DNA of 43,264 nucleotides. Origin: Actinomyces timonensis DSM 23838. GTDB taxonomy: Bacteria; Actinomycetota; Actinomycetes; Actinomycetales; Actinomycetaceae. Where the stretch lies: NCBI RefSeq assembly GCF_000295095.1, contig NZ_JH806633.1:700187-743450 (forward strand). The letters run 5' to 3'. Position numbers and translations under genes: made by a program. Under the pieces are notes generated by a model. It was given only the letters and a program-made list of their open reading frames with translations. It did not search any database and was not told where the DNA came from. Below, piece after piece: positions 1 through 43,264 of this stretch (position 1 is the first letter of the stretch; each line of letters begins with the position of its first letter).

Positions 1-3000
1 GCGCGGTTGAGTCCGTTGAGCCCCTTGCCAGTGGTCATCACATTGGCGCTCGCGACGACGGCGACGTCGCACTCCCCACGCTCAATACTGCCCACCGCCT
101 GGTGGAAGGCGACCAGACCCGACGAGCACGCCGTGTCGACAACCAGCGCTGGCCCTTTCAGGTTCAGGAAATAGGACAGCCGCCCCGCGAGCATGGCGCT
201 GTGGTTCGATGTCACGTTGTCGTTCTCCCCGACGACATCGGCGAACTCGCCGGACTCGGCGCCCACGAAGACCCCGACCCGCTCCCCCGAGACAACCGAA
301 GGCCCCACCCCCGCGTCCTCCATCGCGTGCCACATCTCCTGCAGCAGCAGCCGCTGACGCGGATCCATCACCTCAGCCTCACGCGGAGCGATCTCGAAGA
401 ACAACGGGTCAAAACGACCCACCGACTCCAGCCACCCACCCACAGCACCACGAGCACGCCCCCACCACGGACCACGCTCCACAGGCACCGGACCCAGCGC
501 AACACGCCCCTCCCGCACCAACGACCACAGCTCATCCACACCAGCCGCACCCGGGAACACACCCGCCATCCCCGACACAACCACACCAGCACCAACCACA
601 CGCCGATCCACACTGGGCTGCTGCGAGCGCGGCGCGGAGGAGGCTGGAGCCTCGGGCCCGAACTGCTGGGGCGACGGCTCAGCCTCGTCGCTGTCAGCGC
701 CAGGAGCGCTCGTCACTGGCGGCAGAGGCGCGCCCGCGGCACGCCCGGTGCTGCGCCGCCTCAGGGCTGGTGCGGCGACAGGACCACCGGGGCTCTCGTC
801 CGTGCCAGGGCCAGAGCTGACTACGCGCTGCACCAGGTGCTCAGCAAGCGCCTTGACGGTCGGGTGGCTGAAGAACACGTCGGGAGCCACGGTGGCACCC
901 AGCTGCTCGGTGATCATGCCGGACAGCTCGACGAGTGAGATGGAGTCAAGCCCCATGTCATGCATGGACACGTCCAGCGCCACCTCCGCTACCGGCAGGC
1001 GCAGGAGCTCGTGGAGCATGTCCGCCAGGGCGCGCTCGATCTCCCCCACCCCGCGCTGGCGGCTCCCCTCCTCTGGCGAGGCGGGCCCGTTCCCAGAAGT
1101 CTTCCTCGCGCCCCCGCTCCCCTGACGGGGCGTGGGCAGGGCGGCCAGGACCCGGTCGACGTCCCCCTTGACCACCGCCATGCTCCGGCCGGAGGAACCA
1201 GCCACCTGGCCCAGCACGCCCACAGCCTCGTGGGGAGGCAGCGGGGACTGCCCCGTCGCTGCCAGCATGAAGGATGATTTATCCGTGTCTTCCTGCCCGA
1301 CACCGATCTCGGCCCACAGCGGCCAGGCGATGCTTGTGCCGAGCCCGTTGGCCGCCAGCGCGGCCAAGTAGCGGTTGCCGACCGCGTACTCGCAACTGCC
1401 GAAGTCACCCAGGTGGGCGGCGGTGGAGGAGCACCACAGGACGTGGTTGGCACCAGCCTCGGCGGCCGCACGGGCCAGGGCCGCTGCGGAGTCGAGCCGC
1501 AGGCGCAGCGACATGTCGACCTCACGCGGGTCAGCCTCGGGCATTGAGGGCAGTGGACCGGGGCCGGCAGCCCACACAACACCCTGCAGGCTCCTCTCGG
1601 CCGCTACCGAGGCGACCAGAGCAGAGAGGTCGGTCGGCACGCCCAGATCCACGCCGCGGTAGTCGATCCCCTCAAGACCAGCCGCGTGGAGGGACTCCTC
1701 AGCATCATCCAGGCTGCGGCGGCCAGCGCCGACGATACTGGCGCCAGCCTGCTGCAGCCACCTGGCGATCGAGGAGCCGATCCCACCCGTGACCCCGAGG
1801 ACAAGCCAGGAGCCCTCAGGAGATGGCAGAGGCTCGGCGCTATCAGGACTCATGCGCTCCCCGGCGAGCGTCATCAGCCCTTCGCCGCTGAGCATCGTGG
1901 CTCCAGCGGCGGGGTCGAGCGCCGCTGCCACCTGAGAGCGCCACGCCGAGCCGGCCAGGACCTCTTCATCGATGACAACTGGGTGAACCTGCCAGTCCGG
2001 CACCACCCTGCCCACAGAGCGCTCGAAGCCGACCAGGGCCTCACAGTACGCGCGCGCCTGCGGCGTCACCGCCGAGGAGACCAGGAACACCGCTGGCGGG
2101 TCCCCTGCCTGCTGGGCCAGCGCGGCCAGCATCCGCCACGACGCCGCCATTGTCTCGGCGTCCCACGGCCCGTGTGTCCCGCGCAGGTCAAGCACAGTGC
2201 TCACGTGCTGGGAGGTCGCCTCGCGAGACACCACATCGGCCTGGTCGTCGGAGGCGACGATGACACGACCCGCGAACGGGGCGCAAGCCTCACGCCACGC
2301 GGGCACCGTCTCCGGCTCCGCCCCGACGAGCAGCACGTCGCCGAGCCGAGGGCTGCGGCGCCCGGAATCGACGACCCACCGTTCCTGGACGAGCCCAAGA
2401 TCCTGCGGCCAGGTGAAGGAGGGGGCCTGTGCGTGGGACTCCACGCCAGAGGAGGCGCCACGGGCCCGGTCGCTGCCCAGCTCCCCTTCCAGGTAGCGCC
2501 TGGCCACGGCCTTGCGGCTGAGCTTGCCAATGCCATCGCCGCGCAGCGTCCCGGGCGGGACGAGGACGACCTCGTGGACAGACAGTCCGTGCGACTGTGA
2601 GAGGGCGACGACGCTGCGCTCCCTCAGCCCGGCTCGCTGTCTCTTGCCCATGCTGTCGGGGATCTCCTGGACGACGACGACGCGCTCACGATCGTCGATA
2701 TCACAGGAGATGACGCAGGTATCCAGCCCCTGTGGCAGGTCGGCACCCTCACGCAGCGACAGCTCCAAGTCCGCCGGATCATAGTTCATGGCGTTGATGA
2801 TGATGACGTCGCTCTCGCGACCGACGATGAAAAGCTGCTGATCATGAATGACAGCGAGGTCGCCAGTGCGGTACCAGCGCCCCTCCTCAGAGCTGGTGAA
2901 CTGGCGTCCGGTCAACTCCGGGTTGCGCCAGTAGCCGGAGGAGGCGCTCCCGGACAGGACGTGGAGCTCACCCACACGATCCTCACCGAGATCGTGTCCC

Positions 3001-4142
3001 TGGGCATCGCGGACCTCGAGGCGGACGTGCCCTCGCGGGGCGCCGCACGAGGGCACGTCACGCGTGCCCTCCGCCCCCGGCTCCCGGAACTCAGCGCACC
3101 CACGTCGCAGCGACGCACGATCCAGGCTGATGAACTCGACAGGGGCCTCAAGCCTGGAGCACGTGACGCCGCACATCTCGGTTGACCCGTAGTGCACGCT
3201 CAGCACGTCGCGTCGCAGCCCCCAGGGCGCGAAGGTGGCGTGGAACTGCTCTACCGTGTCACGCCGGACGCACTCCCCAGCAGTCAGGACAGTCCGCACC
3301 GAGGCCAGGGAGACATCGTCGTCCAACTGCGCAGCACCGTGGCGGATGGCGTGGTCAAGCGCGAAGTTGGGCGCTGCCGTGTGAGTGGCGTGCCTGGTGG
3401 CGAGCAGGCGCAACCACCTGTCCGGGGCCTCGATGAAGGCCGCGCTGGGCATGAGGAGCACCGGGCACCCTGCCAGCAGGGGGCCGAGGAAGCCCACGCT
3501 CATGCCGAAACTGTGAGACAGCGGAAGCCAGCTCACCACGCTCGACCCCTCGTCCACCTGCCACAGAGAGGTGCAGACACGCATCTCGGAGAGGATGCTG
3601 CGCCGGGTGTGCTGGACACCTTTGGGAGCCCCGGTCGACCCTGAGGTGTACAGCAGGATCGCGACCTCGTCCCAGCCAACTTCCCGGGGAGGTGTCTCCT
3701 GGGCATCGTCCTGCCGGGGAAGCGCAGCGGCATCCACAATGTGCTCGGCCATGCCCTGGAACCGGCTGACGTAGGCGGAACTGGTCAGTACCACGGTTGG
3801 TTCGGCGTCAGACACGATGTAGGCAGCGGCTGGCGAGAGCGCCTCGGAGTGGTCGAGCATCTCAGGCGAGAGGGGCACCGCGACCAGACCCGCGTACTCG
3901 GCGGCGAGCAGGGCAGCGATGAAAGTGCTGCCATAGGGCAGGCCGATAAGCACGCGGTCACCCGGCGATGTGCGCTCCTGGAACCAGCCGGCGAGCGCCG
4001 TCGCCCAGCGAGCCGCCTCGGAGCCGGTCAGCGTCTCCAGCACAGAGTCTCCGTCGCTGAACGACCAGGTCAAGCGGTCTCCGTGGTCCCTGCACATCGT
4101 GGCCCACGGCTGCTGCGCAGTGGTGTCTGCAGAATCGTTCAT
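1..4142 (-). CDS. Polyketide megasynthase, FAAL-KR-ACP-KS..., C-terminus beyond left edge
   Basis: The frame stays open from the ATG at 4142 to the window edge, giving about 1380 visible residues. An N-terminal fatty acyl-AMP ligase-like domain (about 1-560) shows the core motif LYTSGSTGAPKGV near residue 165, RTGDL near 427 and a C-terminal GKLSRK near 538. The run IIINAMNYDP after the hinge is FAAL-like. A ketoreductase follows (about 578-970) with VTGGIGSS near 786 and the catalytic Tyr in EYAVGN near 917. An ACP has GLDSISL near 1066 (phosphopantetheine Ser). A ketosynthase starts near 1184, with active-site DTACSS near 1336. No KS precedes the first KR and no AT is seen, so the first part looks like a loading module that activates a carboxylic acid, reduces it and passes it to the first KS. 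An AGAGAGGG ribosome site lies 7-8 bases upstream. Further modules and the product are unknown. Confidence 0.9.
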   Translation of the reverse strand, partial: MNDSADTTAQQPWATMCRDHGDRLTWSFSDGDSVLETLTGSEAARWATALAGWFQERTSPGDRVLIGLPYGSTFIAALLAAEYAGLVAVPLSPEMLDHSEALSPAAAYIVSDAEPTVVLTSSAYVSRFQGMAEHIVDAAALPRQDDAQETPPREVGWDEVAILLYTSGSTGAPKGVQHTRRSILSEMRVCTSLWQVDEGSSVVSWLPLSHSFGMSVGFLGPLLAGCPVLLMPSAAFIEAPDRWLRLLATRHATHTAAPNFALDHAIRHGAAQLDDDVSLASVRTVLTAGECVRRDTVEQFHATFAPWGLRRDVLSVHYGSTEMCGVTCSRLEAPVEFISLDRASLRRGCAEFREPGAEGTRDVPSCGAPRGHVRLEVRDAQGHDLGEDRVGELHVLSGSASSGYWRNPELTGRQFTSSEEGRWYRTGDLAVIHDQQLFIVGRESDVIIINAMNYDPADLELSLREGADLPQGLDTCVISCDIDDRERVVVVQEIPDSMGKRQRAGLRERSVVALSQSHGLSVHEVVLVPPGTLRGDGIGKLSRKAVARRYLEGELGSDRARGASSGVESHAQAPSFTWPQDLGLVQERWVVDSGRRSPRLGDVLLVGAEPETVPAWREACAPFAGRVIVASDDQADVVSREATSQHVSTVLDLRGTHGPWDAETMAASWRMLAALAQQAGDPPAVFLVSSAVTPQARAYCEALVGFERSVGRVVPDWQVHPVVIDEEVLAGSAWRSQVAAALDPAAGATMLSGEGLMTLAGERMSPDSAEPLPSPEGSWLVLGVTGGIGSSIARWLQQAGASIVGAGRRSLDDAEESLHAAGLEGIDYRGVDLGVPTDLSALVASVAAERSLQGVVWAAGPGPLPSMPEADPREVDMSLRLRLDSAAALARAAAEAGANHVLWCSSTAAHLGDFGSCEYAVGNRYLAALAANGLGTSIAWPLWAEIGVGQEDTDKSSFMLAATGQSPLPPHEAVGVLGQVAGSSGRSMAVVKGDVDRVLAALPTPRQGSGGARKTSGNGPASPEEGSRQRGVGEIERALADMLHELLRLPVAEVALDVSMHDMGLDSISLVELSGMITEQLGATVAPDVFFSHPTVKALAEHLVQRVVSSGPGTDESPGGPVAAPALRRRSTGRAAGAPLPPVTSAPGADSDEAEPSPQQFGPEAPASSAPRSQQPSVDRRVVGAGVVVSGMAGVFPGAAGVDELWSLVREGRVALGPVPVERGPWWGRARGAVGGWLESVGRFDPLFFEIAPREAEVMDPRQRLLLQEMWHAMEDAGVGPSVVSGERVGVFVGAESGEFADVVGENDNVTSNHSAMLAGRLSYFLNLKGPALVVDTACSSGLVAFHQAVGSIERGECDVAVVASANVMTTGKGLNGLNR

Positions 4143-4195
4143 GACTATTGCCCTCTCTGAGTGAATAGACACATGGCCGCTGTGCCACGGCTGCC

Positions 4196-4843
4196 TCACA
4201 GGTCGGCGCGCTCGAAGCGTGTGGCGGATACGCGCAGGGCGACGGCGTTGACCAGGACGAAGAAGACGGCACCCGCCCCCAGGACCACCAGCTGGTGGCC
4301 CAGGTGCTGGCTCCCGGTGGCGTTGAGGGCCTCACCAGGCGCGCCTCCCAGGTGCGCGCCGACCTCGGCAGCGGTCCCGACCAGCGAGGCGGCCAGGGAC
4401 GCCAGTGCCACCGGCACGCCCAGGCGCGAGCCCGTCCTGAGGAACATGGGGAAGAACACCGAATTGAACACCCCGAACACCACCAGCCCCACGCCCAGCA
4501 GCGCGATATTGGCCTGCACCCCCACCGGGTTGCGCTCTGGCGAGATCTGGTAGCGGACAAGGATGACCGGTATACAGGCCACCACCTGGGCGATCTCGAC
4601 TATCCAGGCCAACTCCATGTAGCTGCGGGCGATATCACGCTTGCGCACAGGCAGCAGCAGGGAGAAATACACGTCATGGTTCTCCCGCACGCCCTGGAAC
4701 ACGAAGTACAGTCCCAGCACCTGGTACAGGAACACCATCACATAGGGGTACTGCGGAACCATGAGCAGCAGCACCAGCGCCAGGAAAAACCATGTCACCG
4801 GAATATTCACCAGCCGCAGGCTCTTGCGCACCATCGGGGTCAT
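4196..4843 (-). CDS. ABC-2-type transporter permease of the polyketide operon
   Basis: A 215-residue membrane protein with about six hydrophobic segments, for example FFLALVLLLMVPQYPYVMVF near the N-terminus and VLGAGAVFFVLVNAVAL near the end. The motif LLLPVRKRDIARSY after the second segment resembles the small ABC-2 permeases of the ABC2_membrane_5 type, where a cytoplasmic loop carries LPVxRxxIV. Its ATG overlaps the ATPase stop codon as ATGA, so the two genes are probably translationally coupled and form one transporter. It lies inside the polyketide operon, 53 bases before the FAAL megasynthase, which suggests export of the product or self-protection; the substrate is not known. It has no binding-protein partner, as expected for an exporter. 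Confidence 0.82.
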   Translation of the reverse strand: MTPMVRKSLRLVNIPVTWFFLALVLLLMVPQYPYVMVFLYQVLGLYFVFQGVRENHDVYFSLLLPVRKRDIARSYMELAWIVEIAQVVACIPVILVRYQISPERNPVGVQANIALLGVGLVVFGVFNSVFFPMFLRTGSRLGVPVALASLAASLVGTAAEVGAHLGGAPGEALNATGSQHLGHQLVVLGAGAVFFVLVNAVALRVSATRFERADL

Positions 4844-5715
4844 GACTGCTTCTCCTGACGCTCAAGATGGACAATGATGTCGTTGAGGCTGGCCGGCGTG
4901 ACCTCCAGCCCACGGATCCCAGCCACCGCGGCCTCACCCAGCCGCGAGGCCTCGACCAGACCCGTCACGCGCCCCTGGCTCCGGCTGGCACCGATCAGCA
5001 CGGATCCCAGCCCAGATGGCACCGTCTCAGCAGGACCTGAGACCATGCGGTAGTGAGCCGCGAAATCCTCCAGAGTCCCGCTGGCGCGTACCCGCCCCCG
5101 GGACAGGTAGGTGACATCGTCAGCGATCTGCTCCAGGTCACCCATCTGGTGGGTGGAGAACAGCAGGCCGACACCCGTGTCGTCGACAAGCTCGCGCAGT
5201 TCGCGCAGCAGGTCGTCACGCGAGAGCGGGTCCAGCCCGCTGGTCGGCTCGTCGAGCAGCAGCAACTCAGCACGACGCGACAGCGCCAGCGCGATCCCGT
5301 ACTTGACCCTCATACCAGCCGACAGCGCCTCGATCTTCTTGTCCTCCACCAACTCGAAGCGCTCCAGGCAGTCCCGGTAGACCCGCTCGTCCCAGAGGGG
5401 AAAGAACCGCCTGTAGACGTCGGTGATCGTTCTCAGCCGCCTTCGGGGGTAGAAGGCCACCTCGCCCATCGAGAACGACACGCGCCTCATGACCTCGTGC
5501 TCACGTCCCCGGAAGTCCTCGCCGAAGAAGCGCACCTCACCGCCATCAGGGCGGATAAAGCGCAGAACAGCCTTCAGCGTCGTGGTCTTACCGGCCCCGT
5601 TACGGCCAATAAAGCCCATCACACGGCCAGCACCCACCGACAGGCTGACATCCTCCAGCGCAAAACCTGGATACCTCTTGGTCAGTCCCCTGACCTCAAG
5701 AATCGGACGGGACAT
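4840..5715 (-). CDS. ABC transporter ATPase of the polyketide operon
   Basis: An ATP-binding subunit of about 291 residues. It shows a Walker A motif (GRNGAGKTT), a slightly divergent signature (LSAGM), Walker B with D-loop (LLLLDEPTSGLD) and a switch His (STHQ). The C-terminal 60-70 residues are an accessory region of the kind seen in BcrA/YtrB-like drug-export ATPases. Two starts are possible: GTG at 5718 and ATG at 5715. The ATG is preferred because AAGGAG lies five bases before it but only two before the GTG. The start overlaps the stop of the upstream synthase as TGATG, and the stop overlaps the permease start as ATGA. It probably energises the permease at 4196-4843 for efflux of the polyketide or an intermediate. 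Confidence 0.88.
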   Translation of the reverse strand: MSRPILEVRGLTKRYPGFALEDVSLSVGAGRVMGFIGRNGAGKTTTLKAVLRFIRPDGGEVRFFGEDFRGREHEVMRRVSFSMGEVAFYPRRRLRTITDVYRRFFPLWDERVYRDCLERFELVEDKKIEALSAGMRVKYGIALALSRRAELLLLDEPTSGLDPLSRDDLLRELRELVDDTGVGLLFSTHQMGDLEQIADDVTYLSRGRVRASGTLEDFAAHYRMVSGPAETVPSGLGSVLIGASRSQGRVTGLVEASRLGEAAVAGIRGLEVTPASLNDIIVHLERQEKQS

Positions 5716-8603
5716 CACTTCTCCTTTCCTCGCGCCAAGCGGAACACGATCCCCTGAAACCAGACCGCCACCTGCCCCGAGACACCGCTCAGCACCACAT
5801 CCACCCCATCTTCAGATACCCGGGCACGGATGACGCCTTCAGCGGGAACAGGGCCCCGGACACCGATACGGCGCGCGGCAGTGGGAAGGGGCTCCAGGTC
5901 CGCGTGGTGCGGCAGGGCCAGCCACGCGAGGTCGATGGCCCGGGTAGACACATAGACGTCGCAGGAGACGTTGCGGCCGCGCCCGTAGAAGTCCGGCTGC
6001 GTCACGAACCGAGCCGTGCGGTGCTCGGGCATCTCCCCAAGGCCAGTAACGCAGTCGTAGCCCCCACCGCGGACCGCGCCGAGCGCATCGAGCTCCTTGT
6101 CCAGAGCCGTTGCGCTCCCCTCCGCGCTTATCGGCGCTCCGAGCACGGGAGGCCGATCGTCCCGCAGGGGCCTCGCTGAGGCCTGGAACAGCACTCCGCC
6201 ATCCTGGCCATCGAGCACGTCAAGATCCACGCGTTCCTGGTCCGCGCTGCTCAGGACAGTGCGAGTGCTCCTGATCGCGTCACGGGACAGCATCATCGGC
6301 TCGCCCCAGGCGACGTCCTCGAGCATCAGACCGGAGCCCGCGCCACGCACAGAGGCGGCGTAGCAGAAACGGGCGACCTCCAACCACGCCGCGGCAGGCA
6401 CGCAGGCCGCGCGACGCAGCGTGTGCCAACGCACCACAGGCATCCGCGCGTCCCACGCGGACTCAAAGCTCTGCTCAGTGAGGTCACTGGAGTTGCGCAG
6501 CACGAGCGCGTGCAGGCGTTGAGGAGCCGTCGCTCTCACGGCTGATGCCTCAAGCCGGTGACGCTGGCGCTCGAACGGGTAGGCGGGCAACGGCGAACTG
6601 GCAGAGTCCACCGCTGACCACGGCGTGGTCCGGCCCTCGACCCAGTCCCGCAGAAGGTCGTCCGTCGCGCCGGGAAGACGGGCCAGCGCCGTATGCGCCT
6701 CCTCTTCCTCGGAGGGGCGGATGACGGAATCTGAGCGAGGGGCCCTTCCGACGAAGATGCCGTCACTGGCTCCCCGCAGAAAGGCGCCGATGCGCTCTCG
6801 GGCGCCCGCCGCGCCACCCGCGCCGAGTGCCAGGCGGTGCTCCATCGGCTCGGCGGCCATGAGGGCCAAGGCCTGGCGCTCCAGCTCGGAGCGGTCCATG
6901 CCCTCAAGCAGCCCGTACAGCTGCCTGGCCCGCTCCTCAAGCGCCCTCCTGGAGCGCGCTGACAGGAGAAGCGGCACCTCCCCGACGATCGTGGTACGCG
7001 GTTGATCAGGCCTGGGCGCCGTGGTGACAACGGTATGGGCGTTGGTGCCGCCGAAACCGAAGGAGCTGACGCAGGCGACGCGCCGGCGGCCTGGAGCCTG
7101 CGGCCAAGGCGAGTTCCTCTCCGCGAGGCCTACGACTCCCCCGCCCAGGTCCAGCTGGGGGTTGATGGCCCGAAAGTGCCCCAGCCCAGTGACCGTCTCA
7201 TGCTCCAGGCACATCACCGCTTTCATCACTCCCACCAGGCCAGCTGCTGACTCCAGGTGGCCCACCACCGTCTTGGCCGAGGTCAGCAGGACGGGCTCGT
7301 CCCTGCGCCCAGAGTGACGCAAGGCGTCCACCAGCGCCTCAACCTCGATCGGGTCGCCCAGGGGTGTGCCAGTGCCGTGGCACTCGACCATCCCCACCTC
7401 GTCGGGGGTGACGCCAGCATCAGCAAGGGCACGACGCACAAGGGCTGCCTGCGCCCTCGGGTCCGGCGCCCGCAGCGATCCGGTCCTGCCGTCGTGGTTC
7501 GATGAAGTCCCCAGGATGACGGCGCGCACACGCGAGCCGTTGGTGTCAGACAGGCGTCGCAGCACCAGGGCTGTCACGCCCTCCGAGCGAACGTAGCCGT
7601 CGGCGGCAGCATCGAAGGTCCTGCACTGACCGCCCTTGGACTGCATGCCCGCCAGGTTGTTGCACATGAGCTCCTTGGCCGAGCCTATGTAGTTGACTCC
7701 CGCCACGACGGCGGTGTCCACCTCCCTCGCGCGCAGCGCGCGGACAGCGAGGTGCAGGGCGACGCTCGATCCCGAGCAGGCTGTGTTGACAACCATGCTA
7801 GGTCCGTGGAAGTCGTAGAGGCGCGAGATACGGTTAGCCAGCATTGCCGGGTGCAGGCCCGAGTCAAGATGGCCAGCGTAGGTGTCGGCCGAGCCCGGAA
7901 CATGGGAGGAGACATCGTTGTAGTCGACGAGGTGCGCCCCGACATAGACGCCGACACTGCTGCCGCGCAATGACGACGGCCGCAGCCCGGCGTCCTCCAG
8001 AGCGTGCCAGACCACCTCGATCAGGCGGCGCTGCTGCGGATCCATCGACTGGGCTTCAAACGGGGCTATACCGAAGAAGGCCGCATCGAACTCATCCATG
8101 CGCTGGGTGATCCCGGCTCTCATTGGCAGGTCGGCGACGTCGTCGTGGTCACGAAGATGCTGCTCGACGAGCCAGGGCCTGACAGCCTCGATTGTCGAGA
8201 CGCAGTCGCGCTGCTCCACCAGAGCCTGCCAGAACTCCTCAGGGCTCTGCATGTCTGGCGGTAGCTGGCAGGCCATGCCCATCACCGCGACCTCACGAGC
8301 GTCGTCTGCCCCGCGCTGCTCGTCTACGCCGCCGGCGGCGTCGGCGCGCTCGGCAGGAGGCTCCCCCAGCAGCCCGGCAAGGACTTCTGAGAGATCGTCA
8401 AGCACCGGGTGCATGAAAAGCTTTCCCGCGGAGACCTCGAGACCGAGACGATCACTGATACTGCGCGCGACCTGGATGTAGTCGACGGAGCTGAGCGCGA
8501 GCTCGCCGAGGGAGCCGATCTGCTCGCGCCCGTGCAGCCACGGCCTCAGCACCTCCCCGAGCGCGGCGCGCACAGCCCCCGCCGTTTTGGGGTTATGGGT
8601 CAT
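5715..8603 (-). CDS. Trans-AT polyketide synthase, ACP-KS-DH-like
   Basis: A 962-residue protein. It opens with an ACP (about 10-80), with the carrier Ser at about 39 in LALSSVD; the usual Asp before that Ser is also Ser. The ketosynthase (about 104-540) keeps the full triad: Cys276 in NTACSGSS, His409 in ECHGTGTPLGD and His449 in VGHLESAAG. No acyltransferase follows it. The C-terminal part (about 700-955) resembles a double-hotdog dehydratase: a His near 726 in HTLRRAACVP matches HxxxGxxxxP except that Gly is Arg, and an Asp near 891 in AIDLAWLALPH sits where the second-half Asp is expected. Whether it dehydrates is uncertain. The ATG overlaps the hydratase stop as ATGA. The N-terminal ACP probably completes a module begun on another protein. 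Confidence 0.9.
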   Translation of the reverse strand: MTHNPKTAGAVRAALGEVLRPWLHGREQIGSLGELALSSVDYIQVARSISDRLGLEVSAGKLFMHPVLDDLSEVLAGLLGEPPAERADAAGGVDEQRGADDAREVAVMGMACQLPPDMQSPEEFWQALVEQRDCVSTIEAVRPWLVEQHLRDHDDVADLPMRAGITQRMDEFDAAFFGIAPFEAQSMDPQQRRLIEVVWHALEDAGLRPSSLRGSSVGVYVGAHLVDYNDVSSHVPGSADTYAGHLDSGLHPAMLANRISRLYDFHGPSMVVNTACSGSSVALHLAVRALRAREVDTAVVAGVNYIGSAKELMCNNLAGMQSKGGQCRTFDAAADGYVRSEGVTALVLRRLSDTNGSRVRAVILGTSSNHDGRTGSLRAPDPRAQAALVRRALADAGVTPDEVGMVECHGTGTPLGDPIEVEALVDALRHSGRRDEPVLLTSAKTVVGHLESAAGLVGVMKAVMCLEHETVTGLGHFRAINPQLDLGGGVVGLAERNSPWPQAPGRRRVACVSSFGFGGTNAHTVVTTAPRPDQPRTTIVGEVPLLLSARSRRALEERARQLYGLLEGMDRSELERQALALMAAEPMEHRLALGAGGAAGARERIGAFLRGASDGIFVGRAPRSDSVIRPSEEEEAHTALARLPGATDDLLRDWVEGRTTPWSAVDSASSPLPAYPFERQRHRLEASAVRATAPQRLHALVLRNSSDLTEQSFESAWDARMPVVRWHTLRRAACVPAAAWLEVARFCYAASVRGAGSGLMLEDVAWGEPMMLSRDAIRSTRTVLSSADQERVDLDVLDGQDGGVLFQASARPLRDDRPPVLGAPISAEGSATALDKELDALGAVRGGGYDCVTGLGEMPEHRTARFVTQPDFYGRGRNVSCDVYVSTRAIDLAWLALPHHADLEPLPTAARRIGVRGPVPAEGVIRARVSEDGVDVVLSGVSGQVAVWFQGIVFRLARGKEK

Positions 8604-9448
8604 GCCTGGCCCCCGATCGTCCCCATCGCGCCGGAACCCGGCCTGTCCGCCAGGTCACGCTCCCTCTCCGTGCGCGAGCAAGGACCTGCTCCCGCATCCT
8701 CCACCTCCCACGGCATGAGGCCGCGGGAGGTGAACGCGCTGATACGCGCCCGTACCCGAGAGTCGGCGAACCGGGACCTGTTCGCAGCGACAGCCAGCTC
8801 CCGGTAGGACTCCACCTCGGCGGCCTGGGCGGCATAGGTCTTATAGGCGGTCACCGCGTCACGCGGGACGCGACGAAGCCTCGCGAGAAGCCGTCCCAGG
8901 GCAACCTCACTGCGCGCGTCATACACGTCCACCAGGCCCCAGGCGGCAGCTGTTTCCACATCGATAGCACGCGTCGAGAGAGTCATGAAGTGGGCACGGT
9001 GCCACCCCACCCGGCGGGCGAGAAACGGCAGCACCATTGCTGGCATGAGGCCGAAGAGCATCTCCGGGAGCGCGAATGCCGCAGTCATGTCGGCCACGAC
9101 GATGTCCGCTGCCGCAGCGAGGCCAACGCCTCCCGCGCTCGCACGACCGCGGACGTGACAGACAATGATCACGTCACTCTCGATCATTTCGGTCCAGAGC
9201 TGATACACCCTCTCAGGGGCATGGTCATACTCGCTGTTCGGGCCAGCGACCAGCGAGAGGTCGGCACCGGTGCAGAAGACCTCCGGAAGACCGCGCAGCA
9301 CCAGGACACCGGTCTCCCTCCTCGCTTGAGCGAGGCCCTCCTCGATGCCGTCGAGCATCACGCCATCCAGCGTGTTGTCGCGCTCAGGCCGGTGAAGAGT
9401 GAGCCAGGTCACTCCGTCACGATCCTCAAGACTGGTTGCCGACGTCAT
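8600..9448 (-). CDS. Enoyl-CoA hydratase-family protein, PksH/ECH1-like, beta-branching
   Basis: A 282-residue crotonase-fold protein. The oxyanion-hole region FCTGADLSLV, the segment SAGGVGLAAAADIVVA and the stretch LPEMLFGLMPAMVLPFLARR are visible. The last, with the nearby FMTLSTRAIDVETA, resembles the ECH1 (PksH) branch, which dehydrates an HMG-type intermediate on an ACP, rather than the decarboxylating ECH2 branch. The open frame extends upstream to 9553, but the ATG at 9448 is preferred: it forms an ATGA overlap with the AT-ER stop, and the upstream extension is low-complexity Arg/Gly/Ala-rich sequence lying over the AT-ER coding region. Together with the Ser-type KS at 11675-12877 it suggests beta-branching of the polyketide. 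An ordinary CoA hydratase role is possible but less likely in this setting. Confidence 0.82.
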   Translation of the reverse strand: MTSATSLEDRDGVTWLTLHRPERDNTLDGVMLDGIEEGLAQARRETGVLVLRGLPEVFCTGADLSLVAGPNSEYDHAPERVYQLWTEMIESDVIIVCHVRGRASAGGVGLAAAADIVVADMTAAFALPEMLFGLMPAMVLPFLARRVGWHRAHFMTLSTRAIDVETAAAWGLVDVYDARSEVALGRLLARLRRVPRDAVTAYKTYAAQAAEVESYRELAVAANRSRFADSRVRARISAFTSRGLMPWEVEDAGAGPCSRTERERDLADRPGSGAMGTIGGQA

Positions 9449-11637
9449 GCGCGACGCTCCGCGACCAGCGCTGCGGCCGCTTCGTACAGATCCCGGTTGA
9501 TCCGCCCCACCTGGCGCCGGCGCCAGTCTTCGAGATCGGTGCCCTTGACCCACGAGTTGAAGGCGCCCATGGCCGGCCCGGATGGGACGAGGTAGTCCAC
9601 CTGACGATCGGGGTCACCCTCAATCGCCAGGACAGCGCAACGGTCGAGGTGCGCCCGGAAGACTGCGGCCATCACCATCCGTCCGTCCTTCTCACCAGCC
9701 TCGAGCGCTCCGGCGGACTCGGCGCGGGCCCGGGCGTCGGCGAAGCTCTCACCCAGAACACGTCGCTCGACCTGGTCGCGCGTCCGCTCGTCCACCTCGT
9801 CCCAGGACGTGAAGCGCTCGTAGATGTCGCGCAGGCGCTGGGCACGTGCCGCGAACAGCACACCTCGACGCATCACCTGCATCCGCGTGCCCAGTTCGAA
9901 GGCAACAGCCGACGGCGCGTCAGTGGTGTCCTGGATCTCACAGGCGGCAAGCATGTCCTTGACATGGTCACTGGTGGCAGCCTCAACCGTGCACTGGTTG
10001 ATAGAGCCAGTCATGACGAACTCCGCGCCCATGACCAGCGCCGCCGCCACTGCCTCGGGGGCGCCCAGCCCTCCTGACAGCCCCACCGGCAAAGGGTGCG
10101 CCAGCCCCCGGGCAAGGGCCTCGTCACGAAGCCTGATGAAAGTGGGGAGGACCGCCATCGCGGGAGCGTGGTCAGTCACCCAGCCGCCCTGCGACTCCGC
10201 GCACAGCCAGCTCGCTGTCGCGACGTCGGCCGCGAGCCGGCCCTCCGTCTCAGTCAGCCGACCACTGCCCACCAGCCGGGAGACCATGTCAGCAGGAGCA
10301 GGCGCGCAGAAGCTCCTGGCCACTTCCGGACGCGAGGTCTTGCACAGGATCTGGTGCGGTAGCACCACCCCATCCTTGCCCCGGGTCGCGCCGCTCAGGC
10401 GGAAACGGACGAGGGAGGGGGACACGCTCACGTAGCCCGAGGCCTCCAGCCAGGGCACTCGGTGACGGAGCGCGACGTCGACCAGCGCGGCTTCGCGGTC
10501 CGGGTCACGCCAGGAATGGGAGACAGCGAGCGCCCAGTCCCGCTGCCCCGCCAGAGCGGCCGTCCTCACAACACGCTCCTCAACCTCCTGGAGGCTGAGA
10601 CCCTCTGTCCCGAGCACGGCCAGGACACCCTCGGCCGCAGCCGCGGCGACAAGCTCCGGACCGCTGACTCCGCGGTGCATACTGCCGCACACCATTGGCA
10701 GGGACTCGGATGGCTCCGACGACGCCGCTCCATCCTGCCCCGGTTCCCCAGGCTGCGAGCCCGGAGCCGAGTCACCCTTCTCCACCAGCGGCACCGCGTC
10801 ACGCTCGATGGAGCGCTGCAGTCCGGTCAGAACAGATCCTGGCCCCACCTCAGTGAATGTCGTCACACCGCGGCCCATCAGGTAGCGCATCGACTCGCTC
10901 CACCGCACGGGGCTGGAGATCTGGCGCGCAAGCGTTTCCGCGATTTCACCGGGCACGTGCGGACGGGCTGTCACATTGGCCACCACGGAAAACCTCGGCG
11001 GGTTGAACGTCATTCCTGAGATGTAATCAGCGAAATCCGCCCGGGCGGCCTCCATGTATCGGGAGTGGAAGGCGCCACTCACATTGAGCGGAACGTAGCG
11101 GGCACCGTGCCGCTCAAACACCTCGCGGGCGCGCTCGACATCGTCCGCCATGCCCGCCACCACGCACTGCCTGGGCGAGTTGATGTTCGCCAGGTCGATA
11201 GTGTCAAGAGCCTCCTCCTTCATCACCTCCCGCACAGCGGTCTCGTCAAGGCCAAGCACTGCGGCCATACCACCGCCACGAGCCTGGGCCATAAGCGCTC
11301 CACGTCGCTGCACCATGCGCAGACCAGTCTCGAAGTCGAACACCTCAGCGGCGAAAAGCGCCGCGAACTCGCCGAGGCTATGACCGGCGACGAAGTCAGG
11401 GACGGTCTTGCCCTCATCGCGACACCGCAGCCACGACAGCGCGTCGACCGTGTAAAGGGCGGGCTGGGTGAACTCGGTGCTGGAGAGCTGCCCTTCAGGA
11501 TCCTCGACGCACAGCCTCTCCAAGGAGTATCCCAGGATGTCGTCAGCAGCAGCGACCTGCTCCGGGTACCGACGGAACAGGTCAGCCCCCATCCCGACAT
11601 GCTGGGAACCCTGACCCGGGAACAAGTAGGCGATCAT
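9445..11637 (-). CDS. Trans-acting malonyl acyltransferase fused to PfaD-type enoylreductase (AT-ER)
   Basis: A fusion of about 730 residues. Residues 1-285 are a FabD-like acyltransferase: FPGQGSQ at the start, nucleophile Ser87 in GHSLGE, the carboxylate-binding Arg (about 112, in VQRRGALM) and the His of SGAFHS. It should load malonyl onto ACPs of synthases that lack their own AT. After a Ser/Pro/Gly-rich linker, residues 325-730 form a PfaD-like flavin enoylreductase related to 2-nitropropane dioxygenase, with LSGGLGAPEAVAAALVMGA and MTGSINQCTVEA. The same AT-ER order occurs in trans-AT pathways such as bacillaene (BaeE). The open frame continues upstream to 12243, but that extension lies over the KS gene and reads as non-protein. 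The ATG at 11637 has GAGGAG upstream and begins right at the FabD consensus. Confidence 0.92.
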   Translation of the reverse strand: MIAYLFPGQGSQHVGMGADLFRRYPEQVAAADDILGYSLERLCVEDPEGQLSSTEFTQPALYTVDALSWLRCRDEGKTVPDFVAGHSLGEFAALFAAEVFDFETGLRMVQRRGALMAQARGGGMAAVLGLDETAVREVMKEEALDTIDLANINSPRQCVVAGMADDVERAREVFERHGARYVPLNVSGAFHSRYMEAARADFADYISGMTFNPPRFSVVANVTARPHVPGEIAETLARQISSPVRWSESMRYLMGRGVTTFTEVGPGSVLTGLQRSIERDAVPLVEKGDSAPGSQPGEPGQDGAASSEPSESLPMVCGSMHRGVSGPELVAAAAAEGVLAVLGTEGLSLQEVEERVVRTAALAGQRDWALAVSHSWRDPDREAALVDVALRHRVPWLEASGYVSVSPSLVRFRLSGATRGKDGVVLPHQILCKTSRPEVARSFCAPAPADMVSRLVGSGRLTETEGRLAADVATASWLCAESQGGWVTDHAPAMAVLPTFIRLRDEALARGLAHPLPVGLSGGLGAPEAVAAALVMGAEFVMTGSINQCTVEAATSDHVKDMLAACEIQDTTDAPSAVAFELGTRMQVMRRGVLFAARAQRLRDIYERFTSWDEVDERTRDQVERRVLGESFADARARAESAGALEAGEKDGRMVMAAVFRAHLDRCAVLAIEGDPDRQVDYLVPSGPAMGAFNSWVKGTDLEDWRRRQVGRINRDLYEAAAALVAERRA

Positions 11638-11674
11638 AGAAGAAGACTCCTCATTATCAGAGCTATCAGAACGG

Positions 11675-12877
11675 CTAGACACGACTGAAGACCAACGAGG
11701 TGCTGAGTCCCCCGAAGGCGAAGGCGTTGGAGACGATGTGACGCACTGGTCCGGGCTGCGGCAGCGTCGCGACGCGCGGCCCCAGGGGATCCTCAACGGG
11801 AGAGGCGTGCACCCGCTGAGCGGAGATCTGCAGCACCGAGGCGACAGCCTCCACCAGGGACGCGGTGCCGAGCGAGTGTCCGACAAGGGCCTTGGTGGCC
11901 TGCAACCACGGCCCCTCGCCGAAGACCTGCTGCACCGCCGCCCACTCGACCTCGTCGCCCTGAGAAGTACCCGTCGCGTGCATGTTGACGACGTCGACCT
12001 CTTGCGGCGCCACACCCGCTGCGGCCAGAGCGCTCCGCATCGCGCCGACCTCCCCATCGAGGGCTGGGAGGGTGCCTCTCCGCGCATCGTTACGGATCCC
12101 GAGACCAGCCAGCCGTGCGTGGACGGGCTGGCCACGTCGAGTCGCGTGGTCCGCGGACTCCAGGACCACGGCCGCGCTGGCCTCTGCCAGCACGAATCCG
12201 TGACGTGAACGATCCAGCGGCAGGCCCGGTCGGTCCGGGCCACTCAGCACCCCGACATTGGCGAAACCTTGGACAAGGGCCGGGAGGAGGCCGTCGAGCG
12301 TCCCCACGACCACAGCCATGTCGCACGCGCCGGCAGTGATCGCACGCGCCGCCGCGACAAGAGCGCAGTTGCCCGCAGCCGATGCTCCTCCGACAACAAG
12401 GCACTCCCCCCGGGCATCGCACGCCTCGGCCACTCCGGCCATGACATCCGTGGCCCACAGCCTCTGCACCACGCTGGGGCGCACCGCCTCCGGCCTCCGC
12501 GCGAAGGCGCTGCGCATCTCCTCGACGACCTCGGCCGTGGTCCTTTCCCCCGCCAGGAACACTCCGAGGCGGTCAGGGCGCACCTGGCGACCACCAGCAG
12601 CCGCCAGCGCCTCCCAGGCCGCAAGGACCGCCCAGTGCAGCGCCGCTCCGGCCCGACGGGGCAGGACGGTACCTTCAGGCACCGCGCCACGCGCCTGCAG
12701 CACTGCGAGCCGGTCAGCCGGTTCCTGCTCGATCCGCGCGACGCATGAGGAGCCGTCCCCCGGAACGGGAATGGCCTGTCCACGCCACAGCAGTGCCTCG
12801 AACTCGGCAGCGCCACAGGCCTGCGCGGCCTGCACGCCCACCCCCGTCACCACAACGGGCACGAGCCGTTCAGGCAT
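11675..12877 (-). CDS. Ketosynthase homologue with Ser for active-site Cys, probable decarboxylase of beta-branching cassette
   Basis: A free-standing KS-fold protein of about 400 residues. By eye alignment with FabF, the catalytic Cys position is Ser166, in VVGGASAAGN; its codon is TCG, read from positions 12382-12380. Both catalytic His residues remain, in NMHATGTSQGD and ALVGHSLGTAS. A Cys-to-Ser KS with intact His residues is the hallmark of the decarboxylating KS of HMG-CoA synthase cassettes (PksF, CurC and relatives), which makes acetyl-ACP from malonyl-ACP. The start at 12877 is chosen because ATGCCTGA overlaps the upstream stop; an ATG at 12907 would add ten residues of Arg-rich sequence. 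Its donor ACP and HMG-CoA synthase partners are not in the window. Confidence 0.88.
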   Translation of the reverse strand: MPERLVPVVVTGVGVQAAQACGAAEFEALLWRGQAIPVPGDGSSCVARIEQEPADRLAVLQARGAVPEGTVLPRRAGAALHWAVLAAWEALAAAGGRQVRPDRLGVFLAGERTTAEVVEEMRSAFARRPEAVRPSVVQRLWATDVMAGVAEACDARGECLVVGGASAAGNCALVAAARAITAGACDMAVVVGTLDGLLPALVQGFANVGVLSGPDRPGLPLDRSRHGFVLAEASAAVVLESADHATRRGQPVHARLAGLGIRNDARRGTLPALDGEVGAMRSALAAAGVAPQEVDVVNMHATGTSQGDEVEWAAVQQVFGEGPWLQATKALVGHSLGTASLVEAVASVLQISAQRVHASPVEDPLGPRVATLPQPGPVRHIVSNAFAFGGLSTSLVFSRV

Positions 12878-13811
12878 GGTGCGCCCGGGCCGCCAGCTGC
12901 GCGACACGTTCCACCTCCTCGATCTCTTGGTGAAACGGGGTCATGACCGCGCGCGTCGTCAGACTGCGGTCCGCCAGGCGCAGCGCTGCGGCCAACCCAC
13001 CGCCCGGAGAGAGGTCGATCACGAGACGGCGCTCCCGGCTCGGTAGCGACATGACCGTGTCGACGAGACGCATCGGCAGGCGCAGCGTCGCATAAGGATC
13101 CGGCAGGTGGGCCTCGACCTTCTGGGCGGTAGCGCAGCGCAGCACGCTGACGTCACCAGGAGGCTCCAGCCTCACCGGCTGGAGACGAGGCGCCAGGCAC
13201 GCGACATCTGGAGTGTGGAAGGCGTGCGGCACCGGCAGCACCGTAAGGGTCAGCTCCTCCTCCACCGCGCGGTCTCGCACTTCGCGCCACTGCCCGTTGC
13301 GTCCGGCAATGACCACGTGGCGATCGCAGGTGAACGACACCAGATCGACCCGAAGGCTGCGCGCGAAGGCGGGCAGAGACTTCTGCCCGTCGCCCAGGAG
13401 CGCGGCCATCCAGCCCAGAGGCATCCGACGAGTCGCGTCAGCAGCGAACTCGAGCACATAGGCCAGCGCCGAGTCGAACGTCAGTCTTCCCGCGACCACG
13501 AGGGCGATGAACTCCCCCAACGAGCTGCCCACAACAGCGGACGGAACGACGCCATGCCGCCCCAGCGCCGCGGCAAGCCCCGTCTGCGTCGCCAGCAGGG
13601 CCGCAGAGGAGAGCAGGAGATCGTCGCACGGGTCCTCGACGCGCCTGGATGGGTCGTAGATGTAGTCGAGCACACTCAAGCCGTACTGAGAGCGGGTCAC
13701 CGAGTCAGCCAGGTCGCACCTGGCAGCGAAGTCCGGGGAGCTGTCATACAGCCGAGTCCCCATCCCGAAGTACTGACCGCCCTGTCCGCCTACAAGGAAG
13801 GTCACCGACAT
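12870..13811 (-). CDS. Acyltransferase-like acyl hydrolase (editing-type, trans-AT system)
   Basis: A 313-residue FabD-fold protein with the N-terminal GGQGGQ, nucleophile Ser97 in VVGSSLGEF and the His of PHAFHT. Two features differ from malonyl transferases: the residue before the nucleophile is Ser rather than His, and the position of the malonyl-binding Arg is Phe (about residue 122, in LEFAADATRRM). Without that Arg the enzyme is unlikely to select malonyl. It fits the acyl hydrolase (AH) class of trans-AT clusters, which removes stalled acyl groups from ACPs, as PedC does. It is the first gene of the operon. No strong ribosome site is seen before the ATG, only GGTGGG. A transferase for a different acyl group remains possible. 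Confidence 0.82.
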   Translation of the reverse strand: MSVTFLVGGQGGQYFGMGTRLYDSSPDFAARCDLADSVTRSQYGLSVLDYIYDPSRRVEDPCDDLLLSSAALLATQTGLAAALGRHGVVPSAVVGSSLGEFIALVVAGRLTFDSALAYVLEFAADATRRMPLGWMAALLGDGQKSLPAFARSLRVDLVSFTCDRHVVIAGRNGQWREVRDRAVEEELTLTVLPVPHAFHTPDVACLAPRLQPVRLEPPGDVSVLRCATAQKVEAHLPDPYATLRLPMRLVDTVMSLPSRERRLVIDLSPGGGLAAALRLADRSLTTRAVMTPFHQEIEEVERVAQLAARAHHA

Positions 13812-14068
13812 GGCGCGCCCACCGGGAGTCGAGCAGGCCAGTCTGAGCGCACCAGCGCAGATGCGACGCGTGGCACCAGGCTCCGGATACCCGTCCCCCC
13901 TCCACCAACGGCGCAGCCATAGTCACATGCCATGCGGTCAGGAAGGTCAACGTGGTCGGCACGACAACGGGCAAGGAGGGAAGCACCGCTTTGGAAGGCG
14001 GCGTCCGTGACAGCCCGAGCATTCGGCCCCTGACCCCGAACAGGATGAGCGCTAGCAGAATCAAGGCA

Positions 14069-14115
14069 GTCTGCCGCCTGGGTGGCAGCCACGTGGCAGA
14101 CGCTTATATTTAAGC
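14069..14115. repeat. Inverted repeats next to the candidate polyketide promoter
   Basis: Two inverted repeats lie side by side: GTCTGCC/GGCAGAC with a 19-base spacer, and GCTTA/TAAGC around TATT. The second overlaps the proposed -10 box, so it could be an operator; the first would lie around the start of transcription. Confidence 0.4.
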
Positions 14116-14134
14116 CTTCTTGAATCTTGAGCAA
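14107..14134 (-). promoter_or_regulatory. Candidate promoter of the polyketide operon
   Basis: On the minus strand, TTGCTC (14134-14129) and TAAATA (14112-14107) are separated by 16 bases, resembling -35 and -10 boxes. The -10 lies within an arm pair GCTTA/TAAGC (14102-14115) and beside a 7-bp inverted repeat GTCTGCC/GGCAGAC (14069-14075 and 14095-14101). Transcription from here would give a leader of nearly 300 bases before the acyl hydrolase gene. This rests on sequence resemblance only. Confidence 0.35.
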
Positions 14135-14372
14135 ATGGACAGCAGACAGGGAGGAACAAACCTCACGGGTGGACGTCATAGCCCTTACTCCTTGAGAGGT
14201 GTACAGGGAACGCGCCAGCACCGAGGCGACCATGCTCGATCGCCCTAGTGCAAGACCCGAGCAACGTTAACAGCCCCAACATCGCACGTCAAGGGGGGTG
14301 GGATCCGTAGTTTGGCGGCAATTCCCGCGGGGTTCGCGCTCGCGGAGGCAGTTGCGGTCAGGGAATGAGGAC

Positions 14373-14434
14373 GGCTATCGCGGAAACGTGAGCTTATCGA
14401 CCAAGATTCATCGATAGGGCGGTCCCGCGATGCC
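14373..14434. repeat. Nested inverted repeat of unknown role
   Basis: The outer arms are GGC-T-ATCGCGG (14373-14383) and CCGCGATGCC (14425-14434), complementary over ten bases with one unpaired T. Inside them, TATCGA (14395-14400) and TCGATA (14411-14416) form a second perfect pair. It lies outside any gene and could be an operator, a structured RNA or an old element end. Confidence 0.45.
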
Positions 14435-14631
14435 TGGGAATCGGCCAGATCGGCGCTTTTCGCAGAAGTCTGTCAATCCCCGGGTTTGTGGAGGCTTGTT
14501 TATCTGGTTCCGGCTAATGGTTGTGGGTCGTGATGCGCCGACGCCAAGAGGGCGTAGAGGGGGCGGGGCCTGGCCGTCAGGATCGGTGATGCTCAAGTCG
14601 CCCAGTCCGTCCAGGAGAGGACCCGCCGCCC

Positions 14632-14790
14632 ATGACACACCGTCACGCGCCGCTGACCCCGAGGGCAGCCACAGGCTCGTGATGCGCATCGAGGCCGGCC
14701 GCCCCATCGCCCACGTCGCCGCCCAGGCGAAGGACTCCAAGCGCGGCGCCGGCAGGCGCGTGGACCGCACTCACATCCACACCGCCTGTT
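14632..14790 (+). pseudogene. Remnant of an insertion-sequence transposase (IS481-like N-terminus)
   Basis: An ATG at 14632 begins MTHRHAPLTPR, then hits a stop after 16 codons. In another frame the reading continues as HRLVMRIEAGRPIAHVAAQA, the expected next part of an IS481-type helix-turn-helix N-terminus. After that the similarity ends. It is thus a truncated, frameshifted fragment without catalytic residues. A possible left end, beginning TGTCAATCCCCGGG, lies at 14471, but no matching right end was found. The assignment rests on memory of IS481 N-termini. Confidence 0.55.
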
Positions 14791-14858
14791 ATGACCAACC
14801 ACCCGCCGCCGGAGTCCACGCCCGCGTCACCAATGTCATGGCCTCATGCACCTCGCCG

Positions 14859-14880
14859 GTGTGCTACGGTCATTTATGTG
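14859..14880 (+). promoter_or_regulatory. Extended -10 promoter giving a probably leaderless response-regulator mRNA
   Basis: TGCTACGGT (14862-14870) matches the extended -10 form TGnTAnnnT common in actinobacteria. Its last base lies seven bases before the GTG at 14878, the normal distance to the transcription start, so mRNA would begin at or next to the start codon. No ribosome binding sequence precedes this GTG, which fits leaderless translation. Confidence 0.5.
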
Positions 14881-15588
14881 GGGGCGTCTTCCTGGGGCAG
14901 GTTTGGCGGGGCGCGCGTGCTTGTCGTCGAGGACGACGTCGACCTGGCCCGGCTGATGTCCGACCACCTCTCCTCGCAGGGGTTCGCTGTCGAGCGGACT
15001 GGCGAGGCGGCCTCCGCGCTGGAGCGGATCGGTGCTGGTGGAGTAGACGTCGTGCTCCTTGACCTGATGCTGCCGCGCCTCTCGGGCGACGGTCTGCTGG
15101 CGCGTCTGCGCGAGCGTCCCGACACCCGTGACATCCCCGTCATCGTGGTCTCGGCCAAGGACGCGGTGTGGGCCAAGGTCGATTTGTTGCGCCTGGGCGC
15201 CGATGACTACCTCACCAAGCCGTTCGATCTCGATGAGCTGACCGCGCGGGTGACCGCGCTACTGCGCCGGGCCCGCCCGGCGCAAGAGGTCCCCGCGCTG
15301 CGCAGCGGTGCCCTGGTCCTTGACGTGCCCGCCCATCGTGTCCTGGTCGGTGATCAGGAGCTGGCTCTGACGCCTGCGGAGTTCACCGTCCTTGAGGCGC
15401 TGATGTCAGCCGAGCGCCGGGTGGTGTCCACGGTGTCCCTTGTCCGCCTGCTCGAGGGCGCCGGCGCGGCCTCGAGCTCTCTGAAGACCCATGTGAGCCG
15501 GTTGCGGGCCAAGATCCGCGCGCTTGACCCTGGGACCGACTACATCGAGACCGTGTGGGGGCTGGGGTACCGCATGAGCGCCGCCTGA
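14878..15588 (+). CDS. OmpR/PhoB-family response regulator
   Basis: Residues 14-130 are a receiver domain with the acidic pocket VVEDD, phosphoacceptor Asp62 in LLDLMLPRLSG and Lys114 in YLTKPF. Residues 140-235 form a winged helix (Trans_reg_C) with LTPAEFTVLEAL, a recognition region SLKTHVSRLRAKI and the ending YIETVWGLGYRM. The upstream ATG at 14791 would add 29 residues of low-complexity sequence; the GTG at 14878 is preferred because the receiver fold starts soon after and an extended -10 fits a leaderless start. Its partner is probably the kinase at 17636-18571, two genes downstream. The likely target is the repeat array at 15619-15669 in front of the ABC genes. Confidence 0.92.
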   Translation: MGASSWGRFGGARVLVVEDDVDLARLMSDHLSSQGFAVERTGEAASALERIGAGGVDVVLLDLMLPRLSGDGLLARLRERPDTRDIPVIVVSAKDAVWAKVDLLRLGADDYLTKPFDLDELTARVTALLRRARPAQEVPALRSGALVLDVPAHRVLVGDQELALTPAEFTVLEALMSAERRVVSTVSLVRLLEGAGAASSSLKTHVSRLRAKIRALDPGTDYIETVWGLGYRMSAA

Positions 15589-15618
15589 CGGGCCCGCGCG
15601 TGGGCCAGGGATGTCAGC

Positions 15619-15669
15619 CTCGACCATATCTCAACCGTTGGCCTGGTCCGCCTCGACCGTTTCTCAACT
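15619..15669 (+). promoter_or_regulatory. Two pairs of direct repeats, probable response-regulator operator
   Basis: Four heptamers lie at 15619 (CTCGACC), 15630 (CTCAACC), 15652 (CTCGACC) and 15663 (CTCAACT). Members of each pair start 11 bases apart, and the two pairs are 33 bases apart, so all face the same side of the helix. This is the spacing used by OmpR/PhoB-family dimers. The last heptamer overlaps the -35 position of a candidate -10 box TATGCT (15679-15684), as for a typical activator. Confidence 0.6.
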
Positions 15670-15678
15670 TTTCCCTCA

Positions 15679-15684
15679 TATGCT
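15679..15684 (+). promoter_or_regulatory. Candidate -10 box of the ABC transporter operon
   Basis: TATGCT stands 10 bases after the last direct repeat, and the expected -35 position (around 15656-15661) shows no consensus, as is usual for promoters that need an activator. A start near 15691 would leave a leader of about 50 bases ending in AAGGAGG before the ATG at 15744. Confidence 0.45.
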
Positions 15685-15743
15685 GGCGCCGCATTCCGCA
15701 CCCCGGGATGCTGCTGAACAGAAGCTTGCGGTGAAGGAGGATT

Positions 15744-16745
15744 ATGAGGCTCTCGTCCCCAGCGGTGGCGCCGCGGAGAAAGGGTGATTTTGTCGTACGC
15801 TCCCGGTCGTTGACCAAGAGGTATGGTGACAAGGTGGCTGTTGACGCTCTCGACCTTTCCCTGGAGCGCGGCCGCATCTACGGGCTCATCGGTCGCAACG
15901 GGGCGGGAAAGACCACCGTGATGCGCATGATCTGTGGGCTTGTCACTCCGACATCTGGTGATATTGAGCTCTTCGGCCGCTCCCCACGACGCGGCCAGGG
16001 AGTGCGCCAGGAGCAACTGCGGCGTTTGGGCTGCCTCATTGAGGCCCCTGGCCTCCAGTACGGTATGAGCGCCCGGGCCAACCTGCGGCTGCACCGTATT
16101 ATACGAGGTGTTCCGTCCGCGGATGTGGAAGGTCAGTTGCTGGAGCTTGTCGGGCTGGCCGACGTGGGGACGAAGCAGGTCGGCGAGTTCTCCCTGGGGA
16201 TGCGCCAGCGACTGGGTATCGCTGTGGCCCTGGTCGCTAGTCCCGAGTTGCTTATTCTTGACGAGCCGGTGAATGGACTTGACCCGGTTGGCGTGGTGGA
16301 GGTGAGAAACCTCCTGGTCAACCTCTGCCGTGAGCGGGGGACGACTATCCTTGTCTCCAGCCACAACTTGCCCGAGATGTACCAGACCGCCACCGACTAC
16401 CTCATCGTCGACAACGGGCGTCTGTGTGAGTCGCTCAGCCACGCTGAGCTCGAGGAGCATTGCTCCCGGTATCTGACACTGCGCGGCTCGAACGTGCCCG
16501 GGATGGTTCGCGCCCTGGAGACCATGGGTGTCGAGCGGATGCGTGTCATGTCGGACGGCAGCGTCCGCCTTCTTGACCCGCCCGACAACCGGGAGGAGCT
16601 GGTGCGCGGTCTCGTCGCCCAGGACCTTGTTCCGACCACCGTGGTCGAGGAGGGACAGAGCCTTGAGGAGTACTTCCTGTCGGTCGTCGACCACACGGCA
16701 CAGCCCGCGGACGTGAGTGAGAAGAAGGAGAATGACCGTGTCTAA
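15744..16745 (+). CDS. ABC transporter ATPase, bacitracin/lantibiotic-export type
   Basis: A 333-residue ATPase with Walker A in GRNGAGKTT, signature FSLGMRQRLG, Walker B LLILDEPVNGLD and switch His in SSHN. The C-terminal 100 residues form an accessory domain like that of BcrA-type and lantibiotic-immunity ATPases. A strong ribosome site, AAGGAGG, lies three bases before the ATG. It is the first gene after the response regulator, behind its own promoter and repeat array, and overlaps the permease gene by eight bases. The pair probably removes or senses a membrane-active compound. The substrate cannot be read from the sequence; the polyketide from the neighbouring operon is one possibility. 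Confidence 0.9.
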   Translation: MRLSSPAVAPRRKGDFVVRSRSLTKRYGDKVAVDALDLSLERGRIYGLIGRNGAGKTTVMRMICGLVTPTSGDIELFGRSPRRGQGVRQEQLRRLGCLIEAPGLQYGMSARANLRLHRIIRGVPSADVEGQLLELVGLADVGTKQVGEFSLGMRQRLGIAVALVASPELLILDEPVNGLDPVGVVEVRNLLVNLCRERGTTILVSSHNLPEMYQTATDYLIVDNGRLCESLSHAELEEHCSRYLTLRGSNVPGMVRALETMGVERMRVMSDGSVRLLDPPDNREELVRGLVAQDLVPTTVVEEGQSLEEYFLSVVDHTAQPADVSEKKENDRV

Positions 16746-17517
16746 CCTGCTGCGTGCCGATATCTACGTTCTGTTGCGGTCGCGCGTACTGTGGATATGC
16801 TTGGCGGTCTCGGCCGCTATGGCCGCCGGTTTCTACCTCTCCGCGCATCTTATTGCCAACGGCACCTACGATACGTCGGTCTCAGGGTCGGTCAGCGGCT
16901 TCGCCGACCCTATGGCGCTATCGCTGCTGGGAAGCCTGCTTGTCGGTGTCGTGGTGGCCTCCGACCTGGAGAACCGCACGGTCCACGACCGGCTGCTGGC
17001 GGCGTCCCGTTCCGTGCTGGTCAGCGTCAAGGCCGTAATGGCGCTGATTGCCGTCTGCGCAGTCCTGCTCCCCTATGTTGTCGGATCACTCATGTGTCTG
17101 GTTGCGGGGTGGGATGTGAGCGTCTTCATCGCCACGACTCCCCTGGAGGTGGCGGCCTCCAACGGGGGGTCAGTGGGCGACGTGACTTCGAGTATCGGCC
17201 TGTTAGTGGTGTCGACAGTCGTGTCATTCGCCCGTCTGGGGTTCTGCCTCCCTGTCGCCTTCGCCACCAGACGTCCCCTGGTGACAACCGCCGCAGGATT
17301 TGTGGGTGGGTTTCTCATGGACTCGCTGGCGAGGCTGGCGACGCAGAACGACTTCGGCACGTCGGTGCTCAAGGCGACGCCCTGGTCCCCGGATCTGCCG
17401 CTGACCCTGGACAGCTCTAGTGGAGAGATCATGGCGGCCACAGGCATTGCCCTCGCCTTTATCGCGCTGTGGGTCGTCGTCAGCTGGCTGATCTTCCGGA
17501 AGGCGGACATCAACTGA
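16738..17517 (+). CDS. ABC-2-type permease, partner of the preceding ATPase
   Basis: A protein of about 259 residues with six hydrophobic segments, including VLWICLAVSAAMAAGFYL, MALSLLGSLLVGVVVAS and IALAFIALWVVVSWLIF. The layout of one segment, a large loop, then five segments resembles BcrB-like permeases. The start is set to GTG at 16738: AAGGAG at 16725-16730 is seven bases away, whereas the in-frame ATG at 16732 would be only one base from it. It contains a TTA leucine codon at about 17203, uncommon in high-GC actinobacteria. It ends 118 bases before the kinase gene. Confidence 0.86.
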   Translation: MSNLLRADIYVLLRSRVLWICLAVSAAMAAGFYLSAHLIANGTYDTSVSGSVSGFADPMALSLLGSLLVGVVVASDLENRTVHDRLLAASRSVLVSVKAVMALIAVCAVLLPYVVGSLMCLVAGWDVSVFIATTPLEVAASNGGSVGDVTSSIGLLVVSTVVSFARLGFCLPVAFATRRPLVTTAAGFVGGFLMDSLARLATQNDFGTSVLKATPWSPDLPLTLDSSSGEIMAATGIALAFIALWVVVSWLIFRKADIN

Positions 17518-17552
17518 CCCTCTGAGCCGCGCGCCCTTCTCGAGTGCGTCTC

Positions 17553-17561
17553 TGCTAGTGT
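17553..17561 (+). promoter_or_regulatory. Candidate extended -10 promoter for the histidine kinase
   Basis: TGCTAGTGT fits TGnTAnnnT. It lies 75 bases before the kinase start, in the 118-base gap after the permease gene, so the kinase may have its own transcript in addition to read-through. Confidence 0.4.
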
Positions 17562-17635
17562 GAGCGGGCGCAGCCGGGGAGGGCGCGCGGCGGTTTGCTC
17601 AGAACGGGTTTGGACGCGGACTCCGGGAGGCGCGC

Positions 17636-18571
17636 GTGGACATAGTCACCGTGGGGCTGAGTCTCGTCACCGCAGTCGCGGTGCTGCGGTGCCTGCTACT
17701 TCATCGGCAGTTACGCGCTGTCGCGAGGCAGTTGCGTCAGCGTCGTGAGGGTGACACGCACACCCCGATCCACCTGGAGCTGGTGGACCGGGCCCTGGAG
17801 ACGCTGGTTGCCCACGTCAACGACGTTATAGCGCAGAACGAGCGGGCTATGGCAACCGTGGAGCGTCACGAGCAGCGCTACCGTGATTTCGTCGCCGACC
17901 TCTCCCACGACCTGCGCACGCCCCTGACGGCGGTGCGGGGCTACCAACAGCTGTTGGCAAGCACCCAGCTCGATGACGTCCAGCGCGGTCAGCTACTCAC
18001 CGCGCGCCGCCACGCGGACAGGCTGGCGGTGCTGGTTGACGAGTTCTTCGACTACGCCTGGCTGAGTGGCGAGCAGCCTGCCTCGTCAGTCCACCGCGTC
18101 CCCGTGGACCTCGCCGAGGAAGTCGGAGAGTGCCTTGTGGGTGCGGTCGCCGGCCTGCAGGCCGCGGGGATCGCGGTGGAGGTCCGTGTGCCAGGCACCC
18201 TGATCGTCCACACCGATCCGGAGGCCCTGCGACGGATCCTTACCAACCTGGTGCGCAATGTCATCCAGCACGGGCGCCACGAGCTGCTTGTCGAGGCTGG
18301 GCAGGGTGGCACAGGACAGCAGGCAATGGCCGGCCAGGTGTGGCTGCGGATGCGTAACGAGGTGCTGCGCCCTGAGGATCTGGATGTCACACAGGTCTTC
18401 GAGCGGCGCTGGTCAAGCGACCCGGCTGGGACCGGGCTCGGGATGGGTATCGTGAGAGCCCTGGCTGAGCGCATGGGCGGTAGCGTCAGCGCGGACCTGG
18501 TCGAGGACATGTTCGAGGTGGTCCTCGCCCTGCCCAGTACGCCGCGGTCGCTGGAGAAGGTTGGCGAGTGA
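17636..18571 (+). CDS. Sensor histidine kinase with a single N-terminal membrane segment
   Basis: A 311-residue kinase starting with GTG after GGGAGG. Residues 3-22 are hydrophobic and are the only membrane segment; there is no extracytoplasmic domain, so it may sense within the membrane or through the ABC transporter. A linker helix leads to the phosphorylation site His91 in DLSHDLRTPL, followed by the ATP-binding domain with N box RILTNLVRNVIQHG and G box GTGLGMGIVRALAE. The arrangement response regulator, ATPase, permease, kinase is typical of peptide- or antibiotic-responsive resistance modules. It pairs most naturally with the regulator at 14878-15588. Confidence 0.9.
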   Translation: MDIVTVGLSLVTAVAVLRCLLLHRQLRAVARQLRQRREGDTHTPIHLELVDRALETLVAHVNDVIAQNERAMATVERHEQRYRDFVADLSHDLRTPLTAVRGYQQLLASTQLDDVQRGQLLTARRHADRLAVLVDEFFDYAWLSGEQPASSVHRVPVDLAEEVGECLVGAVAGLQAAGIAVEVRVPGTLIVHTDPEALRRILTNLVRNVIQHGRHELLVEAGQGGTGQQAMAGQVWLRMRNEVLRPEDLDVTQVFERRWSSDPAGTGLGMGIVRALAERMGGSVSADLVEDMFEVVLALPSTPRSLEKVGE

Positions 18572-18631
18572 GGCGGAAGACCGTGCGGGCGCTCATGCCG
18601 TCTGCCTGAAACAGCGTGGCAAGAGAAGCAG

Positions 18632-18746
18632 GGCGGTGTGGGGAGGCGAGCCGCAGGCCAGTCCCTCGCACCATCGGGCGCTGGGCGCCCTCCGGTGCTC
18701 CCGCCAGACCCGGTGCCAGCCCTGCGGCTCGCCTCCCCACACCGCC
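18632..18746. repeat. 26-bp perfect inverted repeat with inner hairpins, possible bidirectional terminator
   Basis: The arms 18632-18657 and 18721-18746 are exact reverse complements over 26 bases and flank a 63-base centre. The centre holds further pairing: GCACC/GGTGC around GGGCGC-TGG-GCGCCC. It separates the kinase and nusB, which converge, so it could terminate both transcripts. The length and nested symmetry are unusual for a simple terminator and would also suit a small mobile element. Confidence 0.7.
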
Positions 18747-18763
18747 TAATCCGGTCTGACGCC

Positions 18764-19330
18764 TCAGCGCAGGGTGTCGGCGAGGTCGGCGACGCGGCCG
18801 AGCAGGCCGCCGAGGTAGCGCGGGGAGTCGTCGGTGGACAGGATGCGGGCCAGGGTCATGGCCTCGTCGACGGCGACGGGGGCGTCGACGTCGTCGTTGT
18901 AGACGATCTCCCACACAGCGACGCGCGCGATGGCGCGGTCCACGGCGGGCATGCGGGAGAGGGTCCACTCCTGGGCGTAGTCCTCGATGGCGTCGTCCAC
19001 CTCGGCGAGGTGCTCCGCCAGGCCCGCGAGGATCTCGCGGGCGTAGGCGGGCGCCTCGGTGTGGTTGGCGGAGTGGACGGCCCGCTCGAGCGCGAGGTCG
19101 CGCAGGCGGTCGGCCGCGCGGAAGTGGTCCCCGTCGCGCGAGGGCCGCAGGAGACCCTTCTGGTCGGCCTCGAAGAGGATCTCGATCGCGCGCCGCCGCG
19201 CCTTCGTGCGGGCGGTGACGGCGTGCTTCGAGGCGGCGCCCGACGAGCGGGGGGCCTGGGGGGCCTCGGCGCTCGGCTCGGGCGCCTCCTGGAGCGGGTC
19301 GGCCGCCTGGGCGGCGTCGTCAGCGGGCAC
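18764..19330 (-). CDS. nusB: Transcription antitermination factor NusB
   Basis: A 188-residue protein starting with GTG eight bases after efp. The first 37 residues are a Pro/Ala/Ser-rich extension, longer than in most NusB proteins. The all-helical NusB fold follows: ARTKARRRAIEILFEADQKG at the start, then EWTLSRMPAVDRAIARVAVWEI, and PVAVDEAMTLARILSTDDSPRYL near the end, which is the family signature. NusB binds boxA RNA with NusE (ribosomal protein S10) to promote ribosomal RNA antitermination. It is the last gene of the core minus-strand run before the accessory block. Confidence 0.95.
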   Translation of the reverse strand: MPADDAAQAADPLQEAPEPSAEAPQAPRSSGAASKHAVTARTKARRRAIEILFEADQKGLLRPSRDGDHFRAADRLRDLALERAVHSANHTEAPAYAREILAGLAEHLAEVDDAIEDYAQEWTLSRMPAVDRAIARVAVWEIVYNDDVDAPVAVDEAMTLARILSTDDSPRYLGGLLGRVADLADTLR

Positions 19331-19338
19331 GGCCGGAC

Positions 19339-19902
19339 TCAGTCGTTGACGCGGGAGATGTAGGAGCCCGAGCGCGTGTCCACCTTCACCTTGTCACCGG
19401 TGTTGAGGAACAGCGGGACCTGGATCTCGGCGCCTGTCTCCACGGTGGCGGGCTTGGTGCCGGCGTTGGAGCGGTCGCCCTGGAGGCCCGGCTCGGTGTG
19501 GGAGATGGTGAGCACCACGGACGGCGGCATCTCGACGAAGAGGACGGCGGAGTCGTGGAAGGCGACGATGACCTCCTGGTTCTCCAGGAGGAAGGTGGCG
19601 GCGTCGCCGACGATGTCGGAGGGCACGTTGGTCTGCTCGTAGGACTTGACGTCCATGAAGACGTAGTCGTCGCCGTCCTTGTACAGGTACTGCATGTCAC
19701 GGCGGTCGACGGTGGCGGTCTCGATCTTGAGGCCGGCGTTGAAGGTCTTGTCCACGGTCTTGCCGGACAGGACGTTCTTGATCTTGGTGCGCACGAAGGC
19801 CGGGCCCTTGCCGGGCTTGACGTGCTGGAACTCCACCACCTGCCACAGCTGGCCCTCCAGGTTGAGCACCAGGCCGTTCTTCAGGTCGTTCGTCGTTGCC
19901 AC
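19339..19902 (-). CDS. efp: Translation elongation factor P
   Basis: A 187-residue protein of standard EF-P length, starting with GTG after GAGGA. Residues 1-65 are the KOW-like domain, with [29 protein letters not shown]; the tip Lys that enters the ribosomal active centre is in KPGKGPAF. Two OB domains follow, and the C-terminal signature [20 protein letters not shown] is clear. EF-P relieves stalling at proline runs. nusB follows after eight bases, an arrangement common in actinobacteria. Confidence 0.97.
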
Positions 19903-19987
19903 GAGTGGTTTCCTCTACTTCAAGTCGGGGACCGGGCTCTCTGGGCCGCTCGCCCGCGGGGTCCGGCACGTCTAGGACGCGGCGAGT

Positions 19988-20668
19988 CTACCGTGCCAGG
20001 CCACGGGCTGCGACAGCCCGGCGCGCGCCGCGCAGGCGTGAGATCGTCGCGAAGCGCTCCTCGGCGTAGGGCAGGGAGACCTCCCGCAGGTAGCGGGCGA
20101 GGACCTCCTCCCCCGCCTCCTCCATGGCGGCGATGAGGCCGCTCACGTCGTCGGGGTGGCGGTTCTGGCTCATCTTCGCCTTGCCGCGCACCGTCGTCGC
20201 CTCAACGCTCACGGCGACGATCGCCCTCGACATCCGCTCGAGCTTCTCCTGGCCGACGGCGTCGAGCGTGGTGCCGTCGCCCATGGCCTCGGTGAGGCGG
20301 ATGGAGGCCTCCAGGGCGGCGGCCGGGCTGGGGTCGATCCGGACCCGGCCGCTGACGTGGAGTGTGATGTAGTCCCAGGTGGGGACGTTCGGCAAGACGT
20401 CGTTGGTGGCGTACATGCCCGGGGAGACATAGGCGTCCGCCTCGTCGAGGATGACGAGCCCTGTGGGATGGGCCAGGGGCTGCCGGGCCTGTGGGTTGTT
20501 CCTCACCAGGTGGGTGATGAGGGCTCCGGCGGCCTCGTCGTAGTAGAAGGGGACGAGGCTGGCCTCGGGGCCGTGGTCGTGGACGGTGACGAGGTTGCCC
20601 CTGCGCGGCGAGGCGAGGAGCCGGCGGGTGTAGTCCTCGGGCAGCTCGAAGTGCTGGGCGACGTACAT
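19988..20668 (-). CDS. FMN-binding split-barrel protein, PaiB-like
   Basis: A 226-residue protein starting MYVAQHFELPE, as in the PaiB family of FMN-binding regulators. Family landmarks include LVTVHDHGPEASLVPFYYDEA, ALITHLVRNNPQ, the segment VILDEADAYVSPGMY and the later KAKMSQNRHPDD. PaiB of Bacillus is linked to repression of sporulation and protease genes, but many homologues are of unknown function and have no visible DNA-binding motif. It begins ten bases after the shikimate-kinase-like gene and may be cotranscribed with it. The functional label is at family level only. Confidence 0.85.
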   Translation of the reverse strand: MYVAQHFELPEDYTRRLLASPRRGNLVTVHDHGPEASLVPFYYDEAAGALITHLVRNNPQARQPLAHPTGLVILDEADAYVSPGMYATNDVLPNVPTWDYITLHVSGRVRIDPSPAAALEASIRLTEAMGDGTTLDAVGQEKLERMSRAIVAVSVEATTVRGKAKMSQNRHPDDVSGLIAAMEEAGEEVLARYLREVSLPYAEERFATISRLRGARRAVAARGLAR

Positions 20669-20678
20669 GCGGCTCAGG

Positions 20679-21227
20679 CTAGGGACGCGCCGTGGGCGTG
20701 TCGAGGAGTGTCAGGATCTCGTCCGCGGCGCCGGCGGGCTCCGCCTCTGAGGTGTCGACAACGATGCTGGCCGCCCCACGGCACTGCGCCTCGCGCGCAC
20801 GCAGCATCTGGGTGAACTCGTGGTGGATGGTGCCCAGGGCCACCGAGCGCGGGGCGTCGAGGCCGTTGCGGGTGGCCAGTCGGCGCACCGAGGCGGTCAG
20901 GGCGACGACGGCGCCCCCCTGCTCGCGCAGCGAGGCGAGGGCGTGGCGGACCCGCTTCGATCCGAGGCAGCCCGAGCCCAGGGCGAGGACGCTGCTGCTG
21001 GCGCGGGAGGCCTCGATGAGCTCGAGGGCGGTGGCCTCCTCGGCACGGCGGTAGTCCGCCTCCGGGGTGGCCACGAGGGCGAGCTCCTCCGGCGTGCCGA
21101 GCCGGGCGGCGATCTCGGCGGCGAGGTCGGCGCAGGGCGCGCCCCGCTTGCCTGCCAGCGCCTGGGCGACACTTGTGCAGCCGGCGCCGGGCGGGCCGAT
21201 GAGGACAATGGCCGGGGCGCCGCTCAT
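20679..21227 (-). CDS. Shikimate-kinase-like protein with degenerate active site
   Basis: A 182-residue P-loop protein whose ATG overlaps the aroKB stop as ATGA. The overall pattern follows shikimate kinase: an N-terminal P-loop (IVLIGPPGAGCTS), a YRRAE segment where the kinase has FRDRE, and LALGSGCLGS where it has ALGGGAV. The Walker A Lys is Cys, the shikimate-binding Asp appears to be Ala, and the GGG motif is GSG. These changes argue against normal kinase activity; a regulatory or structural role is possible, as is gene decay. The frame is intact and codon use looks normal. The upstream reading frame to 21557 is discarded because it lies over aroB and reads as Arg-rich noise. Confidence 0.75.
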   Translation of the reverse strand: MSGAPAIVLIGPPGAGCTSVAQALAGKRGAPCADLAAEIAARLGTPEELALVATPEADYRRAEEATALELIEASRASSSVLALGSGCLGSKRVRHALASLREQGGAVVALTASVRRLATRNGLDAPRSVALGTIHHEFTQMLRAREAQCRGAASIVVDTSEAEPAGAADEILTLLDTPTARP

Positions 21228-23086
21228 GCGACTCCCTCCGGGGCTCCGGTGAGCGCGCGGTGGGCGGCGTCGAGCTCTGCGGGTGTGGGCTCGACGCCCC
21301 TGACGGGCCGGGAGCGGCCGAAGCGGTCCTCGACGAGCACCATGCGCAGCCTCCCGGCGCGGTTCTTCTTGTCCGAGCGCATCGCGGCGCGCAGGTCCTC
21401 CCATCGCCCGGCGCCGTCGGGGAAGGAGGTCGGCAGGCCGACCGCCGCCAGGGCCTCGCGGTGGCGGGCCAGCCCCTTGGCGCTCAGCAGCCCACGCTGG
21501 TGGGCGATCTCCGCGGCGAAGACGCATCCCGCGGCCACGGCCTCGCCGTGCCGCCATGTGTAGTCGGTGGTCCTCTCGATGGCGTGGGCGTAGGTGTGCC
21601 CGTAATTGAGGATCTCGCGCAGCCCGGCCTCGGTGAGGTCCTCGGCGACAACGGCGGCCTTGACGACGACCGCCCGGCGAACGAGCTCGGCCAGGACCGG
21701 GGAGTCCGCGCGCAGGCAGGCGGCGGGGTCGGCCTCGACGAGCCTGAGGATCTGCTCATCGGCGATGAACCCGCATTTGACGACCTCGCCGAGCCCGGCC
21801 CGCAGCTCGTCCAGCGGCAGGCTGGCCAGGGTGTCGAGGTCGGCGATGACGGCGCTGGGCGCGTGGAAGGCGCCCACGAGATTCTTCCCGGCGGCGGTGT
21901 CGATGCCGGTCTTGCCGCCCACGGCAGCGTCGACCATGGCCAGCAGCGTGGTCGGCATCTGGACGACGGGGATGCCGCGCAGCCAGGTGGCCGCGGCGAA
22001 GCCCGCGAGATCGGTGGTCGCTCCCCCGCCGACGCCGATGAGGCAGCCGTCGCGGCCGATGCGCGCCTCGCCGAGGGCCTCCCAGACGCGCGAGAGCACC
22101 TCGGCGCGCTTGGAGGCCTCGCCGTCGGGCACCTCGATGGGGACCACGCGCAGTCCCGCGGCGGTGAGGCCGGCGGCGATGTCCTCGGCCGCCTGGGAGA
22201 GGACGCGGGGGTGGATGATCCCGACGCCGCCCGCGCCGCGCCCCGGGGCGGTGAGGACCGCCTGGGTGACGCGGGAGGGCAGCCCCCGGCCGATGACGAC
22301 GTCGTACCCGTCGCCGCTCGCGACGTGGACGCGCGTCGTTCCGTCGGACTCCTCGACGACGCTCGGCGCCCGATGGGCGTGCTCGGCGCCGTCCTCCCCC
22401 GCCTGGGAGGGGCGGCCGGCGCCCGGGGCCGAGCGGATGCCCACGCGGGACAGGCTGCGGGCCGTGTCGGCGGGGTCGGCGCCGAGGGAGACCAGGACGA
22501 GGGCCGTCACCTGGGCGGGGTTGAGGCCGTCGGTCGGCACGGTGATGGTGGCGACCTCCTCGTAGAGGGAGCGGCGCGCCGCGTCCAGGGCCTCGACCCG
22601 GGCCAGGACCTCCGCGTGGACGGCCTCATCGACGTCGCCGGGGGGCGAATTGGGGTCGGCATCGGGGTGGAAGAGGGGGCGGCCCGCGCCGTTGCCCACG
22701 TGGGCGGCGGCGGTCTCGGGAGTGGCGGACAGGTAGACGACCGTGTGGCGGCTCAGGATCTCCCGGTTCTTCGGCCGCACGACGGCGCCACCCCCGAGGG
22801 CGACGATCCCGTGGGCCGCGCCGACGCTGTCGAGAACCGCCTGGAGGGTGCGGGTCTCGCGATCGCGGAAGCGCTCCTCCCCCTCGGCGGCGAAGATCTC
22901 CGGGATCGTCATGCGCGCCCGGCGCCGGATCTCGGCGTCGGTGTCCGTCACCTGGATGCCCAGCGCGGCGGCGAGCAGGCGGGCCACCGTCGTCTTGCCC
23001 GCTCCTGGCAGGCCGACGAGGACGAGCGGCAGGTGCTCGGTGCTGATGATCCTTGTGGCGCCCTGTTCCGTGCCGTGGTGGCTCAT
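21224..23086 (-). CDS. aroKB: Bifunctional shikimate kinase / 3-dehydroquinate synthase
   Basis: A 620-residue fusion. Residues 18-185 are shikimate kinase with P-loop GLPGAGKTT, substrate Asp in DTDAEI, FRDRE and ALGGGAV. A linker of about 60 residues follows. Residues 255-605 are 3-dehydroquinate synthase, with the NAD site GVGGGATTDLAGF, PTTLLAMVDAAVGGKTGID, the segment AGLGEVVKCG, and the zinc ligands in NYGHTYAHAIE and WRHGEAVAAG. The two activities are steps 2 and 5 of the shikimate pathway. Downstream of aroE and aroC it completes a shikimate operon. An AroK-AroB fusion of this order is also known in bifidobacteria and relatives. Confidence 0.96.
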   Translation of the reverse strand: MSHHGTEQGATRIISTEHLPLVLVGLPGAGKTTVARLLAAALGIQVTDTDAEIRRRARMTIPEIFAAEGEERFRDRETRTLQAVLDSVGAAHGIVALGGGAVVRPKNREILSRHTVVYLSATPETAAAHVGNGAGRPLFHPDADPNSPPGDVDEAVHAEVLARVEALDAARRSLYEEVATITVPTDGLNPAQVTALVLVSLGADPADTARSLSRVGIRSAPGAGRPSQAGEDGAEHAHRAPSVVEESDGTTRVHVASGDGYDVVIGRGLPSRVTQAVLTAPGRGAGGVGIIHPRVLSQAAEDIAAGLTAAGLRVVPIEVPDGEASKRAEVLSRVWEALGEARIGRDGCLIGVGGGATTDLAGFAAATWLRGIPVVQMPTTLLAMVDAAVGGKTGIDTAAGKNLVGAFHAPSAVIADLDTLASLPLDELRAGLGEVVKCGFIADEQILRLVEADPAACLRADSPVLAELVRRAVVVKAAVVAEDLTEAGLREILNYGHTYAHAIERTTDYTWRHGEAVAAGCVFAAEIAHQRGLLSAKGLARHREALAAVGLPTSFPDGAGRWEDLRAAMRSDKKNRAGRLRMVLVEDRFGRSRPVRGVEPTPAELDAAHRALTGAPEGVA

Positions 23087-23152
23087 GCGCGTCTCCTCAT
23101 GGGTGGTCGTCCGGTGGCGCCGCCAGGCGCCCCGCAGTGGCTCGGTCGGGAC

Positions 23153-24379
23153 TCAGGCGGTCCAGTGGGTCCGCTCGGCGACGCGCTCGGTGTAGGCGCG
23201 CAGGTTCCGGGCGCACTCGGCCACGGAGTCCCCGCCGGTCTTCTCCAGGAGCGCCTGGGCGAGGACGAGGGCGGTGGCGGCCTGGGCGATAACGGCGCCG
23301 GGGACGACAGCTGTGGTGTCCGAGCGCTGGTGGAGCCCGGTGGCGGGCTCCCCGGTGGCCAGGTCCACGCTGCGCAGCCCCCGAGGGACGGTGGAGATCG
23401 GCTTATAGGCGGCGCGCACGCGGATCGGGGATCCGTTGCTCATGCCGCCCTCGATGCCGCCGGCGCGGTTGGAGGCGCGGGTGACGGCGCCGTCGGCCAG
23501 GGCCAGGATCTCGTCATGGGCCTGGCTGCCGCGCAGGCCCGCGACCTCGAAGCCGTCGCCGATCTCCACGCCCTTGACGGCCTGGATACCCATGAGCTCC
23601 CCGGCGAGCCGGGCGTCGAGGCGGGAGCGGGCAACGGTGTGCGTGCCCAGGCCGATCGGGACGCCGGTGGCGATCACCTCGACCACTCCCCCGAGGGTGT
23701 CGCCGTCCTTGTGGGCGGCGTCGATGCGCTCGACCATAGCGGCGCTCGTGGCGGCATCGAGGCAGCGCACGGGATCGGCGTCGAGGCGCTCGGTGTCCTC
23801 GGGCGTGGGGGCCGGCGCGCCGTCGGGCAGGGAGACCTCGCCGATGCGCACGACGTGGCTGACGAGCCGGATGCTGGCGACCTGCTCGAGGATGGCCTCG
23901 GCGACGGCGCCCAGCGCCACCCTGGCGGCGGTCTCCCGCGCGGAGGCGCGCTCAAGGACGGGGCGGGCGTCGGGCAGGTCGTACTTGAGGGCGCCGGGGA
24001 GGTCGGCGTGGCCGGGGCGCGGGCGTGTCAGGGGGCGGTTGCGGGCGATCTCGCGCTCGTCGCCCGTGCCGGCGTCGACGAGCAGGTCCTCGGCGGGGAC
24101 GGGGTCGGCGCTCATGACGGTGCGCCATTTGGGCCACTCGGAGTTTCCGATCCGCAGGGCGATGGGGCTGCCGATGGTCAGGCCGTGGCGAATGCCGCCG
24201 ATGATGGCGAGCTCGTCGCGCTCGAAGCGCTGGCGGGCGCCGCGGCCGTGGCCGAGCCGGCGCCGGGCCAGGGCGGAGCCGATCCGCTCACTCGTGATGG
24301 CGACGCCCGCGGGCGCGCCTTCCATGAGCGCGGTCAGCGCCTCGCCGTGGGACTCCCCGGCTGTCATCCATCGCAGCAT
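23153..24379 (-). CDS. aroC: Chorismate synthase
   Basis: A 408-residue enzyme that makes chorismate from EPSP with reduced FMN. It opens [17 protein letters not shown], the first family signature. Further signatures are [14 protein letters not shown], the segment [13 protein letters not shown] and, near 300, [24 protein letters not shown]. Length and termini match the actinobacterial form. It lies 42 bases after aroE and 66 before aroKB on the same strand, so the three are probably one transcription unit. Confidence 0.98.
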
Positions 24380-24421
24380 GGGGGGATCATCGCACAGGCC
24401 GGGCCCGCGCCCAGTGCCCTC

Positions 24422-25420
24422 TCACCGAGTGGCGAGCGCTCCGATGAGCGCCTCGCGCATGGCGCCGGCCTCCGGCGAGCGGCCGGTCATGAGGCGGACC
24501 TGGGCGACGGCCTGGTGCAGGAGCATGAGCCAGCCCGGCGCGATCGCGCCCCCCGCCGCGCTCCAGGCGCTGGCGAGGGCCGTGGGCCAGGGCACGTAGA
24601 CGACGTCGAGGAGGACGGCCCCGTCCCGCGCGCCCCCACGGTGGGCGAGGGCCTGGGTGATCGGGGCGGCGAGGGTGTCGGCCGCGCCGGCGGGAAGGGT
24701 GGACACGACGAGGTCGGCGCTGGCGGCGGCCTCGGCGACGGCGGAGTCGGAGGCGGGATCGCCGGGCCTCCAGGTGAGCGCCTGGATCTCCAGGCCCATG
24801 CGGTGCGCGGCGACGAGCGCGCGGCCGGGGCCCGCGTGGCGGCGGGCAGCCACCGTGATGCTGCGGGCGCCGAGCTCGGGGAGGGCGGCGAGGGCCGAGC
24901 AGGCCGTGGCTCCGGAGCCGAGGACGAGCGCGCTGGGCGCGGGGGCCTCGCCGTCGGCCGCCAGTGCCGCAGCGGGGCCACCGGGGGCGCTGGAGGCCGA
25001 GGAGCCGCGAGCCTCGCTCAGCGCGGCGGAGATCCCGGCGACGTCGGTGTTGAAGCCCGCCAGGAGCGCGGGCCCCGTGCCGGAGCGCTGGGCGACGACG
25101 GTGTTGACCACGCCGACGGCCTGGGCGAGCGGGTCGATGACGTCGAGCATCGGCATGATCGCCTGCTTATGCGGCATGGTGACCGACAGCCCCGCCCAGA
25201 CGGGCCCCTCCTGCGCGCCGGCGCGCAGGGAGCCGACGAGGGCGGCGAGCTCCCCGGGCGCCACCTGGAGCGCCTCGTAGGACCAGTCGGCCAGGCCGAG
25301 GCCCTCATAGGCGGCGCGGTGGAGCAGGGGGGACAGCGAGTGGGCGATGGGATCGCCGATGACCGCCGCCCGGTGAGCGGGCGCGGGCCGCCCCTCTGCG
25401 GCGGTGCTGGCGCGTGCCAT
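24422..25420 (-). CDS. aroE: Shikimate dehydrogenase
   Basis: A 332-residue protein, longer than the usual 270-290 because of Ala-rich insertions, for example around residues 150-165. The substrate part has GDPIAHSLSPLLH and the catalytic Lys in VTMPHKQA; the Asp partner is in FNTDVAG. The Rossmann part has LVLGSGATACSALAAL and the ending PGWLMLLHQAVAQVRLMTG. It reduces 3-dehydroshikimate with NADPH. The gene starts 24 bases after mltG ends, so the shikimate genes may share the ruvX-mltG transcript. Confidence 0.95.
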   Translation of the reverse strand: MARASTAAEGRPAPAHRAAVIGDPIAHSLSPLLHRAAYEGLGLADWSYEALQVAPGELAALVGSLRAGAQEGPVWAGLSVTMPHKQAIMPMLDVIDPLAQAVGVVNTVVAQRSGTGPALLAGFNTDVAGISAALSEARGSSASSAPGGPAAALAADGEAPAPSALVLGSGATACSALAALPELGARSITVAARRHAGPGRALVAAHRMGLEIQALTWRPGDPASDSAVAEAAASADLVVSTLPAGAADTLAAPITQALAHRGGARDGAVLLDVVYVPWPTALASAWSAAGGAIAPGWLMLLHQAVAQVRLMTGRSPEAGAMREALIGALATR

Positions 25421-25444
25421 CGGTTCTTCTCCCCGCGTGGTCGC

Positions 25445-26671
25445 TCAGCCGGCCGAGGACGGCGTCGGGGCGGCGGTTGCAGAGCTGCCGTTGCACACGC
25501 TGGGGTTGGCCTGGCAGAAGGCGGTGAGCTTCTTCGTGTTCTCGTCCTGCTCGGCCTTCGTCGTCGCGAAGAGCGTCTCCCCCGTGTTGAGGTCGACTGT
25601 GACGAAGTAGAGCCAGTCACCGGCCTCCGGGTTCGCGACGGCCTTGAGGGCGGCCTCGCCGGGGCTGCCGATCGGCGAGGGGGGCAGCCCCTTGTTCTGG
25701 TAGGTGTTGTACGCGTTGGAGGCGTCGGCGAGCTCCTCCTTGGAGGGGATGCCCCCGGTGCGCCCGAGGCCATAGAGGACGGTGGAGTCCATCTCGAGGC
25801 GGCCGCCGGTCTCGGCGTCCTCCTTGGTCAGGCGGTTCTCGACAACGCGGGCGACCTTCCCGAAGTTCTTCTGGCTGCCGGCCTCCCTCTCGACGATCGA
25901 GGCCTTGATGAGCGCCGCCTCGTAGTCCGCGGGGGCGAAGTTCAGCTTCTGCAGGCGGGTCGTCGTGGCGCTGACCATCCTGGCCACCACCTGGGTGACG
26001 GTCTCGCCGTCCTTGAGGTCGTAGGTGCCCGGGGCGAGCCAGCCCTCGACGTTCTTGTTCGCGGCCTCGGGCAGGCCGATTCCGGCCAGGTCGTTGTAGG
26101 CGGCCTCGACATCGGCGGCCGAGACGCCCATGACGCTCACGATCTTGTCCTTGACCTGGTCCTTGGTGAATCCCTCGGGGATGGTCAGGGAGTGGTCGGC
26201 GCGGGAGGCGGGGTCGAGCAGGGCGGCGACGGCGGAGGCGCCGGACATCTTCTGCTTGAGCGTGTAGGTGCCGGGCTGGATATTGCCGGACTCGGCATTG
26301 GCCTTGAAGGCGTCGATGAAGGCCTTCGGCGAGGCGACGACGTCGTTCTTGTACAAGAGGTCGGCGATGATCTGGCCGGTGGCGCCCTGGGGGATCTCGA
26401 CGGTCACTGACCCCTCGCCCTCGCCCGAGTAGTCACTCGCGGCGGCCTGCTGCTCCTGGACACCGTGGAGCACCCCGTAGCCCCAGTACACTCCCGCGAA
26501 TGCGCCCGCGACGACGAGGCTGAGGATGACAACGGTGAGCACATGGCGGCGGAAGCGGCGCTTCTTGCGCGCCCTCTCGCGCCGGGCCTTGCTGCGGCGG
26601 GACGGCGGCTCGGCAGGCAGCGGATCATCGGAGGTGATGCCGATCTGCTCGAAGAGGTCGTCCTGGCTCAT
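25445..26671 (-). CDS. mltG: Endolytic murein transglycosylase MltG
   Basis: A 408-residue membrane-anchored protein. The cytoplasmic head (1-40) ends in a very basic stretch (ARRERARKKRRFRR), followed by one membrane segment (about 43-65). A LysM-like part with VTVEIPQGATGQIIADLL comes next, then the catalytic YceG domain with the Glu of ASIVEREAG and the conserved block MDSTVLYGLG and NTYQNKGLPPSPIGSPG. It cuts nascent glycan strands and so limits peptidoglycan length. The ATG overlaps the ruvX stop as ATGA. The C-terminal Ala/Ser/Pro tail is short and disordered. Confidence 0.96.
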   Translation of the reverse strand: MSQDDLFEQIGITSDDPLPAEPPSRRSKARRERARKKRRFRRHVLTVVILSLVVAGAFAGVYWGYGVLHGVQEQQAAASDYSGEGEGSVTVEIPQGATGQIIADLLYKNDVVASPKAFIDAFKANAESGNIQPGTYTLKQKMSGASAVAALLDPASRADHSLTIPEGFTKDQVKDKIVSVMGVSAADVEAAYNDLAGIGLPEAANKNVEGWLAPGTYDLKDGETVTQVVARMVSATTTRLQKLNFAPADYEAALIKASIVEREAGSQKNFGKVARVVENRLTKEDAETGGRLEMDSTVLYGLGRTGGIPSKEELADASNAYNTYQNKGLPPSPIGSPGEAALKAVANPEAGDWLYFVTVDLNTGETLFATTKAEQDENTKKLTAFCQANPSVCNGSSATAAPTPSSAG

Positions 26672-27144
26672 CTGGAGTCTCTCCTGGTCGGGGTGACGGG
26701 CTCACCGATCGGCGAGCCCGTGGAACGCTCGGCCTCGAGGGCCTGGTTGAGGATGACCACCGCGGCCGCCTGGTCGACGACGCCCCGGAAATCCTTCTCA
26801 TGGCGGCCACTGGCGTGGAGCGCCTGGTGCGCCGACACCGTGGAGAGCCGCTCGTCGACGAGCCGGACCATCACAGGGGTGATGGCCCGCGCGAGAGCAC
26901 GTGCCCAGTCCCGCGCGTCACGCGTGGACGGGGTCCGCTTGCCCCCCAGGGAGACGGGCAGTCCCACAATAGCCTCAATAGCCCCATACTCGGCGACCAG
27001 ATCGGCCGCCTCATCGATGTCACCTCCGTAACGATCCCGGGTGAGCGTGACGACCGGCACAGCGAGGATCGCCTCGGCGTCGCATCTGGCGACCCCGACC
27101 CTGGCCTTGCCGACGTCGAACGCCAGGCGGACACCGCTGCGCAT
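26668..27144 (-). CDS. ruvX: Putative pre-16S rRNA nuclease RuvX/YqgF
   Basis: A 158-residue RNase H-like protein. It opens with LAFDVGKARVGVA, which carries the first acidic metal ligand, followed by IVGLPVSLGGKR and VRLVDERLSTVSAHQAL, typical of YqgF. The last Asp region is VDQAAAVVILNQAL. The family matures the 5' end of 16S rRNA; the older Holliday resolvase idea is less supported. It lies between alaS and mltG, which is the standard order in actinobacteria. Confidence 0.94.
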   Translation of the reverse strand: MRSGVRLAFDVGKARVGVARCDAEAILAVPVVTLTRDRYGGDIDEAADLVAEYGAIEAIVGLPVSLGGKRTPSTRDARDWARALARAITPVMVRLVDERLSTVSAHQALHASGRHEKDFRGVVDQAAAVVILNQALEAERSTGSPIGEPVTPTRRDSR

Positions 27145-27157
27145 GGCTCCCCCGGGC

Positions 27158-29872
27158 TCAGGCGCCCAGGGCCTGGGTGATGGCGGTCAACGCCTCGGGG
27201 ATCGCCCCGGGGTTCTGGCCACCGCCCTGGGCGAGGTCCGGCTTGCCGCCGCCTCCGCCGCCGAGAGCCTTGGCGGCCGCCTTGACGAGGTCGCCCGCCC
27301 GGGCGCCAGCCTCGCGGGCGGCGGCGTTAGTGGCCACAACGATGACGGGGCGCTCGCCCGACACCCCTGCGGCCACGACCACCGTGGGCTCGGCCTCGCC
27401 GAGGCGCTCGCGCGCGTCGAGGACGAGGGAGCGCAGGAGGTCCGCGTTCGACACGGCGCCGAGGTCGGCGGCGGCCAGGCGGTAGGCGCCCACGCGCCGC
27501 GCCGCGGAGATGACCTCGGCGGCCCGGGCGGACATGGCGGCCTGCTCGGCGGCGGCCAGGCGCTTCTCGGCGTCCTTGAGGCGGCCCATGAGGGCCTCGA
27601 CGCGCTCGGGCAGCTCCTCGGGGCGCCCGCCGATCATGGTGGACAGCTGGGAGACGAGGGCGTGCTCCTTGGCCTGGAAGCCGTATGCGCCGTCCCCCAC
27701 GAGGGCGTCGATGCGCCGCACGCCCGAGCCGATGGAGGACTCCCCCACGATGGCGATGCGCCCGATGTGCCCGGTGGAGGGCACGTGGGTGCCGCCGCAG
27801 AGCTCGCGGTCGAAGTTGTCGCCGATGGTGACCACCCGGACCTCGGAGCCGTACTTCTCGCCGAACAGGGCGATGGCGCCGGAGGCCTTGGCGTCTTCAA
27901 GGCTCATGGTCTCGGTGCGCACAGGCAGGTCCTCGGCGAGCTTCTCGTTGACGAGGGCCTCGATGTCGTTGACCTGGCCGGTGCTCAGCGCCGTGTTGTG
28001 GGAGAAGTCGAAGCGCAGGCGCGAGGGCGAGTTCTCCGAGCCGGCCTGCTCGGAGTCCGGGGCCACGGTGTGGCGCAGCCCGGCGTAGACCATGTGGGTG
28101 GAGGTGTGGGCGCGGGCGATGGCCAGGCGGCGCTCGGTGTCGATCTCGGCGTAGGCCCGCTCCCCCACGGCGATGGTGCCCTCGGTCAGGGTGCCCCGGT
28201 GGACGGACAGGCCGCGGATGGGGGCCTGGACATCGCCGACCTCGACGATGCCGCCGCCGGCCAGGCGGATGACGCCGTGGTCGGCGAGCTGACCGCCCAT
28301 CTCGGCGTAGAAGGGGGTGCGGTCGAGGACGACCTCGACCTGGGCGGGCGCGGTGGCCACGGGCTCGGGCCTCCCGTCGAGGAGGAGCCCGGTGACGGTG
28401 GCCTCGGCGGCGGCCTCGGTGTAGCCGAGGAACTCCGATCCCCCGCCCATGGAGCGCTCGATGTCCTGGAAGAGGCGGACGTCGATGTGCCCGGTCTTCT
28501 TGGCGCGGGCGTCGGCGCGGGCGCGCTCCTTCTGCTCGTCCATGAGGGAGCGGAAGGCGGCCTCGTCGACGTCGACGCCCTGCTCGGCGGCCATCTCCAG
28601 GGTGAGGTCGATGGGGAAGCCGTAGGTGTCGTGCAGCTCGAAGGCGTCCTGCCCGCTCACCAGGGGGCGCGCGCCGGCGGTGGAGGCCTGCTCGCGGGCC
28701 CGCCCGACGGCGGTGTCGAGAATGGTGGTGCCGGCGCTGAGGGTGCGGCGGAAGGCCTCCTCCTCGCCGTAGGCGACGTCGGCGATCGTGCCCCAGCGCT
28801 CCTCGAGCTCGGGGTAGGACAGCTTCATGACGTCCTTGGAGGCCGTCAGGAGGGTGGGCAGGGAGGCCTCGTCGACGCCGAGCAGGCGCATGGAGCGCAC
28901 GGCGCGGCGGATGAGGCGGCGCAGGACGTAGCCGCGGCCGTCATTGCCGGGGCGCACGCCGTCGCCGATGAGCATGAGGGCGCTGCGGACGTGGTCGGCG
29001 ACGACGCGCATGCGCACGTCGTCCATGTAGGCGGCGCCGGCCTGGGGCCCGGCGGCGCCCAGGCCGTAGGTGCGCCCGCTCATGGCCTCGGCGGCGGCGA
29101 TGACGGGGTAGACCTCGTCGATCTCGTACATGTTCGGCTTGTCCTGGAGGAGGAAGGCGATGCGCTCCAGGCCGGCGCCGGTGTCGATGGCGGTGGAGTC
29201 GAGCTTGCCGATGAGCTCGAAGTCGTGGCCCTCGCCCTCGCCGCGCACGAACTCGTCGAAGACGAGGTTCCAGATCTCCAGGAAGCGGTCGCCGGCGGTG
29301 TCCGCCTCGGGGCCGCCGTCGGGGCCGTAGGCGGGGCCGCGGTCGTAGTGGATCTCGCAGCAGGCGCCGGCGGGGCCGGGCTGGCCGGTGGACCAGGAGA
29401 TCTCGGCGAAGGGCAGCTTCTGCACGTGGACGGGGTCGACCCCGATGGTCTTGGTGAGGTAGTCCCAGGAGACCTCGTCCTTCTCCCAGATGGTCATCCA
29501 CAGGCGGTCGCCGTCCAGCCCGTAGCCGCCGGCGCTCGTGGGCGTGGTCAGCAGCTCCCAGGCGTACTGGATCGCCCCCTCCTTGAAGTAGTCGCCGAAG
29601 GAGAAGTTGCCGTTCATCTGGAAGAACGTGCCGTGACGGGTGGTGCGGCCGACGTTGTCGATGTCGTTGGTGCGGATGCACTTCTGCACGCTGGCGGCCC
29701 GGGGCCACGGCGCCGGCTCGGTGCCCAGGATGTAGGGGATGAAGGGGACCATGCCCGCCACGGTGAACAGGATGGACGGGTCGGGCGAGATGAGGGGCAC
29801 CGACGGCCGGATCTCGTGGTCCTTGGAGGCGAAGAAGTCGAGCCAGCGGGAGCGGATCTCGGAGGTGCGCAT
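27158..29872 (-). CDS. alaS: Alanyl-tRNA synthetase
   Basis: A class II synthetase of about 904 residues. The catalytic core starts with MRTSEIRSRWLDFFASKDH and has CIRTNDIDNVGRT and HGTFFQMNGNFSFGDYFK. The editing domain shows the zinc motifs HTSTH near 587 and CGGTH near 692, and a C-Ala domain with a Gly-rich stretch ends the protein. The ATG at 29872 is used; an upstream start at 29932 would add 20 Pro/Arg-rich residues with no homology. GAGGA lies six bases before the ATG. Confidence 0.98.
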   Translation of the reverse strand: MRTSEIRSRWLDFFASKDHEIRPSVPLISPDPSILFTVAGMVPFIPYILGTEPAPWPRAASVQKCIRTNDIDNVGRTTRHGTFFQMNGNFSFGDYFKEGAIQYAWELLTTPTSAGGYGLDGDRLWMTIWEKDEVSWDYLTKTIGVDPVHVQKLPFAEISWSTGQPGPAGACCEIHYDRGPAYGPDGGPEADTAGDRFLEIWNLVFDEFVRGEGEGHDFELIGKLDSTAIDTGAGLERIAFLLQDKPNMYEIDEVYPVIAAAEAMSGRTYGLGAAGPQAGAAYMDDVRMRVVADHVRSALMLIGDGVRPGNDGRGYVLRRLIRRAVRSMRLLGVDEASLPTLLTASKDVMKLSYPELEERWGTIADVAYGEEEAFRRTLSAGTTILDTAVGRAREQASTAGARPLVSGQDAFELHDTYGFPIDLTLEMAAEQGVDVDEAAFRSLMDEQKERARADARAKKTGHIDVRLFQDIERSMGGGSEFLGYTEAAAEATVTGLLLDGRPEPVATAPAQVEVVLDRTPFYAEMGGQLADHGVIRLAGGGIVEVGDVQAPIRGLSVHRGTLTEGTIAVGERAYAEIDTERRLAIARAHTSTHMVYAGLRHTVAPDSEQAGSENSPSRLRFDFSHNTALSTGQVNDIEALVNEKLAEDLPVRTETMSLEDAKASGAIALFGEKYGSEVRVVTIGDNFDRELCGGTHVPSTGHIGRIAIVGESSIGSGVRRIDALVGDGAYGFQAKEHALVSQLSTMIGGRPEELPERVEALMGRLKDAEKRLAAAEQAAMSARAAEVISAARRVGAYRLAAADLGAVSNADLLRSLVLDARERLGEAEPTVVVAAGVSGERPVIVVATNAAAREAGARAGDLVKAAAKALGGGGGGKPDLAQGGGQNPGAIPEALTAITQALGA

Positions 29873-30042
29873 GGGTGTCCTCGTGCTCGGTGGTGATCGG
29901 TGGCGCCCGCGGCCGGGTGGCCGCGGGGACAAGGGTGGGTCTGGTGATTCCGGTGGCCCCGGCCTGACCAGGGCCTGGGCCCCATGTCCATGGGACGCTC
30001 GGAGGACCGGGCTCGGCCCAGGGGGAGCCTACCCCTGGAACG

Positions 30043-30082
30043 CGGGATGCCCCGCACCGGCAGTCCGGCGCGGGGCATCCCG
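30043..30082 (-). terminator. Terminator hairpin after rpsD
   Basis: CGGGATGCCCCGC (30043-30055) and GCGGGGCATCCCG (30070-30082) pair over 13 bases with a 14-base loop. It lies 30 bases after the rpsD stop. There is no clear U run, as is common in high-GC actinobacteria. Termination may be partial. Confidence 0.75.
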
Positions 30083-30111
30083 AACTGGGCGGGCCCTGGG
30101 GCCCGATCGGC

Positions 30112-30735
30112 TCAGCGGGAGTAGTACTCGACGACCATCTGCACGTCGCAGGTCACCGGGACCTCGTCGCGCTTGGGGCGGCGCACCAGGGTGGCGGAGA
30201 GCTTCTCGAGGTCCACCTTGAGGTAGTCCGGGACGGCCGGGAGGACATCGCGGTGGATGCCGGCGGCGGCGGCCTGGAAGGGGACCATAACCTGGGAGCG
30301 GCTGCGGACCTGGATGGTCTGGCCGGGGCGCACGCGGAAGGAGGGGCGGTCGACGACCTTGCCGTCGACGACGATGTGGCGGTGCACGACGGCCTGGCGG
30401 GCCTGGGCGATCGTGCGGGCGATGCCGGAGCGCAGGACGAGGGCGTCCAGGCGCATCTCGAGCAGCTCGACGAGCGACTCACCGGTCAGGCCCTTCTCGC
30501 GGCGGGCCTCCTCGAAGACGCGCTGGAGCTGGGCCTCGCGGATGCCGTACTGGGCGCGCAGGCGCTGCTTCTCCTTGAGGCGGACGGCGTAGTCGGACTC
30601 GGTGCGGCGGCGGGCGCGGCCGTGCTCGCCGGGGCCGTAGGGGCGCTTCTCGAAGTAGCGGACGGCCTTGGGGGTCAGCGGGATGCCGAGGGCGCGAGAG
30701 AGGCGCACCTGGCGGCGGGAGCGCGAAGAGCTCAT
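30112..30735 (-). CDS. rpsD: 30S ribosomal protein S4
   Basis: A 207-residue primary 16S rRNA-binding protein. It starts MSSSRSRRQVRLSRALGIPL and contains PYGPGEHGRARR, then RLDALVLRSGIARTIAQARQ and HRHIVVDGKVVDRPSFRV, the S4 domain signature. The longer frame to 31014 is rejected because the extra 93 residues are non-homologous. It is a free-standing rpsD located between a TauE-type gene and alaS, as in several actinobacteria, not in the main ribosomal operon. A leader of about 150 bases precedes it if the promoter at 30890 is used, which leaves room for S4 autoregulation. Confidence 0.97.
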   Translation of the reverse strand: MSSSRSRRQVRLSRALGIPLTPKAVRYFEKRPYGPGEHGRARRRTESDYAVRLKEKQRLRAQYGIREAQLQRVFEEARREKGLTGESLVELLEMRLDALVLRSGIARTIAQARQAVVHRHIVVDGKVVDRPSFRVRPGQTIQVRSRSQVMVPFQAAAAGIHRDVLPAVPDYLKVDLEKLSATLVRRPKRDEVPVTCDVQMVVEYYSR

Positions 30736-30889
30736 CTGTAGGTTCTTCCTGTCGGAGTGATCGCACGCCGCGGGCGGGTGCTCGCGGCGCGGGGTCAGCC
30801 TCTGATCGAGGTGATCGGGCCAGGACCCCAGGTGCTCGCCACGGCTCGGGGATCGGATGATCCACGGGCTCGCGCGGGGCAGCCCGGGT

Positions 30890-30895
30890 ACTCTA
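30890..30895 (-). promoter_or_regulatory. Candidate -10 box of rpsD
   Basis: TAGAGT on the minus strand lies about 155 bases before the rpsD start, in the 212-base gap after the TauE-type gene. The expected -35 position has no clear consensus. The rest of the gap shows no gene. Confidence 0.35.
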
Positions 30896-30947
30896 GCGCA
30901 GGCCCGGGCGCGATCACCGCCCAGGCTGCCCGCGTGTGATGAGATCC

Positions 30948-31733
30948 TCAGCGCCTCGCCGCTTTGCGCAGCACGGAGACGACCGCGACCACGATGAAGG
31001 CCGAGAAGAGCCACGATGCCGTCTCCGGGCTGAGCGCGCGGGCGATCACCGCCCCCACCGGCGATCCGACGACGGAGGCGAGCCCCACCACCGCCCCCGT
31101 CCGGGGATCGCCCAGCCCACGGCGCCGGTTGGCGGCGGTGCCGGACAGCGCGGTGGGCACCATGGTGAGCAGGGAGGTCCCGCGGGCGAGCAGGTCCCCG
31201 GCGCCGGCGACGATCTCGAGGCCCGGGACGACCACCACTCCCCCGCCGACGCCGACCAGGCCCGCGAGGAGCCCCGCGACGAGCCCGATGCCCGCCAGGG
31301 ACGCCACCGCGGCGGGATCGCGGGCGGGGTCGATGCTCAGTGCGGCGTCCCTCATGGGCTCATGAAGGCGCTCCATCGCCAGCACGCAGGCGGCGAAGGC
31401 CACGAACACCCATGGCAGCGCCCGCGCCGGGAGGACCGCGAGGACCCTGCTGCCGATCTGCGTCCCCACGAGCGAGCCGATCACGATGATCGCCGCCCCG
31501 GCGACCGACACGTCGCCCCGCAGCGAGTAGGTGGCGGCGCCCGCGATGGAGGTCGGGATGATCGCCATGAGGGATGTCGCCGCGGCGTGGCGCTGATCCA
31601 TGCCGAGGATCGCCACCAACGCGGGAACGAGGATGATCCCCCCGCCGACGCCGAACAGTCCCGAGAGCACCCCGGCCCCGAGCCCCACCGAGGCCGCGAG
31701 CACGAGGCGGCTCCTGGCCGCGCGCGCGGCCAT
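30948..31733 (-). CDS. TauE/SafE-family membrane permease
   Basis: A 261-residue membrane protein with about eight hydrophobic segments. It shows the internal duplication of the family: GVLSGLFGVGGGIILVPAL in the first half and GLLAGLVGVGGGVVVVPGL in the second. Members move sulfite, sulfonates or related anions; the substrate here is unknown. The ATG at 31733 overlaps the rarA stop by one base as TGATG, so translation is probably coupled. The larger open frame to 32681 is a shadow of rarA. The gene sits between rarA and rpsD. Confidence 0.9.
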   Translation of the reverse strand: MAARAARSRLVLAASVGLGAGVLSGLFGVGGGIILVPALVAILGMDQRHAAATSLMAIIPTSIAGAATYSLRGDVSVAGAAIIVIGSLVGTQIGSRVLAVLPARALPWVFVAFAACVLAMERLHEPMRDAALSIDPARDPAAVASLAGIGLVAGLLAGLVGVGGGVVVVPGLEIVAGAGDLLARGTSLLTMVPTALSGTAANRRRGLGDPRTGAVVGLASVVGSPVGAVIARALSPETASWLFSAFIVVAVVSVLRKAARR

Positions 31734-33118
31734 CACCGGCTCCCGCGCGTCAGGGATCGGATCGACTCCAGGCGCCGGGCGATCTCGGCCTCGAAGCCGT
31801 GGGGCGTGGGGCGGTAGTAGGAGGCGCCGGCGAGGTCGGCGGGCAGGTAGTCCTGGGCGACGACGCCGTGCGGGAAGTCGTGGGGGTAGCGGTAGCCCTC
31901 GCCGTGCCCGAGCCCGCTGGCCCCCGCGTAGTGCGCGTCGCGCAGGTGGGCGGGCACTGCGCCGCCCTTGCCCGCGCGCACGTCCGCGATGGCGGCGTCG
32001 ATGGCGGTGATGACCGCGTTGGACTTCGGGGCCGTGGCCACGGCCAGCGCCGCCTCGGCCAGGATGATGCGCGCCTCGGGCATCCCGATCATGGCGACCG
32101 CCTGCTGCGCGGCCGCGGCGGTGGCCAGGACCCCGGGGTCGGCCAGGCCGACGTCCTCCGCGGCGTGGATGGCGATGCGCCGGGCGATGAAGCGCGGGTC
32201 CTCCCCCGCCGCGATCATGCGGGCCAGGTAGTGGAGGGTGGCATCGGGGTCCGACCCGCGCATGGACTTGATGAACGCGCTGGTGACGTCGTAGTGCTGG
32301 TCCCCGGCGCGGTCGTAGCGCACGGCGGCCACATCGGCGGCGCGCTCGACGTCGGCCAGGCCCACCACGGGCGGCCCGCCCTCCGCGGGCGCGCTGGCGC
32401 CAGTGGGCGCCGCGGCGAGGACGGCCCCGGCCGCGGCCTCGAGGACGGTGAGGGACTTGCGCGCGTCCGAGCCCGCCATGCGCACGATCTGCTCCCGGGC
32501 GTCGTCGTCGAGCGCGACCGCCCCCGCCAATCCCCGATCGTCGGCGACCGCCCTGGACACCAGGGCGCGGATGTCGTCGGCTCCCAGCGGGTGGAGGGTC
32601 AGCAGCAAGGAGCGGGACAGCAGCGGCGAGACCACGGAGAATGAGGGGTTCTCGGTGGTGGCGGCCACAAGGGTCACCCACCGGTTCTCCACGCTGGGCA
32701 GGAGGGCGTCCTGCTGGGACTTGGAGAAGCGGTGGACCTCGTCGATGAACAGGACCGTCTCCTCGCCCGAGGCCGTCAGGCGCCTCCTGGCGTCGGCGAC
32801 AACGGCGCGCACGTCCTTGACGCCCGCAGTGACGGCGGAGAGCTCGACGAAGCGGCGGCCCGAGCCGCGCGCCACGAGGTAGGCCAGCGTGGTCTTCCCG
32901 GTCCCGGGAGGCCCCCAGAGAATGACGCTGGACACTCCCGCGCCGCCCGCGCGGCCCGCGGGCTCGACGAGCCGGCGCAGCGGCGAGCCGGAACCGAGCA
33001 GATGCCCCTGGCCCAGGACCTCCCCCAGATCCCGCGGCCTCATGCGCACGGCGAGGGGCGCGCGCGCGTCGTCGGGAAGCCCCGACTCATCGGTGCCGGC
33101 AACGTCGAACAGGTCCAC
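31733..33118 (-). CDS. rarA: Replication-associated recombination protein A (RarA/MgsA)
   Basis: A 461-residue AAA+ ATPase. It has Walker [10 protein letters not shown], Walker [10 protein letters not shown], sensor 1 [10 protein letters not shown] and the arginine-finger region of the clamp-loader family. The C-terminal part with [23 protein letters not shown] and the ending [11 protein letters not shown]...YYRPTPHG is specific for RarA. The protein acts at stalled replication forks. The start is GTG at 33118. A minus-strand TAGGGT at 33130-33125 ends six bases before it, which would give a leaderless message. Confidence 0.96.
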
Positions 33119-33124
33119 GGGGTG

Positions 33125-33130
33125 ACCCTA
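33125..33130 (-). promoter_or_regulatory. Candidate -10 box of rarA, probably leaderless
   Basis: TAGGGT on the minus strand ends six bases before the GTG start of rarA, the usual distance to a transcription start. No ribosome site precedes the GTG. A divergent promoter for the MMPL gene must lie in the same 74-base gap but is not clear. Confidence 0.4.
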
Positions 33131-33192
33131 TCCTCATCCCACCGCCCGCTGCCGGGCCCGCGAGGGGGTTCTATCAATGGAACAATACCGCC

Positions 33193-35850
33193 ATGCTCAC
33201 CTGGCTCGCCCGCCGCATCGTCAAGGACGCCTGGTTCGTCGTCGGAACCTGGGTCGTCATCGCCTTCGTCTTTCTGACTCCCGCGCTCGGCGGTGTCGGC
33301 ATCAACGGGCTCTTCGACCGCCTCGGCTCCGCCAAGACCTCCATCGGCGATTCGCAGAGCGCTCGCGGCCAGGCCGTCTACTCGGCGCTCCAGGGCGATG
33401 GCGTGGCGGTCACCCTGCAGGTGACGGGCGTCGACCTCGACACCCAGGCCAGCGAGATCGCCTCGGCGCTGGCGCCCGCGCACGCCGATCTCAACGACCT
33501 TGTCGGCGAGGTCAATGTGGCAGATCCCTTCGTCGTCCCGGACCCGCTGGCGAACAAGGGGGTCCAGGCGTTCATCGCCCGGGACCACAGCGGCTTCCTC
33601 ATGTTCGTCACCGTCAACCCCAACGGTCGCGAGGTCGCCTCGCCCGACGACACCGCCTATGCCCGCCAGCTCCAGCGCGACGTCCAGCGGGTCACGGACC
33701 GCCTGGAGCGCGTGCCCAACGACCTGCGCCAGATCGCCCCGGGGGCCAGCGGCATCGTCATCACGGATGACCTCGTCTCGACGGCGGTCAATGACCAGGC
33801 CGGGGCCGATCTCGCGCGCGGGGAGGCACTGGCCCTGCTCGCGGCGCTCATCGCCATGGTCGTGGTCTTCGGGGGGTTCCTCGTCGCCGGGATGCCGCTG
33901 CTCGGGGGCCTGGCCTCGATCGTCTCGAGCCTGGGCGTGCTCTGGGTGGCGAGCCTCATGACGGATCTGCAGGGGCTCGAGGTCACCATCGTCGCGATGA
34001 TCGGGCTGGGCCTGTCGATCAACGACGCCCTGCTCATGACCATCAGGTTCCGCGAGGAACTGGGCCTGGGGCGCGCTGATCCCCGCGCGGCCGCCCCCGC
34101 CGTCCGCGGCCGGAGGCGCCGCACCGGTCGCCGCGATCCCATCATCGCCGATGCGATGGCGCGCACGATGCTGACCGCCGGGCGCACGGTGATCCTGTCC
34201 ACCGTCGCGGTGGCGCTGCCGCTGGCGGCGCTGGCCGCGGTGGGCACCTCCTCCCTGAAGGTGACGGCGATCGCGGGGACGGTCGTCGTGGCGCTCGCCG
34301 CGCTGTCCGCGATGACCCTCATCCCCGCCACGCTCGTCCTGCTCAACGGCTTCATGGTCAGGCCGCCGCTGCTCGGCAGGGTCCCGGTGCTGCGCGCCCT
34401 CGTCCACCCCGCCGATGCCTCCACCCGCGACCAGGGGGCCTTCGCGGCGATCGCGCGCGGCGCCCAGGCGCGCCCCTGGCCGGTGCTGGCGGCCTGCCTG
34501 CTCCTCCTGGCCCTGCTCGCGTGGCCGCTCGCGCATCTGCGCCTGCTGGTCTCCGATCGCGACCTCCTCCCACCGGACGCGGACCAGCGCGTGTACCAGC
34601 GCGTCCTGGAGGAGCAGTACCCGAACCTCGCGGCGACCGATGCCATCCTCATCATGCAGGCGACCGGCGACTCCGCGACGTCGTTCATCGACAACCAGGT
34701 GGCGCACGCGCCCGGTGTGTCCAGCGTGACGCAGACCAAGGCGGGCCAATACACGGTGGCCTACCTCAGCCTGGAGGGCTCGGCGTCGTCAGCCTCCGCC
34801 GAGAGGGCCGTCGCGGCGGTCCGCGCGCTCAACCCGCCGGCGGACACCTGGGTGACGGGACAGGCGGCGACGCAACTGGACTTCCGCTCGGCCCTCGTCG
34901 GCGCGCTGCCCGGCATGATCGTCATCGGCATGGGCACCGCCCTGGCCCTCGTGCTCATCATGACTGGATCACTCATGATCCCGCTGCTTACGCTGATCAC
35001 GACCGCCCTCTCACTCGCGGCCTCCCTGGGGGCGGCGACTCTCGTCCTCCAGGACGGCTACCTGGCCGGAGCCCTCGGGGTCACGCCCATCGGCGGCCTG
35101 GAGGGCTACGCGATCGCGACGGCGCTCGCCCTGGGCGCCGGCCTGGCCATGAGCCGTGAGTGCATCGTCCTGGCCCAGATACGGGATCGCAGGGCGCGGG
35201 GCGAGGCCGGGGACGCCGCCATCGCCGCGGGTCTCCAGGGCACGGGGAGGATCCTCACCGTGGCGGGAGTGGTCCTCCTGGTGGTCCTCGCGAGCTTCTC
35301 CACCAGCAGGCTCATCGTCATCAAGGAGGTGAGCATCATCCTGGCGGTCATGGTCGTCATCGACGCGGCGATCGTGCGCCTGCTCCTGTTCCCCGCGGCG
35401 ATGAGCCTGCTCGGAGCGCGCGGCTGGTGGGCGCCGTCATTCCTGCGGCGGTGGGCTGGAGTCAGCGCGGTCGGGCAGGCCGAGCAGGCGGAGGATGCCG
35501 ACGTGGCTGACAGCGCTGGCGAGGCCGGAGAGGCCGATAAGCCTGCTGAGGCCGAGGGCACCGAGAAGCCCGATCAGACTGCCGACGTCGAGGATGCCGC
35601 CAGCTCCGAAGAGGCTGAGGAGGTCGACGGCGCGGCGGAGGCCGAGGAACCCGCCGCCGACGGCATCAGCGGCGCCGCTGGAGCCGGAGAGCCCACCGGT
35701 TCTGACGGGCCCAGCAGCGCCGACGAGTCCACGATCGGGGCAACGAGCGCCGACGTGGCCCCCTCCCAGGGGACTCCCGCCGAGGCCGCCGCCGGGCGGG
35801 GCCCGGACGAGAAGTCCGAGCCCGGGTCAGATGAGGTCGGGGTCGCCTGA
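33193..35850 (+). CDS. MMPL-family (RND-like) membrane transporter with acidic C-terminal tail
   Basis: An 885-residue protein. One membrane segment near the N-terminus (about 14-34) is followed by an outer domain (to about 210), five segments (to about 400), then the same pattern repeated (about 430-755). In MMPL proteins two Asp-Tyr pairs relay protons in segments 4 and 10; here the corresponding places read GLGLSINDALLMTIRFREEL and GAGLAMSRECIVLAQIRDR, so the Asp-Tyr pairs are missing or shifted. The tail (about 755-885) is rich in Glu, Asp and Ala and looks disordered. The 3' end overlaps the convergent gene by 24 bases. The substrate is unknown; family members export lipids or drugs. Confidence 0.85.
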   Translation: MLTWLARRIVKDAWFVVGTWVVIAFVFLTPALGGVGINGLFDRLGSAKTSIGDSQSARGQAVYSALQGDGVAVTLQVTGVDLDTQASEIASALAPAHADLNDLVGEVNVADPFVVPDPLANKGVQAFIARDHSGFLMFVTVNPNGREVASPDDTAYARQLQRDVQRVTDRLERVPNDLRQIAPGASGIVITDDLVSTAVNDQAGADLARGEALALLAALIAMVVVFGGFLVAGMPLLGGLASIVSSLGVLWVASLMTDLQGLEVTIVAMIGLGLSINDALLMTIRFREELGLGRADPRAAAPAVRGRRRRTGRRDPIIADAMARTMLTAGRTVILSTVAVALPLAALAAVGTSSLKVTAIAGTVVVALAALSAMTLIPATLVLLNGFMVRPPLLGRVPVLRALVHPADASTRDQGAFAAIARGAQARPWPVLAACLLLLALLAWPLAHLRLLVSDRDLLPPDADQRVYQRVLEEQYPNLAATDAILIMQATGDSATSFIDNQVAHAPGVSSVTQTKAGQYTVAYLSLEGSASSASAERAVAAVRALNPPADTWVTGQAATQLDFRSALVGALPGMIVIGMGTALALVLIMTGSLMIPLLTLITTALSLAASLGAATLVLQDGYLAGALGVTPIGGLEGYAIATALALGAGLAMSRECIVLAQIRDRRARGEAGDAAIAAGLQGTGRILTVAGVVLLVVLASFSTSRLIVIKEVSIILAVMVVIDAAIVRLLLFPAAMSLLGARGWWAPSFLRRWAGVSAVGQAEQAEDADVADSAGEAGEADKPAEAEGTEKPDQTADVEDAASSEEAEEVDGAAEAEEPAADGISGAAGAGEPTGSDGPSSADESTIGATSADVAPSQGTPAEAAAGRGPDEKSEPGSDEVGVA

Positions 35851-36453
35851 CCCCTGGCGCACCACCTCGGGGACGTCCGAGGTGAGGTCGACGACCGTCG
35901 TCGGCTCGATGGAGGCGACCTCTCCCTCGATGACGACGTCGATGAGGTGCCCGAGGTCCTCCTCGATCTCCCAGCCATGCGCCTCGGGGGCGGTCCTTCC
36001 CGGGCGGATGAGGGTGGAGGAGAGGATCGGGGCCCCGAACTCCGCGACGAGAGCCTGGGCCACGGGGTGCTCGGGGATGCGCACGCCCAGGGTGTGCTTC
36101 TTGGCGTTGAGGGTCATCCGGGGCACCTCCTTGGTGCCCTTGAGGATGAAGGTCCAGGGGCCCGGGGTGAGGCGCTTGATGAGGCGGAAGGCATTGTTCC
36201 CGACGATCGCCAGAGGGCCGACCTGGGCGAAGCCGGCGCACACGAAGGTGAAGTTGTGCTTGTCGTCGAGCTGGCGGATGGCGCGGATCCGGTCCAGGCC
36301 CTCCTTGTTGCCGGGCGCGCAGGCAAGGGCGTAGCCGGAGTCGGTCGGATAGGCGACGAGGGCGCCGGAGCGGAGCCGCTCGACGACCTTGGTGACGAGA
36401 CGGGCCTGGGGGTTGACCGGGTGCAACTCGATGTAGCGCGACATGGGGACCAT
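35827..36453 (-). CDS. YciO/Sua5-family (YrdC-domain) protein
   Basis: A 208-residue protein with the YrdC fold. It contains GALVAYPTDSGYALACAPGN, the segment IRAIRQLDDKHNFTFVC, KRLTPGPWTFILKG and later LGVRIPEHP, and it ends in an acidic segment. It resembles YciO more than TsaC/Sua5, which make threonylcarbamoyl-AMP for tRNA; YciO activity is less certain. The ATG at 36453 has AGGAG four bases upstream, better than the ATG at 36444. Its 3' end overlaps the MMPL gene tail to tail. Confidence 0.85.
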   Translation of the reverse strand: MVPMSRYIELHPVNPQARLVTKVVERLRSGALVAYPTDSGYALACAPGNKEGLDRIRAIRQLDDKHNFTFVCAGFAQVGPLAIVGNNAFRLIKRLTPGPWTFILKGTKEVPRMTLNAKKHTLGVRIPEHPVAQALVAEFGAPILSSTLIRPGRTAPEAHGWEIEEDLGHLIDVVIEGEVASIEPTTVVDLTSDVPEVVRQGSGDPDLI

Positions 36454-36517
36454 TGTGCTCCTCCCCCGCTCGCTCCGGGGCCGATCTGGGAAGACGGAGT
36501 TGAACAGCCGTCACATA

Positions 36518-36551
36518 AGTGGGCTTGCATATGCGTGCCCACTGATATAAA
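36518..36551 (+). promoter_or_regulatory. Operator palindrome and promoter of the SmtB-type/metallothionein operon
   Basis: AGTGGGC (36518-36524) and GCCCACT (36537-36543) form a 7-bp inverted repeat around the palindrome GCATATGC (36527-36534). TATAAA (36546-36551) follows as a -10 box, and CTTGCA at 36524-36529 could be the -35 with a 16-base spacer. The palindrome thus lies across the promoter, where a repressor would block polymerase. A start near 36558 leaves almost no leader before the ATG at 36561. Confidence 0.6.
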
Positions 36552-36560
36552 GTCATACTC

Positions 36561-36875
36561 ATGCAGCAGGTAGTGGCGCTCGGAGAGGACTCACCGGTCA
36601 TCCGCCTGTTCAAGGCACTGGCCAACCCCGTCCGGGCAACGATCATCCACCGCCTCACCCAGGGGAGCGCGGATGTCACCGAGCTCGTCGAGCTCACCGG
36701 GGTGTCCCAGCCCCTTGTCTCCCACCACCTGCGAGTCCTTCGCGAGGCGCATCTTGTCGAGGCGCGGCGCGACGGCCGGCGGCAGAGCTACTCGATCATC
36801 GATGAGCATGTCGCCCACATCGTTCTCGACGCCATCAAGCACACCAAGGAGCATGACCATGACTGCCACCACTGA
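36561..36875 (+). CDS. ArsR/SmtB-family metal-sensing repressor (SmtB/CzrA-type alpha5 site)
   Basis: A 104-residue winged-helix protein. The recognition region is VTELVELTGVSQPLVSHHLRVLREAHLVEAR. Near the C-terminus, DEHVAHIVLDAIKHTKE has Asp, His, His and Glu at relative positions 0, 2, 13 and 16. This matches the spacing of the zinc ligands D104, H106, H117 and E120 of Synechococcus SmtB. An extra tail, HDHDCHH, adds possible ligands. The alpha3N Cys pair of CadC-type sensors is absent. It should release its operator when zinc (or cobalt/nickel) is high. It overlaps the Cys-rich gene by 17 bases, and the palindrome at 36518-36543 is a good self-operator. Confidence 0.9.
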   Translation: MQQVVALGEDSPVIRLFKALANPVRATIIHRLTQGSADVTELVELTGVSQPLVSHHLRVLREAHLVEARRDGRRQSYSIIDEHVAHIVLDAIKHTKEHDHDCHH

Positions 36876-37182
36876 GCACCGCCCGGCCGAGGCCCACAAC
36901 CACACCCACGGCCCCGACTGCGGCCACCTCGCCGTCATCCACGGGGACCACGTCGACTACATCCATGACGGCCACGCCCACCGCGAGGACGGCGGCCACT
37001 ACGACGAGTGCGCCACCTGCCAGTGCGAGCACTGCTCGGAGGCCTGCGCCGTGTGCGAGTGCGAGGACTGCTCCTGCCCCACCTGCAACCACAACACCTG
37101 CCAGTGCGAGCACTGCTCGGACTCCTGCTCCTCGTGCTCCTGCGAGGACTGCTCCTGCCCCACCTGCGCCCACGCGGCCTGA
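36859..37182 (+). CDS. Metallothionein-like protein: His-rich head plus two Cys-rich repeats
   Basis: A 107-residue protein with no hydrophobic core. The head (about 1-47) is rich in His and Asp, with HNHTHGPDCGH and GDHVDYIHDGHAH; similar short His-rich proteins occur next to actinobacterial metal regulators. The tail has two tandem repeats of about 27 residues, each with CQCEHCS...C..C.CEDCSCPTC. There are about 20 Cys in all, 19 of them within the last 60 residues, mostly as CxC and CxxC. This is the pattern of a metal-thiolate cluster protein, but it does not look like SmtA, MymT or BmtA. The start is ATG at 36859, seven bases after AAGGAG; the ATG at 36853 is too close to it. It probably binds zinc or a similar metal in the cytoplasm. 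Confidence 0.82.
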   Translation: MTATTEHRPAEAHNHTHGPDCGHLAVIHGDHVDYIHDGHAHREDGGHYDECATCQCEHCSEACAVCECEDCSCPTCNHNTCQCEHCSDSCSSCSCEDCSCPTCAHAA

Positions 37183-37209
37183 GGGACCGGCTCCGCACCA
37201 CATATGGAT

Positions 37210-37242
37210 CTGGCGGGCAGCGCTTCTCGCGCTGCCCGCCAG
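37210..37242. terminator. Bidirectional terminator hairpin, copy 1
   Basis: CTGGCGGGCAGCGC and its reverse complement pair over 14 bases around the loop TTCTC. It lies between the convergent Cys-rich gene and the oxidoreductase gene and can serve both. The 33-base core is identical to the hairpin at 39710-39742. Confidence 0.85.
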
Positions 37243-37295
37243 CTCATTCCCGACTCATTCCAGACGCTTTCCCTGCGGCTGCCCCTCCCGCGCGC

Positions 37296-39536
37296 TCAGT
37301 ACTCCTCGACGTGGATGCGGCTGATCCCCTGTGACTCCAACAGGCTCCGGGCCTGCCCCACCATTGCCGCCGAGCCGCAGAGGTAGTAGCCGGCGTCAGG
37401 CTCCCGAGGCATCGCCTCCAGCGCATCGGTGACCCGCCCATGCACGGCCCCCTCGACCAACTCAGCCGCCTCCCGGCTGAGGCAGAGGGTCACGCGCGCT
37501 GGCAGTGGCTCGTCGAGCAACGAGGTGAGGTCCTCCGCCCGGGTGCGGCAGCCGAAGAGCAGGGTGGACTCGCAGCCCTCGCCCGCGGCCTGGTGGATCA
37601 TCGGCACGAGCGGCGCAAGCCCGGTCCCCGTGGCGACGAAGACCCGGCGCCGCTCCCCCGCTGCCAGGCGGAACCCGCCCAGGGGCAGCTCGACCTGGGT
37701 GCGCGCCCCGAGGGGCGCCTCCTCGACGAAGCGGGATCCTCTCCCGCCCGTGCGGGTGCTGATGAGCAGCCGGAGGAGGCCGTCTTCGATCCCGACGATC
37801 GAATAGTCCCGCCAGGTGTGATCGCCCACGAGGAGGCGGGCGTGCTGTCCCGGGACCCATGGCCCCGCATCGCCGTCGATCCGCAGGACCACGTCCCAGG
37901 TGCTCTCGCCCAGCCGCCGCTTGGAGGCCAGCACGGCATGATGCTTGCCGGGCGGCAGGGGGAAGTCGCCGTCGGCGGGCTCAGGGCCCCTTCCCACGGC
38001 CTGGCGGATCGCGGGGTATCCCCGGGGGCCCAGGACCTGGCTGGCCGCCGCCACCCCGCCCATCATCGCGCCGACGATGCCGAGGCTCCCTGCGTCCTGG
38101 CCGCTGAGGTAGAGCCCTTGGATCGGGGTGGTCGGGCCCAGTGGCGCGGATCGATAGCGCCCCGGCGTGGCGGGAAGCCCGTAGAAGACGCCGTCGGCGT
38201 GCGCGGTGTAGTGCTCGAAGGTCAGCGGGGTGCCGGACTCCGAGGACTCGACGAGCCCGCTCAGACCGGGGACGGCGGATTCGGCCAGAAGGAGCTGGCG
38301 CTCGGCGATGCGCCGCTTGAGGCCGGCGTACCGCGGCCCGCGCGAGCCCTTCTCACTGCCCCGCCAGTCGGCGAACAACGACGGCGGCAGGAAGGAGATG
38401 ATCTCGGCGGTCGGCGCCCCCTCGCCTGATTTGATCGAGGGGAAGGAGAGATAGGCGGAGCGCGGCAGGCCGTCCTCGTCCACCATCGCCTCGTGGTCGA
38501 AGTCCTGGAAGACCCATACGTTCCCGCCGTCGATGCCCAGGGCCCGGGGGTCCTCGCGCAGTCGCAGGTAGGTGGCGACGGCGGAGCACCCCTCCCCGAT
38601 CCGTCCGATGCGCTCGCGCGCGGGCGCCGTGGCCTCGCCGATCGGGCCATCGGTGGGCAGGAGGCGGTTGAACGTCGCTTCCGCGCCGGCGTCGGAGATG
38701 ATGACGGGCGCGCGGTGGATGATCTCCGGCGCCCCGGGGCGCCTGTGGTCGCGGACCCTCACGCCGACGGCGGAGCCCTCCTCGGCGAGGATCTCGACGA
38801 CCTCCTGGGCGACGCGGATCGCGCCGCCGGCCCGCTCGATACCCTCCTCGATCGTGCGGGCGACGCGCGGGCTGCCTCCCCGCGGGAACCACGCGCCCTC
38901 GAGGTAGTGGCCGACGATGAGGGCATGGATGGCGAAGGCGCTGCGCGATGGCGGCAGGCCGTAGTCGCCCCACTGGCTGGCGAGGAGGGCGCGCAGGCGC
39001 GGGTCGGTGAAGCGCCGCCGGAGGTAGTCCCCGGTGGTGCGCGTGGCCAGGCGCCCGGTGAGCCTCTGGGCGGCTCGCAGCAGCGGGGCCGCGGGCCGGG
39101 GCACCATCCCTCGGGCGAATCCAAGTTCCACCCATCGGCCCACGCGCCGGATGTCGCGGAAGTAGCGGTGGATGGCGCGGGCCTCATCGGAGAAGGCCCG
39201 GATGAGGGCGCTCTCGTAGCGACGCTCCCCTGACGGGACGGAGAAATCGAGGCCGGGATAGACGAAGCGGTCGTAGTGATCGGGGAGCGGGTTCCATTCC
39301 AGCTTCCCGCCGGAGAGGTAGTCCAGGTAGAGGCGTAGTGACCCGCCTGGGCCCATCTCGCCGACGTAGTGGAGGCCGACATCCCAGGAGGCGCCGTCGC
39401 GCCGGAAGCCATGGGTCTGCCCGCCCGGCTCGGTGTGCTTCTCCAGGACCAGCACGCGCTTGCCCGCCACGCGCGCGAGCATCCCGGCGGCGGTCAGTCC
39501 CCCGATTCCCGATCCGATGACGATGACGTCGTACAT
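37296..39536 (-). CDS. CrtI/RetSat-like FAD oxidoreductase fused to a ferredoxin-reductase-like domain
   Basis: A 746-residue fusion. Residues 1-505 form a phytoene-desaturase/retinol-saturase-like FAD protein: VIVIGSGIGGLTAAGMLAR, then EKHTEPGGQTHGF near the start, and near the end GLYLSGQDAGSLGIVGAMMGG. Residues 530-746 resemble ferredoxin-NADP reductase: the flavin motif RDYSIVG, the nucleotide motif FVATGTGLAPLVPM, YLCGSAAMV, and an aromatic C-terminus (EEY). The second domain could feed electrons from NAD(P)H to the first, so the protein may be a self-contained reductase or desaturase. The substrate is unknown. The gene is alone, flanked by identical hairpins at 37210 and 39710. Confidence 0.85.
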   Translation of the reverse strand: MYDVIVIGSGIGGLTAAGMLARVAGKRVLVLEKHTEPGGQTHGFRRDGASWDVGLHYVGEMGPGGSLRLYLDYLSGGKLEWNPLPDHYDRFVYPGLDFSVPSGERRYESALIRAFSDEARAIHRYFRDIRRVGRWVELGFARGMVPRPAAPLLRAAQRLTGRLATRTTGDYLRRRFTDPRLRALLASQWGDYGLPPSRSAFAIHALIVGHYLEGAWFPRGGSPRVARTIEEGIERAGGAIRVAQEVVEILAEEGSAVGVRVRDHRRPGAPEIIHRAPVIISDAGAEATFNRLLPTDGPIGEATAPARERIGRIGEGCSAVATYLRLREDPRALGIDGGNVWVFQDFDHEAMVDEDGLPRSAYLSFPSIKSGEGAPTAEIISFLPPSLFADWRGSEKGSRGPRYAGLKRRIAERQLLLAESAVPGLSGLVESSESGTPLTFEHYTAHADGVFYGLPATPGRYRSAPLGPTTPIQGLYLSGQDAGSLGIVGAMMGGVAAASQVLGPRGYPAIRQAVGRGPEPADGDFPLPPGKHHAVLASKRRLGESTWDVVLRIDGDAGPWVPGQHARLLVGDHTWRDYSIVGIEDGLLRLLISTRTGGRGSRFVEEAPLGARTQVELPLGGFRLAAGERRRVFVATGTGLAPLVPMIHQAAGEGCESTLLFGCRTRAEDLTSLLDEPLPARVTLCLSREAAELVEGAVHGRVTDALEAMPREPDAGYYLCGSAAMVGQARSLLESQGISRIHVEEY

Positions 39537-39705
39537 GGCTGCTCGCCGCCCCTCCCGGGTTTGCCCGTGTCACTCACCACCCTATCGGGCGGCTGGGTAG
39601 CCGTGGCGAGTGATCGCTCATTCGCGACGCAGCAGGTGATGCTGGCAGGACCCATCGGGGCGACGGCGCCTGAGCGGTGGCAGGCACAGCCCTGCGCGAC
39701 AAGAC

Positions 39706-39746
39706 GAGTCTGGCGGGCAGCGCTTCTCGCGCTGCCCGCCAGACTC
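39706..39746. terminator. Terminator hairpin after aspS, copy 2
   Basis: The same 33-base core as at 37210-37242 (39710-39742), here extended by GAGT/ACTC to an 18-bp stem. It lies 22 bases after the aspS stop and before the oxidoreductase gene on the same strand. The rest of the gap 39537-39705 shows no gene. Confidence 0.85.
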
Positions 39747-39767
39747 ATGCCCGCGTGAGGATCCGCG

Positions 39768-41543
39768 TCAGGCCTTGTCCTCGGGGACGGCGTCGACGCC
39801 GGCCTCCTTGCGCTGCTCGGCCGTGATCGGGGCGGGGGCCTCGGTCAGGGGGTCGTAGCCGCCGCCGGACTTCGGGAAGGCGATGACGTCGCGGATCGAC
39901 TCCGCCTTGGTCAGCAGGGAGACAATGCGGTCCCAGCCGAAGGCGATGCCGCCGTGCGGCGGGGCGCCGAACTTGAAGGCGTCGAGGAGGAAGCCGAACT
40001 TCTCGTGGGCCTCGGCCTCACCGATGCCCATGACCTTGAAGACGCGCTCCTGGACGTCGGGGCGGTGGATACGGATGGAGCCGCCACCGATCTCGTTGCC
40101 GTTGCACACGATGTCGTAGGCGTAGGCCAGGGCGCTGCCCGGGTCGGTGTCGAAGGTGTCGAGGCACTCGGGCTTGGGCGAGGTGAAGGCGTGGTGGACG
40201 GCCGTCCAGGCCGAGGCCCCCAGCGCGACGTCGCCCTCGGCGCGGGCCTCCGCGCTCGGCTTGAACAGCGGGGCGTCGACGACCCACACGAAGGACCAGG
40301 CGTCCTCGTCGATGAGCCCGCAGCGCTTGCCGATCTCGAGGCGGGCGGCGCCCAGGAGCGCGCGCGAGGAGTCGATGGGGCCGGCGGCGAAGAAGACGCA
40401 GTCGCCGGGGGCGGCGCCCACGGCCCGGGCGAGGCCCGCGCGCTCGGCGTCGGTGATGTTCTTGGCGACCGGGCCGCCGAGCTCGCCGTCCTCGCCCACG
40501 GTGACGTAGGCGAGGCCCTTGGCGCCGCGCTGCTTGGCCCACTCCTGCCAGGCGTCGAAGGTGCGGCGGGACTGCGAGGCGCCCCCGGGCATGACGACGG
40601 CGCCCACGTAGGGGCTCTGGAAGACGCGGAAGGTGGTGTCCTTGAAAAACTCGGTCAGGTCGACGAGCTCGCAGCCGAAGCGCAGGTCGGGCTTGTCGGT
40701 GCCGTACTTCTCCATGGCGTCGGCATAGGTCATGTGCGGGATCGGGGTGGCCAGGTCGTGGCCGATGAGGGCCCAGACCTCCCGCAGGACGTCCTCGGCG
40801 ACGGCGATGACGTCCTCCTGCGTCACGAAGCTCATCTCGACGTCGAGCTGGGTGAACTCGGGCTGGCGGTCCGCCCGGAAGTCCTCATCGCGGTAGCAGC
40901 GGGCGATCTGGTAGTAGCGCTCCATGCCGGCCACCATGAGGAGCTGCTTGAACAGCTGGGGTGACTGCGGCAGGGCGTACCAGGAGCCGGGGGCCAGGCG
41001 CGCGGGGACGAGGAAGTCGCGCGCGCCCTCGGGCGTCGAGCGGGTGAGGGTGGGGGTCTCGATCTCGACGAAGTCGTGGGAGTCCAGGACGCGGCGCGCC
41101 GCGGCCGAGACCTTGGCGCGCAGGCGGATGGCGTGCTGCATGGGCGTGCGCCGCAGGTCGAGGTAGCGGTGCTTCAGGCGCGCCTCCTCGCCGACCTGGC
41201 CCGCGTCCTCCGCGTGGTCGGAGACCTGGAAGGGCAGGGGCGCCGCGGCGTTGAGGACCTCGACGTCGGTCACGACGACCTCGATCTCGCCGGTGGGCAG
41301 GTTGGGGTTGGCGTTGCCCTCGGGGCGGGCGCTCACCTCGCCGGTGACGGCGAGGACGTACTCGGCGCGCAGGTCGTGGGCGATCTCCTCGCGGATGACG
41401 ACCTGGGAGATGCCCGAGGCGTCTCGCAGGTCGATGAAGGCGACGCCCCCGTGGTCCCGGCGGCGATCCACCCATCCGGTGAGGGTGACGGTGGTGCCGA
41501 TGTCGGAGGCGCGCAGTGAGCCCGCGGTGTGGGTTCGCAGCAT
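39768..41543 (-). CDS. aspS: Aspartyl-tRNA synthetase
   Basis: A 591-residue class II synthetase of the bacterial type. An N-terminal OB fold binds the anticodon ([21 protein letters not shown]). The catalytic core has motif 2 in [22 protein letters not shown], preceded by [20 protein letters not shown]. The large GAD insertion of bacterial enzymes follows, and motif 3 is in GIAFGWDRI near the end. Many actinobacterial AspRS also charge tRNA-Asn; this cannot be decided here. The start codon is ATG at 41543. Confidence 0.98.
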
Positions 41544-41646
41544 GGAGCTGGGTTCCTTCCCATTCGGGGCACTGAGACCGGTGCCCGGCGGAGCGCACCG
41601 CGAGACGGGCGGGCGCCGGGCGCAAGCCTACCCAGAGCGCGGGGCC

Positions 41647-42447
41647 TCAGTACTCAGGGGTGGCCGAGTCGCCGCGGCGGCGCTGCTTGGCCAGGATCCA
41701 GCGGTTGGTGCCCACGGTGGCGGCCAGGATGACCAGGAGGACGGACAGGCCGAGGACGCAGGCCCCCACGACGGGGAAGGAATCGTCCTTGACCTCCACC
41801 GGGGAGGTGTCGCCGGAGTCGCCAGGATCACTGCCCGCCTCGGCGATGGCCGGCCCGGTCGTCTCCGGGGCCGCTGTGGCGCTGCTCGTCGCCTGCGGGC
41901 CGTCGGTCGCGCCAGGGGAGGCGGTCGCGGCAGGTGCTGTGGGCGCCTCGCCGCCGATGACAGTGACGGCGCCGACGGTGAAGAACGGGCTCTTGTTCGT
42001 GTAGTCGGCGGTGCGCACCGTGGAGGTCGGCACATCCGGCCCCCCGGTAGCGCGGAATCGCAGCCAGTGCGTGCCCGACGGGACGTATCCGGGGAGCTCG
42101 AAGGCGCCGGAGTAGGTGCCGTCGGCCTGCACGGTGAACTGGGCGACCGCGCCGCCCGACGGCGAGGCGGTCCTCGCCGCCGGGCTCTGCTCGGGCCCGA
42201 CTGCGCCGTCGTCGATGAGCACCTGGACGGTGGCCCCGGGCGGGAAGCCTGAGAGCGTGTAGCTCAGCGAGCCACCCGAGGCGATCGTCGAGGGGCTGAC
42301 GGTCGAGGCAGTCCCGGTCGTGGATTCCCCGTCGGCAGCGTCAGCGGCCGCCGCAGGCGGGGTGGTGGTGACACCGACACCCGTGGCCGCGCCGAGAGAG
42401 AGCATTGCCGCCATCGCGACGGCGCTCCCCCGGCGAAGCCGCCGCAT
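41647..42447 (-). CDS. Secreted, membrane-anchored surface protein with Ig-like domain
   Basis: A protein of about 266 residues. The first 36 form a signal peptide: basic start MRRLRRG, hydrophobic stretch and an AAA-type cleavage region. Residues 45-165 look like a beta-sandwich (STIASGGSLSYTLSGFPPGA, later TYSGAFELPGYVPSGTHWLRF). A Thr/Ala/Pro-rich stalk of about 55 residues follows, then a membrane segment (VLGLSVLLVILAATV) and a basic tail (KQRRR). No LPxTG sorting signal is present. The ATG at 42447 has GAGGG upstream; a GTG at 42462 overlapping the previous stop is an alternative. It is probably cotranscribed with the following surface protein gene. Confidence 0.75.
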   Translation of the reverse strand: MRRLRRGSAVAMAAMLSLGAATGVGVTTTPPAAAADAADGESTTGTASTVSPSTIASGGSLSYTLSGFPPGATVQVLIDDGAVGPEQSPAARTASPSGGAVAQFTVQADGTYSGAFELPGYVPSGTHWLRFRATGGPDVPTSTVRTADYTNKSPFFTVGAVTVIGGEAPTAPAATASPGATDGPQATSSATAAPETTGPAIAEAGSDPGDSGDTSPVEVKDDSFPVVGACVLGLSVLLVILAATVGTNRWILAKQRRRGDSATPEY

Positions 42448-42458
42448 TCGCCCAGCCC

Positions 42459-43264
42459 TCACTGGATCGGGCGCCTCGCGCGCGGACGGGCCAGGAACAT
42501 GTAGGCGGCCGCGCCCGCGGTGAGAATTCCGGCGGCGCTGATGAGCATCCAATCATCGCCGCCGAGGACGGCCTCCTTGACGGGCGTGGAGTTCGCCTTG
42601 TCCATGAGGTCGGTGTTGACCGTGTCGGTGCGCGCGATCTCCAGCTGGACCCAGCCCAGGAGCTCGGAGTCGCGGCTGGCGATCGCGAGCTTGTGGGATC
42701 CGGCGTCGATGTTGGAGATGTCGACCTGGACGGAGTTCGAGTGGTCGACCTGGACCCATCCGGCGCTCTCGCCGCTCGGGTAGAGGAAGACCGCGACCCA
42801 GTCGCCCTCCTTCGCCTTGTCCTTCGGCAGGACAAGGCTGACGCGGTCGCCCTGGCGGCCGCCGGAGAGGGAACCGGCGTTGTCCGCGGTGAGCTGGCTC
42901 CCGTCGGTCACAGGGCTGCGGGGCGGATCCGTGGGCTTGGGCTCCGTGGACTTCGCCGACGGGCTCGCGCTCGGCGAGGCCTCGGGCTGCGCCGGGGCGG
43001 GCTCTTCCTCAGGGGTCGCCGGCAGGGTGGCGATGATCGTGGGCGGAGCCACGGGCTCGGCCGCCGGGGCCTCCGGAGAGGAGCCGGGGGCGGCGGGCGC
43101 CCCGGCGTCGGCCGGAGGAGCCTCAGGAGCCGGGGCCTGCGGGGCGGGGACCTCGGGCGCGGGCACCTCCGGGGAAGGAGCCGGCGCGTCCGGGGCCGGG
43201 GGCGCGGGCTGGGGAGCCGGCTGGGTGGTTGGCGCCGGGTTGGGGTCGGCGCTCGGAGCCGGGG
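42459..43264 (-). CDS. Surface protein with Pro/Ala-rich stalk, N-terminus beyond right edge
   Basis: The reading frame is open to the right edge; about 268 residues are visible. The first 115 or so are Pro/Ala/Glu-rich, with repeats such as PAPEVPAPQAPAPEAPP, typical of wall-spanning stalks. A folded part (about 120-235) contains VSLVLPKDKAKEGDWVAVFLYP and WVQVDHSNSVQVDI, then a membrane segment (WMLISAAGILTAGAAAYMFLA) and a short basic end. As in the neighbouring gene there is no LPxTG motif. Function is unknown; adhesion or wall display is only a guess. Confidence 0.75.
   Translation of the reverse strand, partial: PAPSADPNPAPTTQPAPQPAPPAPDAPAPSPEVPAPEVPAPQAPAPEAPPADAGAPAAPGSSPEAPAAEPVAPPTIIATLPATPEEEPAPAQPEASPSASPSAKSTEPKPTDPPRSPVTDGSQLTADNAGSLSGGRQGDRVSLVLPKDKAKEGDWVAVFLYPSGESAGWVQVDHSNSVQVDISNIDAGSHKLAIASRDSELLGWVQLEIARTDTVNTDLMDKANSTPVKEAVLGGDDWMLISAAGILTAGAAAYMFLARPRARRPIQ

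Follow-up and report, generated by a model that had tools for sequence, protein, structure and literature searches.

The polyketide synthase (PKS) genes at the left edge of this Actinomyces sequence raise the question of whether they belong to a working trans-AT assembly line and, if so, to one that is already known. The stretch analyzed, called the window here, is 43,264 nucleotides long and was placed in the whole genome at G000:C2:700187–743450. Its trans-AT PKS cluster genes lie on the minus strand within positions 1–13811 and form the upstream quarter of the cluster, the remainder of which extends about 45 kb further left. The stretch covered by the preliminary description of this DNA stops at the first cluster gene, and the island that carries the cluster goes on to about position 18763. 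We conclude that these genes very probably belong to a trans-AT PKS cluster, of which the window holds the upstream quarter, and that the cluster is carried on an Actinomyces genomic island. The class of the cluster is known and the member is new; from the encoded enzymes, a branched polyketide is probably the product type of the 63.7-kb island.

Results

Gene content of the cluster

The gene set named in the preliminary description (two KSs, an AT-ER, an acyl-hydrolase (AH)-type AT, a Ser-type KS, and an ECH1-like hydratase) was located in full on the minus strand. The two ABC transporter genes at 4196–5718, the loading domain, and the regulatory and ABC genes at 14791–18571 come in addition to that set. 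The leftmost gene, the 5' part of pksA (3–4199), encodes an FAAL-like loading domain, a KR, an ACP, and the first half of a KS that is cut by the window end; the gene runs on to G000:C2:696058, and the FAAL-like domain matches fall below curated cut-offs. An ABC-2 family transporter membrane protein (4196–4843; PF13346, 41.6 bits) and an ABC transporter ATPase (4840–5718; PF00005, 86.4 bits) precede an ACP-KS-DH protein (5715–8603) with a degenerate DH, an ACP match just below the Pfam cut-off, and an intact KS triad (TACSG, CHGTGT, and VVGH). The ECH1-type enoyl-CoA hydratase of the beta-branching cassette occupies 8600–9448 (ORF 8600–9553, likely start at 9448) and scores 270 bits with NF005498 against a cut-off of 250. 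The discrete AT-ER fusion (9445–11640; ORF 9445–12243, likely true start MIAYLFPGQ) gives 345 bits with the fabD model and 432 bits with the PfaD model, the latter under its 449 cut-off; its AT carries full motifs (GHSLGE, AFHS, and the Arg) and its ER is of the PfaD type. The Ser-type ketosynthase of the beta-branching cassette, KS0 (11675–12907), has GGASAAGN in place of the DTACSS of KSs. The AH-type AT (12870–13811) has FHT and the GSSLGE that satisfies the G(A/S/V)SL criterion of acyl hydrolases, and Phe occupies the column of the malonyl-binding Arg, which is absent. Acyl hydrolases of the PksD/PedC type share the G(A/S/V)SL motif and lack the Arg, usually having Gln or His there, and the Q124A mutant of PksD is inactive (PMC11775670). 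With Phe at the position where these enzymes usually have Gln or His, and given the loss of activity in Q124A, we are unsure whether the predicted AH-type AT would hydrolyze acyl groups.

The preliminary description had advised extending the sequence to the left, and the whole-genome sequence shows the remaining cluster, with 13 extender KSs carried in total by six PKS proteins; a PPTase and a terminal TE are also encoded. The trans-AT reading is supported by the discrete AT-ER and AH-type AT, the KS phylogeny, a full HMGS cassette, and the lack of a live in-cis AT in the readable parts, which cover the PKS genes apart from two masked stretches of pksA totaling 1844 bases; residues 1400–1644 of the pksA protein stand as N.

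KS phylogeny

The trans-AT clade of an 88-row tree holds 10 of the 11 full-length KSs (SH-aLRT 99); grouping with cis-AT synthases was one of the outcomes that the preliminary description had named as speaking against it. The lone exception, the terminal KS of pksE, lies outside the window. Cys-His-His is present in all 11. The KS at 5715–8603 sits inside the trans-AT clade on a long branch, and it scores higher with the cis-AT CurL than with AT-less KSs. KS1 and KS2 of pksA were placed as halves only, in a first tree of 77 rows, where they group with pksB KS1, KS3, and KS4 (support 98), basal on the trans side and apart from the main trans group. The basal place that the 77-row tree gave to these three pksB KSs was not retained, as they fall inside the trans clade of the 88-row tree. 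KSs shorter than 380 residues or below 200 bits were dropped before the first tree, which was built without the G13 copies and L015; the later set used 180 bits. The 88-row tree added Eleftheria, Methylosinus, and further cis-AT rows; it does not include the G13 copies, rows L015, L017, L050, L059, and L060, either of the pksA halves, or nine named references. The AU test was run additionally without the Methylosinus rows, TMP_11086, ELE_44485_KS6, ELE_28438_KS4, and G25.

Beta-branching cassette

The HMGS beta-branching cassette is complete with five components. KS0 and ECH1 are encoded in the window; the opposite end of the cluster encodes HMGS, ECH2, and the donor ACP. ECH2 and the donor ACP were assigned through homology search: the former is 46% identical (E 6e-67) to a thiomarinol region that we take to be ECH2, and the latter is AcpK-like (E 5e-10). 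AcpK scoring of the 14 module ACPs singled out no donor, which is supplied by a separate gene. A reading in which donor ACP and ECH2 are missing, and the carboxyl branch is hence retained, had come from antisense ORFs (C2 657220–658741) and was rejected, as searches of the genome itself found both. One module ACP of the 14, pksB ACP5, carries the Trp flag of acceptor ACPs, which is predictive but not universal (PMC10006238). The KS that comes next, pksC KS1, pairs as sister with the bacillaene KS located behind two flagged ACPs (support 98 and 99).

The terminal module and its dead AT

Pfam detected no working in-cis AT on the readable pieces between KSs, and the sole remnant is the dead one of pksE. 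The preliminary description had singled out an in-cis AT directly after the left-edge KS as an observation that would count against it. Behind this KS of pksA the order is KS linker, about 300 residues free of Pfam matches, ACP, and KS, and profile comparison found no AT likeness in that stretch, which may be a degenerate DH, or in 12 other inter-domain stretches of the cluster. After the terminal KS, in contrast, an in-cis AT is recognizable in which GHSxG has become GCGGG, with loss of the catalytic Ser and also of the adjoining His. A different trans-AT cluster of two other Actinomyces species (G030 and G013) has a like ending, and the terminal KSs of the two clusters are 45–46% identical. 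In a type B dehydrating bimodule the order is KS-ACP-KR // KS0-DH-ACP, with a second KS that does not elongate. The order ACP-KR // KS-DH-like-ACP is present here, but the assignment was rejected, with the pksE KS keeping Cys-His-His and the DH-like part lacking HxxxGxxxxP.

Two origins of this module were weighed. Either pksE is a true cis-AT module that was taken whole and whose AT died after capture, or its KS belongs to a basal lineage with an ancestral AT remnant. The pksE KS and the G030 terminal KS are not part of the trans clade (support 99) but group with cis-AT rows, and the best listed plasmid matches of the KS plus remnant cover residues 3–628 of 824, up to the site of the lost motif; one of them (H82, from S. 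albidoflavus) was checked and is a KS-AT. These observations favor capture, whereas a tree that unites all 65 non-cis rows is not rejected by the AU test (p 0.47), so that a place between the cis and trans classes is equally allowed for the pksE KS. We give capture an even chance, and these alignments and trees do not prove a true cis-AT identity for the pksE KS. A bolder proposal, which we regard as tentative and rather doubtful, would make the terminal module a transitional fossil, an old drafting of a cis-AT module into a trans-AT line that is common to the two clusters, with the dead AT selected as a scaffold and perhaps as a docking surface for the discrete AT. If it were true, the switch from cis to trans would be open to module-by-module study. 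The dead AT makes the origin of AT-less assembly lines testable on two natural versions; no comparable remnant in print was found among the matches listed.

The dead AT also bears on a more general objection, namely that the whole cluster is a cis-AT PKS with decayed ATs and thus degenerate, with no working trans-AT line. Such decay would fit the scores of the terminal KS, 442 bits with DEBS and 328 with the AT-less KS 4zdn. The objection is, however, hard to reconcile with a discrete AT that has full motifs, with the trans-type sequence of 10 of the 11 full-length KSs, with the 12 other inter-domain stretches that show no AT likeness, and with open frames in which dN is below dS; we consider it very improbable.

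The genomic island and its functional state

The cluster lies on a 63.7-kb island adjoining nusB, and two relatives (G016 and G008) have empty sites at the island position. Within the island, on the plus strand, are a response regulator (14791–15588), an ABC transporter ATPase (15744–16745), an ORF free of Pfam matches that by its position is probably the partner permease (16717–17517), and a histidine kinase (17636–18571). The right end is the junction at 18763/18764 with the 3' end of nusB (18764–19330, minus strand). None of the Pfam-scanned island ORFs was recognized as an integrase, and neither L009 nor L012 showed a tRNA. The host, assigned to the Actinomycetaceae in the preliminary description, belongs to the genus Actinomyces and is a close relative of A. 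denticolens. About 62 kb are about 99% identical to A. denticolens although the flanking blocks are only 86–93% identical, and from these identities we conclude that the island block has moved between species recently. With its sharp edges, this 62-kb block is the mark of an exchange of the entire cluster between two species of Actinomyces.

Such near-identity across two species also means that selection has had little time to become visible, and the island could be silent or non-working in this strain, present through recent transfer only. Against this, the ORFs that were read are uninterrupted, and dN/dS is well under 1 for pksC (0.0027/0.016) and pksD (0.0031/0.009). Compared with A. denticolens, dN is below dS in all 12 genes of the compared block, with few changes in each and the response regulator nearly equal, and also in pksE, again with few changes. 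We regard a silent island as unlikely.

Discussion

The gene order suggests how the assembly line may operate. The FAAL-like domain of pksA would activate a carboxylic acid starter, and elongation would begin at the split module KS-DH // KR-ACP. The AT-ER protein is predicted to load malonyl onto the ACPs and, with its ER, to reduce selected double bonds. At pksB module 7, KS0, HMGS, ECH1, ECH2, and the donor ACP would convert the beta-ketone to a methyl branch. Three DH-KR modules would follow, although the third DH after the branch, at the end of pksC, has HxxxGxxxxA rather than HxxxGxxxxP. The chain would then go through the terminal pair ACP-KR // KS-DH-like to release by the TE, with the terminal AT, its catalytic Ser motif lost, probably retained as a structural element. 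Sensing and export of the product probably fall to the island's response regulator, histidine kinase, and ABC genes.

The AT-ER was looked for across the genus and TIGR02814 across the family. As far as the plasmid collection goes, no match to a characterized cluster emerged, an exact match being the further outcome that the preliminary description had named as counting against it: one AT-ER and three KS queries found no record of at least 60% identity. Among the matches listed from the open-licence PMC literature, none describes a trans-AT pathway from Actinomyces, and one of these papers reports that MIBiG then contained one Actinomyces cluster (PMC8549736). The cluster is also found in the type strain A. 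denticolens DSM 20671, which offers a direct route to the compound.

A parallel to the possible capture is offered by nosperin, a hybrid with KS-AT modules whose PKS line is related to trans-AT (pederin-type) pathways and took up a KS-AT stretch from a cis-AT pathway; homology to nosB is reported for its KS and AT, and the available part of that account does not mention a dead AT (PMC12184294). A leinamycin-type cluster of Streptomyces sp. NBC_01361 (L064), with an annotated LnmK-family gene, has an AT-ER fusion that is 46% identical and one KS that is 55% identical, but it differs in an NRPS gene and LnmK and has no Trp-flag ACP by the pattern used. The second Actinomyces cluster (G030 and G013) has an AT-ER that is 48% identical and the same terminal pair, ACP-KR // KS-AT remnant-DH-like-ACP-TE, whereas its AH-AT-ER is one protein, it lies at another locus, it has no flagged ACP, and no HMGS, KS0, or ECH was found among its matches listed. 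The betaproteobacterium Eleftheria terrae carries a cluster (L099/L100) that, from its gene set, is presumably kalimantacin-like. It likewise has KS0, HMGS, ECH1, an ACP, and a gene resembling ECH2. KS2 of this cluster groups as sister to pksB KS1, KS3, and KS4 (support 100), and the cluster is the best plasmid match of pksB KS4 (49.9%), but its AT and ER are in two frames, and it has carbamoyltransferase, FabV, and methyltransferase genes. The preliminary description had likened the cluster to bacillaene or pederin pathways; the trans-AT type stands, and the likeness is valid only at class level. The B. velezensis DMB05 cluster (L065/L066), which from its gene order we take to be the bacillaene synthase, likewise has an AT-ER, an AH-type AT, a donor ACP, HMGS, and ECH1, but it differs in an additional discrete AT, NRPS genes, another module order, and two flagged ACPs compared with one in the Actinomyces cluster.

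Cluster organization and trans-AT assignment

The preliminary description listed two KSs without in-cis AT, an AT-ER fusion, an acyl hydrolase-type AT, a Ser-type KS, and ECH1, and this gene set was recovered on the minus strand at window 3-13811. The acyl hydrolase-type AT (AH, 12870-13811) is first in transcription order and the Ser-type KS (KS0, 11675-12907) second, followed by AT-ER (9445-11640, counted from the first start fitting the family), ECH1 (8600-9448), an ACP-KS-DH protein (5715-8603), an ABC ATPase (4840-5718), an ABC-2 membrane protein (4196-4843), and the start of pksA (3-4199) with an FAAL-like domain, KR, ACP, and KS, all on the minus strand. The window corresponds to 700187-743450 of the contig, C2 (window coordinate = C2 coordinate - 700186). 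In C2 coordinates the whole of pksA occupies 696058-704385, and its second half consists of a KS linker, a stretch without assignment that we read as a degenerate DH, ACP, and KS. The line continues with pksB (683412-695666; DH-like stretch-ACP, KS-DH-KR-ACP, KS-ACP, KS-ACP, KS-ACP), pksC (672343-683415; KS-DH-KR-ACP, KS-DH-KR-ACP, KS-DH), pksD (664446-672350; KR-ACP, KS-ACP, KS-ACP-KR), and pksE (659903-664627; KS, AT remnant, DH-like, ACP, TE). Beyond pksE lie HMGS (658656-659906), ECH2 (about 657896-658636), a donor ACP (about 657609-657857), an SDR (656887-657612), a metallophosphoesterase (655977-656828), and a PPTase (655276-656031). The extender KSs number 13: pksB has four, pksC three, pksA and pksD two each, and pksE and the 5715-8603 protein one each. 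Of these, 11 are full-length; 1844 bases of pksA are N, and its two KSs were read as first halves. Between these two KSs, window 45-608 and G000:C2:697282-697845 are 91% identical, which points to a recent duplication or to gene conversion within the line.

The assignment to the trans-AT class is borne out: no AT was found by Pfam in the readable pieces between KSs, the discrete AT of AT-ER carries the full motifs (GHSLGE, the malonyl Arg, and AFHS), and 10 of the 11 full-length KSs fall within a trans-AT clade of 73 rows (SH-aLRT 99) in an 88-row KS tree. The reference rows were from clusters that we take to be bacillaene, macrolactin, thiomarinol, leinamycin-type, kalimantacin-like, and Methylosinus, together with 13 cis-AT rows. 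Two results speak against this assignment. In an earlier tree with fewer references, pksB KS1, KS3, and KS4 and the pksA halves took a basal position on the trans side and stood separate from the main trans group. The 5715-8603 KS sits on a long branch, and its score with CurL, a cis-AT structure, is 340 bits versus 294 with the AT-less KS 4qyr; by contrast, the corresponding values for pksD KS1 are 379 with CurL versus 499 with the AT-less KS 4tkt. Entry 7zma heads the structure-match lists because two stretches are summed. The Cys-His-His triad is intact in all 11 full-length KSs.

The pksA N-terminus best matches fatty acyl-AMP ligase models, with scores under the curated cut-offs. The ACP-KS-DH-like order of the 5715-8603 protein and the FAAL-KR-ACP start of pksA resemble the KS-DH end of pksC and the KR-ACP start of pksD. 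By analogy, module 1 may be a split KS-DH//KR-ACP module, and the FAAL would charge the ACP of the 5715-8603 protein. According to passages of PMC11775670, acyl hydrolases carry a G(A/S/V)SL motif and lack the malonyl Arg, usually with Gln or His in its place, and in PksD the Q124A change abolished activity. The cluster AH has GSSLGE and has lost the malonyl Arg, the residue there being Phe; acyl hydrolase is the best name for this putative enzyme.

A degenerate AT in the terminal module

Residues about 560-880 of pksE, which separate the KS from the DH-like part, match the DEBS AT in two short stretches (joint E 1.6e-6). The catalytic Ser and the preceding His are gone, as judged from the alignment of GVEPSLVTGCGGGAMAAAVLAGLVDL in pksE with GVEPAAVVGHSQGEIAAAHVAGALTL in the DEBS AT. 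A second, different trans-AT PKS cluster is present in two other Actinomyces species (G030:C1:2200412-2259522, loci L053-L055 and L081, and G013:C3:1603-60697). Its terminal proteins carry the same region, with AEGDGD, and their KS part is 45-46% identical. HHalign comparison with an AT profile gave a score of 62.7 (95.5%) for the three-row alignment and 43.3 (81%) for pksE alone, versus at most 20.9 for 40 column shuffles, 13.4 for the reversed alignment, at most 19.9 for 12 other stretches between domains of this cluster, and 172 and 267 for two true AT-like proteins. Between G030 and G013 the remnant differs by 13 synonymous and 7 non-synonymous changes, and the dN/dS of 0.18 (KS 0.12, TE 0.18) points to selection on it. 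Between the window's genome and A. denticolens, with 1 synonymous and 3 non-synonymous changes (ratio 1.1), the changes are too few to judge by and give no sign of constraint. In trans-AT KSs, according to PMC11775670, no more than a remnant of the KS-AT linker is left.

The terminal module may have been captured from a cis-AT line, as the terminal KSs of both Actinomyces clusters lie outside the 99-supported trans clade of the 88-row tree. However, a tree holding all 65 non-cis rows together was not rejected (AU test, p 0.47), and the terminal module may instead be basal. Lines mixing trans-AT with live KS-AT parts exist, nosperin being the example in a passage of PMC12184294.

β-Branching cassette

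The cassette comprises KS0, ECH1, and HMGS together with the donor ACP and ECH2. The donor ACP is AcpK-like (E 5e-10, own-genome search), with the motif NSVDRADII versus DSVDRAEII in AcpK. ECH2 is 46% identical (E 6e-67, own-genome search) to the N-terminal part of a PKS protein from the thiomarinol cluster, a region that we take to be an ECH2. The window ECH scores 156-204 with ECH1 genes from three clusters (thiomarinol, bacillaene, and Eleftheria) versus 21-24 with ECH2-like frames.

The Trp flag marks ACPs where β-methylation occurs and has strong predictive value, although it is missing in virginiamycin and leinamycin (PMC10006238, in part). The pattern is present in 1 of 14 module ACPs, pksB ACP5 (GLDSVVGVEW). 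Among the references it matched only in bacillaene (2), thiomarinol (3), and Eleftheria (5). It did not occur in macrolactin, in any cis-AT locus, in the leinamycin-type or Methylosinus loci (the latter has an HMGS), or in the genomes G030, G013, G048, G009, and G025. pksC KS1, directly after the flagged ACP5, is sister to the bacillaene KS that directly follows two flagged ACPs, compared with one here (support 98 in the earlier tree and 99 in the 88-row tree). The Trp flag and this sister relation thus both place the predicted branch at pksB module 7. Bryostatin and leinamycin, both without a trans-acting ECH2, retain the carboxyl (passages of PMC12560621). From the presence of ECH2 in the cluster we infer that the branch is methyl.

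Genomic island and recent exchange with A. denticolens

The window's genome (2.93 Mb, four contigs) has Actinomyces denticolens DSM 20671 as the nearest named relative found (AT-ER 98%). Across an unrelated stretch of 18 kb, identity to the window's genome is 83-90% in the main matching pieces of A. denticolens (G006, which we take to be this strain), and two other relatives, G008 and G016, are just as distant (83-91%), indicating an Actinomyces species other than A. denticolens.

The island's flanks join directly in G016 and G008, where C2 654302-655250 continues into 718949/718950 and beyond with ~50 bases overlapping. The island thus spans C2 655251-718949 (63.7 kb; window 1-18763). Its right end adjoins the 3' end of nusB (window 18764-19330), of which an imperfect copy of about 50 bases lies at the left end (G000:C2:655198-655250; local score 35, 300 random stretches at most 30), as would be left by integration at the end of a gene. 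Among the ORFs scanned, no integrase was seen. The G+C content is 69.0% in the cluster and 71.8-72.0% in neighbouring DNA. The right end of the island carries four plus-strand ORFs (window 14791-18571): a response regulator, an ABC ATPase, one that lacks a Pfam hit, and a histidine kinase. Together they putatively form a sensing and export set, with a likely role in self-protection. A long GC-rich inverted repeat (GGCGAGCCGCAGG...CCTGCGGCTCGCC; window about 18630-18750) lies between the histidine kinase gene and nusB, where the high-identity block ends on the right, and may be a terminator or a small mobile hairpin.

Identity to A. denticolens is 97.4-100% per kilobase across 657-719 kb, barring the 697, 700, and 714 kb bins, and 79-97% outside this block. 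The first two bins, beside N stretches, have partial matches of 68 and 79%, and some bins carry no data; the third (C2 714001-715000, window about 13815-14814, between AH and the response regulator) dips to 92.6%. Among the 12 island genes compared, which run from SDR to histidine kinase, dS is 0.004-0.030; it is 0.08-0.28 in nusB, carA, the C2 720865 gene, a pyrBC-like gene, and an NmrA-like gene, and 0.03 in efp, outside the block. Although the PPTase and metallophosphoesterase lie within the island as defined by the empty sites, their dS is 0.13-0.14, so the exchanged block begins just inside the left end. This pattern points to an island, or a left end of it, already present in both species when one copy was replaced by the other.

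Distribution and comparison with known clusters

At E 0.001 the AT-ER protein has matches in all 49 Actinomyces genomes, nearly all weak or partial to other ATs; full-length matches above 600 bits occur in four: G000 (the window's genome), G006 (A. denticolens), G013, and G030. The PfaD family at E 1e-30 was found in 2 of 151 sampled genomes of the family (G000 and G030; 1 of 36 genera) and in 1 of 14 control genomes, Bacillus subtilis only, as expected. In a plasmid collection no record of at least 60% identity was found with AT-ER and KS queries. Two more Actinomyces genomes, at G048:C1:484320-509426 and on G009:C14 (L059, L060, L083-L085), encode KSs in PKS-like frames together with a separate AT that shares 42-43% identity with the AT of AT-ER, and show no match to the ER part. 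Further actinobacterial trans-AT loci have AT-ER fusions, in Virgisporangium aurantiacum (L016, also with HMGS and ECH) and a Propioniciclava MAG (L017, with AT-AT-ER). The Eleftheria terrae plasmid NZ_CP106953 (about 538-602 kb, L099/L100) carries a trans-AT cluster with a carbamoyltransferase, FabV, and an HMGS cassette, a gene set that we take to be kalimantacin-like.

No description of a trans-AT pathway in Actinomyces was found in open-licence PMC literature. In passages of PMC8549736, 8 polyketide BGCs are counted in Actinomyces genomes and trans-AT is pooled under PKS, so some of these clusters may have been counted without description. No HMGS cassette was seen in the second Actinomyces cluster (G030 and G013), which shares with pksE the terminal module type with a dead AT and has AH-AT-ER as one protein, whereas AH and AT-ER are separate here. 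The class of the present cluster is known; the member is new.
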